Shown here one piece after another: positions 1 to 47,699 of a DNA stretch of 47,699 bases. The stretch's first letter is position 1, and every line of letters begins with the position of its first letter. The notes under the pieces are model-generated. The model did no database searches, had not been told where the DNA came from, and saw only the letters and a list, made by a program, of their open reading frames with translations. A program made the position numbers and the translations under genes. The DNA is from a virus, in the IMG/VR virus record IMGVR_UViG_3300027859_000902, positions 1 through 47,699 of that record; one strand, 5' to 3'.

Positions 1-509
1 TGTTCATTGTGTTGAAATATGATATAATCCCAACGGGCTCTGCCACCTGCTGCAACAAATGCTTTCATATTAGTTTCAACTTTATCCCATTGTACGTTTT
101 GTCTATACAAATGATTTGTATCTGCTAGTCCGTCAACACTAAAAATTACAGCACCGTTGCGTCCAAATACTTGTGCAAGTTCCATCCACCAAGGCATATC
201 TCTGGCACCAGCATTAGTATTCATACTAAGCCACATTGTAGGATTATGTTCTCTAAAATATTTGAATATTTCAAGTGTATCTCTGGCAATAATAGGATCT
301 CCTAAGTTACCACACATATACATTGTTTTTAGTTGTTTTATAAAATCGGGTTTAAAAATTTTCTTTGCTTTTTGTAACGTAATTTCAGCGTTTGTTAAAT
401 GAGGGTTATCATCTCCTCCATTCATATTCCTATCGCACATAGGACAAGCGGCTTGACATTTTTGAGTAACTTCTAAATGTACTTCTTTTATGTCTTCATA
501 TCTATACAT
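1..509 (-). CDS. Radical SAM domain protein, partial (3' end outside window)
   Basis: Reading from an ATG at 509 gives 169 codons open to the window edge, so the C-terminus is missing. The cysteine motif CQAACPMC (C18, C22, C25; CxxxCxxC) is the 4Fe-4S/SAM-binding signature of radical SAM enzymes, followed by beta-alpha units of the expected type (for example TMYMCGNLGDP near residues 65-75 and a SVDG segment near 125). Radical SAM enzymes cleave S-adenosylmethionine to start radical chemistry; the substrate cannot be told from this fragment. The start overlaps the stop of the upstream kinase-like gene by 8 bases, so the two are probably translationally coupled in one operon. It is a second radical SAM gene beside the one at 5796-7169, from which it differs in lacking the long Cys-rich N-terminus. 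Family is secure; function is not. Confidence 0.85.
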   Translation of the reverse strand, partial: MYRYEDIKEVHLEVTQKCQAACPMCDRNMNGGDDNPHLTNAEITLQKAKKIFKPDFIKQLKTMYMCGNLGDPIIARDTLEIFKYFREHNPTMWLSMNTNAGARDMPWWMELAQVFGRNGAVIFSVDGLADTNHLYRQNVQWDKVETNMKAFVAAGGRARWDYIIFQHNE

Positions 510-1146
510 TTTTATTCATATCACTAAATTTACTTTGTAGTTTTTTTCGCTTGTTATTTAATATATCAATTTGTTTGGAGTAATAAAAATCTTGGAAGCT
601 GTTCATAAGTTCCATTTGTGACATATAAAATTTACGTACATACCTCATACTTTCGGACAAATCGAACCATCCAACACTATCTGGATCAACAAGTTTGACT
701 TTACGATCTTTGGTTATAACTAAGTTTGCTAACGTATAATCACCGTGCAATACATACCTGTCGTCATCGTTATCATTATCAAATACACTAGTTTGAAACA
801 TTGATAACCAAGTTGATTGCATTGCAATCATAATATCTAAAAATATTTGTTTATTTAACAAATCCTTATATAATCTTCTATTTTTGTATTCTAATAAATG
901 TTTTACATCGCAGACAATATCCAATTTCTCCATTTCAATTGTATTATGATTATTCGTAGCATAAACTTTTACAAAATAATCGTTATCATTAGTAATCATT
1001 TGATATTGTCTTAACCAACTAGCACTCAAAGGACAAGCTTTAGGTCTATTTTTGCATACCTTCACAATTCTGTTTTCATCCTTTGTATAATAAAGAGTTG
1101 AATTAGGAAAATACAACGGACTTATAGTATTATCTATTTCAATCAT
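502..1146 (-). CDS. APH/choline-kinase-like phosphotransferase
   Basis: 214 residues. The segment HGDYTLAN (H134 to N141) fits the catalytic loop HGDxxxxN of aminoglycoside phosphotransferase and choline kinase folds, and VDPD (D154, D156) fits the metal-binding aspartate motif that follows. The N-lobe segment YFVKVYA near residues 57-63 resembles a nucleotide-binding strand. The family transfers phosphate from ATP to small molecules such as sugars, choline or aminoglycosides, sometimes to proteins. In this operon of sugar-transfer and radical SAM genes a sugar or glycan-precursor kinase role is a reasonable inference. The protein is shorter than typical APH enzymes (about 250-300 residues), so the substrate lobe is small. 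The start overlaps the 74-residue gene upstream by 8 bases. Confidence 0.72.
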   Translation of the reverse strand: MIEIDNTISPLYFPNSTLYYTKDENRIVKVCKNRPKACPLSASWLRQYQMITNDNDYFVKVYATNNHNTIEMEKLDIVCDVKHLLEYKNRRLYKDLLNKQIFLDIMIAMQSTWLSMFQTSVFDNDNDDDRYVLHGDYTLANLVITKDRKVKLVDPDSVGWFDLSESMRYVRKFYMSQMELMNSFQDFYYSKQIDILNNKRKKLQSKFSDMNKNV

Positions 1147-1363
1147 TGTGTATTAACTTCACTTCTTTTCCTGGGCCAACTTTACTAGGCAGATCTCCAT
1201 AGTTGTCTATATACCATTCTATCACAGCCTTGTACCACATTTGACTGTTATGATGTGCTTTTTTGTTGAACATATGTATGTTGTTGTTTGTGGCTTGCAT
1301 TGTACTAAGAGCTCTTGCACTTTCAGTTTGTAATTGTCTTAGTGTAAGTTCATTTATATCCAA
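1139..1363 (-). CDS. Small protein of unknown function
   Basis: 74 residues; I do not recognise it. The N-terminal half is polar and predicted helical (DINELTLRQLQTESARAL). The middle is rich in His/Asn, followed by an aromatic stretch (MWYKAVIEWYIDNYGDLP) and a Gly/Lys tail. There is no signal peptide or membrane segment. It is held in the operon by an overlap with the methyltransferase-like gene upstream (14 bases) and the kinase-like gene downstream (8 bases), which supports it being translated. It could be a small adaptor or a substrate for its neighbours, but nothing in the sequence proves either. Confidence 0.6.
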   Translation of the reverse strand: MDINELTLRQLQTESARALSTMQATNNNIHMFNKKAHHNSQMWYKAVIEWYIDNYGDLPSKVGPGKEVKLIHND

Positions 1364-2393
1364 TTTTCATAAACCTTTTGTATTTAGGCAATTGTAGTTC
1401 TCCTTCATATAACACTGTTGTCATTGGAGATTTATCGCTGAATTCTTCTAGTGTTTTACTGCAATTCACGTGTTCTTCTATTTCAAAATAATCATTTCCT
1501 TGAACAACTATAAATTTATCGTCGGGTATTTTATTATACCAAGTATTGTAATTATCAATATGTTCGGTGCTGGTATTTATTATTGTATCAGGAGTATCCC
1601 ATAATCTTTCAAAATCGCTGCCGCCTTTTTTTGCAACAATATAACAATGCTCTTCAAAATTTATATCGTGTATGTCTTGTATCACAGGCTTGAATTTCCA
1701 TCCATTTATTACCCAATGTTTATTGAATATTTCTGCTATTTTTTCGGTGCTTTCATCTACATCAAAACTTCTAACTTTTTCTAATGTCAATCCTGATTCA
1801 AATAACATTACTGCCAGTGTTCCGTACCAACCTGCACAAAGAAATATAGTTCCAAGATCGATTCCAATTTTTTTAAGTTCTTGTATAACCCATAATTTAC
1901 TTTCTAGCTGTCCTCTGCTGAAGCAATCTTCATCAAATGGAATATCTTCTTTTATCATAGTCTTAAAAGCATATACAAAATGCGTGTCAACATAAGATTG
2001 TATAATTCTCCACAGACTAAAAATATTATCATTTAGAATAAGTCCTTTTAGATCTTCATCTTCTATAAGTCTAAAAATACTGTGTAAGTTATCATCAAGA
2101 ACTGCTTTACGTAAATCGTCATTGCCCGGTAACAATCTAAATAAAGCGTGAAGATTGTGTTCTAAAACTGCTTTACGCAAATCTTCTATTTCACCGACTG
2201 TTCTTTTATTATCAACACATCTAAAAACACTGTTTATGTTTTTTTCTACCACTGCTTTACGTAGTTCTTCTTTGTCGATCAAGCGGAACAAACTAAGAAT
2301 ATCACGATCAATATATGCACGTCTAAGATTTGCAAAACGTTCGTCGTCTGGATAAAGAACTTCAAATCTATCTAATAATTTATATATGTCCAT
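1350..2393 (-). CDS. Helical-repeat protein fused to class I methyltransferase-like domain
   Basis: 347 residues in two parts. Residues 23-131 hold five imperfect repeats with a core like LRKAVLxxNLHxxFRLI, spaced 21-28 residues apart and predicted helical. Residues about 165-347 look like a Rossmann-type SAM-dependent methyltransferase: motif I is FLCAGWYGTLAVML (184-197) and the acidic strand end is SFDVDES (209-215). Motif I is unusual (CAGWYG rather than the common GxGxG). A later segment, IINTSTEHIDNYNTWYN, is at the place where catalytic or substrate residues usually sit. Known family behaviour suggests methyl transfer; the repeats may bind a protein or glycan partner. It overlaps the triplicated glycosyltransferase-like gene upstream by 14 bases, so it belongs to the same operon. 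Substrate unknown. Confidence 0.68.
   Translation of the reverse strand: MDIYKLLDRFEVLYPDDERFANLRRAYIDRDILSLFRLIDKEELRKAVVEKNINSVFRCVDNKRTVGEIEDLRKAVLEHNLHALFRLLPGNDDLRKAVLDDNLHSIFRLIEDEDLKGLILNDNIFSLWRIIQSYVDTHFVYAFKTMIKEDIPFDEDCFSRGQLESKLWVIQELKKIGIDLGTIFLCAGWYGTLAVMLFESGLTLEKVRSFDVDESTEKIAEIFNKHWVINGWKFKPVIQDIHDINFEEHCYIVAKKGGSDFERLWDTPDTIINTSTEHIDNYNTWYNKIPDDKFIVVQGNDYFEIEEHVNCSKTLEEFSDKSPMTTVLYEGELQLPKYKRFMKIGYK
2001..2327 (-). repeat. Five tandem protein repeats, LRKAV...FRLI type
   Basis: Within the methyltransferase-like gene, five units begin at about residues 23, 44, 72, 94 and 115. Each has Leu-Arg-Lys/Arg-Ala at its start and Phe/Trp-Arg-Leu/Ile-Ile at its end. The similarity is also visible in DNA, where versions of actgctttacgtaaatc recur near 2101, 2167 and 2251, suggesting fairly recent duplication. 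Confidence 0.8.
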
Positions 2394-3711
2394 TAAATTT
2401 TTCTCTTAACCAATCAAAGTCGTTGATTAACTTCAAAGCATCTATGTTTCCTTTATTAGCAGTTCCGTACATAGTTCCTTCTTTTGCACCTTTTATTGCA
2501 TATTCTCCATAAGGTTTATCCTTACCAACACTACTCCATATTTTCAAGCGAGTATCAGTTTCGGCTTCTTTTTGTCTATCAATTACTTTACTACTTAGCT
2601 TACAACATTCTCTAAATGCACTTTTCCAAGTTTCAAATTCACCAGTGTTAAATGCAGTAATATTTGATATTTGTTGTATTGCTCTAAACTTATCACTAAT
2701 GCTAGTTGTCATATCAGGTTTACTAGTATCCATAGTAAGTGTCAGTTCTCTTGGAAACAATTTTACTCCACCGTAACCATATACAAGTCCGTTAATAGGA
2801 TTCCTGCTACGCCATACGTGTACGTGATCCCATTGCCAAACAGGAACTTGATAATCAAAATTAAAATCATCAACTATATCAGCATCACCATCTATAATCC
2901 AAAACATTGGAGTTGTGCATATTTTTGCACCTTCTATATGAGCTTGATGTATTCCTTTTACGCCGTGTATTCTTTTGCATTGAGGAAAGCGTTTTAGTAT
3001 GCGATTATAGTTTTCATCAGCGTTAGGTTCCTGATAACTTATAAAAACAATGTCATATGGTTTAGGTTTGCTTACAATTTTGTTATGTTCTTTTTTGTGT
3101 GCAATAAACATAAACTTCCATTCTCTTGCACTAATTTTTGATTTCTTACTGCATAATATAACACCGTCGTGGTGTTCACCATTCAGAAATACGTGATTTA
3201 TTTTTCTATCAAAAGAATTATGATGAGTAAAATATGTGTCAAATTCAAAATCATCCAACAACTCTATAGTAGGCGGAACTAACCAAAACATATCTGTCTT
3301 TGATGCTACTAATGCATTTGCATAATCTTCATATGTATCTGTATAAAAAATATCATATTTTGTTGGCATACTTGCTACAATATTAACTTCTTTTGTGTTA
3401 ACAAAAAATCTATGATCAACTTCTTTTTGTGACACTTGTGCATTTTTTGGTATCAACGAAATACCATCGTATTCGTCATTGTTTAGAAAAACGTGTATAT
3501 AGTCTTGGCTCCATTCATCAGGAACGTAATCAAATAAAAAGTTTTCTTTTATTTCTAAGTCTGGATAAACAACCCACAAAAACTTTGTAATACAAGTACG
3601 TTGTGCTTGTTCTATTGTTTTTACACATTTGACTGTAGGAATACTTTTCTTAAGTCGTTTGTAATCTTCTTCAAACAAACTTTTATCAGCAATTAAAAAT
3701 ACATCATACAT
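2380..3711 (-). CDS. Glycosyltransferase-like protein with three copies of one domain
   Basis: 443 residues built from three related units, about 1-115, 118-216 and 217-443. Shared landmarks are an opening hydrophobic strand (YDVFLIADK, YDIFYTDTYED, YDIVFISYQEP), a middle strand (FLWVVYPDLE, MFWLVPPTIE, MFWIIDGDAD), an FxFDY segment and a HVFLN/HVWRS...DG/NG segment. Only the third unit keeps a DGD/DAD-type acidic motif (D274-D278), the expected nucleotide-sugar/metal site of GT-A glycosyltransferases; the first two look catalytically dead. The third unit clearly resembles the gene at 7171-8091. The role is probably transfer of a sugar to a phage or host glycan, with the dead copies perhaps for binding. 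It is first in its operon, behind a consensus sigma70 promoter whose predicted start falls on the ATG itself. Confidence 0.7.
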   Translation of the reverse strand: MYDVFLIADKSLFEEDYKRLKKSIPTVKCVKTIEQAQRTCITKFLWVVYPDLEIKENFLFDYVPDEWSQDYIHVFLNNDEYDGISLIPKNAQVSQKEVDHRFFVNTKEVNIVASMPTKYDIFYTDTYEDYANALVASKTDMFWLVPPTIELLDDFEFDTYFTHHNSFDRKINHVFLNGEHHDGVILCSKKSKISAREWKFMFIAHKKEHNKIVSKPKPYDIVFISYQEPNADENYNRILKRFPQCKRIHGVKGIHQAHIEGAKICTTPMFWIIDGDADIVDDFNFDYQVPVWQWDHVHVWRSRNPINGLVYGYGGVKLFPRELTLTMDTSKPDMTTSISDKFRAIQQISNITAFNTGEFETWKSAFRECCKLSSKVIDRQKEAETDTRLKIWSSVGKDKPYGEYAIKGAKEGTMYGTANKGNIDALKLINDFDWLREKFNGHI

Positions 3712-3717
3712 ACACTA

Positions 3718-3746
3718 ATTATACTAAAAAAATCCATTCTTGTCAA
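3718..3746 (-). promoter_or_regulatory. Sigma70-type promoter for accessory operon 1
   Basis: On the minus strand TTGACA (3741-3746) is followed by exactly 17 bases and TATAAT (3718-3723): a full consensus match. Only six bases separate the -10 box from the ATG at 3711, so the expected transcript begins at or next to the start codon, with no ribosome binding site. Confidence 0.85.
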
Positions 3747-3752
3747 TATTAG

Positions 3753-3760
3753 AATAAATA
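3753..3760 (+). promoter_or_regulatory. Late-type promoter element for fibre gene
   Basis: AATAAATA, close to the T4 late element TATAAATA, lies 17 bases before the ATG at 3778. It is followed by a good ribosome binding site AGGAG (3767-3771). The same arrangement recurs before structural genes on the other strand, most closely before 43462, where TAAATACATT and AGGAG are also shared. Confidence 0.7.
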
Positions 3761-3777
3761 CATTGTAGGAGAAAAAT

Positions 3778-5223
3778 ATGACTGATTTTATACCTGGCGA
3801 TTCGTATCGAATAGATATTGTAGGTGCTGATAGTACTTTAATTATAGATAGTTGGCTAAGCCACATAAAAGCAAATGTTGTTAACAAAGACGGCATAGTG
3901 CAAGTTGACACAACATTTGGTAAACTATATGGACCTATGGTAGGTAATGTTGAAAATGAAGAAGGCGATGTATTAATTAATGCAGCAAGTCGCACTGTTC
4001 ATATGGACGTTGTAGGAAATGTTAAAGACAACGCAAATAACGTTATATTAGATGCTGCACGTAGTTTAATCAAAGGTAATTTCGAAGGCAATATTGTAAA
4101 TTCTGCTGGGGATATGATTTATGATGCTAATACAAAAACGTTAGTTGTTGACAGAATTGTAGGTGATACATACGGAAAACACCACGGCGAAGTAGACTTA
4201 GTAGGTAATGTAAATGGTACATTTATGGGTAACCTAATAGGTCCAAGTAATGGTGTACATTCAGGAACTGTTTTAGGAGATGTAACAGGTAACTTGAAAG
4301 GTAATATTGTTTACGAAAACGGTGACATTATTGTTGACGGATCAAACGGAACAGTTAACGGAAATTTAAAAGGCGGAATATTAACACCGGATGACGAACA
4401 CGTATTAACTTGGAATGACACTTTAAAACATCACGTATTAAGAGCAGGACTTGAACATCCAGATTCAAAAAGTGCTGTGCTGAAACTAGGAAACACCGAC
4501 AGAGAAACAATGTACAAAGGTAACATTGCATACTGGGACGATGATCCTGTGCTTACTTTAATGGCTTGGGAAGGCACAGATAAACCAAGTGTGCTTGCAG
4601 AGTATAGAGGAAGTGTAATTGGCGAAGTATTTGATGAAACTAAAGCACCGGTGCTTACTGTAAATGAAGGACAAGTAAGACTAGAAGGCGGCGCAACAGG
4701 CGAAATTAATATTGGTTACAATAGTACAGAAACAATACAAGTATATGCTGACAATATAAGTTTTAAACTACAATCAAATCCAGTTAACACTTCTAACTTA
4801 GGACAAGTCAATTATTTTGCTTTTAACGGTGATCACGAAAATATGCTTCCACTAAACCCTGGAGATCATATGATGGTAAACACTGTACACGCTTGGGACG
4901 GGTTGGCATATAAAATTGGAGGTGGCTTTGGTTTTTATGCAAACACAGACGTAACACCAGATCCAGACTTAGAAATATATCCAACAGATTTTGCAATTAC
5001 GTTGAGTGATGGAAGAAGTTTACCTAGTGCATTTTGGGATAATCCAACTGGCTTAAATTTTGACGGTAGAGGTGTTTTATCAGTACCAATTATGAAGTCA
5101 AAAGGATTTACAGAAGCTGAAAAAACTGACATTGATTTTGCAGATGAAGGTATGATTATATTCAATAAATCAACTAAAAAGTTTCAAGGTTACAACGGCA
5201 CTAGTTGGGTTGATTTAGGATAG
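3778..5223 (+). CDS. Tail-fibre-like structural protein with Gly-rich beta repeats
   Basis: 481 residues. Residues about 50-215 hold repeating short strands with turns such as GNVENEEGDVLINA, GNVKDNANNVILDA, GNIVNSAGDMIYDA and GNIVYENGDIIVDG, which suggests a beta-helical or beta-prism shaft. The C-terminus ends in GMIIFNKSTKKFQGYNGTSW, a tip sequence type common in phage tail fibres and in other structural proteins. It probably acts in host recognition or decorates the virion. It is the only plus-strand gene in the first 43 kb, flanked by two minus-strand accessory operons, but carries a late-type promoter like the structural genes, which supports a virion role. Its 3' end overlaps the GNAT-like gene tail to tail by 23 bases. 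I cannot assign a receptor. Confidence 0.72.
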   Translation: MTDFIPGDSYRIDIVGADSTLIIDSWLSHIKANVVNKDGIVQVDTTFGKLYGPMVGNVENEEGDVLINAASRTVHMDVVGNVKDNANNVILDAARSLIKGNFEGNIVNSAGDMIYDANTKTLVVDRIVGDTYGKHHGEVDLVGNVNGTFMGNLIGPSNGVHSGTVLGDVTGNLKGNIVYENGDIIVDGSNGTVNGNLKGGILTPDDEHVLTWNDTLKHHVLRAGLEHPDSKSAVLKLGNTDRETMYKGNIAYWDDDPVLTLMAWEGTDKPSVLAEYRGSVIGEVFDETKAPVLTVNEGQVRLEGGATGEINIGYNSTETIQVYADNISFKLQSNPVNTSNLGQVNYFAFNGDHENMLPLNPGDHMMVNTVHAWDGLAYKIGGGFGFYANTDVTPDPDLEIYPTDFAITLSDGRSLPSAFWDNPTGLNFDGRGVLSVPIMKSKGFTEAEKTDIDFADEGMIIFNKSTKKFQGYNGTSWVDLG

Positions 5224-5803
5224 GTATAACTTCCTCTGCTTCAGACCATCTAGACAAAGATAAAGTTTCATAAAATTTATCAACATTAATTTTCCAAAAA
5301 GTTTGGAATGTACCTTTGTATTCAAGTTCTAACGGATTTTGTAGAACACCAGCTTTATGGAAATACTTTGCCCAAAAATTATGGACTTTGTTTTGACTAC
5401 CAACATCACCAGTATGTGTGCTAAGATACAAGGGTTTATCTCTGCCAACGCCTTCTATACACGCAGGCAATAAAAATTGCGAAGCGTGTGAATAGTGTAT
5501 ATCAGTTTTACCTTTCAGACTTTTTACTCTATCTTTTCCTATTAGATGTGTTAACACACAAGTTCTTGCACCTATTCTGTAAGCATCTTTTCCTAATATT
5601 CCAAGTTCTTCTAACTTATGTGCTACTACTGTACCAACAACATTATTATTATGTAACAATAACCAAAGTTTAGCATCTTCATATTTTTTAATATAATCAA
5701 TAAGCATTTCTTGACTGCTATTATTATAGAACTTTTTCTTGTGTGCTTCTATAAAAAATTCAGATAAATCTACATCGTTATTGTATAATTTTATTTTAAA
5801 CAT
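5201..5803 (-). CDS. GNAT-like acyltransferase family protein
   Basis: 200 residues from the ATG at 5803. A longer frame opens at 5851, but that start would overlap the radical SAM gene by 56 bases; the 5803 start gives an 8-base overlap, the same as at three other junctions in these operons. The segment LWLLLHNNNVVGTVVAHKLE (about residues 46-65) followed by YRIGART resembles the central strands of N-acetyltransferase folds, with VVGT at the beta-4 position. I see no clear Q/RxxGxG/A acetyl-CoA motif, so the call is tentative. It is last in accessory operon 2, directly after the radical SAM gene, suggesting a joint modification step. Its last codons overlap the convergent fibre gene. Confidence 0.5.
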   Translation of the reverse strand: MFKIKLYNNDVDLSEFFIEAHKKKFYNNSSQEMLIDYIKKYEDAKLWLLLHNNNVVGTVVAHKLEELGILGKDAYRIGARTCVLTHLIGKDRVKSLKGKTDIHYSHASQFLLPACIEGVGRDKPLYLSTHTGDVGSQNKVHNFWAKYFHKAGVLQNPLELEYKGTFQTFWKINVDKFYETLSLSRWSEAEEVIPILNQPN

Positions 5804-7169
5804 ATGTTTCGCATAAATCAAAAAATTCTGCCATTTCTGGAAAAACTTCAATATGATTTACTCCACGTCTTCTATTTTGTTCTTTAAAAAATTTGTGGAA
5901 GTCCTGACGTCCTTGTATAACTTTTTCTAATGGATATTCAGTTCTTTCCATATAATCTACAACACGTCTAAACTTTTCATATTCTAATGTACTAAATGCA
6001 TCTTTGCGTTCATCGTCAACGTTTTCTTTTATAAACTGCAAATGATCACGCATATAACTTAAATATTCTTTGGGCAATATATTCATATCGTATTGCAGTG
6101 GTTCTTTTAAGTGTGGTGTATCAAAACCTAAACGCTGCCATCTATGCGTTTCTACGTCATTATACTTACCACGCCATTCTAATATTTTTTCAAGTAATGT
6201 TCTAAATGTAGTTACACTAAAAATATTGAATGTAATCATTAGCACCATTGGTGCATCACAGTTACGCATAAAATAATCTAAGTTACGTTCAAAAACTTCA
6301 ATATCTAATCCGTCACGAATATATTCTGCACGTTTACCCCAAGTATCAATACTTGTAAACATTTTAAAACGTCTTATTTTATTATTTGTCAATAAATGAT
6401 TTACACGGTCGGTAAACTTTGCAAGTTGTTTTGGCTTACCTCCTAAGTTACTATTACAGTTAAGTTCTAGTTCTGGTTTTGGATCTGCATCAAGCATATC
6501 AAATAGTCTGTATGTACTTTGCTGTATTGTAGGTTCGCCACCAGTAATACGTAGAATATGTAATTCTTTACTGAGCTCTGGCCACCATTTCCAAAAAGCA
6601 TCTAAATAAGGATTGTTTTCTTCTTGATATATTTTAAACCAATCAATATCACATCTATGATTTTGAACCATATCATATGGACCGTGCTGTTTTATTTCTT
6701 GATAAAATCTACTGCTGGCTTTTGGATGACAATATCCACAACGGAAGTTACACTCATTACCAAAACTAACTTCTAAGTATTCTGGATTTACGTCAAACTC
6801 TGCGCCACCTTCTTTTACTGCTTTTAGTCTATGTTTGAAGAAAATAGTTTGATTACGTTGCTTTCTGTCACTAACATAATCTTTACCCATTGCTTCAATC
6901 TTCCAGCAATAGTTACAACCAGCAGGTTGCTCGCCACGCATCATAGCGGCACGTTCTTTTTTCTTTTGTGCTGTGTTGTGTATAGCACTTGGATTTTCTA
7001 GTAAGGGTGCAGTATCAATCTTATGAGGAGCGGGATGATAACAACTATGTGTTTCACCTGTTTGAAAATATATGTTAGCGTGATACCATTTTGCAAAACA
7101 AAACGTAGGAGATATTTCCTGCGTAATTGTATCAATACGTTTGATCTCTTCGCTTTCGCTGCGTTCCAT
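5796..7169 (-). CDS. Radical SAM protein with Cys-rich N-terminal region
   Basis: 457 residues. CNFRCGYC (C140, C144, C147) is the radical SAM CxxxCxxC motif, preceded by the strand YLEVSFGNE; LRITGGEPTIQ carries the GGEP SAM-contact motif. Upstream, C24, C43, C85 and C88 (SCYHP, GCNYCW) could hold an extra iron-sulfur cluster, as in twitch/SPASM-type enzymes, although here these cysteines lie before rather than after the core domain. Such enzymes often modify peptides or carry out sugar chemistry. The gene follows the glycosyltransferase-like gene by one base and overlaps the GNAT-like gene by 8 bases. Radical SAM assignment is secure; substrate is unknown. Modification of a carbohydrate or of a virion protein is inference from the operon. 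Confidence 0.88.
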   Translation of the reverse strand: MERSESEEIKRIDTITQEISPTFCFAKWYHANIYFQTGETHSCYHPAPHKIDTAPLLENPSAIHNTAQKKKERAAMMRGEQPAGCNYCWKIEAMGKDYVSDRKQRNQTIFFKHRLKAVKEGGAEFDVNPEYLEVSFGNECNFRCGYCHPKASSRFYQEIKQHGPYDMVQNHRCDIDWFKIYQEENNPYLDAFWKWWPELSKELHILRITGGEPTIQQSTYRLFDMLDADPKPELELNCNSNLGGKPKQLAKFTDRVNHLLTNNKIRRFKMFTSIDTWGKRAEYIRDGLDIEVFERNLDYFMRNCDAPMVLMITFNIFSVTTFRTLLEKILEWRGKYNDVETHRWQRLGFDTPHLKEPLQYDMNILPKEYLSYMRDHLQFIKENVDDERKDAFSTLEYEKFRRVVDYMERTEYPLEKVIQGRQDFHKFFKEQNRRRGVNHIEVFPEMAEFFDLCETYV

Positions 7170-7170
7170 T

Positions 7171-8091
7171 TTACTCTCTAGCCAAAAACTGTTTGCTATT
7201 ATCTCTTATTGGATTTTGGTACACAGTCTTAAAAAACTTGCTCTGCCCGGCATCTAATGGCTCTATTGCTATAGGCAATAAAAGTTCATTAATAAGTTTA
7301 ACACCGTAATCTTCAGTAGCAAGAAACATAGCTTCATCATCTAGTTTTTTGTTATCCCAATATTCATTTAAATATTTAAAATCTCTAACATTTATATGGT
7401 CCCAATCTGTACACATTGTTTTGTACAAACCTTCTCTAGCACCATAAATTGCCCAACGTCCGTATTCTATATCTGCACCTACCATAAGCCAAATATACAA
7501 ACGATGTAAATTCTTCCAATGGTTGTTGTTAAAATTATCTATAGATACACGTTCGCCTCTATCCAATGCCATTTTGACACCTTCTCTAAATCCTGCTCTC
7601 CACGCTTGATGTGGTGTGCCATTGTTGTGTATATCACTGAATGTGCCTTCCATTTGCACATATTCAGTATTCCAACAAAAATCTACTTGAGCGTGTGGAT
7701 TATCAACAGGCGCATTTTCGTGTGTTTTCATATCCAGAACATATTGTTTAGGCCAACACTTTATACCACCATTGCCATACGATAAACCATTAATAATATT
7801 TTTTGCTGTCCAACTTATAACTTTATCAGTTAGATCTAAATTTTCATCAAAATTAATTGCTTGTGATAAAAAATCATCACGTATACAATTATCTCCGTCA
7901 ACTGTAATAAATCTATCTGTATCGCTAAGTTCAGCACAGGCTTTATGGGCACTGTCGCTGCCTTCTACTCCGTGTACACGCTTTGCCCAAGGCACTTTTC
8001 TACACAAATCTGCATAGTTTTTTTCTGCATTAGGTTCATCATAACTTAGATAAACAATATCATAATCTATAACACGGAACGTATTAGCCAT
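7171..8091 (-). CDS. Glycosyltransferase-like protein, single-domain relative of 2380-3711
   Basis: 306 residues. It opens with YDIVYLSYDEPNAEKNYADL and later RVHGVEGSDSAHKA, ITVDGDN (D65, D67) and INGLSYGNGGIKCWP, each matched in order in the third unit of the protein at 2380-3711 (YDIVFISYQEPNADENY, RIHGVKGIHQAH, IIDGDAD, INGLVYGYGGVKLFP). The DGD motif is the likely nucleotide-sugar/metal site of a GT-A fold. The second half contains HQAWRAGFREGVKMAL and a conserved-looking RLYIWLMVGAD...YGRWAIYGAREG block shared with the relative. It starts 8 bases inside the preceding gene and is followed one base later by the radical SAM gene. Probable role: sugar transfer onto a glycan or protein; acceptor unknown. 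Confidence 0.7.
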   Translation of the reverse strand: MANTFRVIDYDIVYLSYDEPNAEKNYADLCRKVPWAKRVHGVEGSDSAHKACAELSDTDRFITVDGDNCIRDDFLSQAINFDENLDLTDKVISWTAKNIINGLSYGNGGIKCWPKQYVLDMKTHENAPVDNPHAQVDFCWNTEYVQMEGTFSDIHNNGTPHQAWRAGFREGVKMALDRGERVSIDNFNNNHWKNLHRLYIWLMVGADIEYGRWAIYGAREGLYKTMCTDWDHINVRDFKYLNEYWDNKKLDDEAMFLATEDYGVKLINELLLPIAIEPLDAGQSKFFKTVYQNPIRDNSKQFLARE

Positions 8092-8644
8092 TTACAACCT
8101 CGTGGTAGTACGTAGAAAACTTTCTTATAGTATAAAGGCTAACGCTAACATTGTCAAATTCAAACTTGCTATCAAAAGGTATTTTTTTAGTTTTACTAAA
8201 GTCTAAAGTTTTATACAAAACATTAGGGTCGTATAATTTAGTTACACTATAAACTTGATTACTAGGATCAATAGATATACTTTGAGATTCAACATAATCT
8301 AAAAATTTTTTATCTAGTTCTAGTTCCCAACATTGATCGACATTATTTTGTTTTATTTTTATTTCATATGTATCTTCAACTTCGTGTGGTATTTCATACA
8401 CAAAATTTTGTGTATCAAAACTTTCATTGTATTGTTGCCTGCTTTTTAAAACATATTTCTTTTCTACAAAATCATATTCAACTTTGTAGTCACGTAGTGA
8501 TTCCTTGCCTTCATTAAAATGTCTGACATCTTCAAAATCTACTAACAAGTTTTCAAAGTTTTCATCAGGTTTACGTGTAATTTTATCAATTACTCCGTTT
8601 TCATCAAAACAAACATATCTGTCTGTGCTAATTGTAATTCTCAT
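8084..8644 (-). CDS. Protein of unknown function, beta-rich
   Basis: 186 residues with no family I recognise. It is rich in charged and aromatic residues in alternating patterns (YKVEYDFVEKKYVLKSRQQY, TYEIKIKQNNVDQCWELELD), suggesting beta-strands. There is no signal peptide, membrane segment or clear catalytic motif. It sits between two glycosyltransferase-like genes, touching the upstream gene (one-base overlap) and overlapping the downstream gene by 8 bases, so it is an integral member of the operon. It could be an acceptor or a structural component, but that is speculation. Confidence 0.6.
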   Translation of the reverse strand: MRITISTDRYVCFDENGVIDKITRKPDENFENLLVDFEDVRHFNEGKESLRDYKVEYDFVEKKYVLKSRQQYNESFDTQNFVYEIPHEVEDTYEIKIKQNNVDQCWELELDKKFLDYVESQSISIDPSNQVYSVTKLYDPNVLYKTLDFSKTKKIPFDSKFEFDNVSVSLYTIRKFSTYYHEVVNG

Positions 8645-9486
8645 TATAATCCTAAATATTTCTCATATACAGTAATTATACGATTTTTAACAAAGTTATC
8701 TTCTGTATAATGAAAAACACCAGTTTGTGTATAATTACCTATTTTAAGTTGTAAGTCCTCACCTAAATATGTGCCTACACGATTTTGCCAACTATCTATT
8801 ACACTGTTTTGCCAATTTTGTATTCTTGGTTTCATATGTATAAAGCTAGGATATTTAGCACGTGGATTTGTAACTTTATTTTCTATACCCATAATTTTTA
8901 CAGCAATAGCACTTGATAAATCTATACTACATTTACGTTGATACATTTTACCACCTGTGTGTTGCCTGTAAAATTGCTGCCAATTATTTGTAATCATTTC
9001 TAACCAGGTATAAAACTCGTGTGCAATATCTGATTTTTTATAGTAATGTAATCCACTATACAAGTTTGGTAGTTTATTTTTTGAAAATGTATGTCTATAG
9101 TAATCATTTGTAACAAGTTCATTTCTATATGTGTAAACATTGCTTGTAAAAAATAAATCATAATTTTTTAAGAAATTAAACCAGTTGCTTATATCTTGTA
9201 ACACAAGCATATCAGTATCCATAACAATACATTCATCATATGGTGTAGCGTGATATGTTTTCCATCTATTTTCTATCTTCCAATCACTATCTTCAGCGTG
9301 GTCGCCCCAAGGTATTTCTACTATGTCATCAAAAACTTGTTTGTATTTGTCTTGCACTGTGTCATTTGTTATTAAACATATTTTTGCATTTTCGTTGGTT
9401 GCACGAATGCTCATAGCATTTAAATATGCTTGTTGCACATAATCTACTTCAGTGTTTTGTGCGAGCATTGTAAAGTTATTACTCAT
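8644..9486 (-). CDS. GT8-like glycosyltransferase
   Basis: 280 residues. The order of features fits nucleotide-sugar transferases of the GT-A type: an N-terminal strand and helix (DYVQQAYLNAMSIRATNENA), then KICLITND, and YDECIVMDTDMLVL with the DxD metal motif at D90-D92. The late segment LPNLYSGLHYYKKSDIA matches the position where such enzymes carry an acceptor-side motif, and SFIHMKPRIQNW supplies a histidine that may bind the diphosphate. It is a paralogue of the next gene upstream (9479-10303), sharing the SPYDE/TPYDE...VMDTD block. Overlap with that gene is 8 bases. Likely role: modification of a surface glycan or of virion protein during infection. Confidence 0.72.
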   Translation of the reverse strand: MSNNFTMLAQNTEVDYVQQAYLNAMSIRATNENAKICLITNDTVQDKYKQVFDDIVEIPWGDHAEDSDWKIENRWKTYHATPYDECIVMDTDMLVLQDISNWFNFLKNYDLFFTSNVYTYRNELVTNDYYRHTFSKNKLPNLYSGLHYYKKSDIAHEFYTWLEMITNNWQQFYRQHTGGKMYQRKCSIDLSSAIAVKIMGIENKVTNPRAKYPSFIHMKPRIQNWQNSVIDSWQNRVGTYLGEDLQLKIGNYTQTGVFHYTEDNFVKNRIITVYEKYLGL

Positions 9487-10303
9487 CCATAACTCTCGCT
9501 AAACTAAACTTATTCATAACGTGTAAATTACTTCCTTTGAATTTTACAAAAGTATATTCGCCAAGTCTATCTTGTTTTTCTACCAAAACTTGAAATACAT
9601 CATCTTTTATTGATAGTAATATATCTCTATCAATTGCATAAAACTTTTTACCAGGCAATGTACCAACAAAGTTATTTTTTGTATAACCAGATAATATATG
9701 CACAGCTATGCTAAATGCAAAATCATTTCTATATACAGTATTTTTAAATTGATAAACACCTCTATAGTGCATATAGTTTTCTTTAATATGTTTTATTAAG
9801 TTAAAAAATATTTCACTGATATCATTTTTCTTAAAATAAACTACAGTAGCCCAATAAAAATCTATACCGCTGTCACTAATAGATTGAAATTCTGGTGTAC
9901 CGTTATATATTCCTAAATGTGTTGCATCTTTATATAATAAAATACTTTTGTTTTGTTCAAAACAATTTAACAACTTATCATTTGCAACAATATAATCAGT
10001 ATCCATTACAATAGTTTCATCATAAGGAGATAAATCAAAACTATTTTCTCTACCGTAATTATTAAATGCAAGCACACGTTTACTAAGTGATCCATCCCTA
10101 TAGGCTTTACGGCTTGTCAAACCCTTTTCTACTTTGATTACTTGATCAAAATACTTGCCAAAACAATCACATTTGTCTATATCAGTAACTATACTTACTG
10201 GTAAATTTAAATATTTTTTTATGCGATTTGCACAAAAAACAGCTTGCTTAACGTAATTTATGCTTTCATTGTTAAATGCAAATAGCAGTACGCCTTGGCT
10301 CAT
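9479..10303 (-). CDS. GT8-like glycosyltransferase, paralogue of 8644-9486
   Basis: 274 residues. The N-terminus GVLLFAFNNESINYVKQAVF followed by LPVSIVTDID and YDETIVMDTDYIV (DxD at D101-D103) fits a GT-A nucleotide-sugar transferase. Order and spacing of these blocks match the downstream paralogue, though overall identity looks modest, so the duplication is old or the pair has diverged in substrate. A segment with TVVYFKKNDISEIFFNLIKH parallels the HYYKKSDIAHEFYTWLEM block of the partner. It overlaps the 115-residue gene upstream by 4 bases (ATGA) and the paralogue downstream by 8, so expression is probably coupled. Acceptor unknown. Confidence 0.7.
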   Translation of the reverse strand: MSQGVLLFAFNNESINYVKQAVFCANRIKKYLNLPVSIVTDIDKCDCFGKYFDQVIKVEKGLTSRKAYRDGSLSKRVLAFNNYGRENSFDLSPYDETIVMDTDYIVANDKLLNCFEQNKSILLYKDATHLGIYNGTPEFQSISDSGIDFYWATVVYFKKNDISEIFFNLIKHIKENYMHYRGVYQFKNTVYRNDFAFSIAVHILSGYTKNNFVGTLPGKKFYAIDRDILLSIKDDVFQVLVEKQDRLGEYTFVKFKGSNLHVMNKFSLARVMDE

Positions 10304-10647
10304 AAATTCATAATACTTTCAACTGATCTTTCTTGCATAAGTTTATTATAGTCTGTTAAGAATCTATTTGAATATGATTGATAATTATTTAGAATTGCAT
10401 TTGTAAATTCTTGTAAATCGTGACAGTCAACAGGAATGTCATTATCATCAATTAAAATTGTTGACTCTTGTTCAAGAGAAAGTAAACTTTGACAAAAACT
10501 TATAAGTTCACGTGTGATAGAAAACTGTCCGCCTTTGTAATGCAGTACAAGATTTTCTTTATATTGTTCTTTGAGTAATCTTTTTTGATTATCAAAAGTT
10601 GCCATATAATTACTAATTTCAAGTGCTTTTTCTAGGCGTTCGTCCAT
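10300..10647 (-). CDS. Small conserved phage protein of unknown function
   Basis: 115 residues, predicted mostly helical, with a central segment HYKGGQFSITRELISFCQSL and an acidic patch ILIDDNDIPVD. It resembles a small hypothetical protein I associate with marine T4-like phages, from memory only; no function is known to me. It is first in accessory operon 2, with a strong ribosome binding site (AGGAGA, 10653-10658) five bases before the ATG and a sigma70-type promoter further up. Early expression is therefore likely. It overlaps the next gene by 4 bases. Confidence 0.65.
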   Translation of the reverse strand: MDERLEKALEISNYMATFDNQKRLLKEQYKENLVLHYKGGQFSITRELISFCQSLLSLEQESTILIDDNDIPVDCHDLQEFTNAILNNYQSYSNRFLTDYNKLMQERSVESIMNL

Positions 10648-10673
10648 AGTTATCTCCTATCTATACGATGTAT

Positions 10674-10702
10674 AGTATATAACTAAATTTTAGCATTGTC
10701 AA
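10674..10702 (-). promoter_or_regulatory. Sigma70-type promoter for accessory operon 2
   Basis: On the minus strand TTGACA (10697-10702), 17 bases, then TATACT (10674-10679). The -35 box begins four bases past the stop of the preceding structural gene, so late transcripts from upstream could also run into this operon unless stopped. Predicted leader is about 20 bases and contains AGGAGA. Confidence 0.8.
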
Positions 10703-10705
10703 TGG

Positions 10706-11791
10706 TTAAAGTGAACTATTTACTGCACCTGTGGGTGCTGTTTGTACAATCGCATCAAACGTACTTGCGCCAATATTAAAAGTACTATTAGGTGTATAAG
10801 TAAAAAGATTACTTGTAATTGTACCAGTAACTTGTTCGTCAGTTGGTGAACCTTGCTCGCCTGATTCTACCTGATAACCTGTACCTGTATCACTGTCATC
10901 AAATATAATTTCAAATATCATTTGACTGGTGTTTGGAATTACTAAATTGATTTGATATTCGTTATCATCATAAATTTGGGTACTAGGAATACCACCCGGA
11001 TTACCTCCTGAAACACCACCACCTTGTTTTGTATATAACCTAGTAGCACTGTTAAAAAATCCACCACTAGTTGCACTGTTTGTGCTTATTGAACCTAGTG
11101 AATATTCGCTACCAGTTCCGCCTGTTCCTAATGATTCTGTAAAATAGTTTGTTGCTTTTTTCCAAAAACGTATTTTGCCCATTTCATTAAGAATACGTTG
11201 CCAATCCTGATCTTTACTGTTTGCTGTACCACTTGTACCGCCTGTCAAACTAGCATCAAAACGTATTTGTCCGCCGGCATTAAAATAATGATTACGTGCA
11301 TTTGCACTACTCCAGCTAACAGTTACTCTATGACCTATTCTATAATTAGCACCTGTACCCCAATTACTGCTTCTTACACTTGATACACTTGTACTACTTG
11401 TTGTGAGCATACCAGCTTCGTCAAAATTAGCAACAGGAAATTCAGTGGTATTTCTGTTAAATGATGTTAAATCGTTGACAAACAATTGAAAGTCTGTTAT
11501 GTTGGCCCACTCGATTATATCTCCTACATCAACTCTGTTTAATGCTATTCGTGTATTATCTGTGCCAAACTGATGTATATGTCCAGCTTGTAAATCTTTC
11601 CAAATATTGTATTGCTGTAAACTGGTAATCACATCGCTAACACCAGGAGTGCTGCCTCCAACAACTAAGCCACTTAAAAGTGTACGTCCGTATCCAAGAT
11701 TTACGTTACTTGTAGTAGGGCCAACAATTGGCGACATAAGATTATGGATACCATTATAGTCTGATGCAAGTATTGGTGTTCCGACTGGCAT
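10706..11791 (-). CDS. Virion structural protein, paralogue of 11801-12982
   Basis: 361 residues, rich in Ser, Thr, Gly and Asn, as is usual for fibre or baseplate decorations. The segment HYFNAGGQIRFDASLTGG followed by DQDWQRILNEMGKIRFWK is matched in the next gene by GFFNAGGELRFTASIVNL and TTDWAAMLTNMGTIKFNF, so the two share a domain (here about residues 165-215). The N-terminus PVGTPILASDYNGIHNLMSP is a short structural lead. No enzymatic motif or membrane segment is seen. It is last in the late structural unit, with its ATG nine bases past the stop of its paralogue and AAGGAGT as ribosome binding site. Exact place in the virion is unknown; near the tail fibres is inferred from position. 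Confidence 0.65.
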   Translation of the reverse strand: MPVGTPILASDYNGIHNLMSPIVGPTTSNVNLGYGRTLLSGLVVGGSTPGVSDVITSLQQYNIWKDLQAGHIHQFGTDNTRIALNRVDVGDIIEWANITDFQLFVNDLTSFNRNTTEFPVANFDEAGMLTTSSTSVSSVRSSNWGTGANYRIGHRVTVSWSSANARNHYFNAGGQIRFDASLTGGTSGTANSKDQDWQRILNEMGKIRFWKKATNYFTESLGTGGTGSEYSLGSISTNSATSGGFFNSATRLYTKQGGGVSGGNPGGIPSTQIYDDNEYQINLVIPNTSQMIFEIIFDDSDTGTGYQVESGEQGSPTDEQVTGTITSNLFTYTPNSTFNIGASTFDAIVQTAPTGAVNSSL

Positions 11792-11800
11792 TAAGACTCC

Positions 11801-12982
11801 TTACAAACTTTGTATTCTCGTAATCGTAGGAGTGACGTTTTCAACATATGGTCCTGTTGCACGATATTCTGAAAGTACACTAGTCAATTCTCCTCCTACT
11901 CTTTCGTCAGCTCCTCCAGAGCCATTAGCGTCATCTGTAAATTCTACTTTGAATTGTATTTGTTTTGCACTGTTTTCTTTAGCGTATATTATGTAATCAT
12001 TTTCTATGTATACGCCACTACCTGTTTTAGTATATATTACTTGATATGAACTTGTCAAGTCATAATTTCCAATAGCACTACCGGTACCAACATTATTTGA
12101 ACTTACAGTATCTGCAAAATTAAATTTTATTGTTCCCATATTTGTGAGCATAGCAGCCCAGTCTGTTGTTTTTTGATAATTATCATCACCTGGTGAAGGT
12201 AAGTTTACAATACTTGCTGTAAATCTTAATTCGCCTCCAGCGTTGAAAAAACCTCTACGATTGTTTGCATCAGCAAAGGTTACTGTAAATTCGTGAACCA
12301 CTTGTTGAGGAGTAGATGTACCGCCCCATAAATCTGTACGTGTTACTGAATCTTTTACTGCTGGATCAGCTTGTGTAGAATCTACATTATGTTTTGCATT
12401 TTCACATAATGTTGTTAATGATTCATATGTTTGATATGATTCTTCTCCAATTGTATGAAAAAATGATCCACCTGACGTATAAGTTCCCCAACTAACATCA
12501 CCAATAGGATTAGTTAAAGGTGTTCCTGATGTTCTATCATAATTGCTGTATAATTCAAATTCAGTTGCACTCAATACTTTGGCATAACCAGAAACTTTGT
12601 TTAGTTGTGTCATACCGTTAACACCAATAATATAATCAACCCACAAACCTTCAATTAGCATATGTACTTCGTTTGTTTGTATTGTAACTACATTGTTATT
12701 TAAAGTATTAATATAAGCATTTGCAATAGTGATTTGTGTAGCATTGTCTTTAACTTGCTTAATTAATGCTGTTGGTTCTGTACCAACTTGATGTGTTCTA
12801 ATTTTTATTAGATCAGCATATAGTGCATTCATTTCAGTAGCAAGGACTAAGTTTTCTTTTGGTACCTGGGTAGAAGTAACAGCTTGGTTATATCCACTTG
12901 TTCCTACGCCTACTCCTAAAAGATTACCAATTCTTGATTGTAAAAAATTGTACCTCGCAGCAGAAATTATTTGATTTACCAT
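11801..12982 (-). CDS. Virion structural protein, fibre-associated
   Basis: 393 residues. The N-terminal part (VNQIISAARYNFLQSRIGNL, NALYADLIKIRTHQVG) looks helical and may form an attachment or trimer region; the rest is beta-rich. Residues about 240-300 share the FNAGGELRF...DWAAMLTNMGTIKF domain with the following gene. It has its own candidate late element (TATAAGTA, 13001-13008) 18 bases before the ATG, overlapping the stop codon of the preceding fibre gene, and an AAGGTGA-type ribosome binding site. I do not recognise a T4 counterpart. It is probably a tail or fibre component made late. Confidence 0.65.
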   Translation of the reverse strand: MVNQIISAARYNFLQSRIGNLLGVGVGTSGYNQAVTSTQVPKENLVLATEMNALYADLIKIRTHQVGTEPTALIKQVKDNATQITIANAYINTLNNNVVTIQTNEVHMLIEGLWVDYIIGVNGMTQLNKVSGYAKVLSATEFELYSNYDRTSGTPLTNPIGDVSWGTYTSGGSFFHTIGEESYQTYESLTTLCENAKHNVDSTQADPAVKDSVTRTDLWGGTSTPQQVVHEFTVTFADANNRRGFFNAGGELRFTASIVNLPSPGDDNYQKTTDWAAMLTNMGTIKFNFADTVSSNNVGTGSAIGNYDLTSSYQVIYTKTGSGVYIENDYIIYAKENSAKQIQFKVEFTDDANGSGGADERVGGELTSVLSEYRATGPYVENVTPTITRIQSL

Positions 12983-13000
12983 ATACTTTCACCTTTTATA

Positions 13001-13008
13001 TACTTATA
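13001..13008 (-). promoter_or_regulatory. Candidate late-type promoter element
   Basis: TATAAGTA on the minus strand, one mismatch from T4 TATAAATA, 18 bases before the ATG at 12982. It is the weakest of the set because it departs from the shared TAAATA core, but the spacing fits. Confidence 0.45.
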
Positions 13009-14533
13009 CTTTAAGCACACACTCAACTAGTTTCTCATCTTCATTATCATTAGACTCTAATGCTATTCCAACAAGTGCTACTGTGTTTACAATACCAACC
13101 ATAACATTTTCATAAGTGCCGCAAACGCCATTTTCCCAAGCATAAACTGCTTCGCCTTTAGCAACAGCACCTTTTACTCTTACAGGAAGTCTTCCTTTTA
13201 AACCAATGTATTGCCCGTCAGCATCGCTGTTCATCATATATGCTGGATCTGTAGATACAACACCTATAGGCATATCACTATGATTTGCAGGGCATACTTC
13301 GCAATCAACGTCTCCGCATACTGCTACTGCTGTTCCTGGTGCTAATTCTGAACCAGTTTTATATTTTTCTGCTAAGTCAGCATACCTAGCACGAGTTGCT
13401 GTACCTGTAAATACATTTGCAACAAGATTACCATTTGAGTCTCTAACTGCTACTGTGTCTGGATCACTTGTAACTGATCCTATACGATCATTTCCTCCAA
13501 CAACAAGCGCATTTGCTTTTGTAGCTGTACCACTGAATGTTGTTGCGTGTACTGTATTCCAACGTAGACTTGCTGTACCAAGTTTATACGCATTATCAAT
13601 GCCTGGTACAAGTGCAATATCTGCACCATTTGTAAATCTTGCAATTTCAAGTAAGCCAGTGCCTGATGTATATGTTTGAAATTTTATTTCATCTCCAATA
13701 AGATTAGATAGTGTTGCTTCGTTGCCGTTTGTTACGTGCATTTGAAAGTCTAAACTATCGCCAACCTTGATACCAGCATCGTCCTGAAAGTCTACAGATA
13801 AACCAGGGCCTACACTTCTAATAAATTGACTAGAATCTAATCCGTCAAATTTAAGAGAGTTACTTGCGGTTCCCCAAAAGTATGGTAAAACTGTATCATC
13901 ATCTACACCTGTTACACCTGTACTTGGTGTTCTAATAAGTGTAATACCTTTTTTCACAGCTGGAAAATGTCCTGGAATATCATAATCGTCTAATGAAGCA
14001 GGCTGATTACTACTTGGTGTAAAAGCAACATCACTAGTCATAAAAATTGGATTGTTATCGATTAATGCAATTATTACTGGTACTGTTACATCTGATGGCG
14101 AAGTTGCAACATTTGTACTTAATAATTGTGTTGTTCCTGATCCAGCAGCTTGTGGACCTACAAGAATAAATTCATTTGCACTAGTTCTTGCAAATAACTG
14201 ATTAGTATTGCTGTTATACCAAAGGTCACCTTCAACAAGTCCTGCTGGTTGCGAAGAGCTTACTTCTGCACCGCCTGCTGTTTTCCAGGTTGTTCCTGTA
14301 TAATATTTTAGTTTGTTTACTGAACTATCAAACCAAACTTGTCCGCTTAGTGCTTTGCTTGGACTAGTTGCTCCTGCAAAACTTTCTAATAAAAACAAAA
14401 AGTTTTCGTTTTGCGCTTCGCCATATCCACTATAGTTCTTACCAATTAATTTCAAGTCAGTTGTATTATCAACTGTACCGTCCTCAAGCGATAGTAGCTG
14501 CTCTCCGCTAAATCTGTTAATTATGTATGCCAT
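13004..14533 (-). CDS. Tail fibre protein with shared N-terminal domain and Cys-containing C-terminal domain
   Basis: 509 residues. Residues about 20-130 (TDLKLIGKNYSGYGEAQNEN, LSGQVWFDSS, LKYYTGTTW) are the N-terminal domain shared with the next two fibre genes, probably the part that attaches to the tail. The middle is beta-rich. The C-terminal third begins ARYADLAEKYKTGSELAPG and includes a cysteine cluster CGDVDCEVC (near residues 403-411), followed by VRVKGAVAKGEAVYAWENG, a domain type common at the end of phage fibre proteins. Cysteines are rare in such proteins and the cluster could bind metal. It has its own late-type promoter. Likely role: host-surface contact. Confidence 0.75.
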   Translation of the reverse strand: MAYIINRFSGEQLLSLEDGTVDNTTDLKLIGKNYSGYGEAQNENFLFLLESFAGATSPSKALSGQVWFDSSVNKLKYYTGTTWKTAGGAEVSSSQPAGLVEGDLWYNSNTNQLFARTSANEFILVGPQAAGSGTTQLLSTNVATSPSDVTVPVIIALIDNNPIFMTSDVAFTPSSNQPASLDDYDIPGHFPAVKKGITLIRTPSTGVTGVDDDTVLPYFWGTASNSLKFDGLDSSQFIRSVGPGLSVDFQDDAGIKVGDSLDFQMHVTNGNEATLSNLIGDEIKFQTYTSGTGLLEIARFTNGADIALVPGIDNAYKLGTASLRWNTVHATTFSGTATKANALVVGGNDRIGSVTSDPDTVAVRDSNGNLVANVFTGTATRARYADLAEKYKTGSELAPGTAVAVCGDVDCEVCPANHSDMPIGVVSTDPAYMMNSDADGQYIGLKGRLPVRVKGAVAKGEAVYAWENGVCGTYENVMVGIVNTVALVGIALESNDNEDEKLVECVLKV

Positions 14534-14552
14534 CGTTGTTCCTCATATAGTA

Positions 14553-14560
14553 TATTTATT
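14553..14560 (-). promoter_or_regulatory. Late-type promoter element
   Basis: AATAAATA on the minus strand, 19 bases before the ATG at 14533, with GAGGAAC as ribosome binding site in between. Confidence 0.65.
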
Positions 14561-14564
14561 TGTT

Positions 14565-16511
14565 TTATGGATACGCTGCTGTTGATACGTGTTCCCAAGT
14601 TCCGGCAACTACTTTAAATTTTATAGTATACCTTGTGACAGTGAATGTTGGTGCAATTGGTACAGGACCTACACTAAAGTCTTGCAACACACTAACGTTT
14701 TGTGTACCGCCGCTGTCAACAGCAGTAAAACTTTTATTTAATTGTGCATTTACATCAGCAGTATCAGTGCCAGTTGGCGCAATTGAACTTCCGTGTATTA
14801 CAGCTTGTGTTCCGCCTGGCAATGTAGAAGGATCAACTAATGATTCTAATACACCTAAAACATCATTGTTTACGCCGGCACCGTTGTTGATAGTGATTGT
14901 CATTCCTGTAACATCAATACCAAAAATTAATGTCTTAGCACCAATCTCAGTATCAACATATTGCTTTGTTGTAACTGCATCATTATCTGATTCTGTAAGT
15001 GCTGGATTTTCTGCAACAGCTCTTGGACTTATTGGTGTTTTTACACCCTGTATTTCAACTGGTGTTCCTACAACTTCAATTGGTCCGTTTGATACTAATT
15101 CAATTCCTGCTGCTGTGTTTGTAATTCTGTTTGCGTCAATACTAATGTTATCAACTGTAATACTTCCTAAACTACCAATGTTAACAAGTCCAGGTGCATC
15201 TGTTACAGTTGCAGCAAGCGAAGTTCTAGTTAACAACGGTGTGCCATCCATCATATAAGCACCATTGATATCTGTAATATTAATATTATCGTCAGTTGTC
15301 CAAGCTAGTGTGCCAATTCTATATGTCCACTTAATACTGCCGCCTGTGGTTTCTATAAGCAAACCAGCATCATCAATAAATTCGCTTGAACTATCTAAAA
15401 GTGTGCTATCCTCTGGTATAGCAAGTTGAATGTTTTTATCTGCTATTCTTAAAGACTTAACATCTTCTGTAACTTGTGTGCCAACACGTAGTTCACCTGC
15501 AACACGCAAATCTCCATTTACTATTAAGTTTTTTTGATCTCCGTTTGTACCAATTACTACACCTTCGTTTATTGGTGACCCTTCGGTCCTTGATATTGTT
15601 GGATCAGGAGAATTATTATAAATTCCTAATCGTTTATTTGCTGTATCATAAAATAGTGCAGAATATGCTCCACCCGAGCCTTTAAGATTTATTTCATAAT
15701 TTTCATTTGTGATATTATTGACAAACTGTATTGTGTTTCCAGTAACTTTCATTTGATGATTTTCGTTTGCACCAAATATCAAACCTGTATTTGTAGCAAC
15801 ACGTAGTCTGCCTGCCATAGTATCACCAGCAGGATCAGTTGCGCTGATAAAATCGTTAATTTTAAACTCTGCGCCAAACTCGTCAGTAATTGCAAGTGCT
15901 TTATCCGCAATGCCACCAAATATAAATGTGCTGAAGTTTCTGTTTATATTCAACCCAAGTTTTAAATCTGTGTATCCAACTAATTCTAAACCAGGTGTAA
16001 AATTTTCTCTTGCTAATACTGCTAAAGGTGTACCAGCTACATAAAAAAGCACAATAACTTTATCTAAGCCAAAAGTGTCTTTTATAGTATCTACTTTTAT
16101 TCCGCTTAGACCTTGTGTTTTTGTATATGACGGTCCTATCAATATCCAGTCAGTACCGTCCCAAAAATAAACTTGGTTATTTGCACTGTTTATCCAAATA
16201 TCGCCTACAACTTTTTCCAACGGCGCAGTGCCGCTTACAACGCTGCTATCCGTGCTTCTAAATGTTGATCCATCATAAACTTTTAATCTGTCAGTAACTG
16301 TATCAAACCAAACTTGTCCTTTGATAGGTTTTGATGGTGCTGATACGTTTGCAAAACTTTCTAATAACTTAATAAAGTTTTCATTTAGTATTTCGCCAAA
16401 GCCTTGATAATTTTTGCCAATAAAAGTTAAGTCAGTAGTAGTATTATCAATCCTACCATCAATCAGTTCGGTTAAAAGTGTACCGTCAGTTTTGTTTAAT
16501 CTATAACTCAT
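14565..16511 (-). CDS. Tail fibre protein, second member of the N-terminal domain family
   Basis: 648 residues. It starts RLNKTDGTLLTELIDGRIDN and continues TDLTFIGKNYQGFGEILNEN, IKGQVWFDTVTDRLKVYDGS, VGDIWINSANNQVYFWDG, the domain shared with 13004-14533 and 16508-18535. After about residue 230 come beta-strand repeats typical of shafts (MAGRLRVATNTGLIFGANEN, LIVNGDLRVAGELRVG, LRIADKNIQLAIPED). DAVTTKQYVDTEI near residue 515 is a motif seen in fibre shafts before the tip. The C-terminal tip (residues about 520-648) has no collar domain, unlike the neighbouring gene. It overlaps that gene by 4 bases. Likely a fibre subunit; receptor unknown. Confidence 0.75.
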   Translation of the reverse strand: MSYRLNKTDGTLLTELIDGRIDNTTTDLTFIGKNYQGFGEILNENFIKLLESFANVSAPSKPIKGQVWFDTVTDRLKVYDGSTFRSTDSSVVSGTAPLEKVVGDIWINSANNQVYFWDGTDWILIGPSYTKTQGLSGIKVDTIKDTFGLDKVIVLFYVAGTPLAVLARENFTPGLELVGYTDLKLGLNINRNFSTFIFGGIADKALAITDEFGAEFKINDFISATDPAGDTMAGRLRVATNTGLIFGANENHQMKVTGNTIQFVNNITNENYEINLKGSGGAYSALFYDTANKRLGIYNNSPDPTISRTEGSPINEGVVIGTNGDQKNLIVNGDLRVAGELRVGTQVTEDVKSLRIADKNIQLAIPEDSTLLDSSSEFIDDAGLLIETTGGSIKWTYRIGTLAWTTDDNINITDINGAYMMDGTPLLTRTSLAATVTDAPGLVNIGSLGSITVDNISIDANRITNTAAGIELVSNGPIEVVGTPVEIQGVKTPISPRAVAENPALTESDNDAVTTKQYVDTEIGAKTLIFGIDVTGMTITINNGAGVNNDVLGVLESLVDPSTLPGGTQAVIHGSSIAPTGTDTADVNAQLNKSFTAVDSGGTQNVSVLQDFSVGPVPIAPTFTVTRYTIKFKVVAGTWEHVSTAAYP

Positions 16512-18535
16512 ATTATCTGCCCTGTGTAAATAATGTAATTCATTGCTACAAATGGATCAGTTGTATCTAAAGGAGTATTAGTTGCACCTGGTATGCTGCC
16601 TGTAACTGATATTTTAGTACCGCTTGCTCCGTCAGCTGCGGCTCCACCTGCACTTGTATTAGAACCTGTTTGTGATGCAATAGTTGTAGTTGCATAAAAT
16701 TGATCGCCTGTATCACTTTCAAGTGAATGAGTGTGATCAGGTAAATTAGATGTAGCAATAGTTGAAGTAGGATTACCGCTTACACCGCCTATTGTACCTG
16801 ACCCTGATAAGATTCTATTGTTATTATTAGATGGAACTCCTAGCAATCCAATAGGATGTCTACCTGCTAAGTCAGGCACTCTAAATGTACCTCCACCTGC
16901 CGAACCATATGTTGTGCCAATTATAGCAAACAATAAATTGTATACAGTATCTTGATAAGCATCGCCATTACAAATTAACCATCCTGCAGGAGCAACACCT
17001 CCAGCATATGCTGTTACTGTACCAATTGGAATTGTTTGAATACTACCAATTATATCACTTTGTGTTGTTTTATATAAGTCACTTCCTCTTGCAACTAAAA
17101 ATTCATCTGTGCCTACTATACTGCTAGGCAATGCACCTTTATTGGTTACAAAAGTTGGATCGATTACACTATTTGCAAGTGTCTTTGTAAGTCCGCCTGT
17201 TTGTCCATCAAATGTAAAACTATCTGCTGAAACTTCGCCTTGAAGTCTAAAAGTTGTTGCACTGTTTAACTTTCCTGCACTTGTTGAAGTACCTGTAAGT
17301 GTACCAGTTATAGCTAAACTGCTTCCAGCTTTTGGTTGAATAGAAGTTGTGTTTATTCTATTTGCATACAAATTATCATAGTATAATGAAGCAGTTCCTA
17401 AGTTATGTGTGTTATCATTTTCAGGTATAATATTTTCTGCTGTAATATTACTTGATACTGTTAACGTACCTCCAATGTGTGCATCTAAAGCAACTCCAAT
17501 ACCCCCAGGTGTTGTAATTGCACCTGTAATACTACTTGTTGAGTTTGTTGTATCAGTTGTTTTTATTGTTCCACTTGCTAATATATTACCTGTGACATCT
17601 AAAGATTCAGTAGGACTTGCATTGTTTATACCAATTTGATTTACAACAGCATCTGACTTTACTCTTATTGCAGGTGTTGATGTAATTGTTGTTCTTAAGT
17701 CTAATGTACCAGTGCCAGAGTGTTCAATAACACTGTCTGAATCTTCTACAAAAACACTTAATGTTTTTGTTTGCCCAAAATCTATCCCTCTGTTATCACT
17801 TATTCTTAATGGTGTGTCAATAGTTTGCTTGCCTGCTTCTGCATCATTTCTTACAAAACTTGTGCCAGGAACTGGTAAGTTATTAATTACCATATTATTT
17901 GCTTTTTCAGCTGTACCATTAAGAACACTTGTTAAAGATCTGTTTAAGTTAATACCAATTTTAATTGGAAAAGTAGATGTATACCCAGCAACATTTGCTT
18001 TAGGAGCAAATTCTTCATCGCTTATAAGTGCAACAATAACATTTTCAGCATATATTGCTGTAAGTTTTTTTGCTGGTTGATCGTCTGCTCTATCAACAAT
18101 AATAGAAATTGCACCAGTGATTTCTGCACTGCTATATGAAGGTCCGACTAATACATATCCACTACCTGTATAAATGTACATTTGACTGTTTTCTGTGTCA
18201 ACCCAAATATCACCCACTGTACTGTTATCAACAGCAGGTTGTACTGCTGACTTTTTAACACCACCAGCTGATACCCACTGTGTTCCATCATAAATTTTTA
18301 ATTGATCTATGCCAGCAGTTGTATCATACCAAAGTTGTCCTTCTACAGGATTACCTGGAGGATTTGCATTAGCAAAGTTTTCTAGCATTTGCAAAAAGTT
18401 TGTATTTACACTACTACCGTAATCTGTTAGGTTTCTACCTATTAGGCCTAAACTTGTATCAGTATTAATACTGCTGTCTTCAACAGTAATCGTACCTTTG
18501 TTTGCCTCGTCTGTAAAAGGAATTTCATATGCCAT
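16508..18535 (-). CDS. Tail fibre with gp12-like phage collar domain
   Basis: 675 residues. N-terminal domain shared with the two fibres downstream (TSLGLIGRNLTDYGSSVNTN, VEGQLWYDTTAG, VGDIWVDTENSQMYIYTG). The shaft is beta-rich with HNLGTASLYYDNLYA and similar strands. From about residue 500, IPIGTVTAYAGGVAPAGWLI, then CNGDAY, TFRVPDLAGRHPIG and a Gly/Ser-rich tip ending DPFVAMNYIIYTG, match the phage tail collar domain found in T4 short tail fibre gp12 and related proteins. That domain sits at the receptor-binding end in T4. The start shares one base with the stop of the 201-residue gene upstream (TAATG). Probably the irreversible-adsorption fibre or its functional equivalent; orthology with gp12 is not proven. 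Confidence 0.82.
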   Translation of the reverse strand: MAYEIPFTDEANKGTITVEDSSINTDTSLGLIGRNLTDYGSSVNTNFLQMLENFANANPPGNPVEGQLWYDTTAGIDQLKIYDGTQWVSAGGVKKSAVQPAVDNSTVGDIWVDTENSQMYIYTGSGYVLVGPSYSSAEITGAISIIVDRADDQPAKKLTAIYAENVIVALISDEEFAPKANVAGYTSTFPIKIGINLNRSLTSVLNGTAEKANNMVINNLPVPGTSFVRNDAEAGKQTIDTPLRISDNRGIDFGQTKTLSVFVEDSDSVIEHSGTGTLDLRTTITSTPAIRVKSDAVVNQIGINNASPTESLDVTGNILASGTIKTTDTTNSTSSITGAITTPGGIGVALDAHIGGTLTVSSNITAENIIPENDNTHNLGTASLYYDNLYANRINTTSIQPKAGSSLAITGTLTGTSTSAGKLNSATTFRLQGEVSADSFTFDGQTGGLTKTLANSVIDPTFVTNKGALPSSIVGTDEFLVARGSDLYKTTQSDIIGSIQTIPIGTVTAYAGGVAPAGWLICNGDAYQDTVYNLLFAIIGTTYGSAGGGTFRVPDLAGRHPIGLLGVPSNNNNRILSGSGTIGGVSGNPTSTIATSNLPDHTHSLESDTGDQFYATTTIASQTGSNTSAGGAAADGASGTKISVTGSIPGATNTPLDTTDPFVAMNYIIYTGQII

Positions 18536-19140
18536 TAGCTGTTACCTCCGCTAAGGCTTTGTACTCTTACAGTGTAGTCAATTTGAATTAGTCTGTTAAG
18601 TGATTTTTGTACTGGGTGGAAAATTACGTGTGTAATTAATCTTCCTGTACCGCTTGCACTGTAACCTCTTAATCCTAGCTCGTCAAATACAAATTGTTGT
18701 TCTGTATCTGCTGCTGTATCAAATGCATCTTGCCCGTCTGGTTCACCGTAATCAAGTAAAGCACTTACAACAACGTCAGTGTAGTTTGTTCCACTTACGT
18801 GTCTAGTTTCAATTTTATTTCTAGAAGGATCAGTATTATTAACATTGTTAGCATCTACAACCTTGGTGTACGTTTGGTTGTATAAACTTGCATTTGTTCC
18901 TGTTGAATTTGGAGTAAGATATGTAATAATGCCTGTTGGATCAACTATAGTTCCGCCATTACCAAAACTCATTTCACTAATAAAACCTTGTCCAATATTG
19001 CCTAAACTTTCAGCAAGACTGATACTCATATTTTCATAATGAATTGCATTGCGTTTATCTACAAACACAAAACCTGATTCAGGGTTATATATTTTTATAT
19101 GTCCCTCTATGTGTACACCGTTATGTTCTTTTTCTATCAT
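18535..19140 (-). CDS. Baseplate-associated virion protein
   Basis: 201 residues. Segments HIKIYNPESGFVFVDKRNAI, SFGNGGTIVDPTGIITYLTP and LITHVIFHPVQKSLNRLIQI are recognisable from a structural family that I recall from marine T4-like phages, where it lies between baseplate and fibre genes. No catalytic motif. It may take the place of a small wedge or fibre-attachment protein (T4 gp8 or gp9 position), but the similarity to those cannot be shown by eye. It starts a late operon with a late-type element at 19157-19164 and AAGGAT as ribosome binding site. Confidence 0.65.
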   Translation of the reverse strand: MIEKEHNGVHIEGHIKIYNPESGFVFVDKRNAIHYENMSISLAESLGNIGQGFISEMSFGNGGTIVDPTGIITYLTPNSTGTNASLYNQTYTKVVDANNVNNTDPSRNKIETRHVSGTNYTDVVVSALLDYGEPDGQDAFDTAADTEQQFVFDELGLRGYSASGTGRLITHVIFHPVQKSLNRLIQIDYTVRVQSLSGGNS

Positions 19141-19156
19141 AATACTATCCTTATTG

Positions 19157-19164
19157 TATTTATC
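19157..19164 (-). promoter_or_regulatory. Late-type promoter element
   Basis: GATAAATA on the minus strand, 16 bases before the ATG at 19140. It overlaps the last codons of the giant baseplate gene. AAGGAT (19147-19152) is the ribosome binding site. Confidence 0.65.
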
Positions 19165-22100
19165 GGGCGAGCTTATATGTGCTATCTGTTAGGAATCTGC
19201 TTACAGTATTTTTACTATTTGCAAGACTTACTCCGTCATCATTCCAAATTTTACCAGTTTTTCTAATTATTCTTACTTCTGTATCAGCAAGAGGCGCAGT
19301 AACCAATGTTAAAATATTGTTTTCAACAGTAAATTCTGCTGGAACTGCTACATCTCCTCCTGGACTATCTTGATCTAATGTGCTATCGTACTCATAATAA
19401 TTATAGTCGATTCCGTCATTTGCGTTTGCAATTGGCGTAGCTTTTCTCAATCTAGTACCAGCAACAAACACATCAAACTCATTTATACTTGCTGGTGTCC
19501 AGTTTAGATTAAATGTTGTTGCTGTACCGTCACCTGTAAATGTTTGTGTTAGTGTTGTATCTTGATATGGTATAGTTTCACTTACACCTTGATGAAATAC
19601 TCTGCTGTTTCTAGAATGCACATCTTTAATACCAGTACCTAGCGTTCCTCTTCTTAATTGTCTTAAGATATTTCCTTGCTTGACAAAATATTCTATTCTT
19701 TCGCCATTAACAAAAATAATTCCTGGTATTGCAAGTTCTCTATTTGGCTCATCTAAACCATCTGAACTTTTTAGGTTAATAGATAAATCATACCAATTCA
19801 AATCAGTTGCAAGTTCATACTCCATTGCACTGTTAATACGTTTGTAATGATATCTGTTTAACACATCTTTGAATATTCTATAGGCAAATTTTTTCTTACT
19901 TACTTCTGCTGTAAAATAAAGTATTTCAATCCTATCATCTTTGATTGGTTGTTCTGCTAAAACAATATATTCTCTATTATCAGAAAGTGTATAATCTGCT
20001 TGCGAAGTTAAAAATTTTCCATTTAGAAATACCCAAGCATATTCTGGTCCTGGTATTTTCTTATCTAGTTTTATTTCACCTTTGCTTAATAAGTTTCTTT
20101 GTAGATAATTATCTGAACCTGCTGGAGCATTTTCATCTTCATATGCAACACGTAAACTTAATCTTTCAAATTCATTTGTGTCGTGGTTAGAAAATACATA
20201 GATTTTTACATCGTCATTTGGAATATCTTTAAGACTCAGTCTATCACTTTCAACAACACTAATACTATCAACTTTGAATTGTGTGCTATCATCTGACCAC
20301 AAACTAGGTGTGTCATCTCTACCTGCAAGTAAAACTAGATCTCTTACATATCCTTGTAATTTAATAGTAACTTCCTGTCCAGACTTTGTGTATTCTTGTA
20401 CAGTTGCAATTACACTCAAACTATCATCTAGCTCAAAGTTAATTTTATCTAATGGATTGTATTCGTAAAGAGTTCCTGCGTTTGTTAATTTAACTACTGT
20501 GTCAACAAAGAAGTATTCGCTATTGTTTAACAAGTACACACGCATTATATCTCCGCTTTTACCTATTTCTCTAGTTGTTAATTCAATTCTTCCATCTATA
20601 GTGCTGAACACATAATTTACTGGATCAACTATTTGATCGTTAATATAAATTAACACATCGTTTTGTTTTATTAATGTTTGATCTATAAACTGCCAATTGT
20701 CTATTTCATATGTTCTTGCAGTTGTTAATGTATGTTTTTTGACGTAACCTGCATCTAAGAATTTATCGCCAACCTTAACTAGAATATTATGACTAAACGG
20801 CTTTTTGTTAAATGGTAACGGTACAGCACCATTTACACCAAATGTATGAGACCTATTAGTTGTAATATTTCTGTTGAATGTATCATCAATTGCAAGTTGA
20901 CTATATTGTTTGCCTGTTCCTTTGTATAACGTGTATGTAATAATACTATTAAGCGGAGGAGTTTCGCCAAACACAATCATAATTTTGTTTGAATTATCGC
21001 CGTACTCAGGTCCTGAAGCATCTAAAGTAAATGATGTTGATACAACACCATTTACACTTACTACTGCTGTTATGTTTTGCTCAAACTTGTAGTAAGTAAC
21101 AAAATTGTTAGTTCTACCATCGCCAGTAAAAGTATCGCTTTCTATAATATTAGACCCATTTGTTCCAATTGTCAATAGTGAAAGATGCTTACCTACTGGT
21201 AACAAACTACTATCACTAATTCTTAATACTTTTTCTGCGTAATCTATTTCATATTGTGAAGTTTCTAAAACAACATTATCTAATTTGACAATAACACTAT
21301 CTTCATTTGAAGGTAAACTTTCAATGTAGTATTCTGCACTTACACCATCTGTTTGGAAATTTTGCACAGTAATTGCACCTTGTCCGTCATTTACACGTTC
21401 ATAAACTTGTAAGTCAAGTGTATCTAAAATTTGTCCTGGTACATTTTCTTCAGGCCCTTTGCTTGTAGTTGGTGAAACAAAATCATCACCGTCAATTACA
21501 ATATTGGCTGCATCAATTCCTGTTGCTGTATTAAACTGTCCAGCAATATTAGTTAAATCGCCACCGTTGATTTGTGTATCAAATATAACACCACTTGGTG
21601 TCACTGCACCATCGCTTGTTTCTTTTCTTACAATAATAGTATCACCATCTCTAGTAACAAGTAAATCTTCATCTATTAAAAATGTGCTTGTGATACCGTC
21701 TCCTACTATGGTCAACATTGTAGCAGTGTCTGGTGCTTCTGCTGTACCAAAAACTTCACTATCAATTCTAGTTGGATCTACATCAACTCCTGCTGTGCTT
21801 GCTTTAAAATATACATTATATTTTATTCCAGCTTCAAAAGGTTTGCTTACAGTAATAGATTGTGTACTGCCGTCTAATATAAAAACTTCATCTTCGTTAT
21901 TTGTACTAAATCTATCAAATGGTGTTGAACCAAAAAAGTCCCCGTTGTTAAATCCTTGCGAGGCTCCAAAACTAGCAGTGTCTATTTGTACACCACCATA
22001 ATCTACACCGTCCATTAATTGTCCAAGATCTTTACCAAACTGACCTGATGTTGGTTTGTAGAAAAAGTTTATTCTATCTGATGCTGTCAAATAGTTAATA

Positions 22101-25100
22101 TCTTTATCATACTCAATAACAATAGCATCACTTGTTGCTGGTGCAGTTGTAAAAGTAACTTTACCATAAAATCTAGGATAACTTGCAGTTGTGTCTTTTA
22201 CATTTTCTACTGTATAATCATTTGATAATTGTTCAACTCCGTTTACAGTAATCTTTGTATTTGCAGGTCTTACATCCATCGGCCATTTTAAAATAAAATC
22301 AATTTGTGAACCTGTACCTGTAAAGTTTTGTGTTACATTCAAATCAGTAACAACATATGCACCTGCTACTCGATCAAACTTTATCAACATATGTGTTGAT
22401 CTTACTGGCCCGTTGCCAATACAGGCAGTTGCTCTAGCTGGTTTGTTTGTGCTATACTCACCTTGGTCGCCTTCGAATGTCAGAGTAGGCGCTGTAATAT
22501 ATCTTAGATTTGCAAAGTCAATTACAATACCAGTGACTTTGCCTTCATTGATTGTTGTAGAACCAATAACTGTTGGTCCACCGCCGCCACTCATAACTAC
22601 TCTTGGTGCATTTGTCCAACCACTTCCGCCATCTGTCAACACAATTTCTTTAACTTCAAAGCCGACATTATCAAACCAATTACGTTGTGGATATGTTGTA
22701 ACAAATTCACTGTAATTTCTAATTTTACTATCAACTACATTTGCAGTTTCTGAAACAATTTTTTGTGCATTTAAATCATAACGTGGTGGCAAGTCAAAGT
22801 CTGTAACGTTTGTTGCTGTTGGATCTACACTTTCATATGCACTTAAAAATTCTCTAATCTTTGTGCTGTAAGGCTTGACTTCAGCAACATATTGATTATA
22901 ACTTTCTAAGCTATCGCTCTTATATGTTGTTTTTTGTTCTAATGAACCAACATTGTGTTTTGCTTTTACAAATGCTGTTTTAAATATCCAATCTATATTT
23001 GGTTGTTCTGCTAGTGCATATCTTACACTGCTAAAGAATAATTTATTCCATTCTACTTTTAGTTCATCAACAAATATTGATTTGTTAATTGTTTCTAAAA
23101 TTATTCTAACTTCTTCGCCTGCATCTCTGTCATACAATGCACTATCGTAAACTGCTTTGTCAAAACCAAATCTATCGTTGTTGTACAATAAACTACTGAA
23201 CTCAATTGTTCCGTTTTCTCTACCAACTGTTTCATAGTTTACTGTATAATCTACTTCAAGTTGATTATCTATTTTTCTTAACAGCAACCAACCACCTGAG
23301 CCAATACTTTCTATTTTAATAATATCTCCGAGGTTGTCTTCTAATCCACCTAGTGCATAACTACCAGGCACCAAATAATCAATGCTTGTTTCTTTACTAT
23401 AACCTTGTCCATACCAATCTTTGTATGACCAATACAAACTTGCATCATAACTTTGATTATTAGTTCGCACCCATTCTTTTTCAGTAGCGTTCCAAATATA
23501 TGTTGCCCAGAAACCTAACAATGTTGTATCAGTTTTAATCAAAGCAGTAAAAGGTCTTACTGTAATAGTTGTTGTTGCTGGGTTATAATTTTTACCTTCA
23601 TTGACAATATTTGCTTCAATAACTTGTCCAAGGTTATTAATAAATGTTTCAATTTCTGCGCCTATACCTGAACCAGTAATCGTAACTTTTGGCCCTCTAC
23701 GTTTTGTATCAGTTGCACTATCAAATGCCGGATCTATATATCCTCTACCTGGATTGGTAATTGTAATATTTGTTAGTCTACCATCAACAATATCTACATC
23801 TAATGTTGCTTGCAGTATTTTACTTGTACCAATAAATCTAAGAAGTGTTTGATCGTCTACAATTGTATCAAATTCTCTTGAAACATTAGTAGGCTCTGGA
23901 TCTTTTGCAGACAATCTACTTATATCAAATTCGTCTACAATAAGTTTACTACGTAATACAAGATTTATTCTTTCGATAACTTGTTTTAGTGCTTCTGTTT
24001 TGTTTACAAACATAGTTTGTAAAGGATCATCTAAGATACCATAACGTCTTGCTACACTTAATGTAGTTACAGGCAACAATGTTCTTTGTTCATCGTAACC
24101 AACTAAACTATCAATCCACTTGCTTACCAATCTATCACTTGGCTGACTTGTGCCTAACCCTTCAGTAAGCAAATTATATTCTCTATGCAAGTTATTAATT
24201 TTTACTTCTTCAGTGTTATAGTATTCAAAATGCAATACTGTATCAGTATCTTTTATTAAATTTGTACAGTTATAAATTGCAAAATTATCAGCACCAAACA
24301 TTGCTAAGAATCTATAACCGTTGCCTGCTGGATCTTCAATTAACGATGCTACAGCAGCGGCAGTAATATTTCTGTTTTCTACAGCAGGTAAAACTTTTGT
24401 ATTTTTTACCCAGTAGTAATACTTTGCAGAAAATAATCCAGTAACAGGATCATAAACATTTTTTCTTACATAGCGTGTGTTGCCGTATCTTGAGGTACCA
24501 CTAATACCATCTGCTAAACCTTCAGTTGTGTCTGCTACGGCGTCCCATTCATCTGGTAGTAATGTGCTTGATACCCATTCGTAAATACAAATACTATATC
24601 CAGGTATAATTTTATTCCACGTAGTACTACTATAGTCACTGTTCTTTTGATAAGGATTGTACCATTTAACTTCACTAAGATCCCATAGTAGCTCGCCTAC
24701 ACGTTCTTGTCCCCAAGGATTTACAATTCCAGTTTCTGTATCACCAATGTTGTAAACTGCTGGATCATAATATAATTTATAGTTTATTTCTCTTTCAGCA
24801 GCATTTGCAATTTTTCCTTGAATTGGATCGATTAAATCAACATATGTAATTAAATCACTTGTTACACTATCATATAAAAATGCGCCTCGCATTTTTTTGT
24901 AATCAATAAAATCTGTTGCTGCGCCAAGTGTATTCCAGTTTGTTACATCTCTATCGTGACGTAAATCAAAGATTAAACCAAACTTGCTGTCGCCAGTATC
25001 TATACCATCAAAACCTAAATACAAATGATTGTTTTGATAAACTACTTCAACATCATTTGCAGATGCTAAATCTCTTTGTAATGTTAAACCGTTGTCTACA

Positions 25101-28100
25101 TAATATGATTCATAGTCAATAACTTCACTTACTGTGTAGATATCATTAAGTAATTCATATGTGTACGCTTGTGGTCTTCTTGTAGAAAAGTCGTATAACT
25201 TTGTAGAATTATTATCAAACGTAGTTTCGTTTGTATCAAACAATGTGCTACCAATGTTTAAACCATTTACACCTATTACACAAAGTTTATTATTACTAAA
25301 GTCAACTTTATAACCAAATCTTTCATTTTTGTTTGCAGCTGGTGCTTGTAATGTTTGTGTATTTTCAAATTGTAAAGTACTGGTATTGTATTTGTATATG
25401 TAAACAATACCTTTGTCAATACCTAAATCGTCTGCTGTAACAATATCTTCTAAATTAGCACCTACTGCAATATATGTTCCATCATCACTTAATGCTACAC
25501 TTGATCCCCAAGAAACATTTGTACTAGGTGCTGTGATTGCTTCATAAAATGCATACCTGCCTTCTTGCAATCTATAGACATTTACTTGGAATTCATTTGT
25601 TGTATTATTAAACGCTGTAAAAGATAGCACTTCGCCGTTTGTGCTAACTCCAATATTTTTACCAGCACTTGTTGTATTGTTAAATGCTGTGCTGTCAGCA
25701 TCTCCTTGAATTGTATTTGAGTATGGCAAGTAACCAAAACGATCAATGTTTACATCAATGCTTTCCCATAGTGATGGATCTGCTGGACCGTTGCCACCTT
25801 TTGGAATATCAACTTTTGCTTTATATAGTTGTCCTTCTTCTTGTACAATAGCGCCTGTAACATAGGAATGAAAGTTGTCCCAATCTCCTCTAAAAGTAGG
25901 ATCTATTGTTCCTCTAAATTCCATAAGTGCATAAGTTGTATCATACATATACACTCGTCCGTTGTTACCTTCGCTGCGAACATAAAGTTTGTATGTTTCA
26001 TCTGTTGTAAAAGCACTTTCCAAACCAATACCAAACTTTTCATCTGCTGTAGGCTCATTTGAAACAAATTGTTCTAGTAAGAAGTAAGTATTATCAAGTT
26101 GCTTTTTGTAAACATAAACAATACCTTGGTTGTTCAAACCACTTACATAACCTTCATCATCTGCTGGTATTTTGTAAACTTGTTCCCAATCTCTACTGTT
26201 TGTATTGATACTACTACTATCATCATCGGTAGCTCGTTTTGCTCTCCATAGTGTTCCTCTATCACTTACAATATCATCTTTTACGATGTTAAATGTTGTT
26301 TCAGCTTCCCCTCTGTATCTAGTTTTTACGTTGTTTGCAAGAGGTGCTGCAACAAACATAAATTGGCCGTCATTTGAAAATTTAATTTTCTGGCCAAAAT
26401 TACTGGCATTATCGTGGAAGCCTGGAGTCATTTCAATTTCTTGAATTAAATTTAAACTTTGTGATTCACTTGATCTTGTGTATATAAAAACTTTTTCATC
26501 ATCTGGTCTGCCAACTGCAAAAATGCTGTTAACATCATTTACTGCAAAACTACTTGCAAAGCCGCCATCACCATTTGCTACATTAAAGATTTCTTGCTTG
26601 CTGTTAAAAATTTTATTGTTTTTAAACACACCAAATTTATTGTTTGCAACATTGTCAATCCAGATAGTATTGTTTTCATTCAGTCCAAATTTGTTTATAT
26701 CTGCATTTACACTTGTTGGTGTATCATATCGTTTTGATAATAGCTTTGTTATAAGGCCAACTGTGCTATCTCTTAAATCTAAACTTTCTTCAGGATATGT
26801 AATATCAGCAATAACACTTACAATAGTGCTTGAAATGTTGCTTATTTTGTAAAAACCATCAACACGTTCATCTACAAACTGTACACCAAATATTTCGCCT
26901 ACTACTAAGTCTGGTATTGAATCAAATTTTAAATCAAATCCTGTTGATGTTTTAGTGTAAGTTTCTACTCTATTTGGTATTGTAATATGCTGATAAATGT
27001 TCCAGCTATTTTTTTCTGATGTAACCCAAATAATATCGTCAACTGCAACATTAGAAATATCTAACTCCAAAATATCATTAGGTGTTTTTGCAATAAAGTC
27101 AACTTGATCTAAACTTACATAACCAGCAGTTTTTGCATACTCTTCTGTACTGTATGTTTTTGGAAATGGTGTTTTAGTATACCCTTGTGGTTTGATGTAA
27201 ACTTTTGATTCAGGTATTTCATATACTAAATCTGTTCTATTAATGTTTACAGCATCTACTAATTCTATAATCTGTGGTTCTATTCTAAATTTAGTTTCGT
27301 CTAATTTATATTCTAATTCATCAAATGTGTCAGTAGCACCATATTGTGCATTTCTAATTGCCCATTCTTCATAGAACTCTAAACTTTCTTGATCAGCACT
27401 TCCTAGTTTATCAAAAAATTTAGTTAAACTGTTGAGTGTACCTTTTTCTTGTATAAAGCCTTGATAAAATTTATATTGACTTATGTCATCTTCTATAATA
27501 TTATCAAGATACTCTCTTTTTTGATAACCTATCAAATGTTGTGCTAAACGTTGTTGTTCAGTATCAAAATTATCTGTATCTAAATCATAAAAATCTGCAA
27601 ACTGATTTACTTTGTAATCAAAGTTTGTTTTCAATCCGCTTTCTGGTTTGCCATCTAATCTATTCCATTGACTACTGACAAACACTGCCTGTCCGCTAAT
27701 AAACGTGTTTGCAGAATAGTAAAACTCTTTGTATTTTACTAAGTCGCCAAGTGCATAATCTTGCCATTGTTCCCATTCTGTAACATTTGCTTGATCATAA
27801 ATGAAACCAGGAATGTCTAAATTACCATTCCAATTATCAGTTCTATATCCTACAACTTTTATACGCTCTTGTCTATAACCACTTGAAGGATTATATATTG
27901 TATCATTAAACACTGTGCTGTTATCAATAATTACACTGTGATCTTTTTGTATCAAACCTAGCTTTGCAAAGTAAATTGCACTGTCAGCACTTGCCGGAAG
28001 TATTACAACACTGTTGCCAGCATCTCTACTAATACTAATACTAATATCTTTTACAGCAGTACCATCTAAATTAAGTATTTTGTAACCGAATATATTTTCT

Positions 28101-31100
28101 TTTACGTTATCAATAACAAAATAATCTTTGCTAAAGTTCAAACTGTTTGCAGATGGACTCAATGTAATGATTGTACCAACTGCCCAATTTTGTGTTGTGT
28201 AAAATAAAAATTCTTTTATACTCAAAGTCCAGTTTTCTACAGCTTCAGTTTCTTTGTTAAAATAATCAAAAACAAAACCTTGCTTTTTCAAGTAATCTTC
28301 ATAACCTTGTATAAAATCTACAACTTCTTGTGCAGTAGATAACACTGTGCCATAGTCTAATGTTGCAGTATCATTGCTAAAGTTTTTTCTAAGTGTTGCA
28401 GCGGCTCCGCCTATAATAGGCAAGTCACGCAACGGTGTGTAAAAACTATTATCAAATACTTCAGTTGTTGTATGACTAACATTTACTCTGTAAAATGTAT
28501 TTTCATATCTAACAATTTTTCCTGCAATATATTGTTTTTCTTCAGTCCAGTTCAAAAAGCTTTCACTAATACCACCTACATTTATACTAATATCGTTGCT
28601 GGATAACACAGGTGTACTATATGTAAACACTGGATTTTCTTTGTCGTATCCACTGATCTTAAATCCGTTTGAACGCTTTTCAATTATGACACCACTGTAA
28701 GTTACAGTACTTAATGGAGAGCTTTGTATCAAATCAATTTTATAATTTTCAAAAGGTACAAAAACATTTCCTTTGTTGCTAGGATTTTTACTATCAAGCA
28801 CAAGTTTTAATTTTTCTTTGTCAGCAAAACCTCCAACTTTAAAAGCAATTTTTTGTTGCAAATTTTGTAATTTTGTAGTAAAGTTGCTGTACTGAGTTGT
28901 AATGTCACTTGCCATATAATCGTAGATGTAATTATTAAAGCCTGCGGTTAAAATATTTTGTTCATTTACTATTGTATTTGTAAATAGTAAATTAGATAAT
29001 TTTATACGCTGACTTGTAATACCATTGTACACAAGTTGTCCAACTAAATTTCTGCTCATTCTTGATCTATCAAACCCTACGCCTAAAACTTGTGCGGGTC
29101 TGTTTATCATTATTGCTTTAAGTAAAGCAAAAGGATATTCGCTGCTGCGTCTCCAAGCAGTTTCTGCTGGAGTGTGATCGCCAAATTTGAAAGGCTGTCC
29201 GTTTTGCACACCAAAACTAAATTCGTTTACATAACCACTGTCTAGTGGACTTAGAATATTTCCACTTTGATCTACAGGAATATGTTTTGATAATCCTGGA
29301 CGTATAAATCTTTTATCAGTTCGTACTAAGTCAGAAGATCTTATGATACCTTTTTCTAAATCTTCCCATAATACTTTGTTGTCGCTTGTATATGGTGCAG
29401 GACCATACTTGCTTTCCCACCAGCTAGGCTCAATAGAAAAACCTAACATTTCCCAAGGACGTAAATTAGGTGAATCGGTATCATAAGCGTTTATATAGAT
29501 ACCACGCCAAAAACCTGCCAATGGTTTATTGTTTTTGCTGCTACCAAATCCATAGTTATATGTAAATGTTGCTGCTTCTTGTACAAATGTATTTTCTGTA
29601 TAGTCTGCATTACCTGCTTTAGATAACCAATTTACAAAATCACTTATAAGTATTCTGTTCAAATCTTTTGTTGCTACTTTACTATTTCTATATTCGCCAC
29701 TTATGTAATCATATACATCAAAAATATTTTTGTTGTAAGGAACTTTTAAGTTATTAAATACTCTCTTTTCAAATTCAAGTAACAAGTCGTCTCTATAGTC
29801 TTGGTATCCGATAATAATACTACCATCGTGTCCTCTAATTACAGTTTGATCTTCTTGATATGTTGTATCAACAAAAACTTTAGGATGGTACGCAGGAAAC
29901 ATTCCTAACTTTGTTGGCGTTTGTGGAATATAACTTCCGTTTGTTGTTTCGTATTCATAAATTTCAATTACATCATCTACGGCTAATGCATAATCATTGT
30001 TAAACTGTACAAAGCCTTCTGATGTAAAAGTAAAGTCTAAATTGTTACAAACTTGTTCACCATTTACATATACGTTTACAGCTTTTTCGCTCAAACGTGT
30101 AAGTGTAAAAGGTGCGCTTAAAGCATAAAATTTTAAATCAGTATCTAATACAGTGTGTGCAATTTTTTTGTTTGCGCCAATACCTAACATATCTGATTGA
30201 TAAAATGGCATAGAAGTTTTTTTATCTTTTACTAAACTTAACAATATTGTATCAACTTGTTCTTTTATCGATCCGGATAGGTTTAAGTTTTCTGCTTCTT
30301 GTACAAAAGCTCTTTTAAATTTACTGTATTCATTTTTTGCAAAATTAATTGCTGCAATTAAATTATTTTCTTTATTGCTAATACTAAACAAAGGCAAATT
30401 AATTGGACCGCTATGCTGTACAAACTTACGTCCATATTTTTTAACATTTCCTAGGTCACGTAAATTGTTAGCACCTGGCTGTTTACCTACAAAGTTTGGC
30501 ACTTCAACTGCAACACTATCAACGTGATCACTAACTTCGCCTAATGTAAATTGTGTTATATCTTCATTAAGTGGATTTCTCTCAAAGTTATGAGGTGTTT
30601 CATAGTAACCCACACTAGTTTTAGTTGCAGTCTTTGAATGTGCTTTTATAATTAATATATCATCAACACTTAAATCTGTAAAAAATTGTATGCGTTTGTC
30701 ATAGTTAGAATCAATTGCAAAATTAAAATCTACGCCTTCTGTTTTTACTTCGTTATTAACATAAACAATTACTTTCAAATCATTTACATAACCACTTTCT
30801 TTGTAAACATCAATATTAAAATTATTTGTACGTTCTTGACCTGTATATTTTCTTATAATATACTGTTTACTATTTGTAGGCGCTTTTATCCAACCGTTAA
30901 TATATTCTAATGTTTCACCAACGTGTTCATACTTTTTCAAAAAACCTGTTGAAGTTGCTACTGTAAAAACTTGGTTGCTAACTTCATATGTAAATTTGTC
31001 TTTCAATAAACTAAAGTCAAATACTATATCGCCAGTATTGTTAATGTTTTTATAAGTTAGTGGAAATCCAAGTTCTACATCATTTGTACCTTCACCAACA

Positions 31101-32938
31101 GCGTAATTAAAAACTCTACAACCTTTGAAATCACTTGCTGGATATGTAATTGTATCACTAAAGCTATTTCCTTCGTCATCGCATAGATCAAATAAAGGCG
31201 CTTGATTTATGCCTGTTTTTTCTTGTGCTTTTTTCCAATTAGTTCCATCAAACCAATACATACAACCTGCATTTGAACTACCGTTTTTGACAAGAACAGT
31301 TTGATTCTCTGCAGGCATTGTATCAGGCGTTTCTATTAACGATATTTGTCTGTTGCCTTTAAAGTCAAAAAACTTAACTTCAAACACTTTTCCATAGACA
31401 AAACTATCAGTATCATTAATAAACATTACACGCATACCATTAGAAAGTTCTACACCATCTACACTATATCCTGGTTGTCCTTCAATTTTTGATTTAACAT
31501 CATTTGTATATGTGTCAATTAAATCAATATTATCTTTTGCTTTGGCACCAAAATTAAATAATTTTAGCCCTGAATCAAATTCAATAATAGGACGTTTAGC
31601 ACGACTTTCTTCTGGCAAGTTAAAACTTTGTCCGTTTAATTCTGCACTTTGTTTAATTACATCTTTATGGAACCATCTATTATAACGTGTCCAAGGATTT
31701 CTATCCGGACTAGACTTGTTTACAACAATATAATCTTTTGTGCCGGCAAAACTTTTTGCATTACCGTAAGGCACTCTATCAAAGCCATTACCATCAAACG
31801 GAACAAGACTATCATTTGTAAAAATTGCAGGAACTTGTAAATCTTCAGCAGCAATAAGTCTTATTTCATCGCCTACGCCTTCGACGTACCAAATACCTTC
31901 TGCATATTTTGCAGGTGTGACATCACCAATAAAATATACTTTCATTCCGTTGCTTAAAGCCCAACCGTCTGATGTTGTATATGTTTTCTTATCCAGTATT
32001 TCATTTTCAATATCTATTTTACTTGCTGCATCTATATTTGAAATTTGTAATCTTGAACTTATGTTCAAATCATATTGGCTTATAAAGTAAAGTACATCTG
32101 GAGCATTATCTGGTATAGTAAATTCAAGGATACCTTTTTCTATATAATCTTCTGCAACAAAATCGTCTTGGTTTAACAAAACATCATCTGTGTCAGGTAT
32201 CAATGTAACACCTTCAGTGTATGTTTGATTTAAAATTGTACTATCGTCTAAACGTTCATCTGGATCAACGCCTCTATAAAGTGCAATACTCAAAGGATTG
32301 CCTGGTGCATCAATTTCAAATCTATAAGTTTGTCCTCTATACAAATTAAGTGTAGGATTTTTTGTTAATCCGTCTGGATGAAACAACAAACTTATATCAT
32401 TGTCTTGTTCTAAAACTTCAAGTCTATATGTGCTTTCAATAAGTTTACTTTGTCCTTTAATTGCAACTTCTTGCGGACCATTAGGTAACCAATAATATTC
32501 ACGAAAGTTTGCAAACTTATCTAAATTAATATTTGGGTTCCAAGCGTAATATTCTTGTTCATTTAACGCACTGTGATTATCTGTATTTGCATTGTATGTT
32601 TTTAGCAAACCAATATAATCATTATAATCCCCATAGTATTTTGTGCTACCTAAGAAATCTTCATATACACTAATTGGTTCAAACTGATAATCATTTCTTG
32701 TTTTAGAAATATCTTCTACATAATTATCTTCTATAGTTGCAGCTTTGGCTTCACGCTTTCCTACAAAACCGTTTATCTTTTCAATCACACCCGGATTTGT
32801 TAACTGATCTAATGTACTGCCTAAAAACTTTTTGTTTTGCGGCGTTCTAAAAAATCTAGGTAATTGTTCTACGCTACTTCTTTTAGGATCTTTGCCTGCT
32901 GGTAACGGAAATTCATTTTGATCATCATTGTATGCCAT
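19160..32938 (-). CDS. Giant multi-domain baseplate/tail structural protein at the gp7 position
   Basis: One uninterrupted frame of 4592 residues, 29% of the window. It directly follows gp6 (TAATG junction), the place of T4 gp7 (about 1030 residues), so it is over four times larger. N-terminal blocks (LPRFFRTPQNKKFLGSTLDQ, INGFVGKREAKAATIEDNYV, WNPNINLDKFANFREYYWLP) belong to a large structural family I recall from marine phages. Further on are four CBM5/12-like W...Y..G..V...Y units (near 1459, 1718, 2210, 2348), an FG-GAP-like propeller region (about 2110-2570), Gly-Tyr beta units (about 3046-3130 and 3427-3490) and at least eight T7-fibre-like beta-sandwich units such as FTGDGTATTFNL...VFVAGTRL. 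It is probably a virion component combining wedge and host-surface binding functions. No protease, intein or frameshift is seen. Confidence 0.8.
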   Translation of the reverse strand: MAYNDDQNEFPLPAGKDPKRSSVEQLPRFFRTPQNKKFLGSTLDQLTNPGVIEKINGFVGKREAKAATIEDNYVEDISKTRNDYQFEPISVYEDFLGSTKYYGDYNDYIGLLKTYNANTDNHSALNEQEYYAWNPNINLDKFANFREYYWLPNGPQEVAIKGQSKLIESTYRLEVLEQDNDISLLFHPDGLTKNPTLNLYRGQTYRFEIDAPGNPLSIALYRGVDPDERLDDSTILNQTYTEGVTLIPDTDDVLLNQDDFVAEDYIEKGILEFTIPDNAPDVLYFISQYDLNISSRLQISNIDAASKIDIENEILDKKTYTTSDGWALSNGMKVYFIGDVTPAKYAEGIWYVEGVGDEIRLIAAEDLQVPAIFTNDSLVPFDGNGFDRVPYGNAKSFAGTKDYIVVNKSSPDRNPWTRYNRWFHKDVIKQSAELNGQSFNLPEESRAKRPIIEFDSGLKLFNFGAKAKDNIDLIDTYTNDVKSKIEGQPGYSVDGVELSNGMRVMFINDTDSFVYGKVFEVKFFDFKGNRQISLIETPDTMPAENQTVLVKNGSSNAGCMYWFDGTNWKKAQEKTGINQAPLFDLCDDEGNSFSDTITYPASDFKGCRVFNYAVGEGTNDVELGFPLTYKNINNTGDIVFDFSLLKDKFTYEVSNQVFTVATSTGFLKKYEHVGETLEYINGWIKAPTNSKQYIIRKYTGQERTNNFNIDVYKESGYVNDLKVIVYVNNEVKTEGVDFNFAIDSNYDKRIQFFTDLSVDDILIIKAHSKTATKTSVGYYETPHNFERNPLNEDITQFTLGEVSDHVDSVAVEVPNFVGKQPGANNLRDLGNVKKYGRKFVQHSGPINLPLFSISNKENNLIAAINFAKNEYSKFKRAFVQEAENLNLSGSIKEQVDTILLSLVKDKKTSMPFYQSDMLGIGANKKIAHTVLDTDLKFYALSAPFTLTRLSEKAVNVYVNGEQVCNNLDFTFTSEGFVQFNNDYALAVDDVIEIYEYETTNGSYIPQTPTKLGMFPAYHPKVFVDTTYQEDQTVIRGHDGSIIIGYQDYRDDLLLEFEKRVFNNLKVPYNKNIFDVYDYISGEYRNSKVATKDLNRILISDFVNWLSKAGNADYTENTFVQEAATFTYNYGFGSSKNNKPLAGFWRGIYINAYDTDSPNLRPWEMLGFSIEPSWWESKYGPAPYTSDNKVLWEDLEKGIIRSSDLVRTDKRFIRPGLSKHIPVDQSGNILSPLDSGYVNEFSFGVQNGQPFKFGDHTPAETAWRRSSEYPFALLKAIMINRPAQVLGVGFDRSRMSRNLVGQLVYNGITSQRIKLSNLLFTNTIVNEQNILTAGFNNYIYDYMASDITTQYSNFTTKLQNLQQKIAFKVGGFADKEKLKLVLDSKNPSNKGNVFVPFENYKIDLIQSSPLSTVTYSGVIIEKRSNGFKISGYDKENPVFTYSTPVLSSNDISINVGGISESFLNWTEEKQYIAGKIVRYENTFYRVNVSHTTTEVFDNSFYTPLRDLPIIGGAAATLRKNFSNDTATLDYGTVLSTAQEVVDFIQGYEDYLKKQGFVFDYFNKETEAVENWTLSIKEFLFYTTQNWAVGTIITLSPSANSLNFSKDYFVIDNVKENIFGYKILNLDGTAVKDISISISRDAGNSVVILPASADSAIYFAKLGLIQKDHSVIIDNSTVFNDTIYNPSSGYRQERIKVVGYRTDNWNGNLDIPGFIYDQANVTEWEQWQDYALGDLVKYKEFYYSANTFISGQAVFVSSQWNRLDGKPESGLKTNFDYKVNQFADFYDLDTDNFDTEQQRLAQHLIGYQKREYLDNIIEDDISQYKFYQGFIQEKGTLNSLTKFFDKLGSADQESLEFYEEWAIRNAQYGATDTFDELEYKLDETKFRIEPQIIELVDAVNINRTDLVYEIPESKVYIKPQGYTKTPFPKTYSTEEYAKTAGYVSLDQVDFIAKTPNDILELDISNVAVDDIIWVTSEKNSWNIYQHITIPNRVETYTKTSTGFDLKFDSIPDLVVGEIFGVQFVDERVDGFYKISNISSTIVSVIADITYPEESLDLRDSTVGLITKLLSKRYDTPTSVNADINKFGLNENNTIWIDNVANNKFGVFKNNKIFNSKQEIFNVANGDGGFASSFAVNDVNSIFAVGRPDDEKVFIYTRSSESQSLNLIQEIEMTPGFHDNASNFGQKIKFSNDGQFMFVAAPLANNVKTRYRGEAETTFNIVKDDIVSDRGTLWRAKRATDDDSSSINTNSRDWEQVYKIPADDEGYVSGLNNQGIVYVYKKQLDNTYFLLEQFVSNEPTADEKFGIGLESAFTTDETYKLYVRSEGNNGRVYMYDTTYALMEFRGTIDPTFRGDWDNFHSYVTGAIVQEEGQLYKAKVDIPKGGNGPADPSLWESIDVNIDRFGYLPYSNTIQGDADSTAFNNTTSAGKNIGVSTNGEVLSFTAFNNTTNEFQVNVYRLQEGRYAFYEAITAPSTNVSWGSSVALSDDGTYIAVGANLEDIVTADDLGIDKGIVYIYKYNTSTLQFENTQTLQAPAANKNERFGYKVDFSNNKLCVIGVNGLNIGSTLFDTNETTFDNNSTKLYDFSTRRPQAYTYELLNDIYTVSEVIDYESYYVDNGLTLQRDLASANDVEVVYQNNHLYLGFDGIDTGDSKFGLIFDLRHDRDVTNWNTLGAATDFIDYKKMRGAFLYDSVTSDLITYVDLIDPIQGKIANAAEREINYKLYYDPAVYNIGDTETGIVNPWGQERVGELLWDLSEVKWYNPYQKNSDYSSTTWNKIIPGYSICIYEWVSSTLLPDEWDAVADTTEGLADGISGTSRYGNTRYVRKNVYDPVTGLFSAKYYYWVKNTKVLPAVENRNITAAAVASLIEDPAGNGYRFLAMFGADNFAIYNCTNLIKDTDTVLHFEYYNTEEVKINNLHREYNLLTEGLGTSQPSDRLVSKWIDSLVGYDEQRTLLPVTTLSVARRYGILDDPLQTMFVNKTEALKQVIERINLVLRSKLIVDEFDISRLSAKDPEPTNVSREFDTIVDDQTLLRFIGTSKILQATLDVDIVDGRLTNITITNPGRGYIDPAFDSATDTKRRGPKVTITGSGIGAEIETFINNLGQVIEANIVNEGKNYNPATTTITVRPFTALIKTDTTLLGFWATYIWNATEKEWVRTNNQSYDASLYWSYKDWYGQGYSKETSIDYLVPGSYALGGLEDNLGDIIKIESIGSGGWLLLRKIDNQLEVDYTVNYETVGRENGTIEFSSLLYNNDRFGFDKAVYDSALYDRDAGEEVRIILETINKSIFVDELKVEWNKLFFSSVRYALAEQPNIDWIFKTAFVKAKHNVGSLEQKTTYKSDSLESYNQYVAEVKPYSTKIREFLSAYESVDPTATNVTDFDLPPRYDLNAQKIVSETANVVDSKIRNYSEFVTTYPQRNWFDNVGFEVKEIVLTDGGSGWTNAPRVVMSGGGGPTVIGSTTINEGKVTGIVIDFANLRYITAPTLTFEGDQGEYSTNKPARATACIGNGPVRSTHMLIKFDRVAGAYVVTDLNVTQNFTGTGSQIDFILKWPMDVRPANTKITVNGVEQLSNDYTVENVKDTTASYPRFYGKVTFTTAPATSDAIVIEYDKDINYLTASDRINFFYKPTSGQFGKDLGQLMDGVDYGGVQIDTASFGASQGFNNGDFFGSTPFDRFSTNNEDEVFILDGSTQSITVSKPFEAGIKYNVYFKASTAGVDVDPTRIDSEVFGTAEAPDTATMLTIVGDGITSTFLIDEDLLVTRDGDTIIVRKETSDGAVTPSGVIFDTQINGGDLTNIAGQFNTATGIDAANIVIDGDDFVSPTTSKGPEENVPGQILDTLDLQVYERVNDGQGAITVQNFQTDGVSAEYYIESLPSNEDSVIVKLDNVVLETSQYEIDYAEKVLRISDSSLLPVGKHLSLLTIGTNGSNIIESDTFTGDGRTNNFVTYYKFEQNITAVVSVNGVVSTSFTLDASGPEYGDNSNKIMIVFGETPPLNSIITYTLYKGTGKQYSQLAIDDTFNRNITTNRSHTFGVNGAVPLPFNKKPFSHNILVKVGDKFLDAGYVKKHTLTTARTYEIDNWQFIDQTLIKQNDVLIYINDQIVDPVNYVFSTIDGRIELTTREIGKSGDIMRVYLLNNSEYFFVDTVVKLTNAGTLYEYNPLDKINFELDDSLSVIATVQEYTKSGQEVTIKLQGYVRDLVLLAGRDDTPSLWSDDSTQFKVDSISVVESDRLSLKDIPNDDVKIYVFSNHDTNEFERLSLRVAYEDENAPAGSDNYLQRNLLSKGEIKLDKKIPGPEYAWVFLNGKFLTSQADYTLSDNREYIVLAEQPIKDDRIEILYFTAEVSKKKFAYRIFKDVLNRYHYKRINSAMEYELATDLNWYDLSINLKSSDGLDEPNRELAIPGIIFVNGERIEYFVKQGNILRQLRRGTLGTGIKDVHSRNSRVFHQGVSETIPYQDTTLTQTFTGDGTATTFNLNWTPASINEFDVFVAGTRLRKATPIANANDGIDYNYYEYDSTLDQDSPGGDVAVPAEFTVENNILTLVTAPLADTEVRIIRKTGKIWNDDGVSLANSKNTVSRFLTDSTYKLAR

Positions 32939-35900
32939 TAGTAACCATAGCCTCCGCCGCCACCGCCGCCGGAGTTACCACCTCCGCCACCGCCTGATTG
33001 GCTAGGAGCACTTGGAGTGCTTGGGGTAGGATTTGGACTAGATGACGTATCAAATGTATATCCTGTAGATGTATTAGCTGTGCTTTGTACACCAACGTTG
33101 AGTATATCATCGCTTGTTACAACAAGTCCAGTTGCTTTAAGTCTTGATTGTGTAATTGCATCAATTATTTCCACATCATCAACGGTTGCACTGCTTATAA
33201 GAATTTCATCGTTCTCACTTTTTATTTCATACAAACTACCAAAACTTTGTGTTTCTTGTTTTGGCACCAACACTATACTAACAACATCTGGTGATAATTG
33301 ATTAATAATATAAGTTGCTAGTTCACTAAAATAAAATGTTTCGCCAAAATCCCAATTCTCTAAAGCAAAGAAAGAATTTACTGCATCAATAATTCTGCTT
33401 TTTACATCATTGTCATTTACAACTCTTTCTGTATTCTTCACTACTTTAATTGTTGCTTGTAAATCCACATCACTTTTACTTCCTAGTATTGGTTTGTATT
33501 TTACAGGATGATAAATCACGTCATCGCTAATACTTTTAATAGCATTAATACTTGGACTATAATCTAAGTATAAATTATCGCTGCTTGGTGGTAATGGTTT
33601 TGCTGCTACATTACCTTTTATATAATCTCTATAATCATTGTCATAAGCCTTCGTAAGCAAATATACATCAATTATATTACTGCTACTAGGATCAATTCTT
33701 GCTTGTTCGTCTGCTGCGTGTGAGTATTCAAACTTAATATCAGTTCTACCTATAAATGCAAGATAGTCAGATGTAAATTCTAATTGGTTTGCAGTTTTGT
33801 TAAATTTTAAAAATACATCTCTGTCAATTAAGTAAAATACATCGCCATCGTTGTATTGGCTCAATGCACCTACAGCACCTTGACTTGTTTTTGTGTAAAT
33901 TGGTTCTTTAACTGCATCAACATAATTAAATGTTTCTGTTTTGTTTACTGTAGATTTTTTCTGATATATGTATTTTGTATTTTTGTTTGTTTCAGGTGCA
34001 ACAATGTGATCAAATAAATCTGGATCATCAACTACTCCATCGCTGTCACTATCAAAGAAACTTATTTCAATTTTTTTACTGTTTACATAACCAGCATCGT
34101 TTTTAAATTCTTTTGTAATTTGCCAAGGCCAATCAACTGTAAAAGGATTTAGTGCGTCTGGTTGTGTATTAATACTTAATACTTTAATTACATCTTGAAC
34201 AATTGTTCCTGATTTGCTATCGTAAATTTTATTTGTGCTATCAAAGAAAAATCTTATTTGATCATTGCTTTCAAAAACGTATCTACGTCCTCTAGCAGTA
34301 ATTGTATATTTTTGTCCGTCTGTTTCAAATAACAACAACCAACTATTATCACTTTGTGTGTTGGTGCTATCACCTGTTTTACCTAAACTAAAATCATTAC
34401 GTGTATCTAAATTGTTTGCAATAATTACACGCCATTGACTTGCTTCAAAATCATATCTCAATCCAAATGTTTTGTAAGCAAATGCTTGATCAATTATTTG
34501 TGTTTTTACTGCATCAGTGATACTTGTATCTAACACAGGTATAATTTCTGCAAGTACAGCAGTATCAGGAATTTTATCATTAAGCACAATTGGGCCTAAT
34601 CCTGTTTCAGCATTTACTACTGTTCCATTATCTTCTATGCTTACAACTTTTACCCATTTATAAGTAGCTGATCCTGCCGTGTTTGCTGCGCCTAAGGCGA
34701 GATCACCATTAGGTAAGAAGTAGTAGTTTTGAGGAGCATCAAATTTAATCAATGCACCTGGTGTTACAAATCGCATAATACTTTTAGTAAAACTGGATAC
34801 AGCTACAGGTACATTGTTTACTAAATCTATAAAATATCCTGTTGATCTGTTTGTATCAAATGTTTCAAATTTCCAAGAAAATCCTAGTGCCTTTACACTT
34901 GTGTTTCTAGGAAAGTTTTTGTAGTAAAAGTTTAATAATTTTGTATCTTTGATTGCAGGTGTTATAACATTATTCACAGCAGATTCAATATCGTTTCGTG
35001 TAACAAAATCAAAACTGTATTTTTCATTTACATCTTCTGTATACAAAATACCATCGTCACTATACAATAATGTATTACTGTATTTGCCACTAGCATCTCT
35101 AAGATCAAAATATCTACTGATGCCACTGCTGGTTCTGTTTACTGCTTTTGTTTTTACAATATTTTGATTAATACCAAGTGTGCCTACATTGTAATCTTCA
35201 CCGGTAATTAATCTGTTTTGTGTGTAATACGTGCTTGGTGCATTTGTCTTAATTGACGCATTACTTTCTGCAGGTGAACTATTATCAACAACAGTTTTAA
35301 GCTCCATTGTAATAGACAATGTTTCTATTTTTCCAGCAGCACTTGTATAAGGAATACTAATTGTAATGCCTGTCATATCGCTAGGAACAATTTTGTATTG
35401 TCTAGCATTACTTGTTCTATAATAAACTTTGAAAGTGCCTTTTGGTAGTGTACCAAAAGTACCATCACTAAAAATTAAACTAATTCTATCTTGAACACGA
35501 CTAAGCACACCGTAAATGTTTCTAACACTTTTGCTTATGCTGTTGTAGATAATATTATTTCCTTCAACATTATCTACTTTGGTCCATAATTCATTTTCTA
35601 AATTATTACTGTCTAGTTTATATAACCACACATCACCGTTGTTGATATTGTCTGTATCAATATTAATTGTAGTGTTTGGCGTTGGATTACTTACAGTAAC
35701 AACATTGTTTTCTAATCTACCTTGTCTAAAATGTAAAAAGAATCCACTGTTGTTTGATCCTGCACCTTGTCCATCATCTCTATACAAGAAAGCTAGTCTG
35801 TTGCCGGCTAAAGGCTCTTCTTCATAAATTTTTTCATTGTCAATTGCAGTACTAACAATTTCAAACTGTGTTGTTATACTGTCTACATTTTTTGTGAAAC

Positions 35901-36501
35901 TGTAAATAGGCAATCCTGTGCCAGTTTGTGCATTTAATCTATATTGTTCAGTAAGCACACTATCAATAGTTTCTTTTTTAATACTTTTCCCAAACTTTGA
36001 ATCTGTTGGCAAAGCACTGTTTAAAATTTTAATAAACTGTTCATACCAATCAGCATTTGTACTATCATTCCAAATTACAGTTTGTCCACTTAAATTTGTT
36101 CCATTGCTGTCTATAACATCTTCAGTTGTACTAACACTTTCAAACTTCAACAATCCATTTGCTGTTTGATTCCTTTTTGTATTATAACTTACTAACCTTG
36201 CTAAACGGAGAACACTTTCTCTACGTTCTGCTGTTTCTATATAGTTTTCACGTGCGTTTAAATCTGCACGGAATGCAATGTTTTGTCCAAGGAATGCAAT
36301 AAGATCAATTAGTGCAAGATATTCACTGCTTTCGATATAGTCGTTGAAATCTTCTGGGTAGTTTTGCCTAATATAGTTTATCATTGTACGGCGAAGATTA
36401 TCAAAGTCGTAACTTTGGAAATCAGCATACTTAAAACTTTGATAAACTGTCTTCCAATCTTCTGCTAAAAGAAGTCTATTTTGACGTTCTGTACTTGACA
36501 T
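32938..36501 (-). CDS. 6: Baseplate wedge protein gp6
   Basis: 1187 residues against about 660 in T4. The N-terminus (LLAEDWKTVYQSFKYADFQS, MINYIRQNYPEDFNDYIESS, YLALIDLIAFLGQNIAFRAD) and LNARENYIETAERRESVLRL are characteristic of the gp6/gpJ family, which forms the dimeric wedge ring of contractile tails. The C-terminal gp6 part is near residues 1010-1130 (VNSFFALENWDFGETFYFSE, VSIVLVPKQ). The extra length lies in the middle, with beta-rich insertions. The last 30 or so residues are Pro/Ser then almost only glycine (GGGGGGNSGGGGGGGYGY), which is unusual. It has its own late-type element and AAGGA ribosome binding site. Partners expected: gp25, gp53 and the giant protein encoded next. Confidence 0.9.
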   Translation of the reverse strand: MSSTERQNRLLLAEDWKTVYQSFKYADFQSYDFDNLRRTMINYIRQNYPEDFNDYIESSEYLALIDLIAFLGQNIAFRADLNARENYIETAERRESVLRLARLVSYNTKRNQTANGLLKFESVSTTEDVIDSNGTNLSGQTVIWNDSTNADWYEQFIKILNSALPTDSKFGKSIKKETIDSVLTEQYRLNAQTGTGLPIYSFTKNVDSITTQFEIVSTAIDNEKIYEEEPLAGNRLAFLYRDDGQGAGSNNSGFFLHFRQGRLENNVVTVSNPTPNTTINIDTDNINNGDVWLYKLDSNNLENELWTKVDNVEGNNIIYNSISKSVRNIYGVLSRVQDRISLIFSDGTFGTLPKGTFKVYYRTSNARQYKIVPSDMTGITISIPYTSAAGKIETLSITMELKTVVDNSSPAESNASIKTNAPSTYYTQNRLITGEDYNVGTLGINQNIVKTKAVNRTSSGISRYFDLRDASGKYSNTLLYSDDGILYTEDVNEKYSFDFVTRNDIESAVNNVITPAIKDTKLLNFYYKNFPRNTSVKALGFSWKFETFDTNRSTGYFIDLVNNVPVAVSSFTKSIMRFVTPGALIKFDAPQNYYFLPNGDLALGAANTAGSATYKWVKVVSIEDNGTVVNAETGLGPIVLNDKIPDTAVLAEIIPVLDTSITDAVKTQIIDQAFAYKTFGLRYDFEASQWRVIIANNLDTRNDFSLGKTGDSTNTQSDNSWLLLFETDGQKYTITARGRRYVFESNDQIRFFFDSTNKIYDSKSGTIVQDVIKVLSINTQPDALNPFTVDWPWQITKEFKNDAGYVNSKKIEISFFDSDSDGVVDDPDLFDHIVAPETNKNTKYIYQKKSTVNKTETFNYVDAVKEPIYTKTSQGAVGALSQYNDGDVFYLIDRDVFLKFNKTANQLEFTSDYLAFIGRTDIKFEYSHAADEQARIDPSSSNIIDVYLLTKAYDNDYRDYIKGNVAAKPLPPSSDNLYLDYSPSINAIKSISDDVIYHPVKYKPILGSKSDVDLQATIKVVKNTERVVNDNDVKSRIIDAVNSFFALENWDFGETFYFSELATYIINQLSPDVVSIVLVPKQETQSFGSLYEIKSENDEILISSATVDDVEIIDAITQSRLKATGLVVTSDDILNVGVQSTANTSTGYTFDTSSSPNPTPSTPSAPSQSGGGGGGNSGGGGGGGYGY

Positions 36502-36524
36502 TTGCCATTCCTTATTTTATATAA

Positions 36525-36532
36525 TATTTATC
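36525..36532 (-). promoter_or_regulatory. Late-type promoter element for gp6
   Basis: GATAAATA on the minus strand, 23 bases before the ATG at 36501. AAGGA (36508-36512) is the ribosome binding site. Confidence 0.65.
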
Positions 36533-36555
36533 TGAAAAATAAAGTACGCACTTTA
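36533..36555 (-). terminator. Weak terminator-like hairpin after gp25
   Basis: On the minus strand TAAAGT-GCGT-ACTTTA forms a 6-bp stem with a 4-base loop (36540-36555, including the gp25 stop codon), followed by five T. The stem has a single G-C pair, so it is weak; position between gp25 and the gp6 late element is the main support. Confidence 0.3.
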
Positions 36556-36993
36556 AATGAGACCCGCAGACTCGTCAAAAGTTAAACGTAAACTTTCAGA
36601 TATATTGTATGGCAAATATGTTAATGCACACTCAATTTGAATGCCACTTTCAAATGTTTGTATGGTAACATTATCAACACTTACTCTTGGATCATAGTTA
36701 ATAATATCTGTTACATTTTTTATAATTGCTTCTTTTAAAGAATCAGTTAGTGGTTCAAATAATACGTCCCAGATAATTGTGCCAAATTCAGGATTTTCTA
36801 ACTTTTCTCCTTGACGTATGTGGAAATGATTTATGATGTCTTGTTTAATTAATGCTAAGTCATATTTTACAAAATTATTGCCTTTATTATCTACTGTGCT
36901 TATACCTCTATATTTTTTGGCAGTCACAGGTTGGTTAGTAGAATTGTCTCCTACTGTAATACTTTTGTATAATGCTTTTTCATTTACTGACAT
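36553..36993 (-). CDS. 25: Baseplate wedge protein gp25
   Basis: 146 residues, close to T4 gp25 (132). ALIKQDIINHFHIRQGEKLE, then NPEFGTIIWDVLFEPLTDSL and NYDPRVSVDNVTI are the conserved core of the gp25/gpW family, a wedge subunit resembling a lysozyme fold that links sheath and baseplate in contractile tails. The conserved R...E..P..G segment is present. It lies between the spike-proximal gene and gp6, as in other contractile systems. A late-type element ends only four bases before the ATG, so a transcript from it would have almost no leader; translation would then rely on a leaderless start or on read-through from the upstream operon. Confidence 0.92.
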   Translation of the reverse strand: MSVNEKALYKSITVGDNSTNQPVTAKKYRGISTVDNKGNNFVKYDLALIKQDIINHFHIRQGEKLENPEFGTIIWDVLFEPLTDSLKEAIIKNVTDIINYDPRVSVDNVTIQTFESGIQIECALTYLPYNISESLRLTFDESAGLI

Positions 36994-36997
36994 ATTG

Positions 36998-37005
36998 TAT
37001 TTATT
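36998..37005 (-). promoter_or_regulatory. Late-type promoter element for gp25
   Basis: AATAAATACAAT on the minus strand directly abutting the start codon (four bases between AATAAATA and ATG). The match is as good as elsewhere but the spacing is unlike the 16-23 bases seen at other copies. Confidence 0.5.
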
Positions 37006-37010
37006 TCCAC

Positions 37011-38309
37011 TTATCTAGGTAAAACATATGTTTTGCCGTTTATAAATTTTACTCTTTCATTTCCAAATATTATACCATCAAATAGTTTTGCACCCTCAGG
37101 TATAATATCAGACACTGCACCGTTTACTACAGATCTAATATCGTTAATACCATCAACTGGTGCATTTGTTAATGAAAAAATATTTCCGCTATTGGTTGTT
37201 AAAACTTTATCTAGTTCGCTTGCAGCAAGTTCAGCACTAGCAGCTAAACTTCCAAATGTGTTGTTTCCTGTTTGAGGAAATATTTTTGCATCCATTTGTC
37301 TAGATGTTCCAGCAATAGCTCTAATATTATTTGCAGGATTTGTAGCAAAACTAATACCACCAGCTATAAGTCCTGCTGTTGTAGGATCAATGCTAGGTAA
37401 ACCTATTTTGTCTAAAACTTTAGCACCCACACCTGCAATTGAACCATCTACAATTGCTTTTAATCCTGGATCTAATCCTTTGTATGCAGTTGATAAAGTA
37501 TCGCCTAAACCTTTTACAGCACCAGAAAAGTCTTGTACAATAGGACCTAAGCCTGGAATATTTGATATTGCACCGCCTATGTCTTCAAACAATGCTTTAC
37601 CAGCATCTACTAGTCCATTTGCCAATCCACCTAAAGCATCTCCGACAACACCACTTACTGTGCTTAATACATTGCCAAATACATTTGTTAAACTTGTTGT
37701 ACTTAACAAATTACCCATTACACTTGGCAGTAAGTTTGTAAGTCCTTGCACTGCTCCGCCAATAATACTACTTAAACCTCCAGGTAAACCTTGCAAAAAA
37801 CTATCCGTTGTAATTTGCACAATTTCTTGTAGTAAATTTTCAATAGATGTTCTCTCAGGTAAAAAGTTTTCTTTTGGTGCAGGAGTTGTACCTGCAAAAG
37901 TTTTTCCACTTTCGGCATTAGCATTTGCAGGATTGTCTGCTGCTGGTGCGCTTTTTGATCTTCTAGCCGCTCTTAAAATTGCATCATCATAAGGTTCGTC
38001 ACTAGAAGTATTTTTTCTACCCGCTCTTAAAATTGCATCATCATATTGCTTAGGCTGTTTTCCTGAGTTTGTACCGCCGCCGATATAACCTTTACTCTGA
38101 GCATATCTACGTTCTCCCGGAGTAAGTTGAGCCTGTGCAGGGCCGCCGCCTATATCTTCATTAAACTGTCTTAACGCTTCAACATTCCGTGCATCTTGTG
38201 AAGTAAATCCGGTGCCTCCGCTTTTTTGTGTTGTAGTAAGTGATGATACTTTATTAGCACTGCCCTTTGTGCCAACTGATCCTTTACTTACGGGCCAAGT
38301 GTCTGCCAT
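37011..38309 (-). CDS. Hydrophobic Gly/Ala-rich baseplate-module protein
   Basis: 432 residues. The first 150 are polar and low in complexity, with a duplicated unit YDDAILRAGRKN / YDDAILRAARRS (near residues 89-115). Residues about 160-320 are glycine-rich and hydrophobic (GLPGGLSSIIGGAVQGLTNL, SGVVGDALGGLANGLVDAGK, ILGLPSIDPT-like segments) and could form buried helices or membrane-active ones. The C-terminus is an ordinary soluble stretch (VKFINGKTYVLPR). It lies between the gp5-like spike and gp25, where contractile injection systems often encode a spike-tip or hub-associated part. I see no PAAR motif. A hub plug, tape-measure-like or membrane-contact role is possible; none is shown. Confidence 0.6.
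   Translation of the reverse strand: MADTWPVSKGSVGTKGSANKVSSLTTTQKSGGTGFTSQDARNVEALRQFNEDIGGGPAQAQLTPGERRYAQSKGYIGGGTNSGKQPKQYDDAILRAGRKNTSSDEPYDDAILRAARRSKSAPAADNPANANAESGKTFAGTTPAPKENFLPERTSIENLLQEIVQITTDSFLQGLPGGLSSIIGGAVQGLTNLLPSVMGNLLSTTSLTNVFGNVLSTVSGVVGDALGGLANGLVDAGKALFEDIGGAISNIPGLGPIVQDFSGAVKGLGDTLSTAYKGLDPGLKAIVDGSIAGVGAKVLDKIGLPSIDPTTAGLIAGGISFATNPANNIRAIAGTSRQMDAKIFPQTGNNTFGSLAASAELAASELDKVLTTNSGNIFSLTNAPVDGINDIRSVVNGAVSDIIPEGAKLFDGIIFGNERVKFINGKTYVLPR
37967..38045. repeat. Exact 25-bp direct repeat inside the Gly/Ala-rich gene
   Basis: The same 25 bases occur at 37967-37991 and 38021-38045, 54 bases apart and in the same frame, encoding the duplicated YDDAILRA units. Exact identity suggests a recent in-frame duplication. 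Confidence 0.9.
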
Positions 38310-38310
38310 T

Positions 38311-39999
38311 TTATTCTTCCTCTTCAGGTGTTAATTCATTCATAGGAGTTCTATCTGTTTGCACAGTCCTATTTTCAAAATGTTTGTCTTGGCTTTCTGT
38401 ATCAACTGCTTCTGTTTTGTCTGGAGCAGTTTCAACAGGGTTCCAATTTTCGTGTCCTTGCCACGGTTCGTGTTGTGGTATACGTTGTGGAAATTTTGCC
38501 TTGATAGGTAAAGTTGCCTCTGTTGCTTTTTCGCCTGGATTTGTAGTTTTAGCTGCTGGACCATTCATATCAATTCTAGTTGCAGTTTCATAATGGCGAG
38601 ACGCACTAATATGAGTATCTCCTGCTGCTGTAAATTTTATATCTTTGCCAGCATATGCGCCAACACCTTCGTCACCTGTTAAATTCATTGCATTTTCAGC
38701 ATACAAACTAATATCGTTTTCAGCTGTTGCACTTAAATTATTTGTAACCAATACTTGTTTGTCATTTAACACAGTTGTTTTCATATCATTTGTAACAGTT
38801 GTTTCTAAATTATTTTTGCATTTTATTTTACCGTCTATGCCAACTAATAATTCATAATTTTTAGCTGCACTTTGATAAATGTTTTCATTTACAATCATAT
38901 TGATATTTCTTCCAGCTTCAAAGTTTATATCTCTGTCTGCTGTAAAATTCATATCATTTTCTGTGTGAAAACTTATACTATCTTGTGCATATACATCAAG
39001 TTTACCATTGGCACTCATTTCTATCCAACAAGATCCATTGCTGTTATTGATATAAATCAAATCTTCACTTGTGTGCATTAAAACTTGTGCGCCTGTTCTT
39101 GTACGCAATCTAATAAGTTCATTGTGTGGCATTGTTACATCGCCGCCACCTTCACTTGCTTCTTTGTTAATATATTTGTAAGGAGTATCTGCTGGAGGAC
39201 CTTCTCTAATAAGTTTGTCATCACCATCATCAATTACAATACTACTACTTCCTAATCTACTTGTAGGTATATTCGCTTTTGATTCTTTGAGTCCAACTGG
39301 TGCTGTTGGCTTACCGCCACGTTTATCTAAAGGACCTGGGCTACTAAAACCTACTACTGCACTAGGTGTTTCTCTTTGAGCACTTGTAGATGTAATACCT
39401 CTTATATCGTCTTCAACCAATCCTTGCTCTACAAGTTTATCAACAAACTCATCATTTACTGGTCTTTTGTATTTTATAACATTGTTAGTATTAGGTTTTG
39501 TAATTGCTTTATTGTATTCTCCTGCTGGTAACCTTTTGCCTTTTAATTCACTAGGAACATCTCCAGTAAGTTGTTCAGTTGCAGGCTGTCCGCCTGGTGT
39601 CATAAAGGTCATACCTTTTTCTGGTATACAAGCAAACCAATAACCAAAATCTCTACTGCCTTCAACAAAAGTTACAAGCACTAATGTACCAGGATCTGGT
39701 GGTACTGCCCAAAAGCCATAACTTTTTTGTGTGCTTGCATAATCATTATTTTTGCTAGGTCCTTTTTGACTGTTGGTAGTACCATAAAAAGGACTTGCAT
39801 AATATACTTCAACAGTTTGACCAAGTGTTTCGCCAATGTTGCCAGCTTCTGCTGTTTTTAACAATTCAACACGTAATCCTCCAAGGTATAAACTATCAAG
39901 ATGTTCTATAACCCTTGCAATATAAGGACCAGGATTTCTTGATGCAACAGCATCATCGCTACCACGTGTTACTTCATTTTTGTTAGGTATATCGTTCAT
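38311..39999 (-). CDS. 5: Baseplate central spike protein gp5-like, without lysozyme domain
   Basis: 562 residues. Residues about 24-130 (GPYIARVIEHLDSLYLGGLR, FWAVPPDPGTLVLVTFVEGS, DFGYWFACIPE) are the OB-fold domain of gp5/VgrG-type spikes. Residues about 290-470 are strand repeats (INFEAGRNINMIVNENIYQS, ISLYAENAMNLTGDEGVGAY) forming the expected triple-stranded beta-helix needle. HEPWQGHENW near residue 505 is a tail motif I associate with gp5 proteins of marine phages. T4 gp5 carries a lysozyme domain between these parts; here the linker (about 135-285) is Pro/Lys/Thr-rich with no lysozyme catalytic motif. It overlaps the large hub candidate upstream by 4 bases and leads into the Gly/Ala-rich gene. 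Confidence 0.85.
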   Translation of the reverse strand: MNDIPNKNEVTRGSDDAVASRNPGPYIARVIEHLDSLYLGGLRVELLKTAEAGNIGETLGQTVEVYYASPFYGTTNSQKGPSKNNDYASTQKSYGFWAVPPDPGTLVLVTFVEGSRDFGYWFACIPEKGMTFMTPGGQPATEQLTGDVPSELKGKRLPAGEYNKAITKPNTNNVIKYKRPVNDEFVDKLVEQGLVEDDIRGITSTSAQRETPSAVVGFSSPGPLDKRGGKPTAPVGLKESKANIPTSRLGSSSIVIDDGDDKLIREGPPADTPYKYINKEASEGGGDVTMPHNELIRLRTRTGAQVLMHTSEDLIYINNSNGSCWIEMSANGKLDVYAQDSISFHTENDMNFTADRDINFEAGRNINMIVNENIYQSAAKNYELLVGIDGKIKCKNNLETTVTNDMKTTVLNDKQVLVTNNLSATAENDISLYAENAMNLTGDEGVGAYAGKDIKFTAAGDTHISASRHYETATRIDMNGPAAKTTNPGEKATEATLPIKAKFPQRIPQHEPWQGHENWNPVETAPDKTEAVDTESQDKHFENRTVQTDRTPMNELTPEEEE

Positions 40000-42329
40000 T
40001 GAGCTTGTCCATAAGGTGAATAACTTCTTTGATCAGGTGTAGCATCTTTAACTTTGTTCTTTTGATCACTTGTGCCAGTTTGTCTTGTGTCTTCGGGCTG
40101 ATTTGGTCTACGCAACAATTTTAATCTTTGAGTAAACACTCCTTTGTCAAAATTGTTTGTAAGAGTTGTAACTCTATACAATCCACTAAAACTATCAACT
40201 GGAATAGTTTCTTCTGGGAATATCATATTACCAGCATCTTCATTGTAATCTATTGGAGTTCTAAAATTTACAATTACATCAACTTCGCTACGTTGATATT
40301 CCATAGATTGATTTTCAGTTGAATTAAATTCTACTGTTGTAGATGTAAAATTACCCATACCACTGTCAAATAAGAAATATGGATCTCCTACAATTTCTAA
40401 ATCTAACATTACTAAATCTGTAAAACTATTAATAATATTATCATTAAACATTTTTGCAATTCTAATTTTACTGTTATCTATACCAGCACCTCCGCCACCT
40501 TGTAGCGATGTTCTTGAATTAGCAAACTGTTGTGAGAAACCTGTACCACTTAAACTGTTTGTTGCTTGATTAATAATATATGCATCAGTACCTTGTTGTG
40601 AAATACTTTGTACCAATCCACCGCCTTTTCTATCAAGGTTATTTTGTCCCATATCTGACATAATACTTTTAAAAAATGCAGCATTAATTTGAATATCAAA
40701 ACTTAATATGTCTACATTCTGTCCTGTGTAGATATAATTGTATTCTCTTTTAGCAAGACTTCTAAGTTGTGAATAACTTAAACCAGGATCGGAAGGTTTT
40801 TGTAATGCACTACTATGTACTTTGTAAGGTACCACTCTGTAATGATAAGTTTTTGCAGTTACACCGTCTTGTTGTTCTCTTGCAGCGCCTTCTTTGACAA
40901 AAGTTTGTGCATCTATTTTAAACCATTCGATCATACCGTTTGAATCAGCTGGTTTATCTTTAAGTTGTTGAGCCCAACTACTAGTTGTTACAACTTCTTC
41001 AATCATTCTTGTAATTTTTGTATCACTATCAAAAGTAAAACTACGTTGTACAGGATCAATTACATTTTTTCCTCTTGTATAAACTTTATTTTTCTTATCG
41101 TATTGTTGTCCACTTTTGCCCATTGGTATTTTACCACTGTCATTAAAACTTTTTGCAATATCTGCATTACCAATAATGTTGACACTACCAGGTTCTTGTG
41201 CAATTTTTATAAGTCCTTCACCTATACTACTTTTACTAAAAATTAATCCAGTTACGCTGCTAAGAAATGCATCAAAATCCTGCGGCGCTTGCGCTCCTAA
41301 AAATCCTGTAATACTTTGAAACACACTATTGATGTCACCAGACCTAAATGCATTTAGCACTCCATTCAATGCACCGAAATTTGCTCCGCCAAATGCTCCA
41401 CCTAACGCTCCAACTATGCCTCCACCTAGTGCAGCCCTGCCAAGATTCTTTTCTCCTGCAAGTGCGCCTGCAACAACACCGCCTATAACACCTTTTGCAA
41501 GATTACCAAACAACGGATTGCGTGATTTTTTTGGTGCTATAGTAGCTCCCCTATCAACTGTGTTTGTTTTTTGTGAATTGCTGACACTTGATGTAATATC
41601 ATTTGGAAAAGATATAATTATTTCGTCTGCAACAGGATAGTTGCCTTCTTTTCTAAGTTCTTCATATCGTCCATTTACAATTGTTGTTAAACTTTCAGGT
41701 CCTGTTTGCAAAATCTCTACAACATTTTTTCCTGTTACAGTAATATCGCTGTAAGTTCTATCAATTTGATCAATAAGTGCTTGTTCGTTCCAAGGAATAG
41801 CAGTAACTTGATAAGTTGTGCCACTTGCTCCAATATTAAATTCAACATTGGTAAGTTTCATAGGAATTTTTCTTTGTAAATTTTTTGTATCAACAGTAAC
41901 AGGATTACCATCGTCATCAAAACCTACAAATTCAATTGTAAGCAAAAAAGGTGCTTGTATGTAATTTGTAAAACCTGCTTGTAAAGCAGCAATCTGTAAA
42001 GTTTGTAAAAACAAACCCATACTGTAAGGTTCTGTAACTTGAAACTCAATATTAGTTGCATTTGTTAATCTTGTTTTTGTATTAGGAACAACAATTGCTT
42101 CTATACTTACATCTTCAATATAATATTCTAGTTTGCCGCCTATTTGATCTTCAAAAACAGTTGATACGTAGCTTTCGCTCTTACCGCCGCTTTTTAAAAT
42201 TTCTAATTGAGCTGTTGCACCGATATATGTTTCGTCAGGATAGTTTATTTCCTCTTTTGTCAATACTGCCAAAGTGAAAATGCTATTATAACTTGAATAA
42301 ACGTGTAACGGATTAATCTCTTTGGCCAT
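39996..42329 (-). CDS. Large baseplate hub candidate (gp27/gpD position)
   Basis: 777 residues. The order tube junction - gp53 - this gene - spike - gp25 - gp6 places it where contractile tails encode the hub that carries the spike (T4 gp27, P2 gpD). The N-terminal 200 residues are beta-rich (LEYYIEDVSIEAIVVPNTKT, FLLTIEFVGFDDDGNPVTVD, MKLTNVEFNIGASGTTYQVT), compatible with a hub fold. Residues about 261-326 are a glycine-zipper-like hydrophobic stretch (GVIGGVVAGALAGEKNLGRA, LGGGIVGALGGAFGGANFGA) unlike T4 gp27. Residues about 440-620 include EWFKIDAQTFVKEGAAREQQ and DILSFDIQINAAFFKS. Assignment rests on position plus general character, and the protein is twice the size of gp27. Confidence 0.6.
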   Translation of the reverse strand: MAKEINPLHVYSSYNSIFTLAVLTKEEINYPDETYIGATAQLEILKSGGKSESYVSTVFEDQIGGKLEYYIEDVSIEAIVVPNTKTRLTNATNIEFQVTEPYSMGLFLQTLQIAALQAGFTNYIQAPFLLTIEFVGFDDDGNPVTVDTKNLQRKIPMKLTNVEFNIGASGTTYQVTAIPWNEQALIDQIDRTYSDITVTGKNVVEILQTGPESLTTIVNGRYEELRKEGNYPVADEIIISFPNDITSSVSNSQKTNTVDRGATIAPKKSRNPLFGNLAKGVIGGVVAGALAGEKNLGRAALGGGIVGALGGAFGGANFGALNGVLNAFRSGDINSVFQSITGFLGAQAPQDFDAFLSSVTGLIFSKSSIGEGLIKIAQEPGSVNIIGNADIAKSFNDSGKIPMGKSGQQYDKKNKVYTRGKNVIDPVQRSFTFDSDTKITRMIEEVVTTSSWAQQLKDKPADSNGMIEWFKIDAQTFVKEGAAREQQDGVTAKTYHYRVVPYKVHSSALQKPSDPGLSYSQLRSLAKREYNYIYTGQNVDILSFDIQINAAFFKSIMSDMGQNNLDRKGGGLVQSISQQGTDAYIINQATNSLSGTGFSQQFANSRTSLQGGGGAGIDNSKIRIAKMFNDNIINSFTDLVMLDLEIVGDPYFLFDSGMGNFTSTTVEFNSTENQSMEYQRSEVDVIVNFRTPIDYNEDAGNMIFPEETIPVDSFSGLYRVTTLTNNFDKGVFTQRLKLLRRPNQPEDTRQTGTSDQKNKVKDATPDQRSYSPYGQAQ

Positions 42330-42635
42330 TTACAGTCCTAATTCTTCTTTAAGATTACTTTGCTTAGGTAAAAATATCTTTGTTCCTGATTTTATATCAA
42401 ATACAGGATCTTTTATAAGATCCATATTGCGTTGTGCAAACACCCACCACAATTTTGCAGTACCATATAAGTCGTATGCAAGTAAATCCGGTCTGTGATT
42501 GTATTGAGGCTCTATCTCATACAAAAGATCATCATCTTCTGCAGGAATAGGAACTATTTCTAATATTCCTAGTTCGCCTGATTCTGTTACAGTTGTTTTA
42601 TTCCAAGGACTTGTTTTTGCATAGCTGACTGGCAT
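42330..42635 (-). CDS. 53: Baseplate wedge protein gp53-like
   Basis: 101 residues against 196 in T4. YNHRPDLLAYDLYGTAKLWW followed by VFAQRNMDLIKDPVFDIKSG is the signature of the gp53 wedge family: RPD..AY..YG...WW. The C-terminal DIKSGTKIFLPKQSN resembles the end of a LysM module, as in CIS adaptor proteins. In T4, gp53 completes the wedge and lets six wedges join around the hub. Start and stop share bases or abut with both neighbours (TAATG upstream, TAAATG downstream), so the operon is tightly coupled. Confidence 0.82.
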   Translation of the reverse strand: MPVSYAKTSPWNKTTVTESGELGILEIVPIPAEDDDLLYEIEPQYNHRPDLLAYDLYGTAKLWWVFAQRNMDLIKDPVFDIKSGTKIFLPKQSNLKEELGL

Positions 42636-43462
42636 TATAGAAATCCTTCATTTTTCAAATCGCCGTTTACAAACTTGTCTAAACTGAATGATGCAGCTTT
42701 GATTCTGCTGTATGTTGGCTGTAATGTAACACTCATAGTTGATAATGTTGGTACCCAACTGTATTCTTCTGCACTTTGCGTATTTTGTGTGCCAGTGAAT
42801 GAATTTCTAATTGGTACTCTTATGTAATCAACACCATTTTCTAAACTATAGTTAAAGTTTTGCACCACACAAGGTACATTGTTTAGAACATATTGTCCAT
42901 AACCGTTAACTTTGACTAATGGTGGCGGTGATCCTTTGTTGCTTGTTTCTCCAAAAGCCATTTTTGTAACACTTTTGAAAAAATGCACTGCTGCAATCCA
43001 ATATCTGCCGTCATCTTCTGTTTGCACTGGAAACTCTCCGGCTATAACAAAAGGTTCAACACTACTACTTTCATATATTGGAAAGGGATAATTACTATGT
43101 GTAGGAGCACTTAAATTATAATTCGCTGTATGCTGAAATGTTATGTTAGGCACAAGAGGAAACACCACGTTGTTTGCTGTTTGTGCAAGTGGTGCTAAAA
43201 TAGGACTTGATCTAAACGTGCTGATATCTGGAACACTTATTCGTACTCGCCAGTCTTCACCTACGGATTCATTACTAGGTTTAAAATTAGCAGTTGAATA
43301 TTTTGCACTTGCTGGTTCTGCACCTGGTGATAAATTACGACTACGTAAGTTGCTCATAAACTGGTTTACGTTCGTTAAGAAGTCAGATATGCTCTGTTTA
43401 TTTTGTATGTTGCTTTCACTGCCAACGTTTGTGTCAATGCCTGTAATTGGATCTATTGCCAT
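42635..43462 (-). CDS. Tail tube/baseplate junction candidate
   Basis: 275 residues, first gene of the late baseplate operon. After a polar N-terminus, WRVRISVPDISTF, FPLVPNITFQHTANYNLSAP, NYPFPIYESSSVEPFVIAGE, FPVQTEDDGRYWIAAVHFFK and SWVPTLSTMSVTLQPTYSR form a beta-rich domain like tube or tube-initiator proteins (T4 gp48/gp54 function). The RYWIAAVHFFKSVTKM segment is the kind of helix seen in such proteins. It precedes gp53. I recall related structural proteins in marine T4-like phages but cannot tell gp48 from gp54. AGGAG ribosome binding site and a late-type element lie upstream. Confidence 0.6.
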   Translation of the reverse strand: MAIDPITGIDTNVGSESNIQNKQSISDFLTNVNQFMSNLRSRNLSPGAEPASAKYSTANFKPSNESVGEDWRVRISVPDISTFRSSPILAPLAQTANNVVFPLVPNITFQHTANYNLSAPTHSNYPFPIYESSSVEPFVIAGEFPVQTEDDGRYWIAAVHFFKSVTKMAFGETSNKGSPPPLVKVNGYGQYVLNNVPCVVQNFNYSLENGVDYIRVPIRNSFTGTQNTQSAEEYSWVPTLSTMSVTLQPTYSRIKAASFSLDKFVNGDLKNEGFL

Positions 43463-43480
43463 AGTGATACTCCTATAATG

Positions 43481-43488
43481 TATTTAGT
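43481..43488 (-). promoter_or_regulatory. Late-type promoter element for baseplate operon
   Basis: ACTAAATA on the minus strand, 18 bases before the ATG at 43462, followed by ATTATAGGAG. The core TAAATACATT and AGGAG match those before 3778. It touches the -35 box of the divergent gp55 promoter. Confidence 0.65.
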
Positions 43489-43516
43489 TGACAAAAATAA
43501 GTGCGTAGTTTATAAT
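43488..43516 (+). promoter_or_regulatory. Sigma70-type promoter for gp55
   Basis: TTGACA (43488-43493), 17 bases, TATAAT (43511-43516): full consensus. Predicted leader is about 16 bases and includes AAAGGA before the ATG at 43539. Confidence 0.88.
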
Positions 43517-43538
43517 AGAATTAAGTAAAGGAATAATT

Positions 43539-44363
43539 ATGGCCAAGAGAATCAATTATCTTAACAATAAAGATATGTTAAAAGAAATACACAAAAGCAA
43601 AGCTACATTTTGTAGTTATGTTGATCCTGTATATGCTGTGTATGATATTATTTTACCAAGCATAGAAAAGATTAATGTAAGGACTATTGCAGAAGCAAAG
43701 AGAAACCGTGCTAAGAAAATGTCAACTGAAGCATATGAAACAGCAAAAGCAGTAAACAAAAAAGTTAAAATGTCAGAATACGAAGTTGACTACAGAACAA
43801 TAGACAAAAGTTCATTAATATTTAGAGTAATGATGTTTGATCACATTCCAGACGAGCCTGGACGTAAGAAAACACCAAAAACAATAGCAGATACAAAAAC
43901 AAAACTAAATTTTCCACCATTTCAACACTATAAATTTGATGAACACGATGAACTTGTTTGTGTAGGTAAAAGTCACTGGCAAGGTGGAATGGAAAATGGA
44001 CATTTTGACAAGACACACGGTAAAGCAACTAATGAACTTGCACGTATGTGGATGAAGTTAGTTGATAGATATGCAACTAGAGGCAATGTACGTGGATATA
44101 CATACAACGACGAAATGAAAGGACAAGCAATCCTTCAATTGTCACAGATAGGACTACAATTTGATGAAAGTAAATCCAACAATCCTTTTGCTTATTATAC
44201 CGCTGCTGTTACTAATAGCTTTGTGCGTGTCATTAATTTAGAAAAACGCAATCAAAACATAAGAGATGACATATTAGAGATGAATAATCTTAATCCTTCA
44301 CACACAAGACAACACTCAGGCGAGTGGGAAGCAGCATTACGTAGAGAATCAGAGCAGAAATAA
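43539..44363 (+). CDS. 55: Late-transcription sigma factor gp55
   Basis: 274 residues against 185 in T4. The C-terminal half has GYTYNDEMKGQAILQLSQIG, then SKSNNPFAYYTAAVTNSFVR (about 211-230) and VINLEKRNQNIRDDILEMNN, the conserved sigma region 2-like core of gp55. gp55 directs host RNA polymerase to late promoters, and the NNTAAATA elements before the structural genes here are the expected targets. The N-terminal part is longer than in T4: YLNNKDMLKEIHKSK is the usual start, but about 90-100 additional residues (including PPFQHYKFDEHDELVCVGKS) intervene before the core. It is transcribed divergently from the baseplate operon from a host-type promoter. Confidence 0.88.
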   Translation: MAKRINYLNNKDMLKEIHKSKATFCSYVDPVYAVYDIILPSIEKINVRTIAEAKRNRAKKMSTEAYETAKAVNKKVKMSEYEVDYRTIDKSSLIFRVMMFDHIPDEPGRKKTPKTIADTKTKLNFPPFQHYKFDEHDELVCVGKSHWQGGMENGHFDKTHGKATNELARMWMKLVDRYATRGNVRGYTYNDEMKGQAILQLSQIGLQFDESKSNNPFAYYTAAVTNSFVRVINLEKRNQNIRDDILEMNNLNPSHTRQHSGEWEAALRRESEQK

Positions 44364-44365
44364 GG

Positions 44366-44394
44366 TTGATTTTCTGTAAAAACTAAGCTATACT
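44366..44394 (+). promoter_or_regulatory. Sigma70-type promoter for gp47-gp46
   Basis: TTGATT (44366-44371), 17 bases, TATACT (44389-44394). Predicted leader is about 16 bases with GTGGAGA before the GTG start at 44417. Confidence 0.75.
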
Positions 44395-44416
44395 GCTAGG
44401 GAAGTGGAGAATATTC

Positions 44417-45430
44417 GTGTTTAAAAAAGCAGCAGTGTTTACTGACATACATTTAGGTATGAAAGGTAACTCACGTGTTCATAATCAAGACTGTGAATCA
44501 TATATTGATTGGTATATTGAAACAGCAAAGGCAAATAACTGTGAAACAGGACTCTTTTGCGGTGACTGGCACCATAATAGGAACAGTTTGAACCTTACAA
44601 CTATGGATACAACCATTAAGTTGTTGGAAAAACTAGGTCAAGCATTTGAAAACTTCTATATGTTTGCAGGTAACCACGACTTGTACTACAAAGACAAGCG
44701 TGATGTAAAGTCAACAGAGTTTGCAAAGCATATTCCTAACATAACAGTAGTAGATGAAATACAAGTTATTGATGATGTAGCACTAGTTCCGTGGTTAGTA
44801 GGTGATGAATGGCGCCGAATGGAGAAGTTACAATCTAAATACTTGTTTGGACACTTTGAATTGCCTAGTTTCTATATGAATGCAATGGTACAAATGCCTG
44901 ATCACGGAGATCTAAAAAGCGAACACTTCAAAAATCAAGAGTATGTGTTTAGTGGACACTTCCACAAGCGGCAAAAGCAAGGTAAAATACATTACATTGG
45001 TAATGCGTTTCCACATAACTATGCAGATGCTTGGGATGATGACCGCGGTATGATGATATTGGATAGAGAAAACAATGCTGAACCAGAATATATAAACTGG
45101 CCAGCGTGTCCAAAGTATCGTACAGTTAAATTATCACAGTTAATTGATGAGAAAGACACACTGATCAAGCCTAATATGTACTTGAGGGTTACACTTGATA
45201 TTGATATTAGTTATGAAGAAGCCAGTTATATTAAAGAAACATTTATGGAACAATACAAGTGTAGAGAAATAACACTTATTCCACAAAAACACATTGAAGA
45301 AATAAACACAGACTTGGATATCGAACAGTTTGAAAGTGTAGATCAGATTGTAAGTAATGAGATTCAAGCAATTGACAGCGAACAGTTCAATAAAAAACTA
45401 TTATTAGACATTTATAACGAGTTAGTATGA
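44417..45430 (+). CDS. 47: Recombination endonuclease subunit gp47 (Mre11/SbcD family)
   Basis: 337 residues, as T4 gp47 (339). The metallophosphoesterase motifs are all visible: TDIHLG (D10, H12), CGDWHHNR (D50), AGNHD (N86-D88) and SGHFHKR (H181, H183). Start is GTG at 44417, six bases after GTGGAGA. With gp46 it forms the Mre11-Rad50-type nuclease that resects DNA ends for recombination-dependent replication and host DNA breakdown. The stop overlaps the gp46 start by 4 bases (ATGA). Confidence 0.94.
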   Translation: MFKKAAVFTDIHLGMKGNSRVHNQDCESYIDWYIETAKANNCETGLFCGDWHHNRNSLNLTTMDTTIKLLEKLGQAFENFYMFAGNHDLYYKDKRDVKSTEFAKHIPNITVVDEIQVIDDVALVPWLVGDEWRRMEKLQSKYLFGHFELPSFYMNAMVQMPDHGDLKSEHFKNQEYVFSGHFHKRQKQGKIHYIGNAFPHNYADAWDDDRGMMILDRENNAEPEYINWPACPKYRTVKLSQLIDEKDTLIKPNMYLRVTLDIDISYEEASYIKETFMEQYKCREITLIPQKHIEEINTDLDIEQFESVDQIVSNEIQAIDSEQFNKKLLLDIYNELV

Positions 45431-47202
45431 TAAAAATTAAAGATCTCACAGTAAAAAACTTTATGAGTGTGGGTAATGTTACCCAGGCAGTTGACTTCAA
45501 CAAGGAGCAACTTACTCTAGTGCTTGGTGAAAACTTAGACCAAGGAGGTGACGATACAGGATCACGCAACGGTACAGGTAAAACAACGATAATCAATGGA
45601 TTATCCTACGCCTTGTACGGCCAAGCACTAACAAATATCAAGAGAAACAACTTAATTAACAAAACTAACAGCAAAGGTATGTTGGTTACACTAAATTTTG
45701 AAAAGGGCAACAACAAATATCGTATAGAACGTGGTAGATCACCAAATGTACTCAAGTTTTTCATAAATGATCACGAACAGCAAGAAGATATCAACGAATC
45801 ACAAGGTGATAGTAGACAAACACAAAAAGATATTGATGATTTACTGAATATGAGTCACGATATGTTCAAACACGTTGTTGCATTGAACACATATACAGAA
45901 CCTTTCCTAAGTATGCGAGCAAATGACCAACGTGCAATCATTGAACAGTTGCTTGGTATAACAATTCTTACTGAAAAAGCAGATTTACTGAAGGAAAAAG
46001 TAAAACAAACAAAAGAATATATCACAGAAGCAACATTAAAAATAAATGCTATCGAATCTAGTAATAAAAAGATTGAACAAAGCATTGAAACGCTTGCAGG
46101 AAGACAAAAAGCGTGGTTTGCTAAACAAAAACAAGATATAGAAAAGCTAGATAAAGCAATTGAAGAATTAGAAAAGCTAGATATTGAAAATGAACTTGAA
46201 GCACACGACAAATTAGTTAATTGGACGGAATTAAACAATCGTGTTACAAGTCTTAACAAAGAAAAAGCAACACTTGAAACTGCACTTATGAGAGCAACTA
46301 AGACTGTTGACAAAGCAGAGAAAGATATTGAAGAATTAGTTGATGCTATTTGTTATACTTGTGGACAAGAGCTACACGCAGATAAAAAAGCTGAGATTGA
46401 AAAGAAGAAAACAAAAGAACTGAACGATGCACTTGCATATCAAACAGAAGTTGCTGATAAACTAGAAACAACAATGAATTTATTAACAGATATAGGTGAT
46501 ATCAACGGGCGTCCAGATACTTTTTATGAAAGTGCAAAAGAAGCATATGAACATAGAAACAATGTAGATAACTTTCGTCAAAGTTTGGTAAGTAAACAGC
46601 AGGAAGAAGATCCTTATCAAGCACAGATTGACGATTTAACAAATACAGCTCTTCAAGAAATTGATTGGCAAAGTGTAAATGACTTGACTAATGTAAAAGA
46701 ACACCAAGAGTTTCTATTGAAACTGTTGACAAACAAAGATTCTTTTATACGTAAAAAGATAATTGATCAAAACTTGGCATATTTGAACAACAGGCTCACT
46801 TATTATTTAGACAAACTAGGCTTACCACATCAAGTTGAATTCCAAAATGACTTATCAGTTGAGATTACACAACTAGGACAAGATTTAGACTTTGATAACT
46901 TGAGCAGAGGCGAACGCAACAGGCTAATACTAGGAATGAGTTTTGCATTTAGAGATGTTTGGGAATCATTATACCAAGGAGTAAATTTATTATTCATTGA
47001 TGAACTTATTGATAGTGGTATGGACACTGCTGGAGTTGAAGGAGCATTGGCTGTACTCAAAAAGATGGGTAGAGAACGTAGAAAAAATGTTTTTCTTATT
47101 TCGCATAAAGACGAACTTGTTGGAAGAGTGAATCACGTAATGAAAGTTATTAAGGAAAATGGATTTACATCATACGAGAACGATGTTGAAATTGTAGAAT
47201 GA
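45427..47202 (+). CDS. 46: Recombination endonuclease subunit gp46 (Rad50/SbcC family)
   Basis: 591 residues against 560 in T4. Walker A is GSRNGTGKT (45-53), the zinc hook CYTCG (C309, C312) sits in the middle of two coiled-coil stretches rich in Glu and Lys, the ABC signature is LSRGERNR (492-499) and Walker B is LLFIDE (D525, E526). This is a complete SMC-like ATPase that controls gp47. It shares four bases with gp47 upstream and four with the small gene downstream, making one coupled operon. Confidence 0.95.
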   Translation: MIKIKDLTVKNFMSVGNVTQAVDFNKEQLTLVLGENLDQGGDDTGSRNGTGKTTIINGLSYALYGQALTNIKRNNLINKTNSKGMLVTLNFEKGNNKYRIERGRSPNVLKFFINDHEQQEDINESQGDSRQTQKDIDDLLNMSHDMFKHVVALNTYTEPFLSMRANDQRAIIEQLLGITILTEKADLLKEKVKQTKEYITEATLKINAIESSNKKIEQSIETLAGRQKAWFAKQKQDIEKLDKAIEELEKLDIENELEAHDKLVNWTELNNRVTSLNKEKATLETALMRATKTVDKAEKDIEELVDAICYTCGQELHADKKAEIEKKKTKELNDALAYQTEVADKLETTMNLLTDIGDINGRPDTFYESAKEAYEHRNNVDNFRQSLVSKQQEEDPYQAQIDDLTNTALQEIDWQSVNDLTNVKEHQEFLLKLLTNKDSFIRKKIIDQNLAYLNNRLTYYLDKLGLPHQVEFQNDLSVEITQLGQDLDFDNLSRGERNRLILGMSFAFRDVWESLYQGVNLLFIDELIDSGMDTAGVEGALAVLKKMGRERRKNVFLISHKDELVGRVNHVMKVIKENGFTSYENDVEIVE

Positions 47203-47438
47203 CAGACGACACACACGACGAACTAGTAAAAACATATTTAGAATATTTTAAGGCAAACGAAAAGTTTGAACAAAGTCCTAGTGAAGCAACAAAACGCAGT
47301 GCTAGGAGAGAACTTAGAAAACTTATTACATTAGCAAAGGCAAGACAATTAGAAATAGCAAAGAAATACGAAGAGGTACTTAGAGGCTACAGAGAAAACC
47401 AGAAATGGCAGACAAATAGAAAACATCCATATACATAG
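47199..47438 (+). CDS. Small conserved protein after gp46
   Basis: 79 residues, highly charged and helical (KTYLEYFKANEKFEQSPSEA, KRSARRELRKLITLAKARQL). I recall similar short proteins next to gp46 in marine T4-like phages; no function is known to me. The basic helix could bind DNA or a recombination partner. The ATG lies within the gp46 stop (ATGA), so translation is coupled. Confidence 0.7.
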   Translation: MTDDTHDELVKTYLEYFKANEKFEQSPSEATKRSARRELRKLITLAKARQLEIAKKYEEVLRGYRENQKWQTNRKHPYT

Positions 47439-47441
47439 TTT

Positions 47442-47699
47442 ATGCATTGGACGTACAAAGGTAAAAAAGTAAACACTATCGCAGATGAATACGAAGGCTT
47501 TGTATATCTAATAACAAACAAAAAGACAAAACAAAAATACGTAGGCAAAAAGTTAGCAAAATTTAAAACAACCAAGCCACCATTAAAAGGCAAAAAAAAC
47601 AAACGCAGAGGTCATAAAGAAAGTGACTGGCGTGAATACTGGGGAAGTTCAGACAGACTGAACGAAGATGTAAAAAACTTAGGCGAAAAAAACTTTACT
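47442..47699 (+). CDS. GIY-YIG-type nuclease, partial (3' end outside window)
   Basis: 86 codons from the ATG at 47442 to the window edge, starting three bases after the previous stop. GFVYLITNKK (FVY at 20-22) and QKYVGKK (YVG at 33-35) correspond to the GIY and YIG strands of this nuclease fold; ESDWREYWGSSDRL follows, as in Seg-like phage endonucleases. The arginine and glutamate of the active site would lie at and beyond the cut. It may be a homing nuclease or a free-standing phage nuclease. Confidence 0.72.
   Translation, partial: MHWTYKGKKVNTIADEYEGFVYLITNKKTKQKYVGKKLAKFKTTKPPLKGKKNKRRGHKESDWREYWGSSDRLNEDVKNLGEKNFT

Follow-up and report, generated by a model that had tools for sequence, protein, structure and literature searches.

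What a block of sugar-transfer and radical-enzyme genes does beside a phage fibre gene is the question raised by the first part of the viral sequence IMGVR_UViG_3300027859_000902 (positions 1 to 47,699, the whole of which is referred to hereafter as the window), in which we followed up positions 1-10647. Twelve minus-strand genes lie within this region (g1-g5 and g7-g13; an earlier, sequence-only reading had counted eleven) and nine of them are enzyme-like, in agreement with that reading: two radical SAM proteins, two GT8-like glycosyltransferases, two members of a novel GT-A-like family, and kinase-, methyltransferase- and GNAT-like proteins, these last three identities (g2, g4 and g7) having the weaker backing of motifs and sub-threshold matches. 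The best explanation of the block is that it belongs to the tail-fibre (host-recognition) region of an uncultured marine clade of T4-like/jumbo myophages, and positions 1-10647 are the fibre-proximal edge of a far larger island. No tandem repeats were found in the first 12 kb of the window, and a megablast of positions 1-12000 against annotated phages returned zero matches.

Table 1. Genes and promoter elements at the start of the window, in order of position.
Feature	Position	Strand	Description
g1	3..509	-	Radical SAM protein (predicted), 3' part lost at window end
g2	502..1146	-	APH/kinase-like (motifs, sub-threshold matches)
g3	1139..1363	-	74-aa conserved protein
g4	1350..2393	-	~24-aa helical repeats (N-terminal) and methyltransferase-like C-terminal domain
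g5	2380..3711	-	GT-A-like glycosyltransferase (predicted), g9 family
Sigma-70 promoter, g5 operon	3718..3746	-	TTGACA-17-TATAAT, 12/12
Late-type promoter motif of g6	3753..3760	+	AATAAATA, T4-like late
g6	3778..5223	+	Fibre gene, late promoter; strand opposite to enzymes
g7	5201..5803	-	GNAT-like protein (predicted), 200 aa
g8	5796..7169	-	N-terminal-twitch radical SAM enzyme (predicted); best-conserved protein of locus
g9	7171..8091	-	GT-A-fold glycosyltransferase (predicted), new family
g10	8084..8644	-	186-aa beta-rich protein
Internal sigma-70 promoter before g9	8129..8157	-	11/12; inside 3' end of g10
g11	8644..9486	-	GT8 (glycogenin-like) glycosyltransferase (predicted)
g12	9479..10303	-	GT8-like glycosyltransferase (predicted), diverged g11 relative
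g13	10300..10647	-	115-aa conserved protein, opens its operon
Sigma-70 promoter, g13 operon	10674..10702	-	TTGACA-17-TATACT, 11/12
g14, g15, g16	10706..14533	-	Fibre-like genes; border enzyme block in relatives

The enzyme genes form two promoter-driven operons, as had been proposed, with strict sigma-70 matches ahead of g5 and g13 and a third match ahead of g9; each operon also carries, as anticipated, a radical SAM gene (g1; g8) and a member of the same glycosyltransferase-like family (g5; g9, related at a BLASTP E of 7e-37). These three matches are kept across relatives (the g13-operon promoter scores at least 11/12 in 62/81 distinct loci and that of g9 11/12 in 33/68), and those of the other enzyme genes are at chance level. 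The -10 element of the g5 promoter ends 6 nt ahead of the ATG, so the mRNA of this operon is probably leaderless, and several of the enzyme-operon promoters appear to be of the leaderless kind. On the opposite strand g6, a Gly/Asn-rich repetitive fibre-like sequence, is preceded by the late motif [GTA]ATAAATA in all 31 of 31 distinct relatives (shuffled, 0.065). Its description as a lone fibre gene did not hold, as three further fibre-like genes lie just past the region; the PHROG matches of one of these, g16, include tail fibre (E 2e-17), and in 67/74 loci it is found upstream of g9 at a distance of no more than 7 kb.

The glycosyltransferases divide into two families. The AF2 model of g9 (pLDDT 86.6) adopts a GT-A fold, with a Foldseek probability of about 1 to GT-A enzymes (TM 0.3-0.5), and Asp65 and Asp67 are invariant in an alignment of 34 sequences; sequence searches of Pfam, PHROG, NCBIfam and PDB gave no match above threshold for the g9/g5 family. 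Asp274 and Asp276 of g5 are likewise invariant, and this protein bears tandem N-terminal modules that resemble its own glycosyltransferase core without the DxD, their number differing among relatives. The family is apparently restricted to phages: a scan of bacterial genomes gave 7 loci, all on MAG contigs, and their neighbouring N_Twi rSAM arrays make these look like binned phage contigs. Such loci are uninformative on hosts, and bacterial homologues were dropped as a guide to function. In the second family, g11 has a profile match to glycogenin/GT8 (E 6e-4) and invariant Asp90 and Asp92, and g12, with an invariant D101-T-D103, is assigned to GT8 by its homology to g11 (hhalign probability 99.3, E 1e-20).

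Of the two radical SAM proteins, g8 is assigned to N_Twi_rSAM NF033640, scoring 304 bits against a curated cut-off of 170 and spanning the model throughout (1-398/398). Across 21 relatives its CX3CX2C cysteines (C140, C144 and C147) are invariant, together with four N-terminal auxiliary-cluster cysteines (C24, C43, C85 and C88). The truncated g1 contains the motif CQAACPMC and matches PF04055 at an E of about 1e-5 (1.1e-5; bits slightly under the curated cut-off) and NF033640 at 1e-14, also under cut-off; a complete copy in a relative (L003:14526-15611, 361 aa) has a SPASM-like Cys-rich C-terminus.

The remaining genes are smaller or more diverged. The APH/kinase matches of g2 (Pfam E 0.011, NCBIfam 6e-4, both under cut-off) are accompanied by HGDxxxxN and DPD motifs, and the position that it takes between g3 and g1 is variable, relatives carrying other genes there. 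Located 3' of g4, g3 is conserved at 62-99% identity in 15 distinct relatives. The FLCAGWY loop of g4 is invariant in 20 relatives, and a relative of g4 resembles an annotated methyltransferase of phage Mosig EXVC030M at 27%; Pfam and PDB profiles gave the methyltransferase identity no support. Relatives of g7 start at ATG (200 aa), and a TTG start at 5851 is unlikely; the protein has no Pfam or NCBIfam match, its best PDB profile match being a protein acetyltransferase at only E 0.54. This gene is coded on the fibre strand in 46/53 relatives, and on the enzyme strand in the window's own clade. The AF2 model of g10 has a pLDDT of 83.5 and a pTM of 0.61, and a PDB search with it gave nothing below E 0.26. 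Lastly, g13 lies 5' of the glycosyltransferase genes in 82/83 loci with room.

How firmly these genes are held together is evident among relatives. The core of the block has no counterpart in ~50,700 annotated phages, and the same gene order recurs in more than 100 distinct IMG/VR loci; an N_Twi rSAM lies immediately downstream of g9 in 50/54 loci found with g9 as bait, g9 is immediately upstream of g8 in 51/51 found with g8, and g11-g13 are all upstream in 42/53. Genes carried one by one and without linkage, the outcome that would have counted against a joint role, are contradicted by these counts. The enzymes are also under strong purifying selection: within the same contigs g8 is 92/91/89/87% identical where the baseplate wedge is 64/64/64/66%, and identity at fourfold sites in this comparison is close to the roughly 40% of random sequence, so that synonymous sites are saturated and recent transfer is ruled out as the source of the high g8/g9 identity. 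Accessory phage enzymes are rarely under tighter constraint than the phage's own baseplate, as this core is, and hundreds of marine viral contigs retain it next to the tail fibre. Gene content 3' of g8 and g3 does differ strongly between phages, as might be expected of a loose collection of acquired accessory genes with no joint function; yet the nearly invariant order of the core cassette, and its constraint above the baseplate at saturated synonymous sites, make this the least probable of the explanations that we weighed. With nearly invariant linkage, strong selection and a clean separation of early and late promoters, there is good support for the reading that the two early-type operons of enzyme genes, set around a late fibre gene, act together to build a modification. 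That much of the sequence-only reading stood; its suggestion of phage DNA as a substrate fared badly.

Hypermodification of phage DNA by these glycosyltransferases and radical SAM enzymes, in the manner of T4 glucosylation of hydroxymethylcytosine, is very unlikely. The T4 DNA glucosylation enzymes have a GT-B fold, whereas those here are of the GT-A fold. Predicted early expression would suit such a role, and there is precedent for phage glycosyltransferases that hypermodify DNA with glycans (work cited in PMC12619734). However, the thymidylate-synthase-family protein of four large relatives is a canonical ThyA with a PFNIASY dUMP motif, and no second member of the dCMP-hydroxymethylase type was found (the remaining contigs are fragments, where absence is weak evidence); a PF00303 search of 12 records gave ThyA-type proteins only, and T4-like DNA glucosylation was rejected.

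In relatives the core is followed by an island of 30-50 kb, in which the radical SAM domains number as many as 22 on one fragment and are accompanied by halogenase, hydroxylase, AMP-ligase, SGNH-like, FkbM and NDP-sugar genes (among them an NDP-sugar dehydrogenase, an epimerase and a DegT aminotransferase), nitroreductases, and amidinotransferase-like and Asn-synthase genes. Many twitch radical SAMs, halogenase, AMP-ligase, nitroreductases, amidinotransferase-like protein and Asn-synthase make a mix akin to secondary metabolism, which would fit a diffusible small molecule or RiPP-like peptide directed at host or competitors, with g3 as a possible precursor or accessory peptide. We regard this as quite improbable: no carrier-protein domain is among the Pfam families reported for the island, no exporter was found, and g3 is conserved over its full length with no variable core (ORFs of at least 60 aa surveyed). 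Transport functions are absent more generally. Among 161 island ORFs there are no signal peptides, and membrane spans are possible in 2 (a borderline g4 homologue and an 81-aa overlapping ORF that is probably spurious); in the O-antigen locus of E. coli K-12, scanned as a control, the polymerase has 5 spans and the flippase 7. An O-antigen/capsule export locus, with its membrane flippase and polymerase, was on this basis rejected.

The enzymes probably produce a chemical decoration, either of the phage tail or of the surface of the host. The reading that we prefer, tentatively and at somewhat less than an even chance, is of a cytosolic pathway that decorates the tail fibre. Early in infection, host RNA polymerase would transcribe the four GT-A-type glycosyltransferases (g12, g11, g9 and g5), g8, g1 and the helpers, and these would build up, in the cytoplasm, an oligosaccharide or a comparable group, the chemistry of which the island's radical SAMs, hydroxylases, halogenases, and methyl- and acyl-transferases could diversify. 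Late in infection, fibre and further tailoring enzymes would be produced from the fibre's own late operon, and the group would be joined to the fibre ahead of virion assembly, altering receptor binding or providing shielding. Three points here are inferred: a single pathway shared by the enzymes, a glycan as its product, and the fibre as acceptor. Fixed linkage and the proximity of g16 count for such a role, as does the arrangement at g6, which in most relatives is followed on the same strand by tailoring enzymes that share its late operon (among relatives, an AMP-ligase, E 6e-17; a FAD halogenase, E 7e-69; a TauD dioxygenase, E 4e-15; and g7). The absence of signal peptides and near-absence of spans speak for a cytosolic process, and the constraint on g8 above that on the baseplate, at saturated synonymous sites, also favours this reading; so too do island enzymes with polypeptide-acting members, namely PF05118 hydroxylases (8 ORFs) and a SET domain. 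A further argument is the precedent of mycobacteriophage glycosyltransferases that glycosylate virion proteins (Freeman 2023, as cited in PMC12619734), although in the cited account the targets are capsid and tail tube and no radical SAM is involved, unlike in the block here. A Che8 glycosyltransferase, not necessarily the Freeman 2023 enzyme, is among the Foldseek matches of g9, with the fold similarity of a generic GT-A.

Several observations weigh against fibre decoration. The AMP-ligase, halogenase and TauD genes are missing from the window's own clade, in which g7 is also flipped. The PF05118 family includes the lipid A hydroxylase LpxO, and a fatty-acid desaturase adjoins the fibre in some relatives. 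The main rival, that the pathway remodels a surface glycan of the infected host (LPS O-chain or similar), for instance blocking superinfection by competitors, is somewhat unlikely. Early sigma-70 promoters would fit a role directed at the host no less well; the NDP-sugar dehydrogenase, epimerase, DegT, FkbM and SGNH-like genes are of the kinds that characterise loci for surface polysaccharides; and host-surface remodelling is how the GT8 and allied genes of the pelagimyophage host recognition cluster have been read (PMC7029224). Set against this are the 161 island ORFs with no flippase, polymerase or signal peptide (a flippase and ligase could, in turn, come from the host), the position of the cassette within the tail-fibre block, and the tailoring enzymes in the fibre's late operon.

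A bolder form of the fibre-decoration reading, which we consider unlikely, takes the ~20 twitch radical SAMs, four GT-A glycosyltransferases, halogenases, hydroxylases and acyl-transferring enzymes as a natural-product-like factory that diversifies the tail fibre, host range or shielding being varied by enzyme swaps and not by fibre sequence alone. Were the fibre the acceptor, host range would gain a chemical layer besides protein sequence; were the host surface the target, the block would amount to a superinfection-exclusion or receptor-masking system of unusual complexity. On either reading, the island is a source of uncharacterised radical enzymes.

Related, likewise unexplained islands are known from Campylobacter phage CP220 and from pelagimyophages. 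The T4-related phages CP220/CPt10 cluster several rSAM genes, two nucleotide-diphospho-sugar transferases and an amidinotransferase with a tail-fibre gene nearby, in modules exchanged en bloc (PMC2853527), much as here; they have 11-12 rSAMs per genome against a maximum of 22 domain matches on one fragment in the island here, their rSAM similarity is only about 22-37%, and tblastn found no homologues of g9, g11, g12 or g13. By description alone, TARA_ERS488813_N000010 is also alike, a marine viral genome of T4-like type whose 12 radical SAM genes are reported as Fe-S metabolism, in passages (PMC5332604) that cover neither fibre linkage, a glycosyltransferase core nor promoters. The cluster of Mosig EXVC030M lacks the g13-g12-g11-g10-g9-g8 core (tblastn) and the long N_Twi rSAM array, yet it combines fibre-linked GT8/LPS-type genes with rSAM cassettes, Asp/Asn hydroxylases, GNAT, nitroreductases, aminotransferase and methyltransferase (PMC7029224), and some of its genes are homologous, at up to 66%, to those in the island of the window's relatives.

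Across related phages the order of the enzyme core is nearly invariant, in keeping with the sequence-only reading that these genes form two enzyme operons around a fibre gene (genes are numbered g1–g16 along the window; g6 and g16 encode fibres). A radical SAM protein of the N-terminal-twitch type (N_Twi) directly follows g9 in 50 of 54 loci retrieved with g9, while g11, g12 and g13 all lie upstream of it in 42/53 (two or more of them in 52/53); when g8 served as bait, g9 immediately preceded it in 51/51. Fibre g16 sits no more than 7 kb upstream of g9 in 67/74 loci and, where relatives have the second operon (g5, g4, g3, g1), it usually starts back to back with fibre g6. The position between g3 and g1 is interchangeable, suggestive of cassette exchange at this site: it holds kinase-like g2 in the window and, elsewhere, a nitroreductase, an SGNH-like protein, a radical SAM protein, or a glycosyltransferase-like gene with a nucleotide-sugar dehydrogenase (variation noted in loci L097, L103, L128, L049, L083, L012 and L019).

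The nine enzyme-like genes proposed for the block stand, the minus-strand total being 12 rather than eleven; the proposal that both operons share a glycosyltransferase-like family and a radical SAM protein is also borne out (g5 and g9, related at E 7e-37; g1 and g8). The g8 product scores 304 bits with NF033640 (cut-off 170), a confident identification as an N-terminal-twitch radical SAM protein, and g1 is truncated at the window end (361 aa in its full-length relative in locus L003). The g5/g9 family has no match above threshold in Pfam, PHROGs, NCBIfam or PDB sequences; the g9 model displays a GT-A fold, and the aspartates of its DGD motif are invariant. We identify g11 as a glycogenin-like GT8 enzyme (E 6e-4) and g12 as its diverged relative, with weak assignments for g2 (kinase), g4 (methyltransferase) and g7 (GNAT). 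The g5 protein and its relatives carry a variable number of N-terminal modules resembling copies of their own glycosyltransferase core without the DxD, and g4 has about five 24-aa helical repeats (LRKAV...HSIFRL) ahead of its methyltransferase-like part.

Coordinates of features in the window
Feature	Position	Strand
Enzyme block	1-10647	minus
g2 slot	502-1146	minus
g4	1350-2393	minus
g5	2380-3711	minus
g5 promoter	3718-3746	
4592-aa virion structural protein (phrog_10938)	19160-32938	
Late sigma gene promoter	about 43488-43516	

Promoter classes were assigned from sequence alone, by scoring sigma-70 matches out of 12 and counting distinct upstream sequences. Scores of at least 11, almost absent from shuffled sequences, precede g13 in 62/81, g9 in 33/68, g5 in 33/49 and g14 in 20/73; no upstream sequence of g12, g11, g10, g4 or g3 scores 11, and g8 and g1 each have a single 12/12 (that of g8 a contig-end artefact). 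At the g5 promoter the −10 box stops 6 nt short of the ATG, making the start codon the probable start of transcription; near-perfect sigma-70 promoters whose −10 box stops 5–6 nt short of the start codon also precede several radical SAM operons farther into the island (relatives G009, G001 and G008), a spacing that implies putatively leaderless early mRNAs for several enzyme operons. Both fibre genes have a late T4-like motif upstream, g6 in 31/31 and g16 in 49/61; the motif is absent before the enzyme genes and occurs before g13 in 1/80. A perfect match to the sigma-70 consensus promoter precedes the window's own late sigma gene.

Identity of g8 between the window and relatives G009–G012 is 92, 91, 89 and 87%, and that of the baseplate wedge protein 64, 64, 64 and 66%. 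Fourfold-degenerate sites of g8/g9 are 33–62% identical (closest relative excepted; random expectation about 40%); with these sites near random and the proteins conserved, the enzymes have therefore long been kept under strong purifying selection. For the most distant relatives the identity of g8 falls to 34–53% and is no longer ahead of that of the wedge.

Twenty relatives contain 4–22 radical SAM domain matches each (up to 21 to the N_Twi_rSAM model), most within a 30–50 kb island adjoining the operons seen in the window. This island encodes eight Asp/Arg hydroxylase-family ORFs, four nitroreductases, two FkbM methyltransferases, a halogenase, an AMP-ligase, a UDP-glucose dehydrogenase, a DegT aminotransferase, an Asn synthase and a SET domain and, judged by eye, several SGNH-like hydrolases, an amidinotransferase-like protein and an epimerase.

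The acceptor is likely cytosolic, since signal peptides are absent from the 161 island ORFs and membrane spans nearly so: two pass the threshold, a g4 homologue (1.95 against 1.9) and an 81-aa ORF overlapping other genes (the control, the E. coli K-12 O-antigen locus, gave five spans for the polymerase and seven for the flippase). The early promoters would suit a role at the host surface, and it is possible that the pathway acts there with export supplied by the host. The fibre is the best candidate acceptor, both by where it lies and by the late operon that it shares with tailoring genes. In 46/53 relatives g7 is on the same strand as the fibre, and many relatives carry an AMP-ligase, FAD halogenase or TauD dioxygenase between the two in the same direction. 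The window's clade is an exception, with g7 flipped and those three genes absent. In one subgroup (L012, L097, L072) a gene of 248 aa that lies between g8 and the fibre belongs to the fatty-acid desaturase family (tested for L012). DNA modification is unsupported: the thymidylate-synthase-family proteins found, in four large relatives, are all canonical ThyA.

Comparable islands are on record. Campylobacter phages CP220/CPt10 carry 11–12 radical SAM genes, some of them in an exchangeable module that also contains an amidinotransferase, and CP220 has two nucleotide-diphospho-sugar transferases beside this module and a tail-fibre gene nearby (PMC2853527); a T4-like TARA genome is reported to have 12 (PMC5332604), and pelagimyophage islands with GT8 and radical SAM genes were read as O-chain modification (PMC7029224). 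The passages describing them determine no product or substrate. In Pelagibacter phage Mosig EXVC030M an island similar in style is likewise linked to a fibre, and some of its genes are homologous to ours at up to 66%; that identity, between Asp/Arg hydroxylase L169:904-1536 and positions 54701-55324 of this SAR11 phage, hints at overlapping hosts. The window's island is a new, much larger form of such unexplained islands, with its own nearly invariant core.

Among annotated phages, tblastn found no homologue of g9, g10, g11, g12 or g13, and g8 only in two Vibrio phages (27% similarity); in IMG/VR, g8 patterns match 427 stretches and g9 patterns at least 598. Four g9-bearing MAG contigs (L159, L160, L161, L163) appear to be phage genomes that were binned with bacteria, because they contain radical SAM arrays and, in L159 (335 kb) and L163 (153 kb), both titled Neomarinimicrobiota MAG, also a baseplate wedge. 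The 47.7-kb IMG/VR virus fragment itself encodes a late sigma factor, SbcCD-like genes and a wedge that shares 34–37% identity with the wedges of jumbo phages (Atu_ph07 and SCTP-2, for example). The gene of its 4592-aa structural protein takes up 13.8 kb and lies between fibre block and wedge.
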